DNA of 64,000 nucleotides from Cerrena zonata (Eukaryota > Basidiomycota > Agaricomycetes > Polyporales > Cerrenaceae): contig JASBNA010000005.1 in the NCBI GenBank assembly GCA_038087015.1, positions 1,054,001 to 1,118,000 of the forward strand, written 5' to 3'. Of this stretch, positions 1-64,000 are shown piece by piece. The notes beneath the pieces are model-generated. The model was not told the DNA's origin, ran no database searches, and saw only the letters and a list, made by a program, of their open reading frames with translations. Every line of letters begins with the position of its first letter. The stretch's first letter is position 1. The translations under genes were made by a program, and so were the position numbers.

Positions 1-225
1 AGGTATGTTAGAGCTTGAAGATAATCCTTCATTTTGGAAGTAGAGAGATCTTGCAATCACTGCTCGATTTTCGCGGAGGTATGTTGTAAGACCATGAACA
101 CCCATTCGAAGTTAGACGATTTTATGTAAACTTTATTCGGAAGAACGGTGTGAAGAAAGTCGTAGTTCAGGTCTAATTCAGAGTGAAGGTAACAAACATG
201 AGAGCAAAACAAAACAATTAAGAAA

Positions 226-318
226 TGACACGAGCGAGATTCGAACTCGCGCCCTTTCGGACTGGATATACTCGACTGAGCCTGATTCCAGCGCCTTAGA
301 CCACTCGGCCATCGTGCC
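226..318 (-). tRNA. tRNA-Leu(CAG) with a 13-nt intron
   Basis: Read on the minus strand from 318, the acceptor arms GGCACGA and TCGTGTC pair over 7 bp with one G-T pair. The T arm is GCGAG-TTCGAAT-CTCGC, and a long variable arm marks a class II tRNA. The anticodon stem CTGGA/TCCAG closes only if a 13-nt intron (about 268-280) is removed one base 3' of the anticodon, the normal place for nuclear tRNA introns. The anticodon is then CAG (282-284). The discriminator base is A, as in tRNA-Leu and unlike tRNA-Ser. T-rich sequence just downstream would serve as a pol III terminator. Leu(CAG) is preferred over Ser because of both anticodon and discriminator. Confidence 0.9.
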
Positions 319-1046
319 AACAGTGTATATTTGGAGTATATGATCCAGTAGTGAGCTAGTTCTGAATCTACTAATGCGAGAGGGGCAATGCTTCCACGGA
401 CGAGCCATTGTAAGGTTTAATTTGGCTGTACAGTGTACAATCCTTTCGTCTTCGAATTACTATGTATACGCCTACATAATGCAGAAGTTCATGTCCTTGG
501 ACAGTGACTGCGTGCCAGTGAGCGCCACGGCGTTACGGTAGCGGTATGTTTTCAAGTTGGTTTGCGACCACATAGTCCAACTATTCATACTCATGGCCTG
601 GGAATTGAATACTGAACGTTGAACGTTGCCAGTGAACGTCGGGGCTTCACAAGCAGTTATTTTATGAGTAAGTAATTACTTCCGTTGACTGTCACCTGTA
701 AAGCATCACCGTGAAACGCGAGAGCGGCTCGCGTAGGGATCTCTCACTGGCAATAAACAACCATACAAAGGAGATCACAAAAGTAATCCACATCATGGCG
801 GCTCCGTGTGTATGGGACTGGATGTGCTCCTAAAGGGGATATTATCTGGCCCTGGAACTGATTCTAATCGCACTGTATGCCCTTTTAGGATCATATAAAA
901 GTCCTGATTGACCAAGCCCGAACTGAAGGGTCCACAATCTGCCCAAGTCAAGTTGTATAGTAGTGGATTGTGTTCCAATATCAACAACCGTACGTATCTG
1001 ACTAATATGCACATTTATGACCTAAATTGTGTACGTGTATAGGCGT
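319..1046. other. Intergenic, no gene seen
   Basis: No ORF with family features and no RNA gene could be recognised between the tRNA and the F-box gene. The 73-codon minus-strand ORF at 793-1014 has no domain or paralogue. Confidence 0.5.
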
Positions 1047-2832
1047 ATGGACGATTCACTTGATGCCTTGGCTCTTCTATCTTCCAGAGAACTTGTGGCA
1101 GATAGCAAGCAGGAGACACTGGTCCATCAAATGCCCATAGACACTCCTTCAAATGGGGTGAATACAACATCCTCTGCCTTTCGGCTTCCGGGAGAGTTGC
1201 TACGAGAAATTTTCGTACATCTCATTGATTCGTTGGTAAAAGGGCTCGGTGCTAGGAGGTTTTATTGTCAGCCATTCCGACCAAGTAAGGAGAGACAGGA
1301 AGGAAGATGGAGACAATGGAGATACCGAGAATGATGTGCAGGATAAAGAGCACTGCTGTCATGTCCGCAGTCTACTCCCGATCGTCCTTACCCATGTTTG
1401 CTATAAGTGGAGAGCGACAGCTCTTTCGATCCCGGCACTTTGGACCGTATTGGACACAGAGGTTTACAAACATGTCGACATACTCCAGCTATACCTCGCC
1501 CGGTCTCAGGATTCCCTACTCGATCTATTCCTCTCGCATGAGGTAATATACGAAGATACAGGATACAACCGCCTTCTCGATAATTTGAAGATGATCCTGC
1601 AGGAGTCGTCCCGCATTAGGTCCATGAATCTAGAATTGTCACCCTCCATTCTATTCGACGCTTTTCACTGCGATGACATTGTTTACCCATTCACCCATCT
1701 CGAATCCCTAGATATTTATGTCCTGTTGAATGACGACCGTTGCCCGGATATCCTTCCTTACATTATTCGACTTGATGAAGATGACGACCCTGATGAAGTT
1801 CCACACTCATTACGTCATATCGTTCTGCGCCAAGTCTTTGTTGACTGGCCTGCACTCATCTCCCTCCCTCCGACAATCACACACTTGGATTTCGCGTTCT
1901 GTGAATCTCAATTTGGGAACATGAACGACATTCTTGCCGTCTTGAACAAACTTCCTGATTTAGAGGTATTTCGAAACAAGGCTTCTCTTCCCGTTAGCCA
2001 GGATGACCTCGAGGCTTCTCCGTTGAACGTTCATCTTCCTCGCCTGAAGGAATTGAGAATCGAGGAGCCCTACATAGATGATCTTTTCCAACATATCACC
2101 CACCCTGCTCTCACCAGGTTGCAATTGGATGTCAGGGTAGATGCCGATGCTGTCCCAGCACTTTGCTCCGAATTCTTTTCGAAGATCCTGCCTCCATCAC
2201 CAGATGAGCCTTGGACGTTAGCGACAATCACATTCCACGAAAAACATCGGGTAGAGCTCAATCTATGCACTGAAGCCTGCGATTATCAGCTTTTCGTCGA
2301 TTCACACCGTATTCACCTCAGCGTCGAACCCATTGGCGAATTAACAGGATTCGATGTTTGGCAATGTATCTTCGATGCGGCTCCTCCCACATCATTCTCA
2401 CATGTCAAGAACCTTACGATAAGCGATTATGTGCGCTGGCAATACGGAAACTACACGATTCCAGAGGCTCTCTTGTCTTCCCTCCTGAAGGCAGTGCCCC
2501 GCGTAGAATATGTCGAAGTCGTAGGGCCCGCTATTTTCAAAGTTCTGAGCGACTCCTCCGACGGGACGATGATAGCCCCCAATTTACAAGTCCTCACTCT
2601 GATCAACATAGCGATTGTGGAGGAAGTGGAAATCAATGATAGCCTTCAGGTTAGCGTAGATGAGGTTTGTAGATGTCTAGAAGATCGGAGTGCGAGGGGC
2701 TCAAACTTAATAACACTGAAGCTATTGGGGCATACCCATTTAAAGGTGTCTGGGGAGGGTCGTAACCGGCTACGGGGTGTGGTAGCTCAACTCTCTTCGT
2801 GGTGCCGTTGTAAAACTGCAGTAGCGGAATGA
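1047..2832 (+). CDS. F-box protein with leucine-rich C-terminal region
   Basis: The N-terminal segment carries the F-box core LPGELLREIFVHLIDSL (about 1186-1236). The main frame (to 2832) continues with THVCYKWRATALSIPALW, the second half of the F-box seen in basidiomycete F-box/LRR-like proteins. The remaining ~430 residues have scattered Leu/Ile-rich segments such as LPPTITHLDFAF and LPRLKELRIEEPYIDDLF, typical of the degenerate LRR part that selects substrates for SCF ubiquitin ligases. The two halves lie in different frames and must be joined by a short intron near 1236-1310. I could not fix its borders; 1236-1302 would keep the frame. The start is set at MDDSLDA; an in-frame ATG lies six codons upstream at 1029. 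The substrate is unknown. Confidence 0.75.
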
Positions 2833-3533
2833 TTAGCAAAACATTATACACCTCACGCAATACATTTCATTCAATGTGATTGTACTGATTCATGTGCTCA
2901 AATCCGGGAGGTTTTCTCCACGTTACGATGTAAGTACTATCCTCTGGTTGCCACTTTTGTTACTGGGTGATTCCTATGCAGCCTTGGGTCGCCGAGAGAA
3001 CTCTCATTAGTCTCCTCTTGATCTCAATATTTTCACAGTACTTACACCTTATAATGTGAAGATTAACCTGTCAGCCCGCGAGTTGAAGTGATACACAGAC
3101 CTCTCCAACTGAACGCCATTGTGTACAAAACCATAGCCTGAGATATATCTGTCTTAATAATATAGCTAGTAAAATACAACATCAACAAAACTGAAGTATA
3201 GTAAGGCGACAATGCAAACCTGATCATGGAGGAATAGAACCTACCCGAATGATTCTTTTGCAGTGAACTCCATAGGGATGTCATTACGTTGAGCGAATCT
3301 CCTTATGTGGGTACCCTGAAAAACAAACGGGTATTTTCTCATAAGTAAACCAATATGATCATGCTTTCCAAGTCTTAAGGTGATCGACCTCGATGCATGA
3401 GGTTTCGTGCTAGTGTTATCTAGTTAGGAACTTACTGCATTTATGGGTAGTTCTACGTCAATATATGTAGTTATACTCACGAGTTTTATCACTCGTTAAG
3501 CATTACATGCATTACATTCAATGCAGAAGGGTA
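2833..3533. other. Intergenic, no gene seen
   Basis: This AT-rich stretch lies between the 3' ends of two convergent genes. The minus ORF at 3063-3284 has no recognisable domain. Confidence 0.5.
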
Positions 3534-5116
3534 TTATACACCAGTAAGCTCTTGCAGCCATTCTGGAAAAAGGGACAACGCACGCATTGATTATCCTGTG
3601 CTATATTTTAATCAATACCACTCACCTCTCGTCAGCTCAAATGCAGCAAACGTACTCGCTGCTGCGGGTATACTATGAGTAAAGAAAGTTAACACAACTG
3701 GGGAACGAGGAACACATAATAAACGAGGTACCTTCGAAGAACTGTGAAAATGTTCGTCAGAGTCAATGAGAGGGAGCTCTTATATTGAGTACTTACGAGA
3801 CGGTGTTAGTCCTCTGAAAAGACCGACACTGAAAAGCAGCAAGATAATCAGTTTATTACCGGAATAGTAGATAGTCAACGCACAATCCGGATTCAGCTAC
3901 AATAGTCTTCATTTCATGTGCGATATACTGTACGGGTGTGCCTTTTGGTGGTTCAGCTCGTAGTTGAATGCGAGATTTTACCACATCTGTATACAATATG
4001 AGATAATTGTATCAAATTAGTGCGGTGGGTTCGTTACCTAACGGGTAACACGATAACCAATAAGCAATCTTTGATATACCATCAGCTGCGGTCAATCGTA
4101 GAGATGCTGAGGAACTTACACCACCAGTGGCACCACTCGCTAGTAGAGCCCAGACAGGTAATTGTTGCCCATACACGGAAGCAAACTTTCGTTTTGAGAA
4201 CTCGAAAGCTAGACAATATTCTTATCGCGAACGTATAAAGCACCACAGCGTGAGAGGCTTACCTGTATAAAATCTATGAGAGAAATGAGTCAGCTCCGTA
4301 GAAATATAATAAGGGAATGTAGCCCACCCAGCATAAGCAGGAATTTCTCTAGCTACAGTGACCTATATACTAATGTTCAGTACAACAGTAACAAGAGAAG
4401 TGAATTAGAAAGATGTACCCAGTACCCGCGCATGATCCCGTGTCTAAATCCATAATTGGACCACATTTCTTGAACCACTGCTCGCAGCCGTTTGTCGTCT
4501 TTGGATCCGTACTGACCTTGCATACGAACCTTGAACATTTCAACTAAACATGATATCGATATCTAGGTGACCTAAGAGACTGCGGTTGAAGAAGGACCAC
4601 ATACCAGGACTCGCAAGTATCGCATTGGCAGCTCCTGCCATAGCTCCAGCAGCTGCAATCTCCTTCAAGGAGAGCTGTGGGAACGGCGAGATGAGACGTT
4701 TCGATGCACCGTATGCCGCGAACAGCAGTGAGTTCACTCCGGCGATACCGATTAGAGGACTAGCCATGCCTGACACTGGGTTAGTCAATTTAGAAAGAAA
4801 AAAGGTTATCCAAACCTTTGTAAAGAGCAAAGAAGCCTTCGTTTCGGAGAGTCTGCTTGAGAATGTCCATGGGACCGTTCTACGTAGAGCATGATATTCA
4901 GAGTCAGTAGAGTACGTTTCCGTTTCAACTTACAAACATCCCATCTATGATTCACGACATAAACCATCAGTGTCCAATACCGAGTCAATTTGAATTGAAC
5001 ACACTTGGGGCAATTTGAGCACGCGTCTTGATGGTATCTAGAGGTTGGCCGACCAGAACTTGAGCTGCCCCTCCAACACTACCAGCCAAAAGCTCATTTA
5101 CTGTTCTCAAGTCCAT
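3534..5116 (-). CDS. Mitochondrial carrier (SLC25 family, Ymc/carnitine-carrier-like)
   Basis: An inner-membrane solute carrier reconstructed from about ten exons. Repeat 1 starts at ATG 5116 and has the signature PLDTIKTR. Repeat 2 has ASPVEMFKVRMQGQYG followed by VTVAREIPAYAGFYTG. Repeat 3 has YWLSCYPLDVVKSRIQ, then SVGLFRGLTPS, IPAAASTFAAFELTRE and the end EWLQELTGV. Three tripartite repeats with Px[DE]xx[KR]x[RQ]-type signatures define SLC25. The VAREIPAYAG block and the lack of an N-terminal extension resemble the Ymc1/acylcarnitine carrier branch, but the substrate cannot be read from sequence. Two exons are only 11 nt long (4934-4944 and 4263-4273). The gene is divergent from REX4 with 301 bp between the start codons. 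Confidence 0.88.
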
Positions 5117-5417
5117 CTTGATGTATGTAAGGGAAGAAAGAAATGGTCAAGCTCAAGCTCGGAAATCATCTCAGACTTCGCTTGAACTTCAAGTTGATAC
5201 GATTCCGTGTCAGACTCGCGCGATCCCATTGTCATCATAGCCACGTGCTAGAGACCCTAACCCCAGACTATCCTTTTTTAGGAACTCGATCACGGAAGTT
5301 AATGATCATGAAATATTGAAGGCTGCCACTCCCAAGTTGTTACTGACTTGCATCATCTGTTACGGTGAATGTTTAAAGGCACCCTATCTTTAGCTTATAA
5401 CTCTTAATTCAGGTGCT
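5117..5417. promoter_or_regulatory. Shared upstream region of carrier and REX4
   Basis: This 301-bp gap separates the start codons of two divergent genes, so it must hold both promoters. No clear TATA box was identified. Inference from gene arrangement only. Confidence 0.5.
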
Positions 5418-6885
5418 ATGTCTCCCTCTGCAAAGGCAGGACCGTCGAAAGCCTCATCAAATTGGCTTGCATTGCAAAAAGTCAGCACGAAACCCTGCAC
5501 ACTCGAACGCTTCTAATGTATTTATATTCATATCTATAGAAAATAGGAACCTCTACCAAGGCTGGTCATGTACGCAAAAGGCGAAAGGTTGAACATACGA
5601 ATGCCTCACCTGAAGCTACAGTAACTCCAGCTGCATCTGCAGAGACTTCTTTTACGAGAGGTCATCAAGCAGTAGCTTCTACTTCTAGCACAACGTTGAC
5701 AACATTGAATTCTCTGCCGGATACCATCAAGAATGGAGAATCACTTTCTTCCCTTAGGAGAATGATCTATGGCGAACTGGAATATACCCCGTATCAACAA
5801 CAGTGCGTAGAAAATATACTTATGTGCTGCTTTTCTGTTGTATTAACACGCCACTTGGAATAGACCAGGAAAATATCTTGCGTTGGATTGCGAAATGGTT
5901 GGTGTAGGAATCGAGGGGAAGGAGTCGTCGTTGGCCCGTGTCAGTTTAGTCAACTATCACGGTGCTATAATTATGGACGAATTTGTACGACAACGAGAGC
6001 GGGTGGTCGACTACCGTACTGAGTTCAGCGGTATACGACCCAGTGATATGATAAACGGTCAGCAGGCCCCATTCATCCGTAACCCCAAGCTTTACTTAAA
6101 TTTCATCCAGCGAAACCTTTTAACGAGGTACAAGAAAAGGTCGCCGAACTAATTAAAGACAGGATCTTAGTTGGCCACGCCATCCACAATGATATGAAGG
6201 TTTGTTATAAACATTCATTTGTCAATGGCCGTTCCGCTGATAATTATGTATCGTATGTCATAGGCTCTTCTACTGTCACAACCACGACATCAAACCCGCG
6301 ATACCCAACTGGAAGCAAAGAAGCATAAGCTTACAAAATCCTCAAGGCCGGCTCTCCGACATCTAGTCCAACAAGAACTGAACATCGCCATTCAAACGGG
6401 CGAACATTCATCGGTATGTACCTAATATTGTTCGCCGTCTGCTTATCTTGCCAACCATTCATTCTTGCGTGACACAGGTTACTGATGCGCGGGCTACAAT
6501 GGCAATCTATCGTATACATCGGAAAGTCTGGGATAAGGGACACCCACCCATCTCATCCATCGAGACCGGCAAGAAACGCAAACATAATGCTTCAACCGCC
6601 GATGATGCGGAGGATGAGTCAGGTAATGAGGATGATGTTGACCCATCATCATCAAGTAACAAGTCTACGAAACTAAAAAGTCAATCAAATTCGTCTAAAG
6701 AAAGGCCGCAAGGGTTCCCTGGAGGTGGTCGAAAAGGCGTTAGCTCTGGATTGTCCACGATCGTCAAACGCAGTGGATCGTCGGCGTCTTCGGGAGCGAA
6801 TAGTAGTAAAAAATCGGCGTGGTGGAAAGAGCTTGGAAATGGTCCAGGGAGCTCCAAGGGCTCGATGAGGATGAAAGTCGGATGA
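5418..6885 (+). CDS. REX4: RNA exonuclease 4 (DEDDh, pre-rRNA processing)
   Basis: Exon 1 starts MSPSAKAGPSK at 5418. After a basic Ser/Thr-rich linker, the exonuclease domain begins with LALDCEMVGVGIEGKESSLARVS-type sequence (ExoI motif DxE, from about 5880). It continues with GHAIHNDMKALLLSQP (ExoII; an intron falls between K and A) and ends with SSVTDARATMAIYR (ExoIII, with the H and D of the DEDDh set in TGEHSSVTDA). LDCEMVGVG is the hallmark of REX4 and its ISG20L2/XPMC2 relatives. Five introns are inferred, including about 6058-6110, 6198-6264 and 6416-6478. The C-terminus is acidic, then Ser/Gly/Lys-rich, and fits a nucleolar protein. The expected role is 3'-5' trimming in ITS1 processing of pre-rRNA. 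Confidence 0.9.
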
Positions 6886-7433
6886 TCCTTGTGTGATGGG
6901 GGTTCTAATAATGTTGCACTGTAATGTTCTTCGGCTGCAGAGTGTCCATCATTGTTCTAAAACAATATACATCGGTCTTCGATGCATGCATTGAAAGGAA
7001 CGGGAGTTGCAGTTGTGTCTGACTTGATGATGTCCAAACGTTCGAAAGTCAAGTCCAAGAATAGGTGGGAATGCAAACAATGTATGAAACGTGAATATTT
7101 GAATAACAGCATACTTTTAGTTCCAACAGTACAAAGAAAGCACGACGATAACACGACCCAAAATACAAAGTGACAGTTGGCGATATACAAATGGGAATGC
7201 AAAGAACGTCTAGGGTTACATCATATGGAAGATGTCTGATACATAAATTCCAAACACAAATACAATAAATGACCTTGACCAATAGATGGCACCAATAGTA
7301 AGTGTACAACCACACGTAAATGGGGAAAAATAAAATGAAATGATGCAGGAAGGGTATGGAAAAGGTACAATTTGAAACATTGCATGTGATGCCGGACTGG
7401 GTGGCGAATGGCAGGGTAGCGTAACAAAGACAT
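6886..7433. other. Intergenic between convergent genes
   Basis: Holds the 3' ends of REX4 (+) and the membrane-protein gene (-). ORFs here (for example 7049-7672 minus) overlap the real gene in another frame or lack domains. Confidence 0.5.
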
Positions 7434-9560
7434 CTATCTCCCTGGGGTGTACTGATCGAACTGCAATGGTGCCATCTGGGGAAGAGGTGGTAGAACCGCC
7501 CGAACCGACTTCCTGCTATCTGCATCAGAACCCTCCTCAGAAAGTTTCTCTCCCCGTTCCTCTCTAACAGCCTCAAACGGCGTTTCGCCCAATGTGATGA
7601 CACTCCCAGCACGGCTGCGACTAGAGTAAGGAAGAGGGTTGATCGCAGACAAGCTACTGATGCTCCCACCACGGCTTCGGCTGTGATGATGCGTAGGGCG
7701 TAGTGGGGGGCTTGTCGGCGGAGAGGAAAGGAACGGTGATTGAGGCAGTGGACGAAGAGCGGGACTGTCTTTTCTTTTTACATAGGCAGGCTGACCTGAC
7801 TTCGATATCTTCTTGTAGTTCTGAGAGTTTTCGGGCGGTAAAGGATAGAGTGAAGTCGATGAAGAGGGTTGGTTCGGTGGAGTGGGTAGTGGTCGAATAT
7901 TTCGACTAGTCGTAGGAATATTGGGTAACGGATGTGAAGAGCTGGAAAGTCTTGGAGTAGCGGATGATGATTCTTTTCCTGTCGTAGGATCGAAGTATGA
8001 CAAGGATCCACTTTGACCACCATGAGTCGAAGGTACTGTTTCATATTGCGATGTCGTATGATGTGACCCTGACATTCGAAGGTACGCTCTTGATGTTGAT
8101 GGTTCAGGAGTATCCTCGCTCCCTCCGATGGGTAGACTCATCACGGAGCTTGCTGACGAGGCCAGTCGATTCCCCGGGAGGACGGGGGCATTAGTGGACA
8201 AACTTGCCCGTCTGAGCATGTCCGATGGCCTCAATCGGGATTCCAGCGGAGTACGATGGATGGTGGGAGGCATTTCAGAAACCGTCGATCCCGATCGTCG
8301 ACGTGAAATAGAGGTAGGTAGGGTGTTGTCGACAGATGACACTGCAGGGTAGCGGGAAGGACTATCATTCGATGAAGCACTGGCAATGGATGATCCCTTG
8401 CGGAATGCGCCGGTCAGTGGCGGTGATTGAGTTGAAGATGAGCTGGGCGCTGTGGAAGTGGTCCATGAGGATGGAGGATTGCTCGACGATGTAGGTGGTC
8501 TGAACGGTAGAGCAGTCGGTGCTGAATGGTTGCTCGAAATAGGTGGACGGAATCTGTTCAACCGTATATCCGACTGAGGTAGGGCCGCGTTCGAATTGGA
8601 TCGCACCGATCGGGATCGAGAGAGGGAGCCCGACTGCGACGACTGTGGGACTGGAGGAGAAGCAGGTGGGGAGGGAAGTTGGATAGAGTGTGGTCGAGAT
8701 GACCTACTCTTTGCCTTGACAGGATGTTCCATTGAAAGTTCTATACTAGAAACGGACAAAGGATAAGTTCCTGGGTGGGACAAGGGTCCAGGAGAGAATA
8801 CAAGGGTCGGATTGGGAATAGGAAAAGTACTTGGTGCGACTTGAGCGGATTTATTCTGGTCAGCAGGAGGAGAAGACTTGGACGGCAGTCCTGGGGGAGC
8901 AGGACTCCGTTGGGGAGATGGCAATCCCGATGCTGATACGTGTGCTGACCAGGCGCTGCTTTCAGAGCGCTCTCCGGTTTTCACGGAGCGACCTCCTGCT
9001 GCCCAGCCATCCTGGCCGTGGTGGGAGATGGTGGCATTGTCTGTTGGAAAGGAATACACCTCGACCTTCTCCATCCCATCTCTATCATCAATCGTGTCCG
9101 TGCTCTCATTATTGGACCCTTGCAGATCCGACCATGTGAAGGTTGAGAATGGCGTGAGGAGAGGAAGCAGAGTATCCGGACCGGCACCTGTCTTCTTGTG
9201 ATGGAACGGAGACTGTCGTTGGTGAGAGAGGAAAGACAGTAAGCTCGGTCTGCGCTCGCTAGTGGAACTGTTCTCAACATCCCGCGCAACACGTATATTT
9301 CGCGCCTGCCTGCGTCTACTGAGCGGTACCACGATGACCACTATGAATGCGATTAATGCCAGTCCTCCCAGCACACCAAAGATCACCCCCAGATTCGGGG
9401 ACGGGCTCGTGCCATTCGAAGACTGATTCTGCTGATTCTGACCGAAGGGTATATGATTAGCGCCTTGAGAAGAACGAGATCTTGAGCATAAAACATACGA
9501 TTGGATCTCCTGCTGACTGATTGCAATTCGGACACTCTGCTGGTATAGCCATGAAGCAAT
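7434..9560 (-). CDS. Single-pass membrane protein with long Ser/Pro-rich cytoplasmic tail (5' exons unresolved)
   Basis: The main exon (7434 to about 9460) encodes NGTSPSPNLGVIFGVL, a hydrophobic segment (VLGGLALIAFIVVIVVPL) and a basic stop-transfer RRRQARN. About 600 residues rich in Ser, Pro, Thr and Arg follow, with patches such as SRSRSVRSNSN and RPLPTPPNQPSSS that look like kinase or SH3 targets. The layout (outside, TM, basic stop, disordered tail) suggests a type I plasma-membrane protein such as a Wsc/Mid2-like sensor or polarity protein, but no named family was recognised. A further 5' exon with Cys residues (AIPAECPNCNQSAGDPI, about 9499-9552) and possibly others up to about 9830 seem to encode the extracellular part. 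I could not join them in frame, so the start given is approximate. Confidence 0.6.
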   Translation of the reverse strand: MASWLYQQSVRIAISQQEIQSYVLCSRSRSSQGANHIPFGQNQQNQSSNGTSPSPNLGVIFGVLGGLALIAFIVVIVVPLSRRRQARNIRVARDVENSSTSERRPSLLSFLSHQRQSPFHHKKTGAGPDTLLPLLTPFSTFTWSDLQGSNNESTDTIDDRDGMEKVEVYSFPTDNATISHHGQDGWAAGGRSVKTGERSESSAWSAHVSASGLPSPQRSPAPPGLPSKSSPPADQNKSAQVAPSTFPIPNPTLVFSPGPLSHPGTYPLSVSSIELSMEHPVKAKSRSSRPHSIQLPSPPASPPVPQSSQSGSLSRSRSVRSNSNAALPQSDIRLNRFRPPISSNHSAPTALPFRPPTSSSNPPSSWTTSTAPSSSSTQSPPLTGAFRKGSSIASASSNDSPSRYPAVSSVDNTLPTSISRRRSGSTVSEMPPTIHRTPLESRLRPSDMLRRASLSTNAPVLPGNRLASSASSVMSLPIGGSEDTPEPSTSRAYLRMSGSHHTTSQYETVPSTHGGQSGSLSYFDPTTGKESSSATPRLSSSSHPLPNIPTTSRNIRPLPTPPNQPSSSTSLYPLPPENSQNYKKISKSGQPAYVKRKDSPALRPLPQSPFLSSPPTSPPLRPTHHHSRSRGGSISSLSAINPLPYSSRSRAGSVITLGETPFEAVREERGEKLSEEGSDADSRKSVRAVLPPLPQMAPLQFDQYTPGR

Positions 9561-10447
9561 CGAGATAGAGAAGAATTAGCGGGGAAGGTGTTGGATGGAT
9601 TCATGAGTATTTCAAGTATTATGAATATATGCAGCCTGCACCACCGGTGGAGATGTTGGAGACGAGTCCAGTCCCCACCACGACGTACTACTGGAGTATA
9701 CACATTCAAACTGGGCTCCGTTCGAGGACTCCAACTCCCAGAGGAGATAACACCTATGACCAGGGATGGGGGGCTGTCACTAGTCCCGTTGACCCAGGGC
9801 TCCCATGGGTAAGATTTAGAGAGCTATTCCGAAGCTATCCAGGGATCAAATGTTTTCTCACGGCGGGATACATACCGAGTAATCCTGGTCTTACAGAGCT
9901 GGGCAATACGCAGTTCAGAAAGGGGATACAGAACGGTGAGGTAAGAAGCAAAGATGACCGTCCGGAACAACGTATGTTTCGTTCTCTCTATCTCACTGAA
10001 CAGTTGGAAATAAATATTGACGGTGTGGGAAATTATTCTAGCATAGTAATTTCAATTAATGAATTGCATTTCAATACATTTTTATCAATAAGAAATTATT
10101 TCTCACAACTTGACCCGGATTTACTTCTTCGCCAGCTTCAAGTTCAGATTCAATTCCTGAGTATCATGATACTGTACTACAAATTCTGTCCTGGCACAAG
10201 GCCATCCGCAGACGATGAGCTAATGTCCTTCCAGGAATCTTTCCATCTTACACGGCCAAGCACTGGTGACCGGTCAGCGTAGTATTTTGAATCGACCATT
10301 TATGGAGAATTGTGCTCACGTTCCGGCGGACAGCGTATTGACCAAATGACCATGACAGCGAATATCAATTTGCCCTGCCACAGAGCTTCTAAGTTCTGAC
10401 CAAACAAGACGCCTACAGGTCTTGCTTCTCCTATCTGTATGCCAGAC
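9561..10447. other. Probable 5' exons of the membrane protein, then intergenic
   Basis: On the minus strand at about 9640-9760, an open stretch with SSNGAQFECVYSSST could be an extracellular exon of the membrane-protein gene. The plus-strand 217-codon ORF at 9629-10282 lies over it, shows no domain and is not accepted. From about 10283 to the ligase start nothing was recognised apart from expected promoter sequence. Confidence 0.35.
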
Positions 10448-12656
10448 ATGAAAGTATACAACTCTCCCTACCCTCCTGTCGAGGTTGCAAAGGAATCTGT
10501 CTTCACATTCTTATTTCAAAGCGAATTTAGCAGTCATCCTCGTGACAGGAAAGCTTTCGTGGACGGCTTGACTGGACTTTCTATTACACGGCAGCAACTG
10601 AAGGAGCTCTGCTTATCGTTCGCTCATGGTGTTCGGAATCACTTCCCTCAACTCGGGGGACTGCCTCTCAAACGGGGAGACGCTGTCTTGATTTACAGCC
10701 CGAACAGTTTGTCTTGGCCAATCATGCTTTTCGGTAGCATTGCTGCAGGACTGCTTCCCACATTGGCGAACAGTATGTATACGGCCAGGGAACTGGCGTT
10801 TCAATGGAATGACAGCGGAGCCAGTATCATGCTGGTTCATCCTTTAATACTGACTGTGGCTCTTGATGCACTCAAGACCTTGGGCTTCTCTGATGCAGAA
10901 TCTCGTCGACGCATCGTCATCGCGGATTATGGCTATGTCAAGAGGGATGGCCCTCTAGGCAAATTTATCCATCTGGACGACCTACTCAATTCTGGAAGTT
11001 GGCACGAGGAAGAGAAGTTCGCCGGTGATCTATCGTATCAGACCGCTCTCCTCTGCTACTCCTCCGGAACTACCGGTAAACCTAAGGGTGTAGAGGTTCG
11101 TGCATCAACTCGTGAAAAAGTGGACCATCATCATCAACACTGAATTCATGCGGCAGACGATGCATAACAACATCACTGGGATGATGAAAATGCTGGAACC
11201 ATTTCTTCCGAAGTCAGAAGCAGATGATTCCTGCCTCGCCGTTCTACTGTTCTTCCATGTCTATGGTACAGTTGTTTTTGAACACATATCTAATATGTTG
11301 ACAAATCTTCATCGCTACTCTTCTTCACGTAGGCGCTGTGAACATCCTCATGAACCAATTTTACCAAGGCGTGCCTGTGGTGATCATGCTCAAATTTGAT
11401 CCTATTGAATTCCTGCAGGCGATTGAGAAGTACAAGATCACAACGGTCCTCGCTGTCCCACCCATGCAATTGGTATTCGCTCGTCATCCCGGTAAGGGTT
11501 CTTCTGACTGTCAGCTTAATTATCACATGAAAATTTTCTAACTCGCCCTCGCCCTCAAGCTGTTGCAAAGTACGATCTGAAATCTTTGAAATGGATGACC
11601 TGCAGTGCAGCCCCGCTTCCTCCTTCACTGATCCACGAGGTCCGAAAAAGCCTGGCAGCTGTGGGGTCAACTCCTTATCTCACTCAAGGTAATTTGCAAA
11701 AAGCTGTCTCCGAAGGTTTTGCATCATTTCAAACCATAATCTGATCATTCTTTGATGTACAGGATTCGGATGCACCGAAGCGTCACCTGCTGTATCGCTC
11801 ACTCATTACGACGATTGTTTCCGCAAAGCAGGTTCTGTAGGAAGGCTTCTGCCTAATCTTGAAGGTCGTGTCGTCCTGGAGAATGGGGAAGATGCGCCTC
11901 AAGGTCAACCTGGAGAGCTTTGGGTACGGGGACCATCTATCATGAAGGTAATGCAATCCATTTATTAATTTTATATCGCTTTTAACTTATGGCAACTTTT
12001 ACGAACAGGGATACTGGAATAATCCAGAGTCCACTAAGAATTCGATCACTTCCGATGGCTGGTATAAAATGGGCGATATTGTCATTATGGACGAGGAAGG
12101 CTTTATCTATGTTGTGGATCGCCTGAAAGAACTCATCAAATACAAGGTATAACCCCTTTGCTCCTAACTCCAGCAGATATTTTTTCTAACTTTATGACTT
12201 CCAGGGTTTCCAAGTCCCACCAGCCGAGCTAGAGGATGTCTTGATTCAGCACCCAGAGATCGCTGATGCAGGAGTCGTAGGTATTTATTCGGAGCAGGAA
12301 GTGACAGAAGTACCTAGGTAATGCGCAATTGTACTGACACTCGTCGTAATTAAACTCACACAAATATCATATCAGAGCGTACATCGTACGAAAACCGACG
12401 AGCAAGTCTGATCCCGCCCAGGTCGCAAAAGAGATACAAAGTTGGATGGAAAGCCGTGTTGCCAAGCACAAGTATTTACGTGGCGGTATGTTTAGGTTTT
12501 GAGTTTCGATTTTTCTGCGACTAACAAGATCGTTTCGAACTCACAGGAGTTGTTGTGATCGATGCGATTCCACGCAGTGCTGCCGGGAAAATGCTACGAC
12601 GGGAACTGCGCGAAATGGCGAAGACGGAGATGCAAAAGACAAAGGCTAAGCTCTGA
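10448..12656 (+). CDS. Acyl-CoA ligase (4-coumarate-CoA-ligase-like), peroxisomal signal, copy 1
   Basis: An ANL-superfamily adenylate-forming enzyme expected to convert an acid plus ATP and CoA into an acyl-CoA. Visible motifs in order: [10 protein letters not shown] (P-loop, about 11060-11090), [15 protein letters not shown] (A5; most relatives have YG[ML]TE), [17 protein letters not shown], the hinge region [19 protein letters not shown], and the lysine motif [13 protein letters not shown]. The protein ends in KAKL, a PTS1-type tripeptide (AKL), so peroxisomal import is likely. About eight exons with 50-70 nt introns; exon 1 is 10448-11095. MKVYNSP is chosen as the start because paralogue copy 2 begins MRIYKSTFP; an ATG three codons upstream (10439) is the alternative. 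The substrate is not readable. Confidence 0.9.
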
Positions 12657-13418
12657 TGTCTGTAAGGGATGCCAGGGGCGGAAGGATTTTTCTTCTTTGG
12701 ATCTTTTGGTCGTATTGTCATATATGTATTTCTTAGAGTTGTGTCCCTATCTATCTCACCCGGGCTGTGAAAGAATCAGAACATGGGTTGGCAGTGTCCA
12801 CTACATCATATCAAACAAACTATTGTTGACGAGGCGCATCCCGTATTGCCTGAGTTGCGGATGGTCGGGGACGCAGGCAAGTGCCTTCCCAGAATTGGGG
12901 GAGCGGGGGAGGTATCAGGGGTGGGTGTATTAAATTTATAGTATCCCCACGGAACACGGTGTCATGCATTGCTACCACAAGAAACAAGGTGAATGACATA
13001 TATGACGCTATTGCAAAGTAAGCTTGGACGACGGACTCAATCGAGCAGAAACGGAACAAGGACATGCTCTGATATGAACTAATTTATGACATTAAAGTAG
13101 ACGATACGCGGGTCGATATGTACTTCCCTAAAAACTGGAGTAGAAAGGCGTGATCACATGCTTTTGTAATACTCCTGGAATCCTAGTGGCTCTGTTGGGT
13201 GCATATTCCAGTATTCTGTCTCCACAGAAATGTGTTGTAATTAGCTACAAAAAATTTAATCGCATAGTGGGTATGACTGGCTACACACCTATGGTTTTGA
13301 TATCAGTGGATAAGACCGTAGGCCATTGGTTTATAATGCTGTTGATAGTGGCACCACCACAACGGTCTGAAGAAAGCTATGGTCTCCGTATGTGCCATAG
13401 GTACGTTTCCTATTACAT
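12657..13418. other. Intergenic, no gene seen
   Basis: Lies between the ligase and the converging membrane-protein gene. The plus ORF at 13150-13422 has hydrophobic residues but no family resemblance. Confidence 0.45.
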
Positions 13419-14702
13419 ATGATCGCCATCCCTCAAACTTAGACTAGAAGGCGGAATTGAACCATCGCTAGCAGACAACGTCGATTGGAATCTACTCCTA
13501 GTTCCATTACCGGATTGCAATCCACGCCCATGGAACGTAATATTATCTTCAGAGTACCTCGATGCAGAATTCGAATTCCTTGATGCAAACCGGATGAAGG
13601 TATGTGATTCCGATTTGATGGAGTTCGGGCCTTCCATAAACCCTAGCTTTAACAATCTGAACACCCGACAAGCCATGAGGTTGTGTAACGCGACTGAAGC
13701 TAGGGCAATCACAGCACGGTAGATGGGGCTGAGGGAAGGAAGCACGAGGGCTATGACGGTGAAAAAGTGGATCCAAATTGTACACCTAAGAAATTATGTC
13801 ATCGAGACTTCTTGATAGAGATAAGTAGATTGAGCTTACAGATAATAGAGTTGCCCCGTTCGCAAGAGTAACCTTGAGACATATCCAAACGTGGTCGCAT
13901 TGATGAACACCTTCAATTCTTCCTTCCATCCACTAGCCAAATTCACAGATAACACTTTCCAAGAGATGGCCAAGAATACACTCGTATCGTACACGAGTAC
14001 AGTCAGGAAACCGGCGGCGCCGTATCCTTGAGCATGATTCCCAAGGCATACTCTGCGATACGTGCCAACGTCTTGTGCGTCCTGAAGAGAAATGGGAAGA
14101 GAATGGATGCGCAAGTCGAGAGCCACAGAAACCCGAAAACCCAAACGGCTTTGGGAGATTCCTTGAAGATAGCTCGGACTCGAAGAAGAATAGTAATGTG
14201 TTGCAGGGGGTGGCGAGTGCAGGCTAGCCAGGTGAGTGATAGTTCAAGAGCGTGGCAGTTGATAAATTCGACGGGTATGACTAATTTCGTAGGTGGTCTT
14301 TAGTAGAAATATAATATAGACGAAGATAGGACTAGGAACATACCGCAGAATACAATCAACAAGACCATGAAAGGGAAGGTTATTACTCTACATGTTTGTC
14401 AGCGGACAAGAGTGGATGAGAGGCCTGAAACCTTGACCGAGTGCGAGCCAGGACGAACCTCGACAGCAGGTATATAAAATCTGGAAACGCAAGTCGCCTT
14501 CCAACAAATAATTGGGCTTCTTCAGGAATTCCGTCGAGGAGGTCCCCAAACCCATGCCTAATTCAAGAGGGAATCTATCAATCAACATCTCGTACAATTG
14601 ACATTGAAGACCCACCATCGCGATAGCCATCCCGCAATAAGCTGCATTCTGAGACTGCGAAGCGATAGTCACTTGGGACTGATCAGATAAAGGAGAAGAC
14701 AT
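13419..14702 (-). CDS. Multi-pass membrane protein, DUF6533-like basidiomycete family
   Basis: Exons on the minus strand give FPDFIYLLSRF, ITFPFMVLLIVFCG, INCHALELSLTWLA, LLRVRAIFKESPKAVWVFGF, VLVYDTSVFLAISWKVLS and VSRLLLRTGQLYYL. After an intron (about 13789-13841) come CTIWIHFFTVIALVLPSLS and IASVAL-type ASVALHNLMACRVFRLLKLG, then a hydrophilic tail. The RVRAI, DTxVFLAISW, LLxTGQLYYL and LxNxMACRVFR blocks in this order match the abundant basidiomycete seven-helix family of unknown function (DUF6533-type). The N-terminal exon starting MSSPLSDQSQ (14702) reaches RFPLELG, but its junction to the next exon is not resolved. No ligand or partner is known. Confidence 0.7.
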
Positions 14703-15261
14703 GACTGCGTAAGGCTGGCGCTGCTCGGCCCTTGAACAGGGGTGGAAAGGAAATTTTAAACCAGGGAGCGGTGGAGTAGGCGAAGTACCCTTGATATTGA
14801 TGACCTTGATAGAAGTACTGACGTCTTGGTCTATGTAGTGGCTATTCAATTCTTTTGATGTATTAGATACGAAGGGGAACCCCACTGCCTGTAACTCCGT
14901 TAGTCCCCTAGTAAGTCAAAGATCGAACTTCAGGATGGTTATTTCGGAATTCCGTATGAAAGCGACGACAGAAGGATCTTGGATGACGTCACAGTGAACG
15001 ATATAGTATTGGAAATTACCTGTTCTTCCTCGGATTTAGAGACGACCTCTGCTGAAAAAGCATAGGCGTAGTGACAATGGGAGGCGACTTGAGAAAGCAG
15101 ACAAAAGTCCATGCGTCGATTGTTCTACTCTACATCTTGCATCATTAGTAATTACAGACTCACAGAGATTAAGACAGATGAATAGACAAAGCAGTTGGAA
15201 CACAATAGGGCAGCAGCTAGACATGTGACGATGAAGAAACCATAGTACAGAAAGAACGGTA
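14703..15261. other. Intergenic, no gene seen
   Basis: Between two minus-strand genes. The ORF at 15036-15287 overlaps the last cornichon exon in another frame and is not real. Confidence 0.5.
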
Positions 15262-16019
15262 TCATGGGGTGTCTGAGACCAAAGCAACGATCATGCTACA
15301 AAGGAGAAGTGGTCAGCGAACAAATATAAAGTTTTCATTTGGATGGTTTACCTGTAGAGATAGAAGAAGAAACTTAGAAGGTAGAACCCAAGCTTGATGA
15401 AGATCTCCTTTTTGTGTGGTTCAAGAGTGCGGAAGATTTCTGTTGCGTCGTATACATGATTCTGTTTCATGATCCTGAAGTGTAGACCCGATTAGTCCAT
15501 GAAACACATGCGATAATAGTCTCCTAAATTTGACGTACTTCCTGACATTGAAAGCAAGTAACGGTGCGTTTAGTAAGAACGCAATCCACTGGCCGGATAG
15601 GAGGAATAGAACAGTGAGGAACCCGTGCGCCGCATGTTCTGGTATAACAAACTGAAGTATACCATATCACAGGTTAGCTCTAATCCTTTCATGAAACAGA
15701 CATATCACGCACTTGATTCAGTTTGTTACACAGATCTACCGGGTTAATGTAATCCGACTCCAAGTCCGAGAACATGATCATCTAGTAAGTCATTCGGTAG
15801 ACAGATTCCATGGGTGCGATGACAATTCATGATGTCAGATGGGGTACGAACATCAAAGAACGAGTGTGCGTACAAAGAACACTGCTGCGAACAGCAGAGC
15901 AGCAGCCATAAGCACCGAGAACAAATATAACCATCCTAGTACGAATGAATTCAATTGTCCAATGTCAATGACCTGAACTCAATCAGCTCTTGCTTTATGA
16001 GCTCACCTACGTATGCCAT
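15262..16019 (-). CDS. Cornichon family cargo receptor, paralogue 1
   Basis: Cornichon/ERV14 proteins load membrane cargo into COPII vesicles at the ER. Exon order on the minus strand: MAYVG (ATG at 16019), [19 protein letters not shown] (first helix), [20 protein letters not shown] (the conserved cytosolic motif), [20 protein letters not shown] (second helix), [37 protein letters not shown] (third helix) and [10 protein letters not shown] with stop at 15262. All key blocks (DLExDYINPx[17 protein letters not shown], [18 protein letters not shown]) are intact, and intron positions match the second copy at 22278-23237. Full length, no defect seen. Confidence 0.92.
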
Positions 16020-16538
16020 GTTTAAATGTGGCGGTCAAACAGGTAAGGCCTACTGGGGGATGTATGTCTGGTGCAAAGCTCGTAACAGGGACTTGGAGGT
16101 GGGAGTTGGGTGGAAGCCAAGCTTGCTGGCTGAAGACGCCGGCGCAGCGCTTTCGCTTGATCATGATCGAGGAATCAACTGACAAACCTCCTGCGACTTG
16201 GAACTCTGGTCCGAATTCTCTTAACACACCCTAAGACGAACTTCAAAACAGACCATCATCTATCGTTGTGCTCTCATCGCCCACTACCCTTGCAAAATGC
16301 ACTGGATTCAGCGGAATAGGAAATGCATTATCGTGTTCTGGATCCCCCCAAAGTCTCAACTCTGCCTAGCGGTGACTTGGATGCTGCTGGTCAATACCGC
16401 AAGTACGGAAGGAAATCATATTGCCTTCCGCTTCCGAGAGCCTCCGTCTCAAATTTTGCATCCGTCCATAAAATGGTCACTCCTCTAGATCGAATCTTTC
16501 ATCATCCATCTCAACTCTCTCCTCATCAGCTGGCAGAT
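16020..16538. other. Divergent promoter region, cornichon 1 / MYND 1
   Basis: Holds the upstream regions of two divergent genes. Several short ORFs overlap here in all frames, none with a domain. Confidence 0.45.
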
Positions 16539-17934
16539 ATGAACGACGACGCATACAAGATACATCTTCCCTTAGAGACATTGAACAAATGTAGTTTCTG
16601 TAACAAAGATCCTGTGGAAAAGAAGTTGTGCTCCGCTTGCGGAGAGGTATGCTCTTTAACTTCCCAACGTTATAGATGATTCTGACCCAACCTATTTGTC
16701 ACCTTAGCGTTTATATTGTTCACAGGAGTGTAATATAGCAGATTGGAAACAGCACAAAGTCAACTGTGGTTCGTCTCAGTGCTGTATAATGTTTCCAAAA
16801 TCGACTCAATGTTTCCCACAATAGGCCAAACAGACAGGATAGACCTTGCGCAGTTCTATCCATTCTTGTCATGGATGTGCGCGTCTTCGTATATTAATCC
16901 TTCGAGACCTTTACACCCAGCCTTGACATGGAAAATAATGAACAACGTTAATCCCGATACACCTCCAGTCCAACTACCCGACGGCTCATACGCTAAACTA
17001 GTGATGCTTGACGATACACATGCCCCAGATCCCAAACTCGCAGCTGACCCAACCAACTGGTGCCCCCAAGCAGAAAGTCAAGACATCGCGAGAAAACTGT
17101 CTCGAAGGTTGTTATACAGCGGAAACTTGCTTCCTATCATAACTGCAGTTGCAACCTCCATCTTTGTCGAGATGTATACGACTACATCAGGATCAGATCC
17201 GTCTTTGGGATACAGAAAACGGCTTCAATACGGCTCATCGCCTATCAGTGACTTCGGTATCGCGATGGGATCCGTAAAAGTCACTCCTCAAGATCGTTTG
17301 GCTTTTCTTAGAAAGTCTAATGGGACCATCTCTTATGAACAAGATCAGATAATCACTACTGGATATACTTCACTACCGCTCGAGGGAAGAAATCACTCTT
17401 GACTGTGGCTTGTTCCATCACAACATGTGTGAGGTCGTCGACACTGATCCCTATGTGGATCATTCTATGCCTACTCATCCCGACTACGATGTACGAGTTG
17501 GATGGGCTCCGTCACACATCTCGGGACCATTCATCGCGAAGAGGACGCCTGCTCTATACAAAGAACGAAAACGGCTCTCTATGCTCCGAAATCCTGGTCT
17601 ACAGAACGCTGCTGGGATCTTTGCAAGGGCGTACATTGACCCAAGTGACGATGGGTGGGACATCAGCGAAGCTGAGCTTAAACCTTTTCATGATTACATG
17701 GAAGCACTCGCTGGGAAACCATTGAGCCGGATCGACAAATTTATCTTCAAACGTTTCACCCCTATTCACTGCTTTTCCATGCACTACGTCCTCTCTCGTC
17801 AGGTGTGGAAGAATTTCCCGAAGGAGCCGCAGTTAGGTATTCAAGAGGATCCTGGTGATGATGCTAATGACCGGGACGAGAAGTATAAACGATGGAGGAA
17901 GGAACAGAGGGAGATAAAGAAGGGTTCCCTTTAA
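16539..17934 (+). pseudogene. MYND-type zinc-finger protein, copy 1, two frameshifts
   Basis: Exon 1 (16539-16647) and exon 2 give the MYND finger: CSFCNKDPVEKKLCSACGE then RLYCSQECNIADWKQHKVNC. A conserved region follows: GQTDRIDLAQFYPFLSWM, VEMYTTTSG, RKRLSMLRNPGLQNA, HCFSMHYVLSRQVWKNFPKE. MYND fingers bind proline-rich peptides; the function of the C-terminal domain is unknown. Relative to copies 2 and 3 the reading frame is lost twice, near 17345 and near 17386, each fitting a 1-nt deletion in the block that reads DDHYW.YFTTAKGEE in the copies. No GT-AG intron can bypass either site. Either this is a decaying copy or the assembly has two base errors. Confidence 0.75.
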
Positions 17935-18166
17935 AAGCCGAGGGACTTCCAAGTATCTAATTGTACGACTTGACCCTTTTTACGTTTTCATTTCCAACTT
18001 GCAGGCTACAGTATAATAGTAGTGTAACCAGTTGTCTTTCGCGCCCAGAGCCCCTGTCTCAATTCGTGTATATGTGCGTCATACGTCTATAATAGAACCA
18101 TTTCAACCTTTGTTTACAACGGCCATCTTCCCAAAGAGCTTGTTCCTACGCTTCCTACTGACAAAC

Positions 18167-19588
18167 ATGTGTCACGACGTAGACAAGGTTTACTTGCCCA
18201 TGGAATCTTTGGGTAAATGTCATGTATGTAAGGAGAGGCCTGGAGACAAGTTGTGTTCGGCATGTGGAGAGGTATGTTCTCCTTATTATATGTATTATCC
18301 CTGCACTGAATCACGCGAAACTTATATCCGCTAGCGTTCATACTGCTCAGCAGAATGCCAGAAGGTAGACTGGAAACAGCATAAAGCTGAGTGTGGTACG
18401 TCTTTAACTAAATACTGCATACACGTTTCACTGAATCGCTGCATCCATATCTCAATAGGCCAGACTGATCGAATCAGTCTGGAACAATTCTATCCGTTCT
18501 TATCTTGGATGTACGCGTCCTCACACTATATGATGCCTATCAAACCTCCTCATCCAGCTTTTACGTCTACAATTGTGAACAACGCTAACCCTGATGTGCC
18601 CGCAATCGAGTTTCCAGATGGATGGTGCGCTCGATTGCTCATGCTTGACGACACACGACCTATGGACCCGATAACACAACCTGATCCTACGACATGGTTC
18701 CCGCTCGCTCAGAGTGCAAAGGTCGCGAGTAAACTATTTCGAAGGATCGTATACAGTGGCTACTTGCTTCCTATCCTCACTTCAGTTGCAACCGCCATTC
18801 TTACAGAGATGTACACGACGACGTCGGGTGTTGATGCACCAGACGATAGGCGAATAAGGCTCAGGTATCGATCGATGCCAATCAGCGACTTTGGGATCGC
18901 AGCTGGGTCCGTCAGAGTCACTTCTCAAGACCGTTTAGCATTTATGAAGAAGTCAGATGGAAGAATTACTCGAGGACAAGACCCGGACGACCACTATTGG
19001 CTGTACTTTACCACTGCTAAAGGAGAAGAAGTTATTCTCGAATGCGGCATGTTCCCTTTTAACATGTGCGAAGTTGTCGATACGGATCCCTATGTCCCTC
19101 TTTCTATGCCAACCTATCCCCAATCGGACGTGAGAATAGGATTTGCTCCCTCATTCCTGATCGAACGCGTCATACGGAAGAATACACCGACCTTGCACAC
19201 CGAACGAAAACGACTCTCCATGCTTCGAAATCCCGGTTTGCAAAACGCCGTCAAGGCATTTGCACAAGCGTACCGTGACCAAGGTGATAGCGGAATCCCT
19301 CTCAGCGATGCCAATACCAAGCCTTTCTACGACTATATGGAAGCCATTTCTGGGAGATCATTGAATAGCGTCGAAAAGTCAGTATATAGAAGGCTGACTC
19401 CTGTGCATTGCTTTTCCATGCACTATATTCTCTGTCACCAGGAGTGGAGAAATTTTCCGAAGGAACCACAGCTGGGTATAGAAGGGGATCCAGGCGAACT
19501 GGACTATTTTGATGATGCCGAAGCGTGGAATAAACAGCATAAGAAATGGAAGAAGATACAGAAGGATGCAAAGAAAGATTCTGGTTAA
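18167..19588 (+). CDS. MYND-type zinc-finger protein, copy 2 (intact)
   Basis: Exon 1 starts MCHDVDKVYLPMESLGKC at 18167 and carries CHVCKERPGDKLCSACGE. Exon 2 begins CGTTC and supplies RSYCSAECQKVDWKQHKAEC, completing the C6HC MYND set. The long third exon (about 18461-19588) begins GQTDRISLEQFYPFLSWMYA and contains ISDFGIAAGSVRVTSQDRLA, DDHYWLYFTTAKGEE and HCFSMHYILCHQEWRNFPKE, ending in a basic KKWKKIQKDAKKDSG. It is the only copy of the three that reads through completely. The ~340-residue C-terminal domain is shared by all three copies, but I do not recognise it as a named catalytic domain. It lies in tandem with copy 1, 232 bp downstream. Confidence 0.85.
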
Positions 19589-20436
19589 ATACTGATGATT
19601 CCCTTCAGTCACGTGTAATCGTCGATATCTCTGTAGCTTCGTAGTGTAAGACTATATCATTTGTACTTTAAGAAATAGTACTGTACTAATATTGACGGAG
19701 AAATCTTTTGGGGGTCCCACAAGCATCCGACCAGAAGTGGAAACGCTCTCAACGGCGATGCCAAATAATAGCAAATATGTCATAGGTCTTGGCAGACGCC
19801 GGCCTAGGCTCTATCATGTACTAGTAGTAAGTTCAACAACATGCTGCATGAGCATAAGTTTTCTAGCAGGTCGCAATCAAACTCATTACACAACATCTAC
19901 TGCTCCTTTCACTAAACGAACTCCAGCAGAGGCACCTGTCTGACATCTCAAATCCCGAATAATGCTGCGTTTGATCTGTCAGGTTCCACTATCAGACCCA
20001 GAGAAAACCTGCATTACCAAGAGGTTTCAGGACCAGTAAGTCTCTAAAAATGATTTTACTATCGTTAACAAAGGTATATTACCTCCAGAGAATGTAGTAG
20101 GTTTCTCTCTTATCTGGGGCACACCTACTACTAATAGGCCGAACTTCGCGGGGCATTGACTCGGTCCGTACTGTGTATAGTTTGCCCTGCATCTTGCACA
20201 GTGATTGGTCTCAAAGAGGGGATACTAGCTTGCCTTTTCTTCTCTTTGTATACAGCGTCTTTCGACAGAGCTCTGGGTTTCATGAAAACAACGAGGATGG
20301 TCTGTCAACTATGGCTAGAGGCTGTGGGTTGCAGCGTCCGCCTCTCCTGCTACCTCTGCCCTACCCAGTATACTACCCAACACCTTTCACGCCCTACCCA
20401 ATACTTGTACTCAACCTCGGAACCTATCGAATTAAC
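19589..20436. other. Intergenic, no gene seen
   Basis: Contains only short ORFs without domains (for example 19692-19943) and the upstream region of the next gene. An in-frame upstream extension of that gene from 20173 is possible but has no support from its paralogue. Confidence 0.45.
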
Positions 20437-20983
20437 ATGGACGGACTTTCAGCGGCTGTCAATGTCGGCTCTGCAATAGACCTCTCCGTAAAGGGTCTCG
20501 CCTACCTGGCGAAATACTATTCCGACGTCAAGACGGCTGAAGCTAGCTTGCACGAGTTCAAAGAGTGTCTTCATCAGGAGCTCCAAGCTCTCAAACAACT
20601 GAAGACACTCTACGAACGTTTGAAGGGGCAGGAAGATTTAACGCCACATAGCGTAGAATGCTTGCACTCGTTGGAACATCTGTTCCAGGAGGACTCAAAT
20701 CATCCTGAGTCTCAAGTGCTTCTACAAGGAGCTTCGAGAGTTGGTGGAGTGGTTGAACAAGCAGTCTTTGAAGAAGAAACGATACTCCGTCTTGGGACAC
20801 ATTAACTTCCTTCGAGGCCGGAAGGGCAGCGGACATGGCCTGAATACCACAGAGGGTGGTATGGGCTTGTCACAGAAGTTGAAGTGGCCGATGAAAGGGA
20901 AGAAAAAAATACAAAAGATCATGCCTCAGCTCAAATGGCATAAGGACCAGCTTATGTTTGCATTGCAGCTCACTCAGACGTAG
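20437..20983 (+). pseudogene. Helical domain resembling fungal STAND/NLR N-terminus, copy 1, frameshifted
   Basis: The first part reads MDGLSAAVNVGSAIDLSVKG and KYYSDVKTAEASLHEFKECL. After a frame change around 20690-20720 it reads KCFYKELRELVEWLNKQ, LKWPMKGKKKIQKIMPQLKW and HKDQLMFALQLTQT. The pattern (short amphipathic helices, then LKWP, then a K-rich helix ending in LMFAL-L) resembles the N-terminal helical domain placed before NACHT/NB-ARC modules in fungal STAND proteins. Here no ATPase follows. The copy at 59520-60202 is open through the same site, which is why a 1-nt frameshift is called. No intron of the right length was found. Family assignment is by resemblance only. Confidence 0.55.
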
Positions 20984-22277
20984 GTCTTGATGTTGTTTTC
21001 AAAAGTGGAATAACATAGGCTCATCTGGTTCCATCTCTAGCCATATTGGCATCGATAGTGTCGAGAGAGATTCCAAACGACCGATCCTTGCCCCGAACCG
21101 TGTGCATCTTGTCTGGGGCGGTGCCAGCATTGCCATTCACCCTTTTTTTTTTTCGAAGCAGACCTTCCCAATTGGTTGAAACACGCAGTCTCAGAATCGA
21201 AAGTAGGTTCGTGATCGCAGGAAGTTATTCTCGCTGTACTGCCACTATACCAATACTGCCGAGAGAGTCGGAGGCCTCATAGATTACCGTACCCGCGCTT
21301 CCGAGTCTCTGTCTATTTTTCCTTACCCACCCATGCACAACCCCACGTCCATTTACGTCGTAGTTTCGTTTTCATCCAGTCTTAGCTTTGAATCAGTAGC
21401 AGCAAACATATTCTCTATGTAATCACTTTCAAATCAGTGTACCGTACATTAGAGCGCAATGCTAGTGACTTCTGTGCCGATGACTTCCACTACATAGAGG
21501 TACTGTAGTTGGAAAAGATATCACGAGTGAGAGTCGAGTCTGCTCGGCGGATCGCGACCGTTCCTTGCCCGTGTCCTCGGTTTCCGTTGAGGCAGTCCAA
21601 ACAACCTTCCGCATAAACAGCCATAGGAGAAACCGAGAGGCGACACTGAGTCGTCTGAGTTCTTACGCTGATGTGAATCGAGATTGAGAGCAGTCGGGTT
21701 GGACACTCAAGGACTCACACATGTACCAAGAAATAACAAACTGACATTGTCGGATACTAACGTATAAAAGGACGGCAACACTTAAAACTAGGATCAGTCA
21801 AATGCTCACCTCTTACACTCACATACTTATGCCACAGACCTCGGATGTTTTTCAAAAATATTCTGAGAGAGCAAAGAAACGGGGTCGTAAAAATACGTGA
21901 AAGATCTTAAAACAAAAAAAAACATAAAAGGACGAAGGTTGTGCTAAAAACAAAAGTCACATGCCCAGATGAAAGAGAAAAACAGGAATAGAATCGAAAG
22001 AGGAGGATGTGTATGGAATTGAAATAGAACAACAAAATGTATATGACAATCCCTGTCCCCTCTTTCATGCCCGAGCCAGACTTTTTCTAGAATCTAACCT
22101 TCCCTGCTTCCAAAACGCTCCCAATGCACCCTCTGTTTCCAATCCGAATAAATCATCCAAACACCTCCTTGTTCCCTCCTCCCTTCTTTTCATCCCAGTA
22201 CATGCCTCGCTGAGGCAAGATAGCGTGAGGGGGAGGATTTTCGGAGGGATAGATGGATAGTTGGAGGAATTGTTGGT
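20984..22277. other. Long intergenic stretch, no gene seen
   Basis: Nearly 1.3 kb without a supported gene; includes poly-T and poly-A runs (about 21145 and 21912). No tRNA or repeat was recognised. It would hold 3' ends of the helical-domain gene and ERV14. Confidence 0.45.
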
Positions 22278-23237
22278 TTACTCCGAGTCTGCGATGAGAG
22301 CGACGATCATTCTTACCGAGAATAAAACAAGTCAGTGGATGTGAATGTGATATAAGTGGGAAGAGAGAGACGTACCGGTATAGATAGTAAAAGAAACTAA
22401 GCAAATAGAATCCGAGCTTGATGAAACTCTCCTTCTTGTGGGCAGGTAACGTCCGGAAGATCTCTGTTGCGTCGTACATATGATTCCCACCTCGAATCCT
22501 GTACCAAATGTTCAGTCAGCATTCGAGTATCGGGTATTGAGAGCATCGAATTTGGATGGGATAGAATGAGGAGGCAAAGGGATGGTGTATAATGACAGAA
22601 TAACAGAACGATGGGAGATGGGGGTGGCATATGAATAGACTCGGAAAGATGATGGAGATGGTGCGATCGAAGAAACGGTCATTAACGGAGGTTAGAAATT
22701 ACGCACTTGTTGATATTGAACGCCAACAAGGGTGCATTCAGTATGAACGCTATCCACTGGCCAGATAATAGGAACAAGGTTGCGAGGAAGGCGTGGGCTG
22801 CGTGTTCTGGAAGGACAAACTACAGAAAAGGTAAGCAAAGGTCAGTATTCCTGCATCTCCATAATGTGTATCGTAATCATGCGACCATGGTACGACAGTA
22901 GTTTCGGAAAGAGGGTTGAGAGGAAGGAAGAGACTGACTTGGTTGAGTTTATTACACAGGTCTATCGGGTTGATATAGTCGCATTCCAAATCCGAGAACA
23001 TGATGATCTAAACCCACATCCCAAACATTAATTTCACCTCCATCAGCACAACGCGCGGAAAAGGTACATACGAAGAACACCATCGTAAACAGCAAACCCG
23101 CAGCCATAAGTACCGAAAAGAGGAACAACCATCCTAGAAACACCAGTCAGCTTCTTTTCCCAAACCCAAACCAAACTCTCCGCATTGAAAGAGAAGCGAG
23201 AAAGCCACGTAGATGAGAACGAACCTGCACCACCCAT
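22278..23237 (-). CDS. ERV14: Cornichon/ERV14 COPII cargo receptor, paralogue 2
   Basis: Exons on the minus strand: MGGAG (ATG 23237), [20 protein letters not shown] (helix 1), [39 protein letters not shown] (helix 2), INKCVI-type [40 protein letters not shown] (helix 3), and [10 protein letters not shown] with stop at 22278. This is the normal ~138-residue cornichon layout. It differs from the 15262-16019 copy mainly at both ends and in the KIRGGN versus KIMKQN loop; GGN is closer to other fungal ERV14 proteins, so this is probably the ancestral copy. Its role is ER export of transmembrane cargo. Confidence 0.93.
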
Positions 23238-23872
23238 CGTGAAACTATATAGTTTGAATTGAAATAGATAGGAGGAGAGTTATATTAGGCTGAGAGACTG
23301 AGGGGATGAGACCCTTGCTGATGAGGAGGAGAGAGATCGTTAAAACGTTTGGTCGTACGTAGACACCAGGCTCAACTCGAAGCACACGCTACCTCGAGCG
23401 TGACGGGATCGACGCATGTGTCACGGCACACGAGTTTTGGTGTGATATTCGGTCACAGTCTCGCCCCGTATGTTCCCAACACTCAAATTGAACGCGAACA
23501 GGAGAGGACGTATTTAGGATTGCGAGAGGAACGACTAGACCTGTGTTTATGATATTTTACAGACTAACAAACAACAAGGAGGAGACACCAAGAGAAAGCG
23601 AGCGAGAGGGGGTGGGAAAAAGCGATGATTGGAGCAAACTAATGAGTAATAACGACGCCTGGCGAGATATAGAGTAGCACACAAAAAAAGGGTGGTAGGA
23701 ACAACAAACAAGAAAAGAAGATCAAGACTACGACTCTGCAGTTCTCGTCAACAAAAAAATCACAATCACAAAGCGTCCATGGAGGTATAGGAACAGAGTG
23801 GGGAGGGTAGGCTCAACGTAAGCAACGAACATCGACCTGGATAGTAATCTTGGTCCTGTGTCGAGTCGTCGT
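23238..23872. other. Intergenic, no gene seen
   Basis: Between ERV14 upstream sequence and the 3' end of the YRA1-like gene. No domain-bearing ORF. Confidence 0.45.
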
Positions 23873-25080
23873 TCAGTCGATATCCATTCGCGAACTGTTA
23901 TCGCCTCCTCCCCTTCGTCCCCGTCCACGCCCGCCACGACGACCACCCCTTCCACCCCTTCCCCGTCCACCCTGGGCTTTCTGCGTATATTCCTTCGGGT
24001 CCGTACCGGGTGGAGCAACAAGCACCGTTGCCCGGGTATCTTTCGCGAGGATTTCGTCTGACCGAAGTTTTCTGTAAACAATACATAATGACCACAGGGT
24101 CCAATCAACATGAGGTGTTTCACAAATGTTGAGCCAGAGACGTACGAGCCAGAATTTGACGAGCTATCAGCCATGAGGGCATCCACACTGTCGTCTGTCG
24201 ACACGCCCAGTCGTCCAATCAACTGGGTGTTGATTCCACCGACGATTTTCACTTCCAGCGTTCGACCATCTGCTGGTTGGCCGTTGAACTTGGCTACGGC
24301 TGCCTGAGCATCCTTTTCGTGCTTGAATGTGACTCGAACAGCCACAGGTTCTTGAGTTTGTGTCACCTTGGAGTCCGTTATCGCACCACAACGTTGGAAA
24401 ATGGCCTGTAGGGGCGAATAAATAGTAAATGAGTCAACTGAAATGAACTTTCGGTGCCGGAGAAAGCAGGGATTCACCACGGAAGTGATCCCGAATAGAA
24501 AAGGGGTACACAGATACATACCTTGACATCTTCAGCAGTTGTCCCCGCCGCCAATCCACCGACTTGGACGACGTTCCCCCTCGAGCTAGCGCCCTTGATC
24601 TGGAACCCCTTCTCGCCATTAGCTTCGCGCAAGGCCCTCTCGGCTGCGCCAAGGTTAACTTTCGGGATATTCGCTTTGTCGCTGATACGGTCACCGAGCG
24701 AGTTGCTACCACCAAACATGTCATGTTGCCATGTGCTGTTGATGTCGCCCCGGGGCGGACGAGAGTTTCGGTTCTGTTGATGGGGAACAAGCACCACCAC
24801 AAGCCACGAAAGGGATGTTTGTGAGAGGCCGATAGTTTCAGGGTGTCAAGAAATCAAGCCAATTAAGCAATGAGGCGTTGAGGGGTGAGAGAGGTGAGTG
24901 AACAGTCAGGAAAAGAGAGGAGAGAGCGGTTGGTAAGGAGCAATGTCAAGAGACTTGAGAAGAGGGGAGACGTTGGCGCACGTAAGGTGAAGACTTGGGT
25001 TTGCCTTGGCTGCTGCTGCTGCGAACGGGGCCTACCGTGTTGGTGTTGGGCAGGTTCATGCGTTCGAGGAGAGATGCCAT
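23873..25080 (-). CDS. YRA1: RRM mRNA-export adaptor, YRA1/ALYREF-like
   Basis: Exon 1 (ATG 25080) reads MASLLERMNLPNTNTVGPV and ends near SSPY. Later exons give NRNSRPPRGDINSTWQHDMF, VVQVGGLAAGTTAEDVK (RNP2), AIFQRCGAITDSKVTQT, VAVRVTFKHEKDAQAAVAKF (RNP1 region) and LEVKIVGG, i.e. one central RRM. After a hydrophilic linker comes GGRGRGGRGGRRGGRGRRG, an RGG/RG box, and the end is NSSRMDID. A single RRM with a C-terminal RGG box and a short terminal helix matches REF/ALY proteins of the TREX complex, which link spliced mRNA to the Mex67 exporter in the nucleus. The N-terminal UBM helix is less obvious than in human ALYREF. Confidence 0.8.
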
Positions 25081-26578
25081 CTTGAGTCGTCTGGTTTCGT
25101 GAGTTTGTGGGATGGAGAGGGTCTGTTGACAGGTGGGAAAGAGAGAAGGAGGGAGAGGCGAAGAGGCGTAGGTGGGGGAGGAAGAGGGAGGCGAAACTTT
25201 GTGGAAGGGTGAAGGAGTTGGCGTTGAAGAAGGAGGCGAAGCGAGTGCTGTGCTCCCTATACATCCAGCAAAACGGTTATCCTTGTTGGCCCGTGTTTGG
25301 TCATCATGTAAGCATCCACATTTGGTAATCCTCCGTTTTAAACATCGACCGTGTACTCCCACAGACGACGCTACCCATTATATTGATACTATCAGAAGAC
25401 ATGTGCATACCCACTTCTATCCTGAGCAACGCCCTGGCTGTGCTGCCCGCTAAATATCGACCGACTCGTAAAATCAGAAAGCCCTCCAAAAGGCTGAAGC
25501 TCATCTTACTGCTCTTCTGATGATCAGAACGTCACAAGAAGATCGCATCTCTATAACAGTAACTGGGACTACATAGTGACCCCCTTGTTCGTGCCCTTAC
25601 AGGACCCGCACTGAAATATATCTCGACAACGTCCACTGGTACCTGACCTCAACATGACGAGAGACGATTTTGCCGAATGTATCATGATTGCACCGTCGGA
25701 GGATTTATGGCTCAAAAACTGGCCAGGCTGTCGCTCCCAAAGATAGAGTCCCCCATAAAGCCGACAATAGTCTACTCAAATCGTTTTAGCATAGGATCGG
25801 CCGCTCAATGCTTGCATTATTAAATCCTTTCATGCCAGTAGACCATCAGATTCATTAACGAACAAGTACACAATTTAACACCAGCCCTCAGTGCTTTCCA
25901 GACCACCGTTCAAGACGGGAAGTTGTACTCCACACCCGCTACGTCTCAGCATGCTCAGGGGAACTGGGTGCTCCGATTTATATCTGATAATCGTTACAGG
26001 TAAATTTCAATGGATGTACTTATGGAAACGATTGGATTGATTCAAATATTTGTCAGAATCGTGAGTGAATCATGGGACAAGTGCTGGACCACTACTGGAG
26101 CCGCCGGCAACCAGGTCAGTTTTGAAACAATGCCATAGTGGTACTTATCGAACGACTTCACGCACACTGTACAGATCACAGTCGAGGCTCCTGTGCCCCC
26201 ATTGCAGGAGTCATTCGATAGCAAGACTTTTACTATTAAACGGCCTGCTGAATTGAAGGTGTTATTCTGAGTGTTCAAGCGTCAAATGTGTCCGACATAC
26301 TACATGACATGAGGGTTCTTTGATGGTTATACAGTATATTCCCACCTTTAAAAGCAGCTCCGGTTATGCAAGCTTCGTACCACATCGAAGCAGGTTCCGG
26401 TCTCTTGTCTCAGTGCTCCGAATATTCTATGTATACGTCAGAGGGTAGTTCTTGATGCGATAGTGACTGACGTCATAATATATTACGGTTCTTGATATGA
26501 TTCAACCTGGCGGATGTAAACTCTTCGAACTAAGGCTATCGCTTACTTCGATCAGGAAAAGTAACTCTACTGCTACAT
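25081..26578. other. Intergenic, with possible unresolved exons at 25850-26260
   Basis: No complete gene. On the plus strand, short open blocks flanked by plausible GT and AG read GNWVLRFISDNRYR (about 25961-26000), ESWDKCWTTTGAAGNQ (about 26068-26115) and ITVEAPVPPLQESFDSKTFT (about 26176-26235). They could be exons of a small secreted protein or a decayed gene. No start and no family were found. Confidence 0.3.
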
Positions 26579-27973
26579 CTACATTAACATACCCAGAAGA
26601 TACGATGCAAAGTTAATCATTACGTATATTGGGGCCAGCAACAAACCCCCAATTGCTTCGATAAATGCAAAGACAGAACTACTACGCCAAAAACCAAGCG
26701 CCACAATAACCGTCAGTACCCAACCATAACCATAAATAGCTTCGTTCCATCCCCTCATCCGCCGTGGAACTATGCCCGTCAAGGTATTTTCACCATTTGA
26801 TATGTCCATTTCGCTAGCATCGTATTCGATGCCCAGCTGCGGCTCTTTCGGGAAATTTCTCCACTCCTGGTTACACTGGCAAAGGATGTAGTGCATGGAA
26901 AAGCCATGGATGGAGGCAAGGTTTCTGAACATATGCTTTTCGGTGATGTTCAGTGGTCTCCTAGAAAGCGCTTCCATATAATTGTAGAAAGGTTTGAGCT
27001 CAGCGGCAGTGGGAGGCACCCCATCATCAAGATCTTCGATGTAAGTTTTCGCGAAGACTTTGACGGCTCGGTGTAGCTGGGGATTGCGGAGTATGGAGAG
27101 CCGTTTGCGTTCTGTGTGTAGGGTGGGTGTGCCCTTCCGTATGACGCGTTCTATCAGGAGCGATGGGGCATATCCTATCCTTACATCGGCTTCAGGATAA
27201 GTCGGCATATTAGGAGGTACGTAAGGATCGGTGTCAACGACCCCACACATGTTAAATGGGAACATGCCACATTCAAGAATAATCTCTTCTCCTTTAGCGG
27301 TAGTGAAGTATATCCAGTAGTGATCGTCCGGGTCTTGGCCTCGAATGATACTTCCGTCCGACTTCTTCCTAAACGCCAAACGGTCTTGGGGAGCGACTTT
27401 GACAGACCCAACCGCGATTCCAAAGTCACTGATTGGCACCGAGCGATACCTAAGCCTGATACGTCTATCGCCAGGGGCCTCTGCGCCTGATGTAGTTGTA
27501 TACATCTCGGTGAAGATGGCGGTTGCAATCGCAGTGAGAATGGGAAGCTGATAACCACTATACGTGATCCTTCGGAACAGTTTCCTGGCGACCTTTGGAC
27601 TCTGAGCGCGCGAGAACCATTTCATGGGATTGAGGAGGATCATCGGGCTCATAGGTTGTGTGTCGTCAAGCTCGAACAATCGAGCCCACGATCCATCTGG
27701 AAGCTGGGTTGCAGGTACACCAGGGTTGTTAACAATTCTGGCCATTAAAGCAGGATGGGGAGGTTTTATGGGCATCATGACATGTGAAGATGCATGCATC
27801 CAAGATAAGAATGGGTAGAATTCTTCCAGGTTGATCTGATCAGTCTGACCTGAGATCGTCGTACGTTTATGGTTCAGCAGAATTTGAAGGTAGGACTGAC
27901 TTGAATACGTACCGCAATTGACCCTGTGTCGTCTCCAATCCAATTTCTGACACTTCGTTGAACAGTATGAACG
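26579..27973 (-). pseudogene. MYND-type zinc-finger protein, copy 3, 3' portion, cut off from exon 1 by a retroelement
   Basis: Reads RSYCSTKCQKLDWRRHRVNC (second half of the MYND finger, from exon 2), an intron, then GQTDQINLEEFYPFLSWMHA and DDHYWIYFTTAKGEE through HGFSMHYILCQCNQEWRNF. Unlike copies 1 and 2 it has a C-terminal extension with two hydrophobic segments (WVLTVIVALGFW and LLLAPIYVMINFASYLLGML), so the intact protein was probably membrane-anchored. The ORF runs into LTR sequence at 27974. The missing exon 1 lies at 55738-55917. The first five bases of exon 2, CGTTC, are exactly the duplicated target site (27969-27973). As it stands it cannot make a normal MYND finger. Confidence 0.9.
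27969..27973. repeat. 5-bp target-site duplication GAACG (left)
   Basis: Matches GAACG at 55738-55742 directly after the 3' LTR. A 5-bp duplication is usual for Ty3/Gypsy integrases. Confidence 0.95.
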
Positions 27974-28931
27974 TGTCAGAACCATGCTAGAACCCTATCA
28001 CGTGACGTACCTAATCCCTACTAAACCCGATCCACACTAGTCGATTTCCGATTCGGCCCGATACTTCCGTATCCCACATGCTCTTTCCACAGTCATCTCA
28101 TCTGTCCACATTTGTACACTCCCATCTTCCGTTTATTCTATTTACCCCCGACCCTCCGACTCGCCCTCCGCTTTATCTTTGATATCCTTTTACCCTTTTG
28201 CCTTTATCTGATCCATGGCCTCTTATCGTAGCTGATTCTTTTAGATAGTTCCTTACCACGCATCTTCCCTTCCCGACATCGCCGATAGGCCTCCGATCAT
28301 CAGCCCCGTAATATCTTTCTCATTTATCTCTTGTTTAATTACCTCGTATTCTTTCCTCCCGTACCTTTCCACATGTCCTATGACTCCGACCCTATCCCTA
28401 TCACACCATTCGCACATCACTCCCCTTCGTATTTTCTCTAAGTCCTCTATTCCTTGTAGGAGTCTCGTAGTATAAATACTCGCCTCACTCGCTGTATTTC
28501 CTTAGTACGAAACTCGACTTTGATTCGTCCTCATACCTCCGATCTCCGTGTGATTCCCTACTCCTCCGACTAGGACTTGACTTCGGTTTAGTCCACCGTC
28601 TTAACCTCTCTTTCTTTACTCGTCTTCTAGGACTTCCTAGTTGACACTCTGTAATCCGGCGAAACGTCCTAGTGACTATTCCGGTGTTCCTACTTACCTC
28701 CGTCTGCATCTTAGGTTTCCTACTTCCCCGACGTCTCCGACTTGCACTGTCTCTGAAATCCAGGGCTGTATCCTAGAAGGGCGCAACACATAAGTTGAAG
28801 CCAAGCCCATTCGTATTTGACTATCTACGTTACAGGTCCCGAGTCGCTGACCAGTCGCCGACTCATATCCCTACCCTTCCCTCGCTCTCTCTTCTAGCGA
28901 CCTCCGCGTCGCTCCGAGACGGACCGTGACA
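27974..28931 (+). repeat. 5' LTR, 958 bp
   Basis: Begins TGTCAGAACC and ends CCGTGACA. It carries an extra 11 nt near 28850 relative to the 3' LTR (a tandem repeat of a GTCGCYGAC-type unit). The small minus ORF inside it (28485-28709) recurs in the 3' LTR and is not a gene. Confidence 0.95.
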
Positions 28932-28939
28932 GTAGTTTC

Positions 28940-28946
28940 GTACTCC
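28940..28946. repeat. 7-bp target-site duplication GTACTCC (left of KDZ element)
   Basis: Identical to 43930-43936. It lies immediately outside the CACTAGTACC terminus. Confidence 0.9.
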
Positions 28947-30216
28947 CACTAGTACCTGACAGCTTTGTAATTACAGAACCCTCAATTGCCTCTAAGTTTC
29001 TGTGCATATTGAGGTCACCTGTGAATAATACACAAGTGAGTGGATATTAAATAACAATATACAACCACTCAGTTGTGAATAGCTGTCTTGTGATATGCAG
29101 ACCCAGTTGTTAATATCTCTTTAGGAGATGTTGTCTATTTGAGATACACTTGTATCTAGAAACAATTGCAGTAGGTTAACAACTGTACCATAGATAATTC
29201 TATAATATACTGATATTATATTGACCAGTCAGCTGTCAATATAGATAGAATAACAAGGGGATTAGTTGTATACTATTGTGTATAAAGGTCATCTGTACAA
29301 CTACAAAGAGTTTACAAGTGATGTACTTGTAACTTATATATGGTTGATAAGTGAATAAGTTGTGTAATGACAAGGTAGAATGTGAAATAAGTGGGTGGAT
29401 TGTGGATGAATTTTGGTCAACAGATGACTTAGTTGTAGTATGCTAAGTCTCTTTAATATACAGAAGGCTGACCTGTTATTAGATTAGGATAAACAGGTCA
29501 CACAATTGTATAATAGACCAGTTGAGCATAGTACATCTGGCTGATTTGTTAATAGAGAGATATTTACAAATGACTCTACTGTATATCTAGAAGAAAGTAT
29601 GTTGTACAGAAGGGTGACTTGTGATAGTGAAGAAAACAAATTAATGACTGAGTTGTATAAAAGCAGAACTTCAGTTAAACAACAAGCACAATTGTAGCTG
29701 GATATACTGTGACAAAAGGGCCAGTTGTATAAAGGTAGAGTGGTCATTTATACAAAAGGCTCAATTGTAGCTCACCATTATATGACAAATGGACCTTCTG
29801 TTGAATAGATATTATGGAAGACTGGCCTGTAGTATTATCCTGAGTTAACAGAAGACTGAATTGTAAATATAGAAATATGAACATAGTACAATAGGCTGAA
29901 TTGTGGTATAGTTGTCAGAGGACAGAAGGCTCAGTTGTAGAATGAGATACAACTATATATTACAACAGGCTGGGCTGTAGATCAATATCGAGGAACAAAA
30001 GGTTCAATTGTAAAATAGACAATGTACAAGTAATACAATAGGCTGGATTGTAATGCACCTATGAGAAGACAGAAGACCCAGTTGTAAAAACAGAAGTAAG
30101 TTAACAATACAACAGGCACAGTTGTAGATTAACATCTGGTAACAGAAGGCTGGATTGTAAATAGAGAGATATGAATATAGTACAATAGACTGAATTGTTA
30201 TACAATATTCAATAAC
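28947..30216 (+). repeat. Left terminal inverted repeat of KDZ element, ~1.27 kb
   Basis: The reverse complement of 42660-43929 with only a few differences, mostly at the inner end. It is AT-rich and holds the first part of the 17-bp motif array. Confidence 0.92.
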
Positions 30217-31035
30217 AGAAGACCCAAATGTAGAATGGAGTATATGCATGTAACACAGCAGGTGCAATTGTAAAACACTATCAAATCACAGAAGACCTAA
30301 TTGTAAAATAGACAGTGTGCAAGTAATACAAGAGGCTGAATTGTAGTGCAGTTATGAGAAGACAGAAGGCCCAGCTGTAAAATGAGACATAGCTGTATAT
30401 TAACATAGGCTGGATTGTAGATCAATACCCAGAAACAGAAGACCCAGTTGTAAATAAAGCACTATGAACATAGTACAGCAGGCTCAGCTGTAATACATCT
30501 AGGAGTAACAGAAGACCTAATTGTAGCAAAAGCAGTATGTCTATAGTACAGCAGGCTGGATTGTAGCTCAATATATAACAACAAATGGCTCAATTGTAGA
30601 AAGAGGAATATGAACATAGTACAGTAGGCCCAATTGTAGCTCAGTGTACAGTAACAGAAGACCCAATTGTAGAAAGAACAATCTGCATATAATACAATAG
30701 GCTGGATTGTGATTATATATTAAATGACAGAAGGCTCAATTGTGGAAAAAGTAATATGTATATAGTACAATAGGCTCAATTGTAGTCCAGTTGATTCATA
30801 ACAGAAGGTCCAGCTGTATAATAGAGAATATATATATAGTACAATAGGCGCAATTGTGGTTAATTAATGGATAACAGAAGGCTGAACTGTACAATAGCAG
30901 ATGGCAAGTTATACAAAACACTGGAATGTAAATGCCTATTAAATAACAGACCAGCCACTTGTACAATAAAGAACTTATCTGTCTAACAAAAGGCACTACT
31001 GTATATAGATACCCAATAACAAGTGACTCAGCTGT
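29712..31035 (+). repeat. Left subterminal array of a 17-bp near-palindrome, 33/40 spacing
   Basis: Copies of ACAGAAGGCTCAATTGT or ACAATAGGCTGAATTGT-like motifs follow each other in one orientation. Counted start positions include 29848, 29888, 29922, 29962, 29995, 30035, 30069, 30109, 30142, 30182, 30215, 30255, 30288, 30328 and so on to 31019. The steps alternate 33-34 and 40 bp. A-type (ACAGAAG...) and B-type (ACAATAGG/ACAGCAGG...) copies alternate with the spacing. Only a small irregularity near 29814 was seen. Such arrays fit subterminal transposase-binding sites. Confidence 0.9.
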
Positions 31036-31059
31036 ACATTTGTACAACTGATAGATCAG

Positions 31060-31484
31060 TTATGCATTTACACAAGATATAAGCCAAGGACAATCTCTTT
31101 TATCTTCAAGATACATTCCTCATCTATTGGCAACCCTTACAGATACACCACATTGAGCAGGAATACAAATTTATTGGTATTGTTACCAGTACACCCACTC
31201 TACATCACAAAAATAATACAACTGCATGTCCCAAATACTCAAACAGTATCAAGAATACCAAGAATAACAAAACAACAAAAATAACATCAAGACCACCAAC
31301 AACATCATAAGCATCAAGAACATCAAGAACATCAAGAACATCAAGAATATAGCAAGAAATAATAAATCAGACCTCAGGTATAACTGGATCAGGATTACAA
31401 GAAAACATTTGTCCAAGAAGCAGTAAACATAGTCCATGCAACACGAAGAATACGATGTCTAAGTCATAGTGAAGAGAAGCTTAT
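31060..31484. other. Spacer with (CATCAAGAA)n tract
   Basis: Between the left array and the minus-strand gene. A short run of AACATCAAG units lies at about 31306-31350. No gene seen. Confidence 0.5.
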
Positions 31485-33082
31485 TTATTTGCATGCCCTC
31501 TTGGTTTGTGCCTGTTGGGTGGTATCATTGGCCTTGCGCTTTCCCGGAGAACGAGACCGAGTGGTGGACTGGACCAGGTTATCAAGCACCCAATCAACAT
31601 CCTCTATTGCTTCCAAGACTTCCTTGCGTTGATGTGGCTGCTTGTCCAACACAGCGGTGAACCACCAGGCAAGCGAGACGATGACAAGATACAGTCCATT
31701 GGGACCACCTCGAAGAAGATCATTCCAGTCCATTCTTACAATGTTTCGCTCGCGAGCCCATGGCCACTGCTTAGTATCACGCCAAGCAGGTTGAAGTTCC
31801 GCCCACCACAGTTTCCAACTAGCCGTAAACGGCTTCAGCCTCAGTCCAGCCAATGACGGGATTTTGTCATAGCTACGAGCATTCTGCATGAATCGGCTGA
31901 TCTCTTCCGGTCTGTGTTTGGTCGAGAACTTGGCCTATAAATGACCGTCAGAAGGGAGACCTACAAAACAAACCAAGAGTTGACATACCTGCTTGCCACT
32001 ATGGCCTAGTACACCTTCAAGTTGAATCCACAGATTCACAAGATTGACCCATTTGCCATCGTCGGAAATCCCGAAAAGGTATTTCGCCGCCTTCTGGATG
32101 AATTCGCTAGCTCCGGAAGGAATAGCAACTTGAGATACAAGCAAAGAGGTAGGGGAGTGAGATCGAGATCGAGATGGTTGGGGGATGTCTACGACATCAC
32201 TCAAATGATCCGGAGGTGTATTGTTGCATTGACGAGAGGCTTGACCTCTGGAAGAACGAGTAGCGGTACGGCTAGAAGTACGGTTTTGTGCCTCGGGACG
32301 TGAATCTGGTTTACTGGAGCTGCGGGCAGCAGGCTTTGTGGAGGCAGCTGTAGGAAGACGAGCAGGGGAATGAGTACTAGAGCGGGTAGGAGGGCGAGGA
32401 CCGGAGCGGACGGGAACTGGCTCAACTTGTGTGGATTCAAGTTGACGTCGACGGGAGACATAGACCTTTGGGGCACGGTCGATGGTATCCCCATTAGAAG
32501 CTTGAGTTGAGTTGTTGATAGTCGTCATTGGGGGAGTGGGTTCCTGCCTCAGACCACCTCGAGGGGGAGCTGCAATATGACGAGGAGGACGGGGAGTTAC
32601 ATCCACATCCCCGTCTTCAATCATGCCTCTACTGGTGGCTTTCGTCCGGGAATTGGGAGTTGTGGTTGGTAAAGTGGAGTCCTGCTCCACGCCATTGTGC
32701 GAGGAGTCTATAGTAGTGCGACGACGAGGAGGTCGGGGTCGAGGAGTTACGTCCAGGCCATTGTCTTCATCGATTCTTGGTCCATCAATGCCTTCCTGTA
32801 CGGCATTCTGGGAAGGATCTGTGGGAGTATGTTTATGAGGGCGGCGGCGAGGAGGATGTTTGTGCATAGCCTCTTGTGTGGTATCCTGATCGCCGTCTAA
32901 ATCGTCTTGAGAGAGGCGTTGGGTTCGGGCTTGAGACCGAACCGGTGAGAGTTGCCGACGTGGGGGTCGCGAATGGAACCGAGATTGCGATCGAGATCGA
33001 GTCTTATCCTCCTCGTCTTCAGATTCTACAACCTCCTTCTCATACTCGTTCTGGTTCTGGTTCTGGTCTCCCTCCTCCTCCT

Positions 33083-33124
<42 letters not shown>

Positions 33125-34627
33125 CCTGCTCCTCCTGCTCCTCCTGCTCCTCGTCGCCCTCGATACTGCCTTTAGCATCCTTTCTGCCCCAGTCATCTTC
33201 ATTCTCGCTATCCTGGTCCTCGTTATCTTCGTCCGTGTCATCCTCGTTAGCCTTGGCTTTCCCCTTGCCCTTGCGGTCCTTCTTCTTCTTTAGGTAACCA
33301 TCCACCTTCAAACCGAGACCATGGAGGACACGCAGATTATCTTCAATACGGCGTTTTTTCTCTGCGGCTGTGGCTGGGTTGATCTTCCTGCTGGAGGGTC
33401 CCGGGCTTGTTCTTGAGGCAGCGATAGAAGGGGCACGAGAGCGGCTAGGCAAGATGTTTCGCTTGCCACGTCCACCGCTGTGGTTACTTGTCCCTCGATG
33501 GGAGCTTGGACCTGCCGCCGCTTTCCCCTTGCCGCTTTCCATCGACGCTTTCTCTTCTGACGCTACGAATCACTTTGTGAGTCTACAGTCTGGATACGAA
33601 AAGAAAACACTCACCAAAACATTCGTGGATAAACCCATACCATGACGAGTTGATTTGCTCAAAACAGCCGTCAAACTGATCCCACGACTGGCCATCAGGG
33701 GTCTTCCCATTGTGAAACCTAATAGTTCAAAGGTGAGAACTTGCCATTTCCCATATGATTTTGCTTACACATATGACTTGATCTCGTCAGTGTCAACATC
33801 CACGCCGCCAAGTAGCATCGAGCAATACCAACCCGTATCCCTCTCGATCGCATCGGCTGCGACTTGGATCGTCTTTGCCAGACGGTGGATTGCACTATTA
33901 GCCCATGTAAGAGTCCGTTTTCTCTCGCGGAGTGTTGAGAAACTCACTTGCTACGCTTTTTCTTCTGTGTGTCTTCGTCTTCGTCTATATCCCCTCCATT
34001 GAGACGGTATTGTTCCACATATGCCTTGACGTCCTCATCCTCGTCGCGGTAGAGGTCCTTAACGACTTCGTTTCTGAAGCCGAACTGGTCCGGCCTCGCA
34101 GCACCATCTGGTAATGTCTCCAACATTGCCTCCCAACGTGTCTGGATCTCTTTGCTTAACTCGTCTTTATATAGCTGGTGATAGGCCTGGTACGCCTGCA
34201 TAGTCTTTTTCGCTCTCTTGGTGAGGTCGATGACGCGGCCTTGCAATTTCGACGACTTCTTGGCCTTCCCTTCGCGCTTGTTATAGTACCAGTTGTATAT
34301 TTGCTGTACGGTACTATCAGCTGAGTACTCAACCCTGAGGTTTACCGAATGACTGACCTTTTCCCCTTCCTATATTATCGTCTTGGGCGGCCATCGCTTG
34401 AAATAATCTGCGTAGGTTTGGCTCAGGAATAGCTGTACCGTCACGTCTCCCTGGGCTACGCGGAATGCAGGCAAACGTTCTTGCAAGAACTCCTCCTGCT
34501 CCTCTTCAAATATGGATGGGCGACCCATGGTGGAATCTGTTGGCTGAGGTATAGGGCAGTCTTGGTTGAAGTTGAACGCAATCGGGCCCGTTTGTCGCGT
34601 GTGAAACAGGTTTTCCCCCTCGGGCAT
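31485..34627 (-). CDS. Accessory gene of the KDZ element, unknown function, probably damaged
   Basis: Minus-strand exons, in order: MGRPSIFEEEQEEFLQERLP and FLSQTYADYFKRWPPK (exon 1), TVQQIYNWYYNKREGKAKKS through GRVIDLTKRAKKTM and WEAMLETLPDGAARPDQFGF, then AIHRLAKTIQVAADAIERDT, RFHNGKTPDGQSWDQFDGCF, a ~400-residue low-complexity part (poly-E/Q, many RP-S-T repeats), GASEFIQKAAKYLFGISDDG, and a conserved end with WWAELQPAWRD, RGGPNGLYLVIVSLAWWF. The N- and C-terminal blocks look like a recurring agaricomycete protein of unknown function; I cannot name a domain. A TAG follows PPKTII in exon 1 (about 34370), which is either a mutation or an unrecognised splice site. It is divergent from the transposase, so it is probably part of the element. 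Confidence 0.6.
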
Positions 34628-37600
34628 CCAGATTACCTGGCTTAGGCTGGCCTTCTGGTCTTCTCTGCCATTCCATCCGCAATAAAAGTGAAGTAAATAT
34701 ATTTATTACTGGATATCCTTACACATTGTCTATCTACATGTCAATATGCTATTGCGAGCACTACAAACGGTTGCTAAAGAAATCATCCAACAGATCCAAT
34801 CCACCATCCCCAGTCCATTTCCGACATTCATGTCTGAAGTTCAATTCCGCCAATGGTCGCCTCGCCACCCGCACAATCAATGTACCGTCATCTGTAATTC
34901 GGCACCGCGGTGGTTATGGTTTCCGGTTGAACTCGCGCCATATGGCAAAATGAAGGCGGTTGCTCGATACGCAGACGTCGTCTTCATGACCATGACGAGG
35001 CGAGTGAGTACAATTGCGGCTCAGGGCTGTCTGTAATGGTCTTAACGGACAGAGAGCGATGGTATGTAGCTCTTTGAGTGTCTGTAACCTACAGTAGAAT
35101 TATGAATAAAGTTCCGAAGTCCCCCAAATGTTGAGCCCAGCCCACAAGTTACGAAGGGTAAGTCAGGATGGGTAATCGAAGCCACCTACCAGACAAAGAA
35201 GAACAAAGGTCGCCGATATCTGGTACCGAGTGGTGACTGCTTGTAAGCAAACAATGCCGGTGCCGTCGGGACGATCTGTAAGGAAGCAGATCAAATGGTG
35301 AGGGTGCGGTTATTGCACATTGCTACCATATAAGCTATGGGGATTACCATTTCGCTATGGCATAGATATAACCGCAGGCAACAGCACGATGGGGATGGTA
35401 GACCCCTTCGACAGAACGGAAGGTTTATTACTATTCCTGAAGCTCGTCAGAGGTTAACTAAGTGGGGAGAGTCACGAGATAGCACTGGATCTGCGAGCTT
35501 AGTTGCTATATGTTTTGGTAAGGTGGAAGCGAAGGGCGATCATAATCTAGAGCATGCTCGGTGCACCATGGTTAGAATCGACATCGGAGTAAGTGACTTA
35601 TCCATGAATGGGTTTGGGTTTGAGGATGAAGTTGCGAAGACACCAAGTTCAACCATGATTTCGGCCGGTGGGGTGTAGCCGACAACAGTGGTGATTGGAA
35701 GTCCTTGAATTCAAACATAATAGTCATGGCTCAGAAAGTCGTATTCAGGTTGGTGGTGTGTAGGATAAGTCATCTGCATTTGGTTCTGATCTGTATTCGA
35801 CGTCGATATGATAAACAAATAATACTTACTTAGATCAGAGCATACACCCACACCGAGCGATGGCATTTCTTCGCGACATACGGAAGCCTTTAACATTCAA
35901 CAAGATACCACGTGGCACGAATATGTATAGCGGAGGCCGTGGGTGAAGGTCAATCATTTGAGTTGTGGTAATACCCTTCGACGTGAATCCTCAAGTAAAT
36001 AGTCATGAAGGTATTGAACGCATGGTCCGTAATCGTTCATAGAGGGAGATCTGAGTATCATTCGAGTGGTCTAGTAGTCATGTCTATGAGACCGCCAGGT
36101 TAGAAGTAGCCCTTAATTATCATAGGCAGTATGAAGGTGTGAGATAACAGCAAAGGAGTCTTCAAGGTGTAAGTAGAATCTTGTTCGAGCTGGGAATCGT
36201 GTAAAATGATCCCTGTAGTCCAGCAATGAATGCCGTGACCAGCTTGGATCGTTGGCGTTCCGATAATACACACCTATAGACCAGACATTAGTCGACACAT
36301 ACACACACATACTGAGCAAGGAGTAACACCTCTATACAGACTAACAAACGAACATTTCGACAAACGATGCATCAACCATGCAAAACAGCATTTACCCAGT
36401 GAGTTAGCAGGCGACTCTTGTTTGTAGTTTGATAGTTGGATTAAATGGAGATTCAAACATACCTGAGGATTTATATCAGGCTCAACACGAGCCTTGAGCT
36501 TGAGAAATGTCGACAAAGTCAGTATGTATGTTCAATTTACGCCACTAACCCTAAGGTTAAGTACTCTAGCAGGAATAGGCAGTTCTTGTGGAAACGCCGA
36601 GTTGTCCAGTTGTTGTAACGCCTTCTGACTCTTACACCGAACTCCTTGAGTCGAGTTTCATTTCTCTCATGTCCTCAATTTGCTGCTTGAATCTCTCTCC
36701 CGTTCTTTCGTGCTGAACGTGACGAACAAAGGTGCCGGATAGATTTGGATAAGCATAGTCTCACATGAACTTTTACGAATGACTGTTGCGGTGAGCACTC
36801 CTGCAATCCACTCTGTGGGATATTTACCACCTTCTGCTATCGTAGGCTGCTATATACTTCTATCTCTCCTTCTCAACTAACCTAATCGACTAACGGTCGC
36901 ACTCACCAACGATAATCCTGACGACGGCTGCAATATGTGTTGCCCGATACTTGTGCTTTCTCTCTACCCCACAATGAATGCCTACTGTACTATGGCTACC
37001 TCGGAATCCGATACATCAATCGATCACACACCGTTTGCATGTTGTGCGAGCACCTCTGAGTCAGCTAACCTGCCGTATTATCAATACCTGAAGTGCTACA
37101 CAATGGATCGGTCGGGCTAACGAGTAGGTGAGTAGCTCATGACCAGCTAACGACCATCTCTAATCGTATGCACTAGGTCCGAGTCCATTACGGAGAAGGA
37201 CTTCCACACAATACGATATGAATCCCGCGGTCACAATGGCTGTAGAATACCTCCCTCTTTACTAGACCTGACATGGAGGTCTCCTTACACCTCCAACGTG
37301 AACACACCCTTATGCCATGGTATAATTCGATCTCTCAAAGGTGCGCTACTATCAACGATACTATGAAGATCCTTATACTTACATGGACTATATCAGTTCC
37401 TCCAACACTTGTATGTCGTTCATAACCTAATGCTTAACTCTCGCCTTCACGAAGCACGCAGATCGTTATCCACCCCTTCTATATATGTTCATGCCCAATG
37501 TCAATTCCTCGTCGTGCCGCTTTCATGGGGGCTTATTACAATAATCTTTGCCCGATTCTCTTGCGGCTCTCGCACATGTTGTATGCCTTACATGTCAATA

Positions 37601-38305
37601 CAGAATTCGTTCAGACTCTCAGTACCGATCTCAACGCTGTATGCGCCTGAGAGACCAAGATGGCAAATTTCTCGGCAATAGTGTTACATTCAGGCAAATC
37701 GGGAAGCATGTCCAGTACCGGGTAGTGCTTTATCGTATGCGTTTCGCTACATGGAGAGACGACAACTTGAAACCTTGAATTCATTTCGAGGCATTTATTG
37801 AGAACCGTACGCGCTCAGCTGTCACAAACTGATGTGCGCGTGCAATGAGACCTCGCAGGCACTCTCACCACCGTTGAAACGACAGCGTACGTTGCTACCA
37901 TTCCCTTTTCTCTTTCTTTTAGTTCCACGCAATCGCTCATATCCCAGGCTCTTAGTACTCAAGCTCGATATTGCTTTGTATGTACAAGCTTCTCGTGGAA
38001 TGTACTGTTCCTGCTCTCATCGAAACCACGTTCACAGGGAGTCGTCGAACATTTCTACCTCTATCGAGCAGTTGTATCGATACCTGACTTTAGGTATGTG
38101 TTCTCGTCTTGTTTTGCTTTCATGTTCATGCGATCTCACGCGTATCCCCCCTCTCACTTTTCAGTCGAGCCTATATCTCTGCGAGTGCCTCTCACAGATT
38201 GATCTGAGACGTATCATATATCTGCGAGCTTGTACGTGATCTTACGACGAGAGCAATTTGCTACGGTTTATGACTCGGGTACTATGATAGGTTCCGTGTT
38301 GTGAG
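34628..38305. other. 3.7-kb gene-free centre of the KDZ element
   Basis: No ORF here shows a domain or a paralogue in the window. It contains the presumed divergent promoters of the accessory gene and the transposase. The base composition is ordinary and the 17-bp motif is absent. It could hold decayed cargo. Confidence 0.4.
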
Positions 38306-41300
38306 ATGGAGCCAGAGCCAGATCCGATCCATCACCAGCTACCAGACCTGTCAAAACGCAAACGGAGACCAAAAAATACGGGGAAATTCACCAAGATAGC
38401 GGGTCCCAAGAAAGCAAACACTTCTAACTATCAAATTCGAAAGCTGGATGGGGGACATTTAGGACAGACTCGTACCCGCCGTATGGATCAAAACACTCAA
38501 GCCGCGCGGGAAGAAGTCAACGATGATCAGGTTCAGGTGGGCGTTGAGCAGGATGATCTAGGTGACGATGGTGCTGGTCCTAGCTGCGAGGGGGTGGGTG
38601 ATTCTGAAGAGACCACAGGCAAAGCTACGCCTCGACGTCCCCCACGACCAGGACGGCGGAATACATGGTCGGTGAGTAGCTTGCGATCAGGAGTATGAGT
38701 TTTTAGTTAACGTTCTCTTAGGATCGAGTGGAGCAGTTTCTGCCATATCGTGACCTCTATCTAGCAGAGCTTCTACGCCACGATGGTATGGGAGATGCCT
38801 CGGATGATTATATCTGCACTAGTTGTGGCGAAGCAGGAACTGCCACGTACCGCTGTTGTGACTGTGCGTACTCACCATTGTGTTGTCGCAACTGTCTTCT
38901 GGAGGCACATGACTCATTACCATTGCATCGCATTGAGGTATGCCCAATGCTATTTGTCTTGTTCGGTGCTTACTTGGATGTAGGAATGGACCGGGAAATA
39001 CTTTATGAAGGCGTCCCTTAAGAAGCTTGGGCTCCGTGTTCAACTTGGTCATAGCGGCGGTCCATGCCCATGTCCGGGACGTCATAACCATAAGTTTATA
39101 GTTGGCAACCTCAACGGATTTCATGAAGTTGATGTCCGGTTTTGCGCCTGCTATGACAACAACGGTGAATTTCTCTTTTATTGGCAGCAACTTCTTCAAA
39201 TTGGGTGGTTCCCGGCTACCCAAGAGCGTCCGACAACTGCTTTCACATTCGACCTCCTCAACTTTCTGCACCAATTGAACCAGCAAGGGAAAACAAGCTT
39301 GTATGATTTTCACAAGACCCTTTTGCGGATAACCGACAACTCAATACCCTTGACTGTTGTAAGCTCCTCATATTCAACTATTAGTTTGTAATACTGCTGA
39401 TACCCTCATTGTAGAATCGATATGATCAGCTGTCAACTGTTCTCAGATTTTGGCGCCATCTGATGATGCTTAAACGTGCTGGTCGTGGTCATGACCCTGA
39501 TGGTATTGATAATACTGCTGCTGGTGAATTAGCAGTTGAGTGCCCTGCTTGTCCTCATCCAGGCAAGAACCTTCCAGTAGGTTGGGAGAATGCTCCTCCT
39601 GGTATCTTGTAAGTTCTGGATTAACTTTCAGAAGTTCTTTTAATTAAATCTATATAGATGGCTATATACCCTCTTCTTGATGGTTGATGCCAATTTCAAG
39701 CTCAAGTTAAAGGACAAAGGGATTATTGATACTTATCTATCTCCTGGGTGGGCCTACTTTGTAAATGAAGAGAAGTTTCAGAAATATCTTTCAAAGCATG
39801 CTGGGAAAGACCAAGCAGAGGTAATGCAGTCTATTTAGATTGAGATTGATTTCTGATTAAATTGTTTGTCAGACCAACACTTGCTCAGCAGAACATCGAG
39901 CTATTGCAAATGCAAATTTACACAAAGAGGGATATCTAGCATCTGGTGTTGCTGCTATTCTTTGTGGAAGACATGCTCTTGTGAGACCTAATGGTGTAGG
40001 AGATCTTCAAAAGGGTGAAAGGTAATATTCTAATCTGGTTTAAGATACTACCACATGCTAATCAGAATACTCTAGATATGTCAATATTGACTATTTGATC
40101 ATGTCTACTCTTTGGGGGATTTGGTATATTTTGCTTCTAATTTCCTATGACATTGCTTGCCAATTTTACAAGAACTTCTTCAAACGCATGATGAAGAACT
40201 TCCCTCCCACAATGCAGCTAGATACTGATCCTAGCAATATCAGTTGGGCAGTCCCCAAAAAGCATATTGCTGTTCATGGTCCAAACCACTCACAGTTTTC
40301 ACTCAACTTTCTTCCTGGTGTTGGAAAAACATATGGGGAGGGAATTGAATCTGGATGGTCTCATATGAATCCTATCTCTATGTCCACCAAGGAGATGGGG
40401 CCTGCTGTGAGGCATGAGACACTGGATGATCATTGGGGTTCCTGGAATTGGATGAAGATTCTAGCCCTTGGTAATAATGATTTATCTTATCTTATATTAT
40501 CTTTGCTAATTTTTATGTCAGGATGGCTATTGGCCAAGTCTTTGCTCCATGCATATTTGATGCAAGAAAAGCATAGGAAGATCTTTGAAGAGTATAATGT
40601 GACATTTCCTACTGATCTCACATATGCTTGGAGAAAACATATTGAGAAATGGAACAAGGACCATAGTGTTAAACCTGATCCTTATGAGGACATTGAAACA
40701 TGTAAGTGTTGATAAACTTTCAACTATAAAGATTAGCTTAATAGATATTATTAGATGTAACATTGCAGGAAGTTAGGCTCAAATTAGCTCAAGAAGAAGC
40801 TCAAGATATTGCCTTATCTGATGATGCTTGTAAAATGCCTCCAAGTGCTTTTCTTCATTTAGGTCTAGAACTTGAAGAGCAGCAGTAAGTCCTTCAACAT
40901 CAATTAAATTATCTTAACTAATCTTAACTTATACTTTAGACGTTCACTTCTTGCTCGAAGTCTTACCTCCAAAACTGCTACAGAGCTTGCTAGCTTGCAA
41001 GATAAGCGTAATCTTTTGATGCGGCGCATTTATAACTGGCAACAGATGCAAGATATCTATATGCCATTTGTTGTTTCTTTGCGACAGTCTTCTGATTCTC
41101 TTGAAGCAGAGGAATCTTCTCCAGAGCTTGCAGAAAAGGTCAACCTTTGGCTACCATCTGCTTCTCCACCTACCTTTAGGCCATCTATCAGCACCCTTAT
41201 CAACAAAGAGAAGAAACTCCGCTTAGCTCAAGCTCAAGATGCTTTATCTCATATATGACGACTTCGTCGCATTCTTACCAATGTCTCTCAGTTCAAACAC

Positions 41301-41999
41301 ACCAATATCTCTGGCACAGGCAACCGCTCTAACACTCGCATGAGAACTCTGTTCAACAAGTTCCAAACAAGAATCAAGCTAGCAGCATCAAGATATCGTG
41401 CTGCATATGCTGCATTACTTGTTATTGAGCCTGAGGGGCTGTGTTTAGGCAACTTGAAGAAGCTAAAGGATGAGGATATTAGGGGTCCTGGAAGAGAAGA
41501 GGAAGATGGATTTACAGAAGGGACATTTGAGCCCTCTTGGATTTGGTTAGTTCACACAGAAACTGACACTTCACAGGAATTCTCAAATGCAATGAGAGTG
41601 GAGTGGGCCAAAACCAAGGCAAGAGCAGAAAGATGGGCAGAGGAGGTGAGATTGTTGCAAGAAGAGATGAGAAGAGTACTGGAGTACTTTGAATGGAAGG
41701 CAAGGTGGTGGAGGATGAAGAAAACTGATAGAGCAGATGTTGATATAGGTGTTCAAAGAGGACTTCTAGCATATGCTGAGAAGCAAGCTACCATCTTTGA
41801 CAAATTGGGGAAAAAGTTTGCCCTTCAGTGGTCAGCAGTCCTCACCAAACATGGGTTGAGGGCAGATTGGCAAACAAGATATAGCAAGATGTCTAATTTG
41901 TTGTCATCATGGGAGATGTTAGAGGAAGCTGAACAAGAAAAGGAGAATGAGTCTGATTCAGATGATAATGAAGGGGATGATATCATGGACATAGATTAG
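38306..41999 (+). pseudogene. KDZ transposase with CxC2 cysteine cluster, one premature stop
   Basis: At least nine exons. The N-terminus is basic and hydrophilic. Then come the Cys motifs CTSCGEAGTATYRCCDC and CAYSPLCCRNC, and the CxC2 domain with WTGKYFMKASLKKLGLRVQL, PCPCPGRH, VRFCACYD and WFPATQERPTTAFTFDLL. The RNase-H-like catalytic core follows: LMVDANFKLKLKD (first D), SYDIACQFYKNFF (second D) and GEGIESGWSHMN (E). A long acidic, charged C-terminus ends DDIMDID. Exon 3 is about 38985-39360. An in-frame TGA at 41256-41258, inside SHI-stop-RLRRILTNV, separates the core from the last ~245 codons in the same frame. CGA to TGA would explain it. The catalytic residues are present. Confidence 0.88.
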
Positions 42000-42069
42000 A
42001 TTTGATAGTATATATTCCTTTGCTCCAGTTGTAAATGATCATTATTTATCTAGCCTGGTTGTAAGTCAA

Positions 42070-43720
42070 ATCTAATTACAAGTTGAATTATTGACAACCC
42101 AGCCTTTTGTATAAGATATTTTATAGAAATTGTACAGCTGAGTCACCTGTTACTGGGTATATATATACAATGGGGCCTTTTGTTATATATAGAATTTCTC
42201 TATTATACAGGTGGCTGGCTTGTGACTTCAAATATATCTATAACCCAGTGTTCTGTACAACCTACTATTATTTATTGTACAGCTCAACCTCCTGTTATTA
42301 AATAGGTAATCACAATCCAGCCTATTGTAGTATATTGCTATGTCTCATTTTACAACTGGGTCTTCTGTTTCTGGGTATTGATCTACAATCCAGCCTGCTG
42401 TATTACTTGCATATTGTCTATTTTACAATTGAGTCTTCTGTATTTAGGTATCAATCTACAATCCAGCCTATTGTAGTATATTGCTATGTCTCATTTTACA
42501 ACTGGGTCTTCTGTGTCTGGGTATTGATATACAATCCAGCCTATTGTGATATATGGCTATGTCTCATTTTACAACTGGGTCTTCTGTCTTCTCATAACTG
42601 CACTACAATTCAGCCTCTTGTATTACTTGCACATTGTCTAGTTTACAGTTGGATCTTCTGTTATTGAATATCATATAACAGTTCAGTCTATTGTACTATA
42701 TTCATATCTCTCTATTTACAATCCAGCCTTCTGTTACCAGATGTTAATCTACAACTGTGCCTGTTGTATTGTTAACTTACTTCTGTTTTTACAACTGGGT
42801 CTTCTGTCTTCTCATAGGTGCATTACAATCCAGCCTATTGTATTACTTGTACATTGTCTATTTTACAATTGAACCTTTTGTTCCTCGATATTGATCTACA
42901 GCCCAGCCTGTTGTAATATATAGTTGTATCTCATTCTACAACTGAGCCTTCTGTCCTCTGACAACTATACCACAATTCAGCCTATTGTACTATGTTCATA
43001 TTTCTATATTTACAATTCAGTCTTCTGTTAACTCAGGATAATACTACAGGCCAGTCTTCCATAATATCTATTCAACAGAAGGTCCATTTGTCATATAATG
43101 GTGAGCTACAATTGAGCCTTTTGTATAAATGACCACTCTACCTTTATACAACTGGCCCTTTTGTCACAGTATATCCAGCTACAATTGTGCTTGTTGTTTA
43201 ACTGAAGTTCTGCTTTTATACAACTCAGTCATTAATTTGTTTTCTTCACTATCACAAGTCACCCTTCTGTACAACATACTTTCTTCTAGATATACAGTAG
43301 AGTCATTTGTAAATATCTCTCTATTAACAAATCAGCCAGATGTACTATGCTCAACTGGTCTATTATACAATTGTGTGACCTGTTTATCCTAATCTAATAA
43401 CAGGTCAGCCTTCTGTATATTAAAGAGACTTAGCATACTACAACTAAGTCATCTGTTGACCAAAATTCATCCACAATCCACCCACTTATTTCACATTCTA
43501 CCTTGTCATTACACAACTTATTCACTTATCAACCATATATAAGTTACAAGTACATCACTTGTAAACTCTTTGTAGTTGTACAGATGACCTTTATACACAA
43601 TAGTATACAACTAATCCCCTTGTTATTCTATCTATATTGACAGCTGACTGGTCAATATAATATCAGTATATTATAGAATTATCTATGGTACAGTTGTTAA
43701 CCTACTGCAATTGTTTCTAG
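42070..43720 (-). repeat. Right subterminal array of the same 17-bp motif
   Basis: Inverted counterpart of the left array: motifs such as ACAATTGAGCCTTTTGT and ACAATCCAGCCTATTGT in the opposite orientation. The outer 1.27 kb repeats the left arm base for base with few differences. Inside about 42660 the two arms diverge but keep the motif. Confidence 0.88.
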
Positions 43721-43929
43721 ATACAAGTGTATCTCAAATAGACAACATCTCCTAAAGAGATATTAACAACTGGGTCTGCATATCACAAGACAGCTATTCA
43801 CAACTGAGTGGTTGTATATTGTTATTTAATATCCACTCACTTGTGTATTATTCACAGGTGACCTCAATATGCACAGAAACTTAGAGGCAATTGAGGGTTC
43901 TGTAATTACAAAGCTGTCAGGTACTAGTG
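42660..43929 (-). repeat. Right terminal inverted repeat of KDZ element, ~1.27 kb
   Basis: Reverse complement of 28947-30216, ending GGTACTAGTG at 43929, followed by the duplicated GTACTCC (43930-43936). Confidence 0.92.
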
Positions 43930-43960
43930 GTACTCCTACTTCTGGGATACTCACTGTTTT

Positions 43961-45154
43961 ATGCCCCAGACCCGCTCTGCATCTCACGCCCCAGACGCAT
44001 CACCCCTATTCACACCCCTACCTCCTACCACTCGTCCACGTAGGATTATGGATGCTACTAATCCCCCTGCTGAGCATCCTGGTATGGATGCACGTAACCC
44101 TCCTCCTGATCCTCCTCCCGAAGAACCACCCCGTCGCGCTTCTACCCCTCCCCGGAGAGCAACCACCCCTCCTCGTCGCACTATCAGCCCAGAGCTTCGA
44201 GACATCATGGGTGCTGTTCGCTCCTCCAATGTCCGATCCCCCGATACCTTCGATGGCTCTGACGCTAAGAAGCTGGCCTCATTCCTCCTCATGCTCTCCA
44301 TCTACTTCCAATCCCACCCTGGTCGTTTCAAAAACGATCGTGACAAGGTGCTCTTTGCCGTTTCCTACTTGAAAAGTACTCCCCTGGAGTATTTTGGTCC
44401 TGGTGTACAGGCCTCCGACCTCGGCGAAGAGGAGCCCGACTGGCTCTGGGACTACCCTCAGTTCGTTCGTGAACTCAGGGAAAACTTCGGAGAACAGGAT
44501 CCGATCGGAACCGCTCAGTCCAAGATTTCCACTCTTCGTATGAAGAATGACCAGAAATTCGCTGAATACTTGGTCAAGTTCAACAACTATGCTAACAAGA
44601 GTGGTTGGGACGAAGCTGCGCTCCGATATCGGCTTTACGACGGACTTCCTGATAGGATCAAGGACGAACTCTCCCGTTACCCCAAAATCGACGACCTCAG
44701 TGAACTCAAAAGCTTTGTACGTTCTGTTGACTCCCGCTACTGGGAACGTCAGGAAGAGAAACGTTGGACCAATCCCTCCTCTAATTGGGATCGGACCTCC
44801 GACACAGCCAAGAATTCTGGCAACAACAACCAGTCCTCTAACTCTTCCAAGAACAAGGGCAAGTCGTCGTCCTCCTCCTCCTCCTCTGCCAAACCCAACA
44901 AGTCCTCCAATTTCGCTACTTCCTCCGCTAAGCCTGCTGCCAACACTAACATGGACGGCAAGCTCAACAAGGAAGGCAAGCTCACCGATGCAGAGCGACA
45001 GCGCCGCATCGACAACAAGCTCTGCCTCTTCTGCGGACAGTCAGGACATATGGCTAGGGAATGCCCCAAGTCTACTTCCCGCGCTGCTAAGGCTCGTGGT
45101 GCCAAGGCTGGTGAAACATCAAGCCAGGCCACCCCTGCTCAGGGAAAAGCCTAA
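43961..45154 (+). CDS. Chromovirus Gag
   Basis: 397 codons starting MPQTRSASHAPDASPLF. A Pro/Arg-rich N-terminus precedes the capsid-like retrotransposon Gag region: SPDTFDGSDAKKLASFLLML, YFGPGV, LRENFGEQDPIGTAQSKIS, MKNDQKFAEYLVKFNNYANK, LYDGLPDRIKDELSR. A Ser/Asn/Lys-rich linker and a CCHC zinc knuckle CLFCGQSGHMAREC follow. It assembles the virus-like particle and binds element RNA. The frame is open from end to end. The leader between the 5' LTR and this ATG is only about 40 nt once the KDZ element is removed. Pol begins in another frame just downstream. Confidence 0.93.
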   Translation: MPQTRSASHAPDASPLFTPLPPTTRPRRIMDATNPPAEHPGMDARNPPPDPPPEEPPRRASTPPRRATTPPRRTISPELRDIMGAVRSSNVRSPDTFDGSDAKKLASFLLMLSIYFQSHPGRFKNDRDKVLFAVSYLKSTPLEYFGPGVQASDLGEEEPDWLWDYPQFVRELRENFGEQDPIGTAQSKISTLRMKNDQKFAEYLVKFNNYANKSGWDEAALRYRLYDGLPDRIKDELSRYPKIDDLSELKSFVRSVDSRYWERQEEKRWTNPSSNWDRTSDTAKNSGNNNQSSNSSKNKGKSSSSSSSSAKPNKSSNFATSSAKPAANTNMDGKLNKEGKLTDAERQRRIDNKLCLFCGQSGHMARECPKSTSRAAKARGAKAGETSSQATPAQGKA

Positions 45155-45171
45155 GCAACTCCCAGGATTCC

Positions 45172-48100
45172 GTGCAGTCTGGGAGTTGCGTTGATTCCCG
45201 CTGTGCACCTACGGAACTCCGACTCAACGCTTCCGCTCTTTCCTCTGGCTCCGATGCCCTCTACGTCCCCCTTTCCTATAACAACCTCACTTTCAACACC
45301 CTCATCGACAGTGGCTCCTCCCACTGTTTCCTTGACTCAACATATGCAAAAAATCATTCAATACCCCTTCGTCCGATCTCCCCGATCCCCCTCCGACTTT
45401 TCGATGGTTCTGCTGGTCTCTATATCACTTCAGTAGCAGACCTTCATGTAACTTTCAGTTCTGGTGAATCTATGTCTCTTCCATTTTACATCACCAAGCT
45501 CGATAATCCGGCTGAAGCAGTTCTGGGATATGAGTGGAATATCCGCCACAATCCGTTGATTGATTGGATATCTGGCCACATCGATTTTTCCCGATCTCCT
45601 ACAGCACCCTCCGCGTCGACACCCCCTGCTCCTCCGACTTCGGACCCTACGGTTCCTACGTCGCTACCAGATGATGCCCCTAAACCATCTGTCTCACTTG
45701 TAAATGCTGTGGCCTTTGCCCGTGCTTGCAAGCTCCCTGGATCCACCCAATTCTGTCTACATCTTTGAGCGTCCACCTTACCCTCTGACACCTCCGATAC
45801 CCCCGATCTCTCTGGTGTTCCTCCTGAATACCATGAATTTGCTGATGTGTTTAGCGATGTCAAAGCTAACACCCTGGCTCCCCACCGTCCCTACGATCTT
45901 AGTCTTGACTTGGAAGGCAACAGTCCCCCACCTCCAGGTCCGATCTATTCCCTATCTCCTCTCGAACTCCGCGCTCTGCGTGAGTTCATCGACGAGCACC
46001 TTAATGCTGGATTTATTCGTCAGTCCGCTTCTCCTCATGGTGCTCCGGTTCTCTTCGTCAAGAAGAAAGACGGTTCTCTTCGTCAAGAAGAAAGACGGTT
46101 CTCTTCGCCTCTGCGTTGATTACCGTGGCCTCAACAAAGTCACTAAAAAGGACCGCTACCCACTTCCGCTCGTTTCCGACCTACTTTCCTCACCAGGTCA
46201 TGCCTCGGTCTTCACCAAGATCAACCTTCGTCACGCTTACCACTTGGTCCGAATTTCCGAAGGAGACGAATGGAAAACCACTTTCCGAACGCGCTACGGT
46301 TCCTTTGAATGGCTTGTTATGCCCTTCGGCCTCACCAATGCCCCCGCTGCTTTTCAGCGTTTCATGAACGACATCTTCCAGGATCTCTTAGATGTTTCTG
46401 TCATTGTCTACCTTGACGATATCCTCATCTTCTCCGCCGACATGAATGACCATCGTAAACACGTCAAGGAAGTCCTCCGACAGCATGGACTCTATGCTCG
46501 TCCCGACAAGTGCAAATTTCACACTGAGTCCGTTGAATACCTTGGCTACATCCTATCCCCCGACGGTCTCCGAATGGCGGAAGACAAAATCAAAATCATC
46601 CTGGATTGGCCCACTCCTCGGAAAGTCAAAGACGTCCAGTCGTTCCTTGGATTTGCCAACTTCTATCGTCGCTTCATCCCCTCCTACTCCGACATCACGG
46701 TTCCTCTTACCCGCTTAACACGCAAGAACGTTGAGTGGGCTTGGACCACCGACTGCCAGAACGCTTTCGATTCCTTGAAGAAATCGTTCACCACTGCTCC
46801 GATTCTGTCACAGTGGCGTCCCAACGCTCCGCTGATCGTGGAAACCGATGCCTCCGACTACGCTCTCGCAGCGATTCTCTCTATCGTCGTTGACGATGAG
46901 ATTCACCCTGTCGCTTTCCACTCCCACACATTTTCCGAAACGGAGCTAAATTACGACGTTCACGACAAGGAACTTTTGGCCATCTTCGAAGCATTCAAAA
47001 GTTGGCGTCACTTCCTAGAAGGTTCCGCTTCGCCGATCGATGTCGTGACGGATCACAAAAACCTCACATATTTTTCCACTACCAAACTCCTCACTCGCCG
47101 ACAAGCTCGTTGGTCGGAATACCTGTCCCAGTTCAATCTTGTCATTCGCTTCCGTCCCGGAAAGCTCGGTGCAAAACCAGACTCTTTGACTCGACGATGG
47201 GACGTCTATCTTAAAGAGGGAGGTAGTGGCTATGCCTCCGTCAACCCTCAGAACTTCAAACCCATCTTTACGTCTGAACAACTCTCTGCTTCCCTCCGCG
47301 CATCCTCACTTTACAAACCCGTCCTTCGAGGTGTTCATACCCTTGACATCTCTACCCTACATTCCGACATTCGCTCCGCTTTACCCTCCGATCCAGTTGC
47401 CTTGGCTCACATGTCCAAAACCCCCCTAGACCCTCGCTGGTCTCTCGACGATTCCGGTCTCCTCCGCCTAGACAACCGTATCTATGTCCCTGACGTTGGT
47501 GACCTCCGACTCCGAGTTCTCCGATTCAAACATGACCACTTCCTATCAGGTCACTTTGGTATCAACAAAACCCTAGAACTCGTACGTCGTGAATATACTT
47601 GGCCTGGGATCCGGTCATTCGTGCAAGACTATGTCAAGTCTTGTACCACCTGTCGACGTTCTAAAGCGCCCCGACATCGGCCCTATGGAACCCTACAGCA
47701 ACTTCCGATCCCGGACAAACCATGGAACTCGATCTCAATGGACTTCATCGAACAACTTCCACCCTCCTCCGGTTTCACGGCAATCCTTGTCGTCGTTGAT
47801 CGTTTATCCAAGCAAGGTATCTTCATCCCCACCTTTGACACTATCACTTCTCCGCAACTCGCACAACTCTTCATCCTGCACATCTTCTCCAAGCATGGGG
47901 TTCCTTCCCACGTTACCTCCGATCGCGGCTCCGAATTCGTCTCACATTTCTTCCGTTCCCTTGCCAAAGCCCTCGACATGACCCTTCACTTCACCTCAGG
48001 ATACCACCCTGAAGGTGATGGTCAGATGGAACGCACGAACCAGACGTTGGAACAGTACCTCCGCTCCTACTGCAACTATCAGCAGGACAACTGGTCCGAC

Positions 48101-48808
48101 CTACTTCCTATCGCGGAGTTTGCTTATAACAATGCCCCCTCTGCTACTACTGGGATTTCCCCCTTCTTCTCCAACAAAGGCTATCACCCCAACCTCACTA
48201 TCCATCCGGAACGCGACCTCGCTTCTGCCAAAGCACAAGAATACGCTGTCGATCTCGAGCAGCTTCACATTGCCTTACGCTCCGAAATCGCAGAATCGCA
48301 GAAGCGTTACCAAGGTCCCGCCGATTCCCGACGAACCCCTCCACCGGAGTTCAAGATTGGTAGTTTTGCCTATGTCAAGGCCAGATTCTTCAGGACAACT
48401 CGTCCCTCCAAGAAACTCTCTGAAAAGTATCTTGGTCCCTACGAAGTCATTGCTCAAGTTGGACCACAGTCCTACACCCTCCGACTTCCCGACTCAATGC
48501 GCGCTGTTCACCCTGTCTTCCACGTCTCCATGCTCGAACCTTCATCCCCCAGCTCTATCCCCGATCGCATTCCGACTCCTCCGCCACCTGTCGAGGTCGA
48601 CGGTGAACTCGAATTCGAGATCAGCGAAATCCTCGATTCCAAGGTCGACAAACGTCGCAAGTGCAAGATCCTTTACCTTGTACGCTGGACTGGCTATGAA
48701 GGTACCGACGAAGAAACCTCCTGGCTTCCGGCCACGGAACTCGAACACGCCCCTGACTTACTTCAGGCCTTCCACACTTCATACCCTGATAAGCCTGGCC
48801 CCTCCTAA
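45172..48808 (+). pseudogene. Chromovirus Pol (PR-RT-RNaseH-IN-chromodomain), broken by a stop and a 25-bp duplication
   Basis: Protease: FNTLIDSGSSHCFLD. Reverse transcriptase: [61 protein letters not shown] (YLDD). RNase H: IVETDASDYALAAIL and VVTDHKNLTYFSTTK. Integrase: HHCC zinc finger around HFLSGHFGINKTLELVRREY and CTTCRRSK, DDE residues in SMDFIEQLP, TSDRGSEFVSHFF and HPEGDGQMERTNQ. C-terminal chromodomain: FEISEILDSK, LYLVRWTGYEGTDEETSWLP. Defects: an in-frame TGA at 45766 just after the protease, and a tandem 25-nt duplication (about 46051-46102) that shifts the frame before LCVDYRGL. The second frame is then open to 48808. The family is Ty3/Gypsy chromovirus. Confidence 0.93.
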
Positions 48809-49652
48809 ATCCCTACTCTCCGCGTTTTCCTCCGACTTCTCTTCATTTCAGTTCCAGTCTCATTACTCAAGTTTTTCCCCTCTTACGATTCCCTCCGACG
48901 AATTTCCTACCAAGAAGATTTTTATATCAAGAAAAGAAGAAACAACAAGCAAGATCCATGACACTACTCTAGTCGAGCACCATCACCTCATCGTCCTCCT
49001 CCTCTTCGTCCTCCTCTTCATCCTCCTCTTTCTCCTTGTCCTCTTCCTTTTCTTCCTCCTCTTCTTCCCCCGACTCCTCTTCTTCCTCCGACTCCTTCTC
49101 TTGTCTCATCACCCCTCGACTCTGTCTCTTCCTCTCTGCCCTCTCCCTATCTGCTGCCTCCCACATCTCTCGAAACGTCACCCGACCCACCTCCTCCTGT
49201 TCCCGACGAAGGTCCTCCAGTTCTTCGTCCTCCACCTCCTCCTCCTCCGACGAGGACTGCATGCCCCACAAGTCCTCCAGAAGCTCGTTGGTATGACGCT
49301 TCTCCCATAAGACTTGCTCTTGAAGGACATTGGCCTCCTTCTGGACCTCGACCAACTTCTGAAGAAGCCGTGCGGTGTCCAACGCGACCTCTTTCTGTGC
49401 CTTGGTCCTTCCTGGGACCTCCGCATCGGACCCGTCGGACTCCTCCTCATCCCAGCTGCACCCCTTATGTGCCACCACACAGGGGCCACAGCTCTTCTTC
49501 TTCGTCTTCTTCTCCTCGCCATTCTTCGTCGTTTGTGGTTTGGCCTTGACGCAGGCCTTCTGAAGCTGCCTACATTGGAGGCAGGGCTCCGGGTAGGGGT
49601 CCCCCACGTTCATTTTCTCAGCCAGCCGGTGCATCTGGGCTGACTTGTCCTC

Positions 49653-49659
49653 AGCACGC
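49653..49659. repeat. 7-bp target-site duplication CAGCACG (left of second transposon)
   Basis: The partner at 54230-54236 is CAGCATG, one mismatch. Confidence 0.85.
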
Positions 49660-51360
49660 ACTAGTACCTGGCAACGTTGTAATTACAATTACCTTAACTG
49701 TGGTAGAATCCTTGTGAAGATTAAGGGGCCTTGTACTTGTAGTTGAATGTAGGAGTTGTAAATGAATTAAGAGCTTGTACAAGAGATGCAGTGGTTTAGG
49801 CTTCTTATTGATTATTGAAACAATTGTAGAAGATATGGGGAATAAATAAAGGCCTATTTGTCAATACTTCAGTATTGAATACTGTTAGACTAGTTAATAT
49901 ATGTGCTATACTATTGGAGCTATTATCAATGAACTTGATGTACTAAATAGACCACTTGTATCTGAAAATTCAGAGTGTATAGTACAAGTGCTAGATGTTG
50001 TAATTAAGAAGATAATACAAGTGGCTCTCTTGTAGCCTATAGCAATATTGACTAATGATAAATGTGCCAGTAATAAATGAAAAATAAATATCACTGGTCC
50101 ACTTGTGAATATTAGGTGATGTATATGCTGGGTAATTGTATATCAAATGAGCAATATATTGTACAAATGGCTAAGTTGTCAATCTATCTATCTATACAAG
50201 TGGGTAACATGTAGATATAGTCTATAAGTCTGATGAACAAGTGGTCCAATTATCAAAAGGTCATCATTGACAACTGACTTAATTGTAAAATAGCAATATT
50301 GTGTGATATACAAAAGGTTCAATTGTAAGTAACTTCCATATTGACAAATGCTCCTTTTGTTGAATATTGATATACAACTAATCAACAACTCATTCATTTG
50401 TTAAACAGTATATATATATCTGATGTACAATAGCACTGATTGTCAATGATAATCAATTAACTACTGATCTATTTGTAAGATGCTAAAAATATCTGATGTA
50501 CAAGAGGCTGAGTTGTACATTCCAACAATGAAATGATATACAAAAGGCCCACTTGTTGTTATAATATCCACTAACAAATGAACCAGTTGTCAAAGACTAT
50601 AGAATCTGATTGACAAAAGGTCCCCTTGTTTTTGAATTTTCAATAACAAATGAGCCAATTGTATATTGCTGAGGACAGTGGATGTACAAATAGTCCAGTT
50701 GTCCATAATAACTTATGTACCACTGGGCCATTTGTATCTTTTCACATATACATGATCTACTACAGCTTCAATTGTTGTTAAAATATTTACTGACAATTGA
50801 TCCAATTGCTGGATATTTGAAAATCAGATCTACAATAGGCCCATTTGTTCATTATTATTTATGAACAATTGGGCTACTTGTAAAAAGGTTCAAGTATTGT
50901 ATTAACATGAGAGCCAATTGTAGATAAATACTCATTGACAATTGGCACAGTTGTAATATGCACAAATTTTATATCAACAAGAGGGCCAATTGTCAATAGA
51001 TATTAACTGACAACTGGCACAGTTGTAAAATATGATATACAAAGGGCCAGTTGTTGTTCAATTGGGTATTGACAATTGACAGGCTTGTAGATAATTATAG
51101 ATAGATGATATACAATAGGGCCACTTGTTAATGACATCTCATTGACAACTGGGAACATTGTAGAAGATCATAGATGTGTGATAAACAAGGCACCCATTTG
51201 TAATTGAGAAGAAATGGACAATTGATCTAGTTGTACAAACCAGCCTAAAAGAATATACAATAGCCACAGTTGTTGTTGCATCTTGACTGACAACTGCACC
51301 AGTTGTAGAAGTAGATAATATTTGATATACAACAGGTCCTCTAGTCAATTACAAATTATA
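49660..51360 (+). repeat. Left inverted arm and motif array of second transposon
   Basis: The outer 715 bp mirror the right arm. The array of ACAACTGGCACAGTTGT-like motifs continues to about 51360. The small minus ORF at 49906-50094 recurs at 53794-53982 and is not a gene. Confidence 0.88.
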
Positions 51361-53180
51361 AAACAATTCCCAATACTGCTTTATGATAGAGTCAATATTG
51401 GATGATAAATAGTGGGAGAGGAGGCAGGATATAGGTCATTTACAGGACATGTTAGAGCATGTTCCTACATGCTTTGATTGCTCCTAGATGTGTCAAATAG
51501 CTAGGGAAGTATGTATACCAACTAGCTTATTTATAGCATGCACAATGGTAAGGAAAAAGTGAAGATACTCCTAAAAAGAGTGTAGAGAAGCAGGTACTCA
51601 GATCTCACCAACCCCTACACCAGCTGGGCTGTGCTTTTGAGTACTTAGTACTATAATATATACTAGATAATATCCAGAGTTGCAGGACCTGCAGTGCAGA
51701 GTTACTCCTATAAATCACCTCCCAATATACACTATTTCTGCACAAAAACATATATATACCCACCTAGAGATAGATAGAGTAACATTCAGATGGAAAAAAG
51801 ACTACTTTTGGTGGGTTTTAAGTACCCCCCACAATCCTATCCAGCTGCCCTGACCATAGGACATACTTTTTTTCAACACTAGGGTTAGTATGCCTAGTTG
51901 CAAGTTTCACTCAAACAGCAATTCTCTAAGACACCTCTTTCACTATACCATAGACCATGCTGGAAGTTCTGTCATGGTAGCTGGGGATTCAGAGACTAAT
52001 TTCTGTTCCTCATCTAGGCTACCCCTCCATATGTTATCTGGTGCAATAGTAAGACCTATAGGTCTACAAAGAGGTGTGATTTGAGGTTTCTAGGTCAAGG
52101 GGAGAGGAGGGATGGGTCGCATTTTTGAGGGCTATCCCTAAGCTGAGGAGTAAAGGGGAGAACCAAATTGGGCTTCTTTAAAAGGGTAATAAGCACAAAG
52201 ATACCATTTATCCAAAGGATAGATACAGCCCTTGCAATAGTGATCACAAAAATACCTTTTTTTTGCCCATCTGTCCAAAGTAATAGGATTCTGGAGGGCC
52301 AACCATTGGGATTAATGTTAATTTGCTGTACACATATCTTGAGGTATACTACATATATATCTATATCAAGTGAACTGTCCATAGTTCCTTCCATTCCTAA
52401 GTTATTTGAATATATGTACAGAAGATAGTGTATATTTCGCATTTTGGGCACTATATACAAGGTCCATACATGGTAAATCAAGATATAGCTCTGTGGAGTG
52501 GAATATATTACTCCCCAATGTCCATCTCGACTTTACTATCACCAATAGTGAAGAGAATGACTGGTGCCTCATAGGAAGCCCTGAGTATCCCCCCAATTTC
52601 GCTTTTCTATGGTATTACCAAGTACAGAATCTGCAGGTCTTGTTCAAATGACTTGTGGGTTGGAATATACCTTTCCCTAGCATAGCTACACAATATATAA
52701 CCACCTCTTTATGATTGAACCATTTCATCCAATCCCATTTCAATTAGAACCCCCTTTTTTGATTTTCCCTCACTATTTCTATTATTACTCAGTCATTTCT
52801 TATCCTATTGATATGGGGGTTTCAGATATGGATTCAGCAAAGAGGTGCCATTCTTTTGGTACCTAGAACATGTTCTAAATGTAGGTATAGGGTCCTGCAG
52901 CATCCCCTATCTAAATGCAATCTATATTCTCAAATAGGCAGGTGCTGACATAAGTGGGAGCCTAAAAGGGAAGGTGGCAGAAGCTATTGAGACACTGCCA
53001 CAACTCCTCCCATTCCCATCAGAGATACTTACTATATATAGAATACCTGTGGAAGCAAAAAATGTGGCAGTGAAGCCACAAGAAAGCTATTTGGGTCCAC
53101 CATCAATTTTTAGCACCTGTGGGAAACCACATTCTATATAGGGATATGTCTTTTTCCATCCCCAACTACCATATGTTGCT
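51361..53180. other. Unique centre of second transposon, no gene seen
   Basis: About 1.8 kb, with ORFs up to 128 codons on both strands but no recognisable domain. The sequence is neither array nor retroelement. It could be captured or decayed cargo. Confidence 0.4.
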
Positions 53181-54229
53181 TTATATTATATCTTACAACT
53201 GTACCAGTTTTCAGTATATATTTATCTACAATTGGCCTAATTGTCAATAACTGATAATAAACCAATAAGCCTATTGTATATTATATTCTCAAATATCTAA
53301 CAATTGATTCAGTTGTCAATAAACATATGAATAACAACTGAGACTTTAGTAGAAATGTACAAATGATACAATTGTACATAAGCTATTATAAACAACTGGC
53401 ATATTTATTATTGAAAATTCAAAAACAAGTAGACCTTTTGTTAATTAGGTTTTATAGTCTTTGACAATTGGCTCATTTGTCAGCGAATATTTTAATAACA
53501 ATTGAACCTTTTATATATCAATATTCAACAAAAGGAGCATTTGTCAATATGGAAGTTACTTACAATTGAACCTTTTGTATATCACACAATATTGCTATTT
53601 TACAATTAAGTCAGTTGTCAATGATGACCTTTTGATAATTGGACCACTTGTTCATCAGACTTATAGACTATATCTACATGTTACCCACTTGTATAGATAG
53701 ATAGATTGACAACTTAGCCATTTGTACAATATATTGCTCATTTGATATACAATTACCCAGCATATACATCACCTAATATTCACAAGTGGACCAGTGATAT
53801 TTATTTTTCATTTATTACTGGCACATTTATCATTAGTCAATATTGCTATAGGCTACAAGAGAGCCACTTGTATTATCTTCTTAATTACAACATCTAGCAC
53901 TTGTACTATACACTCTGAATTTTCAGATACAAGTGGTCTATTTAGTACATCAAGTTCATTGATAATAGCTCCAATAGTATAGCACATATATTAACTAGTC
54001 TAACAGTATTCAATACTGAAGTATTGACAAATAGGCCTTTATTTATTCCCCATATCTTCTACAATTGTTTCAATAATCAATAAGAAGCCTAAACCACTGC
54101 ATCTCTTGTACAAGCTCTTAATTCATTTACAACTCCTACATTCAACTACAAGTACAAGGCCCCTTAATCTTCACAAGGATTCTACCACAGTTAAGGTAAT
54201 TGTAATTACAACGTTGCCAGGTACTAGTG
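53181..54229 (-). repeat. Right inverted arm and motif array of second transposon
   Basis: Inverse of the left arm, ending GGTACTAGTG. It is shorter than the left array, so part of one side has been lost or gained. Confidence 0.88.
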
Positions 54230-54776
54230 CAGCATGAGCCCGCTTCCTCGACCCCTCTGCGTCCTCCGGTGCTGGTCGCTTCTCAGGTTGCTTCCCCCTC
54301 ACCATCGTTTTCTTCCTCTCCTCCTCCGCTTTCCTCCTCGCTTCCTCCTTCCTCGCCTCCTCAGCCTTCTTCTTCGCGACTTCCTCCTCCCTCCACTTCT
54401 GCTCTGCTGCCTTCCTAACCTCCTCTGCCTTCCGACGTTCCTCCTCCACCTTCCAAGCCTTGACAGCCGCACGATGCTGGCTTAACAACGCCAGCTGTTC
54501 ATCCTGTAAGGCAGTCAAGATCAGCCTAGCGTTGCGAAAGTGCTCCGACGTCGGACTTACGGTGCAATCCTCGAGATCCAACCCTTGCAGCTCCACTGGG
54601 AGCACAGGCTTTGAGATTGGGCGAGCGGGCATGATTTTTTCAGAAAAGAGAGAACTGATGTAGAGAGGTAGGAGCGACGAGGAACCCGCCAACCACTCTT
54701 CCTTTTTGAAGAACGACGCGCTACGCACGGACCACCTCCGCTTAGGATTTCCAGCCTAGGCCTCCGGGGTCGGCCT

Positions 54777-54790
54777 AAAGAGGGAGGTAC
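54777..54790 (+). promoter_or_regulatory. Polypurine tract of the chromovirus
   Basis: AAAGAGGGAGGTAC directly precedes the 3' LTR. A purine run here is the usual plus-strand primer for reverse transcription, and it confirms the plus orientation. Confidence 0.75.
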
Positions 54791-55737
54791 TGTCAGAACC
54801 ATGCTAGAACCCTATCACGTGACGTACCTAATCCCTACTAAACCTGATCCACACTAGTCGATTTTCGATTCGGCCCGATACTTCCGTATCCCACATGCTC
54901 TTTCCACAGTCATCTCATCTGTCCACATTCGTACACTCCCATCTTCCGTTTATTCTATTTACCCCCGACTCTCCGACTCGCCCTCCGCTTTATCTTTGAT
55001 ATCCTTTTACCCTTTTGCCTTTATCTGATCCATGGCCTCTTATCGTAGCTGATTCTTTTAGATAGTTCCTTACCACGCATCTTCCCTTCCCGACATCGCC
55101 GATAGGCCTCCGATCATCAGCCCCGTAATATCTTTCTCATTTATCTCTTGTTTAATTACCTCGTATTCTTTCCTCCCGTACCTTTCCACATGTCCTATGA
55201 CTCCGACCCTATCCCTATCACACCATTCGCACATCACTCCCCTTCGTATTTTCTCTAAGTCCTCTATTCCTTGTAGGAGTCTCGTAGTATAAATACTCGC
55301 CTCACTCGCTGTATTTCCTTAGTACGAAACTCGACTTTGATTCGTCCTCATACCTCCGATCTCCGTGTGATTCCCTACTCCTCCGACTAGGACTTGACTT
55401 CGGTTTAGTCCACCGTCTTAACCTCTCTTTCTTTACTCGTCTTCTAGGACTTCCTAGTTGACACTCTGTAATCCGGCGAAACGTCCTAGTGACTATTCCG
55501 GTGTTCCTACTTACCTCCGTCTGCATCTTAGGTTTCCTACTTCCCCGACGTCTCCGACTTGCACTGTCTCTGAAATCCAGGGCTGTATCCTAGAAGGGCG
55601 CAACACATAAGTTGAAGCCAAGCCCATTCGTATTTGACTATCTACGTTACAGGTCCCGAGTCGCCGACTCATATCCCTACCCTTCCCTCGCTCTCTCTTC
55701 TAGCGACCTCCGCGTCGCTCCGAGACGGACCGTGACA
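54791..55737 (+). repeat. 3' LTR, 947 bp
   Basis: TGTCAGAACC to CCGTGACA. Differs from the 5' LTR by about four transitions and lacks its 11-nt duplication. Followed by the duplicated GAACG. Confidence 0.95.
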
Positions 55738-55917
55738 GAACGCTAGCAGCCGGAAGATTGATAAGTTTCACCGTGAGATAAGTAACAAGGTCAAGGGAGT
55801 GTAGGGACATACTTCTCCGCAAGCTGAACATAGTTTACTTCCAGGCTTCTCTCGACAAACCTGACATTTCACCAACTTTTCCAGGGGAAGATAGACTCTG
55901 TCTATGTGGTGACACAT
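55738..55917 (-). pseudogene. MYND-type zinc-finger protein, copy 3, exon 1 and intron 1
   Basis: From ATG 55917 the minus strand reads MCHHIDRVYLPLEKLVKCQV then REKPGSKLCSACGE, followed by a GTATGT donor. It aligns with exon 1 of copies 1 and 2 residue by residue. Intron 1 ends TGCTAG immediately before CGTTC (55742-55738), the first five bases of exon 2. The rest of exon 2 is 27.8 kb away at 27968 and below. This establishes that the whole 27974-55737 block is an insertion in one gene. Confidence 0.93.
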
Positions 55918-57079
55918 GTCTTTTGGTTGTTGGTAAACGCGTTGGAAGTGAAAAGGCTGGGTATTATACAGGCAAACAGAACGTTTTCGTTATGAATGCA
56001 TGCAAAAAAGTGAGAAAGGAGCGTGAGGTCGAAACATCTTTATCAGACAGTTTATGAGCCGAGTCAAGTGGCATCTCTTACGAGGCTATTTATCCGGCTA
56101 AACACAAATGACAGGATGCCACCCATATTGCATCCCTAATATAGAGTGAAAATATGATGTAGGAGCATCATGATAACGCTGTTGAAAATCATGTTGACCG
56201 TAACTTACGCGTGTCGAGGGATAAGGCTAGTCTTCCCTAAGCAGACTCGAGTAAGATGAGACGTGCTTAGGATAGTAAGACTATATAGAAGCCTGCGAGA
56301 AGATTTGGGCCGGGAAACAAGGGAAGTAAGACATTGTCAACATACAATGTTCCATCTCGAAACAACGAGTCGGACATAATGCGAGTTGTGAAACCAAGAA
56401 ATTCTTACCGTGATAGCATATAAAATCCTCGCTGGTCTGTGTATCGCCCTCTGCTTCTTCGCTGTGACCATTGGCCTACCAGCAAATCTCTTCAACCCCA
56501 TCCTATACTCTACCCCCCGTTGACTGCTGGTTTTGCGGCATAGTATTATTTTTGAGACCAACGCTCCGCGAGCACCTCCGCCGTCCCTCGGGTAGTTTGA
56601 GGTATGTTATCGATCCGTAAGTCAGGGACTCCGACCCGATGTTCGTTGACACTAAACAGTGGTGCATGGGGTCGAGTTGATAGAAATAGCCTGCCAACTC
56701 CCCAGCAACGGGAAGATCCGTTTCTAGATCGATTTAGGAATAGATCCTTGGCGTCGTCGACTTTCTCTAAGTCCTGCTGCACCATCTGGTCAAGGTCTCC
56801 CCTAAATCATGACTCACCCTGTCTTGGAGCTTCATGCAAAGTTTGAAGAAAATCAACGTGCCCATTTCAATGTATGTATTTGTATTTGAATTGAATAGAC
56901 TTGGAAGATCCGCAAAATTGAAATCCCACATAGTCGGCGACTCACTCACCCGATGCCCGGACTTGACAAACCATTCCTACTAGTAGTCTAGTACAGTAGG
57001 TCGTCAAATTCCGTTATTCTTATCCCTACCCTCTCCATCTCCTCCATCTCTCAAGTCGTATTCGTCTAAAGTCCACATA
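55918..57079. other. Intergenic, no gene firmly seen
   Basis: Upstream region of MYND copy 3 and of the ligase. A minus ORF of 79 codons (56546-56785) with SRNGSSRCWGVGRLFLSTRP has no family resemblance; not accepted as a gene. Confidence 0.4.
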
Positions 57080-59121
57080 ATGAGAATCTACAAGTCTACT
57101 TTTCCCTCAGTCCCTACACCAGAAGAGTCCATCTTCACGCACCTCTTCACCACCACATTCTCTCAACACTCTCCTTCTTTGCCTGCTTACACAGATGCTG
57201 CTTCAGGTTTCACTATCACCCGAGCAGAACTCAAGCAACTTGCTTTCTCCTTGGGCCACGGTCTTCGTCATGAGTTTGCCAAGCTTGGCGGTGTGTCCTT
57301 CACCAGGAACGAAACGATCATGATCTTCAGCCCAAACTCCATTGCATGGCCCGTCATGCTCTTTGGATCCCTTGCAGGTGGTCTGAAGACTACACTCGCG
57401 AACAGTGGGTATACGGCACGCGAGTTGGAACATCAGTGGAAGGATAGTGGTGCGAAAGCGTTGTTCGTGCATCCGAGTCTGTTGCCAGTGGTTTTGGAGA
57501 TGTTTAAGGGTTTGAACGTGCAAGAGGAGGAAGTGAAAAAGAGGGTGATTATTGCGGACTTTGGGATGACAAAGGAGGAGAGAGGACAAGTGCCTGCGGG
57601 ATATTTGACCATTTCGGACTTGATTGGGAAGGGAAGTCTGAACGAGGAAGAGAAGTTCCCCGGCAAGTTAGCAGGCGAGACAGCATATTTATGTTACTCG
57701 TCAGGGACGACTGGTAAACCGAAGGGTGTTGAGGTATGTTGCAAACAATGTTATACGCTCTTTTCGTACTGATTCTATGTGCGCGCATCTGACAGACAAC
57801 CCATTCTAACATCGTTGCCGTAATCAACATCGTACGCCCAGCATACCCCAAAGTCGAAGCAGGGAAAGACGTCGTACTCGGTGTCCTCCCATTCTACCAC
57901 ATCTACGGTGCAGTCAAACTGCTCCTCTTCCAATTCCTCCTCGGCGTCCAGGTAATCATCATGCCCAAATTCGACCCAGTCGAATGTTGCAGAAATATCG
58001 AACGGTACAAGATCACTGGATTCCTCATCGTCCCTCCTATTTGTCTTGCATTGGTTCACCATCCCGCGACGACGAAGTTTAATATGACTTCGTTGAGGTT
58101 CTTGACGAGTGGTGCTGCTCCGCTCAGTGGGGAACTTGCTCAGGCTGCGAGGGAGAAGTTGAAGAGTGTTGGTGCGATTGTACACATTAACCAAGGTCAG
58201 TCTGGATTAAGCACCAAATCTCCGGAATATGTTTTATTTACTGAAAGTTATCACATAGGCTACGGTCTGACCGAAACTTCACCAACCACACATCTCTGTT
58301 CCCTCGAAGAATCCACCAAACGGCCCAAAAGCGTCGGCCGACTTCTACCCAACCTAGAAGCCCGACTCGTAAACGACGACGTCAACGAAGCCGCAGAAGG
58401 TGAAAGTGGAGAACTGTGGATTCGGGGTCCTACTATCATGAAAGGATACTTGAACAATACGGAAGCTACTGTTAACTCGATCACCCCGGATGGTTGGTTC
58501 AAGACTGGGGATATTGCTGTGAGGGACAAAGATGGGTATTGGTATATTGTGGATAGGAGGAAGGAGCTTATTAAATATAAGGTCAGGAGATTCATTTGTC
58601 TTGTTGTTTGTTTTGTTTCTGACCTATGGGCGGTGTAGGGATTCCAAGTCCCACCAGCGGAGCTCGAGGCCGTTCTGTTGACACATCCCGCTATCGTGGA
58701 TGTTGCAGTTATCGGTGTGGATTCTGAAAAGGAAGCGACTGAACTACCTCGGTGAGCGAAACTTAGTTTCAAATTCTACCCTCCGCTTCTGACATTTTAT
58801 GTTTACAGAGCCTACGTCGTCCATGGGAAAGGCATTAAAGGCGACGAAGCTCGTCGTTTCACAAAAGAAGTCCAGAAATGGATCCAACCCAAAGTCGCAA
58901 AACATAAGTATTTGCGAGGAGGTGTGGTCGTAGTCGACAGCATTCCTAAGAGGTGAGTCGTCGTTTATGTACTACTTCCTGGAATATAACGACGACAGAC
59001 ATTAATATCTCGATGCTATAGTGCTGCTGGAAAGATCCTCCGACGCGAGTTACGAGAACGGGCAAAGATTGAGATACTCTCCGAGCCCGAGTTCCAGGCT
59101 AAGGCCAAAGCTAAGCTTTAG
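57080..59121 (+). CDS. Acyl-CoA ligase (4-coumarate-CoA-ligase-like), peroxisomal signal, copy 2
   Basis: Starts [17 protein letters not shown] at 57080. Motifs: [12 protein letters not shown] (about 57700-57733), an intron, [53 protein letters not shown], an intron, [13 protein letters not shown] (canonical A5), [52 protein letters not shown], and [13 protein letters not shown] with the catalytic Lys. It ends KAKAKL, again AKL as a PTS1-type signal. Six exons, fewer introns than copy 1. The YGLTE motif and ungapped core make it the more typical enzyme of the pair. The acid substrate is unknown; fatty or phenylpropanoid acids are both possible. Confidence 0.92.
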
Positions 59122-59519
59122 GTCTTCCAGATTTATAATTGAAGTTAAGTGCATATAATTAAGATCTACATATATACCGGCAATTGGTTGGATGTGCTTT
59201 ATTTGTACTTTAGGAGTTCATGTTTAAAAACTCGACTATTTGAACCTCACCTTTTGCAGTACTGATAGCTGTGATCTCAAGAGAACGCATATATACAAAT
59301 TGTATAACGGGGTATATTCAAGACCAACCCAAAGCTGGGCCACTACTATAATGTCTACGGTTCATCCGAGTCGTCGGTATCTCAAAAGTCAAACTCCATT
59401 TCCTCCGCTCTCCGCGTAACTAACCCACTCCGCGAAGACAGTTCAAAGTCTGGCTGGTATAGACGTATCCGTATCCGAATGAAACAATGTCCCTTGGTCT
59501 CTCGAGTTGGTATCTTCAC
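59122..59519. other. Intergenic between convergent genes
   Basis: AT-rich 3' sequence of the ligase and the helical-domain gene; nothing else seen. Confidence 0.5.
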
Positions 59520-60202
59520 TCACTGGTGTGCGTAGAATATGCATCTGGAGCATCCGTGATGGTCTAGCATATGCTCGACCTTATCGGTAAGTCGCTCCAT
59601 CCCTTCTAAAATATCTACCTCCCTATGACTGCGTCAATTTTTTTTAGTTAGTACCGCCGACGTAAACACTAAGAATAACCTTACCTTTGCGTGATTGTCA
59701 AAGCAAACATGAGGTGATCCCTGCGTTGGACGAATTTAGGAATAAACTGTTGGATCTTTTTCTTGCCCAGGATAGGCCATTTCAGCCTCTGCAATAAACT
59801 CATCCCTTCACCCTCTCCTAGCCCATGCTGCTCCTGGAGAACAATTTTGCAAAGAAACCGATCCAACCTATTTCTCCCTCTCGTCGTGGTCTGGTTATCC
59901 AACCACCCAATCAATTCCTTCAGCTCCTTGTGTAGATTTCCGGGCCGACCAGGTAGAGAGCCTTCTTTGAAGAACTTCTCTAGCTCGCGGAGCGATTCCG
60001 TACTATGAGACGGAGGGTGTTCTATTAACCGTCTGTAAAGGACTTCCATGCGGTTAAGGGACTCTAGCTCCAGTGCGAGATACTCTCTGAGCTGATGAGC
60101 TTCGGTCTCGGCTCCCGTGACATCTGAGCAGTATTGAATGATTCGTCGAAGTACCGTGTTAGTAAAGTCGAACGCAGTGACGGCGGTTCCAAAGGGATCC
60201 AT
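59520..60202 (-). CDS. Helical domain resembling fungal STAND/NLR N-terminus, copy 2 (intact)
   Basis: Exon 1 (60202-59685) reads MDPFGTAVTAFDFTNTVLRR, YCSDVTGAETEAHQLREYLA, LHKELKELIGWLDNQ, LLQRLKWPILGKKKIQQFIP and RRDHLMFALTITQ. After an intron (59684-59629) exon 2 reads SHREVDILEGMERLTDKVEH and ends CSRCIFYAHQ at 59520. About 208 residues, probably all helical. The LKWP block followed by a K-rich helix and LMFALT resembles the N-terminal helical domain of fungal STAND proteins, but there is no nucleotide-binding module. A role in incompatibility or cell death signalling would be inference. An in-frame ATG at 60289 is an alternative start. Confidence 0.6.
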
Positions 60203-61547
60203 GATATGGTGGGGAGGAATTGGGACGATTGTCGATCCTGAGAGCAAGGTGCGTGGTGGTGACATTAAATAGCCGGACAAAACCCACATATCTGCTCGTC
60301 TGTTCGATGTTCAAGACGGCTCCGTCTTCAGAAGATGCCTTGACGGTGGGGCGGTTGGCTGTACAAAGACAAAGACTTTCGTATGAGGCTTTTCCAAGAT
60401 CGCGAAAGAGAGCCCGGGAAGGCTGCTAACCAGGCTTTGGGCGGCCCACCCAGTCGAAAGTTAAATGTGGAAAAGTTAGAAGCCCACCGAGACGTCAAAC
60501 ATTGATTATATCATGGGTATGCGAAAAGTAAGTTCAATACTTGGTTCAATACATACTACAATCCGAGTCATTGCAGGAACTAGCGTGGTACCTTACCAAA
60601 TTGGGTCGTGCAAATTGGATCATGCAGGCACGTTGTGACATCATCGACTCAAGACGTTCAAAATTCCAACATTGTACAGCGGCCCCGAGTGAATCGGTAC
60701 CTTTATAACACACTCGGGGTTTGAAGGAACACCCTCTAGCCTCAGGCTGTTGTAAGGACGATCGACCGTACTCGACCGTACTTGATCGTCTCTCGGGTTT
60801 TGTACGGTCCCCTCAGCCCTACTGGTTTCATCGAGTAAGTACTTATCAGGCTTGAAATGAGCTTCAAGATCTTGACACCCTATTTGATCGATACAAAGAC
60901 TAAGAGATCTCAAGCCCGAGTTTCAATTTGACTTGGTGAGCAAAAACACGAGGGATGTTGCGTTATCGGCTTGAGGGCGCCGCAACTTACCTCTCTCCGA
61001 CGGTAACGTCTTCGACAAAGTTATCGTCCATACGCATATGTGGCAGTCCCCTTTTGGCGTTTAGCAAGAGTCGCCATATACACTTAGGTGTACGGTTCAT
61101 AGAGCTCGGCAGCACAGCATGTCTAGGATAGGATGTTGAGCAATGCGAAGGTTATGAAAGACAGAAGATCTTTTCGCTCAGGGTCAAGCACTTCCACTGC
61201 TATTTCTGAGCTTGAGCCTTTGCACTCACCTGACAAGGCACGTTTTTGGGAAGCTCTCACTTAGGACAATTAACCATACCCACAACGTACGTAGGATGCG
61301 CTCATGACGACCACAAAGTGGAAAGACAGTACACTATAGTTCGATCTGTTGCATGTAAGTGTCGTCATCAAGATTGTGTAGGGACAATTACCGACGATAA
61401 CATTGATATATAGTATCATGTTTGCGTAGTCCTGGTCGGAAATTCAATAATTATTGTTCTGGCAAGTACAACGGACTGACTACTGAACGGAATTACCGAC
61501 AAAAATATTTGGAGAAGTCCATAGATTCAGTGGGGATCAAGTCATGT
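60203..61547. other. Intergenic, no gene seen
   Basis: 1.3 kb with only short domainless ORFs (60641-60913 minus, 61422-61802 plus; the latter overlaps the oxidase gene). Confidence 0.45.
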
Positions 61548-64000
61548 TTAAGAACCGGGAAGAGTGAAGTTGAGGGATGGGGGCCATTCACCAAGACGTC
61601 CGGGATCTCCGCCGATGCGCACGAAGGTAGAGTGCGATGGAGTTGGCCCATCAAGAATGAAAAGCTGATGCCAACCAGGAGGAGAAACAAAGGCATTGGG
61701 TGGAGCCACAATAGTGCAAGTATTTCCCGCACAGTTGAATTCGGGGAAGATAGTGCGACCGCCCATGACGTTACCGTGGGTGCTAGACGTAGCTACATGT
61801 GATATCACAGTCAGCATCTGCAATGTCTGATGGTAATGGTATACTGACCGGCAATAAGAGAGACTCGCATAGTAGAGGTGTCTCCGTGATGGAGGGTAAC
61901 AGTAATAGTATGAGTACTACCATACGCCCAATCCGTTTCAGTAATGGTGTAACTTGGCTGTGTTCTGCCATCACTGAGATAGGGTGGGATGTAGACTTCT
62001 AAACGGAACTCTTCTGGGAACTTCGGCGTGCCGTCAGGATTATTCGTCTGAGGGTCGCTTCCTGAGATGAGGACTCTTCCGTCAGGTAGAAGCTACGCAA
62101 GGCTTTGCTCAGTATAAGATGCATAAACAAACCTTCCAGGCTACTCACTGTAGCTTCCGAGTGATAGAGTCGAGCAACGATAGTCGTGCCGAGAATGGAG
62201 ATGCGATGATGAACGGGTTGGCTAGGGTCGTAGAGAAGAGCCTGCAAGTTGGGCAAGTCGGCGAGATCGAATCCGGCTACACCTTGTTGCGCACCGTTGA
62301 CGATGAGGTAAGTTCCATCGGGGAGTGCTAAGAAAAATTGTGTCAGCAGACTGGGAAGAATAGTAACCGGAAGGACGAACCAGCCATGCATGGCATGACA
62401 CGCTTAGATGGCTATCAAATTACAATTAGGAGGTCAAGAAGATGAATGACGCATCAAACACCTTAACACATACCATACGCTCAAGAGTCCAAGTTGGGTT
62501 GGGAGCCTCTGGGGCGATAGTAACACAGTTGTCGAGCGCCTCATGCGTAGGTTCTGTTGAGCCTCCACAGATCAATATCTCAAGAGGGTCAGTGTATGGT
62601 GCATGCTGAGGAAGCAATACAGCAGTTCCTTCCATGGGGTATGTACGGCCAGCTATAAGATCCGTCACGGAACCAGGCATAGTAGGGAGGACTGAGATGG
62701 TGTCAAAAGTTCTAGGGTTGAGAATACGGGCTTCGTTAAAGTAGCCTACGGCAAATATATGAACGTATAAGTAACAAGATAGGATTATGTTGCATCGACT
62801 GACCAACAAAAATGTTTCCACTAGGAAGAACATGTAAAAATGGGTATAGGTTGTTGGGATCTGTGCGTTGTAACCAGTCCATGAACAGCCAAGTATCCCC
62901 TCCCTCAGGAGTGGGCAGGATTTCTAGAGAAGGAACCGGAGCACCGTTACTTCCTTCCTCCCCGCCAACAACCAGAACGGAGCCATTCGGCATGACCAAA
63001 GAGCTAGGGTACCATCGTCCTTTCTACAAACCGTAAAATGATATCAATACATTAAGAGGTAACTGTAGAGGAAAGATGCATGCCTGAAGGCGGAGTTCCT
63101 TGGGGTTTTCTTCCCAATCATTAGTCCCATTAACACCAGGAGTTCCATCGGGAGCATACAAGGCGCACACCATATGTACTGTCGAGACTCCAGCCGCCAA
63201 CATTTAGTTGCCGAGCACCTTTATCCGGAAGGATAAGGCTGGCAGAGCAGAATACGTCCGAATGGACATGGAGTTCACGCCAAGCATGCTCAAAGTCATT
63301 TACAAGACTGAGATCGAGTTCATAAGCACCCGTCGAGTTAGGGAAACCGGTACCAAGCTTCTCGAGGAAGTTAACCTTGCCGTTGATACCAACTGTTGCT
63401 ACTAACGGTACGACCAGGCCTCCGATGAGAAACTATATTCACATCAAAATTGGGACCTAGGTATACCAAAGAGATAACTTACTTCGTAGCGTCCAGTATT
63501 CGAAGGTGTGTGCCAGACGTCAAGGCTTCCATTGAATGCATAGTACTACGTTCAAGTTTATTAGGATGACAGGTCGTATGTTGAGGTACAATACTCACAC
63601 TAAGAAGGTCCGGACCACCACAAAGATGAGCAGGATCCCCAGAGCAGGGTATCGAACAATCGATCTCAGGAGCTAATCCAGGGCTATTGTTTTGGGCATC
63701 TGAGACGTCACCGCAAAAACATTGAGAACCGAACTCGAGGCCTGCAGCGGGAAAACCGAAGGTTTGACATTGATTGATACAGTCTACAACTGTGTTGTTG
63801 GTCACCCAGTCCAATTGGTTCGGAAAGACTCGCGCATTGGTATCTCTATATCCATCAACGATCAGTTATATCGGAGAGAATGAGAATGAGATACATGTAC
63901 TCACTGTAAACATCCTTGATACGCCCAGCCATTTGGAAGACTCGTATTTTGAGGCGTAGGAACGGGAAATACAACAACATTACCCGTAGAAGTGTATACG
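61548..64000 (-). CDS. Copper radical oxidase (glyoxal oxidase-like, AA5) with N-terminal WSC domain, 5' end outside window
   Basis: Secreted H2O2-producing oxidase of lignocellulose decay. The N-terminal part is a WSC domain: [71 protein letters not shown]. The catalytic part has [14 protein letters not shown] (the Cys of the Cys-Tyr cofactor), [20 protein letters not shown] (the Tyr), [10 protein letters not shown] (axial Tyr and Cu His), [15 protein letters not shown], and [12 protein letters not shown] (second Cu His), i.e. all copper and cofactor residues. A C-terminal Ig-like domain ([20 protein letters not shown]) ends [10 protein letters not shown] at 61548. At least eight introns. 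The start and signal peptide, and perhaps further WSC repeats, lie beyond 64000. Confidence 0.9.

Follow-up and report, generated by a model that had tools for sequence, protein, structure and literature searches.

A strictly alternating subterminal site array in a KDZ-superfamily transposon of Cerrena zonata, and relatives that share its 73-bp period with a different motif

The regular array of short sites described in this work is the left end of E1, a transposon of the KDZ superfamily resident in the genome of the polypore Cerrena zonata. The array is made of 73-bp units, each hosting two alternating 17-bp sites, and the chances appear about even, as judged from sequence comparison, that the sites are bound by an element-encoded protein aiding transposition. 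Relatives of E1 marked by the same terminal tip carry arrays of the same period built on a different motif. The window, i.e. the whole stretch of DNA analysed, spans 64,000 nucleotides and belongs to contig C5 of the 55.5-Mb genome, in which 141 exon-level KDZ domain matches have been counted. Coordinates of the features are reported in Table 1.

Table 1. Coordinates, in the window, of the elements E1 and E2 and of their parts
Feature	Positions	Strand	Remarks
E1, KDZ-superfamily transposon, 14,983 bp	28947..43929	+	tips CACTAGTACC...GGTACTAGTG, 7-bp duplication, KDZ and CxC2 domains
Target-site duplication GTACTCC, left copy	28940..28946	.	identical 7 bases at 43930-43936
Target-site duplication GTACTCC, right copy	43930..43936	.	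matches left copy
Terminal tip CACTAGTACCTG, common to the element group	28947..28958	+	pattern CACTAGTACCTGNCA at 15 genome places
Right terminal tip of E1, inverted	43918..43929	-	
Regular 33/40 array, E1 left arm	29420..31035	+	weaker irregular sites outward to 28973
Regular 33/40 array, E1 right arm, mirrored	42094..43456	-	
E1 accessory gene, exon-sized open frames	31485..34702	-	conserved in E4; no Pfam match in scanned frames
E1 KDZ transposase gene, several exons	38291..41999	+	KDZ PF18758 in 39644-39835, 39861-40022, 40062-40712; conserved with E4
CxC2 cysteine-cluster exon of E1 transposase	38984..39391	+	PF18803, E 1e-37
E2, second element, same tip, without recognisable gene	49659..54229	+	flanks CAGCACG / CAGCATG, 6/7 equal
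Regular array, E2 left arm	50163..51345	+	
Array, E2 right arm, less regular	53195..53725	-	

The initial annotation had regarded the array as the subterminal arm of a transposon of the CxC2 type, and tips, target-site duplication and KDZ and CxC2 domains (Table 1) bear this out. The exon at 40062-40712 matches the KDZ domain PF18758 with an E value of 1.9e-32 and 113 bits, against a cut-off of 26.6, and two further exons also score above the cut-off. The arms of E1 have 1327 bp in common, are 99% identical, and are complementary, i.e. inverted; being near-copies, they do not provide independent array counts. The region around E1 and E2 is a nest of mobile elements. A Ty3/Gypsy-type retrotransposon with a chromodomain resides at 43961-48808, between the two. 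An AMP-binding enzyme domain (E 1.3e-25) is found at 57080-57772 of the window, by its look in a host gene fragment.

Sites were identified by a 17-position motif model, seeded with the motif of the initial annotation and refined by expectation-maximisation. Sites were counted at a score threshold of 8, and steps between sites were assigned to two classes, 32-34 and 39-41 bp. More than 30 sites in one orientation, set at alternating steps, had been reported between 29848 and 31019; the model detects 33 in this interval, all in a single orientation, and all 32 steps measure 33/34 or 39/40 bp and strictly alternate. Lowering the threshold adds one weak site at 30380 (score 6.8), which divides one of the steps. 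At threshold 8 the left arm hosts 50 sites in all, and 44 of the 49 steps between them belong to the two classes; the right arm hosts 43 sites, with 37 of 42 steps in class. Adjacent pairs of steps alternate in 42 cases on the left and 35 on the right, and never fail to do so. In 200 dinucleotide shuffles of each arm, at most three sites and not one step in the classes were found. The rhythm extends over 1.6 kb in the left arm and, mirrored, over 1.4 kb in the right arm, the outermost ~440 bp of the element being irregular. The extent first proposed, 29712-31035, has to be revised, since the regular part begins at about 29420 and ends at 31035, includes one irregular unit of 63 bp rather than 73 (steps of 29 and 34), and recurs, mirrored, in the other arm.

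Identity autocorrelation of the left arm of E1 peaks at lags 73, 146, 219/220, 147, 33, 40 and 106. The mean unit is 73.3 bp long, which corresponds to 10.47 bp per turn over seven turns, as anticipated by the earlier proposal of a dimeric period of 73-74 bp close to seven DNA turns. The best helical period over 45 sites, searched in the 9-12 bp range, is 10.46 (R 0.80), but the test lends by itself weak support to phasing, because any 73.3-bp unit favours 73.3/7. The two motif subtypes said to alternate with the spacing are real. GAAG occupies positions 4-7 of the motif in 13 of 21 sites preceding the long step vs 3 of 22 preceding the short one in the left arm (p=0.0016), and in 9 of 13 vs 0 of 12 among the inner 26 sites of the right arm (p=0.0005).

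The sequence between motifs had been described as variable, and this applies to some regions only. In the inner array of E1 pairwise identity is 0.79 and 0.75 for motifs, 0.54 and 0.44 for spacers, and 0.28 by chance. Motifs are thus better conserved than spacers, but spacers exceed chance, hence tandem duplication contributed to the array. Tandem repeats finder (TRF) periods of multiple units (146, 220 and 293) were also found in E1. In the outer array spacer identity drops to 0.36 and 0.29 (5 and 6 spacers), near chance, and 11 of 12 steps are in class. In the inner array 4 of 14 B spacers are longer by one, and none of the 14 A spacers, vs 148 substitutions counted; so few indels are not far below what the local substitution:indel ratio would give.

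E2 lacks KDZ matches, and none of the nine open frames of 60-145 aa in its core has a Pfam match above cut-off. Its arms are 720 bp long and wholly complementary, with arrays of 1.2 and 0.5 kb made of a motif related to that of E1, of the ACAATTGG-CCA-TTGT type. With the model trained on E1, the left arm yields 34 sites; 24 of the 33 steps between them are in class, and adjacent pairs alternate 20 times and never repeat. A model trained on E2 itself detects 41 sites, with 33 of 40 steps in class (0.83), 26 pairs that alternate and 2 that do not. Of the seven off-class steps, three measure 73-74 bp, and each corresponds to one missed site with the register kept. Values for the right arm, with the same model, are 16 of 23 steps in class, 8 pairs alternating and 3 not. 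In the regular part of the left arm 30 of 32 steps are in class, and spacers are near chance, identity being 0.36 and 0.40 (11 and 11 spacers) vs 0.28. Subtypes are recognisable also here, since T is found at position 6 in 14 of 15 vs 3 of 14 sites (p=0.0001; site 51038 left out), and the mean unit in the measured stretch is 72.7 bp, or 10.38 bp per turn. E1 and E2 can be aligned over only ~67 bp, at 79% identity, which indicates that the rhythm outlasted the spacers. The persistence of arrays in an element without recognisable gene is what would be expected of cis-acting sites.

A 97% copy of E2, called E3, resides at C77:63344-68199, the whole element being in opposite orientation. E3 carries 281 extra bases inside the array, and its flanks have no matching 7-bp duplication. 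Changes between E2 and E3 hit 31 of 1088 motif sites and 53 of 1590 spacer sites (p=0.50). Motifs are therefore as changeable as spacers, and no selection is seen on resident copies. Substitutions and indels in the core of the two elements are 61:3, a local ratio of 20:1.

The tip pattern CACTAGTACCTGNCA has 15 matches genome-wide, and the same pattern read backwards, used as control, none. In addition to E1-E3, the tip marks E4 (C2:629859-644606), E5 (C14:567876-581159), E6 (on C25), E7 (on C38, near the contig end) and E8 (on C77), and an E1 fragment of ~395 bp on C97. The match at C16:413171 was rejected as an element, falling in coding DNA without a 73-bp period, and its arm was retained among the 15 arms tested as one devoid of period. 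Perfect 7-bp duplications flank E4 (TTCACCT) and E5 (AAACTTA), and identity of the KDZ core to E1 is about 70% in E4 and 68% in E5. E4 has the two-gene layout of E1, and both E1 genes are present in E5; E6 and E8 yielded accessory exons only, and E7 neither the accessory nor the KDZ gene. In E4 an open frame with a ribonuclease H1 N-terminal (Cauli_VI) match (L081:4684-5220, minus strand; E 5e-6) lies between both genes; the match is absent from the scanned E1 frames.

Arrays in E4-E8 are inverted pairs of a TATAACCACTG-like site. No similarity is detectable between the units of E4 and E1, as 239 of 300 shuffles score as high. Nonetheless, lag 73 is strongest in both arms of E4 and E5, in E6, in E7 (tied with 219) and in E8. 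Overall, lag 73 is top or tied in 11 of the 15 arms, these seven plus both arms of E1, the left arm of E2 and the right arm of E3. The 15 arms do not count as independent cases, since large parts of them are near-copies, both between the left and right arms of an element and within the pairs E2/E3, E4/E8 and E6/E7. In the right arm of E2 and the left arm of E3, copies of one arm, lag 33 leads, and lag 73 is second and third; the arms on C97 and C16 show no 73-bp period. In the right arm of E5 the units, compared at lags 73-219, share 92-95% identity and form a nearly pure tandem repeat; duplication alone explains such likeness. A 33/40 split inside the E4-type unit was considered and discarded. 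Centring on the palindrome AACCASTGGTT yields 33/40, but different choices of centre within these inverted sites yield different splits, and the underlying palindrome scan did not cleanly recover the sites of E1 itself. The group represents a natural experiment, in which tip, transposase core and period are shared and the sites are written in two unrelated alphabets.

At two more distant KDZ loci, on C25 and C34 (38% and 34% identity), the KDZ exon and the sequence following it, 5 kb in all, show no 73-bp period, the highest lag-73 z in any 600-bp window being 1.3 and 0.6, respectively. The period is therefore not universal in this position among KDZ elements. Lag 33 reaches z values of 4.8 and 6.0 in C34 and C25, among other lags divisible by three, and in C25 the signal overlies an acidic low-complexity coding stretch. 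The C34 element hosts behind the KDZ exon a 217-bp tandem repeat (L064:2212-2862; ~2.8 copies, 97% alike), perhaps another kind of end array.

In both E1 and E4 the accessory gene reads toward the left arm, and the KDZ gene toward the right arm. Since both genes end at the arms, the arrays do not lie at their promoters, and a main role as promoter or enhancer of the element's own genes was discarded. Identity of accessory exon 2 is 97% between E4 and E8, 67% between E4 and E5, and 39% between E4 and E1. Figures for the last exon are 91% (E4-E8), 86% (E4-E6), 79% (E4-E5) and 41% (E4-E1), and those for the KDZ core 91% (E4-E5) and 69% (E4-E1). Across motif classes the accessory protein is less conserved than the KDZ core; faster change alone is no proof of a binding role. 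Seven further loci (C11, C25, C157, C29, C143, C34 and C118) host relatives of the last accessory exon in the vicinity of KDZ genes. The divergent gene pair is therefore probably older than the arrays of the E1-E8 group. Pfam detected no known domain in the scanned frames of the accessory protein. A RIKNWFYN stretch resembles, by eye, a homeodomain pattern; the notion of a homeodomain-like factor was abandoned, as there is no Pfam match even at E 10 and the structure model is poor (pLDDT 57.5). Searches for relatives of the E1 accessory exon outside this genome found none, and the one relative found for the E4 exon is itself from Cerrena zonata.

How much of the regularity is due to selection, and how much to duplication, was addressed by simulating neutral drift from a star-like start of identical units; the steps compared with the simulation come from parts chosen as regular. 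At 10, 20 and 40 substitutions per indel, the fraction of steps kept is 0.51, 0.66 and 0.80 when spacer identity has fallen to 0.38, and 0.63, 0.77 and 0.86 at an identity of 0.50. At 20:1 and 0.38 identity (0.66 kept, sd 0.08) none of 40 runs reaches 0.90, the highest being 0.84; at 0.50 identity 2 of 40 do. At 40:1, the level of 0.90 is reached by 1 of 40 and 13 of 40 runs at 0.38 and 0.50 identity, respectively. The spacing kept by the regular part of E2 mostly exceeds neutral expectation at 10:1 and 20:1, and neutrality may still fit if indels are as rare as one per 40 substitutions. The value of the whole left arm of E2, 33 of 40, is about that of the highest neutral run at 20:1.

These data bear on the hypothesis of an inherited satellite, according to which unequal exchange and slippage amplified a 73-bp ancestral unit, tandem duplication carried the period along, and spacing itself serves no function. 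The nearly pure tandem copies of the right arm of E5, the multi-unit periods and above-chance spacers of E1, and motifs which do not change more slowly than spacers between E2 and E3 are all in keeping with it. Yet, 30 of 32 and 11 of 12 steps are kept in the regular part of E2 and in outer E1, where spacers are near-random, neutral simulations at 10:1 and 20:1 mostly fail to retain such spacing, and the two subtypes still alternate in E2. The hypothesis deserves consideration, but is on the whole rather unlikely. The conclusion drawn here is that the arrays arise by tandem duplication, and that their register is probably maintained by selection acting when an element transposes. The earlier claim that spacing rather than sequence is conserved is supported by E2, by the arrays of E4-E8 with their different motif and by the simulations, and has to be tempered for inner E1, where block duplication made part of the regularity.

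Binding of the sites by an element-encoded protein would work as follows. The protein would line up along the array on one side of the DNA, 73 bp plausibly mattering as seven helical turns, and, once aligned, would help to join the two element ends for transposition. The initial annotation had thought of a dimeric transposase or of a host factor. The evidence favours the accessory protein at least as well as a dimeric transposase, because the KDZ core diverges far less from one motif class to another than this protein does; another candidate would be the N-terminal, variable part of the transposase, and a host factor is not favoured. By analogy with plant CACTA elements, labour may be divided between a conserved protein at the tips, here the KDZ/CxC2 protein at the conserved 12-bp tip, and a fast-changing protein at subterminal sites. 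A bolder version may be tentatively put forward, and is possible rather than probable. The ends would carry a phase-locked code, in which the register of two sites per seven turns is invariant, and the site letters are swapped wholesale together with the accessory protein, the whole forming a one-sided, ruler-like scaffold over 1-2 kb per arm. If true, spacing would be the invariant, and sequence the variable, of end recognition. Two questions become testable, whether the array reader is the accessory protein or the transposase, and whether spacing is under selection during motif replacement. If spacing is selected while the motif is replaced, the arrays would represent ready-made, long and regular docking ladders.

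CpG dinucleotides are almost absent from the arms of E1, which contain 2 in 2130 bp and 1 in 1900 bp (observed/expected 0.03 and 0.02), as compared with ratios of 0.75 for the E1 core and 0.89 for the sequence outside. CpG is near-absent at 28947-31400 and 39401-43929, and normal in the centre of E1. The desert goes on into the transposase gene, whose 3' half it covers save one 400-bp block, and stops sharply at the accessory gene; the map is the same in E4. The depletion would fit either old methylation followed by decay or binding sites that avoid methylation. The arrays might alternatively be anti-silencing targets, as those of VANC in Arabidopsis VANDAL elements, at which an element protein strips or blocks DNA methylation, motif replacement being an escape from other families and from small-RNA silencing. 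The near-absence of CpG from the arms of E1, its total absence from the first 870 bp of the seven E4-E8 arms, and the strong divergence of the accessory protein between motif classes are compatible with such a role. The targets of VANC21 lie in noncoding parts and consist of motif arrays in one orientation, and motifs differ among related VANDAL families (PMC5735166, PMC10398659); TET/JBP genes reside in some fungal elements of the KDZ superfamily (PMC12730594). However, the scanned open frames of E1 and E4, which are part of all frames, gave no TET/JBP match, the loss of CpG extends over a large part of the transposase gene's 3' half and looks like past methylation rather than protection, and the available portion of PMC5735166 describes no phased spacing for VANDAL arrays. 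An anti-silencing function is accordingly quite improbable.

The nucleosome core measures 146-147 bp, and lags 146/147 are strong; positioning of nucleosomes, or of another host protein, on the arms by pairs of units is very improbable all the same, because in the arms of E1 and E4-E8 lag 146 never outscores lag 73, and is thus not preferred, and because a single host factor would not explain motifs which differ among elements of one genome.

The proposed binding of the arrays by a protein of the element itself is best viewed against other transposons. Subterminal repeats are known in CACTA, hAT, Mutator-like and VANDAL elements (PMC2613891, PMC10368747, PMC5225508, PMC5735166). The literature searched yielded no description of subterminal repeats, or of end recognition, for KDZ elements, and the word "subterminal" is absent from the main text of two KDZ papers (PMC12730594, PMC12810828). 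E1 has the KDZ domain PF18758 and the CxC2 cysteine cluster of this superfamily. It resembles Kyakuja elements, which have a KDZ domain, CA..TG termini and 7-bp duplications (PMC12730594). The termini of E1 are CACTAGTACC..GGTACTAGTG, and the duplication is perfect in E1, E4 and E5, equal at 6 of 7 positions in E2 and not matching in E3. In contrast, the two Laccaria families Kyakuja-1_LB and -2_LB are said to lack TIRs (PMC12730594), whereas the arrays of E1 are held in inverted 1327-bp arms, 99% complementary. E1 is filed as KDZ only, the group below the superfamily being left aside. KDZ1-3 of Cryptococcus have TIRs of 139-241 bp and duplications of 4-8 bp (PMC12810828).

Among elements with other transposases, Hermes, of the hAT family, carries two repeats in a 17-bp piece forming a quasi-palindrome bound by two BED domains; its 17 and 14 short sites are asymmetrically set at both ends, and no fixed period is described in the portion of the report available (PMC10368747). 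The Mutator-like Muta1 of Aedes aegypti is an active element with subterminal tandem repeats within the TIR, as in E1, but these are 9 copies of 12 bp separated by 3-4 bp spacers, in a TIR of 145 bp flanked by 8-9 bp duplications (PMC5225508). VANDAL elements share with the E1 group one-orientation arrays of short motifs differing between related families, and the VANDAL element protein co-evolves with them; their function is anti-silencing, and the arrays are located upstream of a gene and in introns (PMC5735166).

The likeness is broadest with plant CACTA elements (En/Spm, Tam1, Tgmt*), which combine, as the elements described here, a conserved short tip and transposase with many subterminal motifs at both ends. 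Variable subterminal repeats are bound in CACTA elements by TNPA, the motif differs between subfamilies of one genome, and accessory DNA-binding proteins are little alike (PMC2613891). The tip of the E1 group likewise begins with CACTA. The transposase is different, as the scanned E1 frames gave only KDZ and CxC families above cut-off, and no EnSpm (tnp2-type) match, and the duplication is 7 bp long instead of the 3 bp of CACTA/EnSpm elements. The repeats of Tgmt* number 4 in 159 bp and 24 in 732 bp (PMC2613891), whereas the arrays of E1 run regularly over 1.4-1.6 kb in a two-site register of 73 bp.
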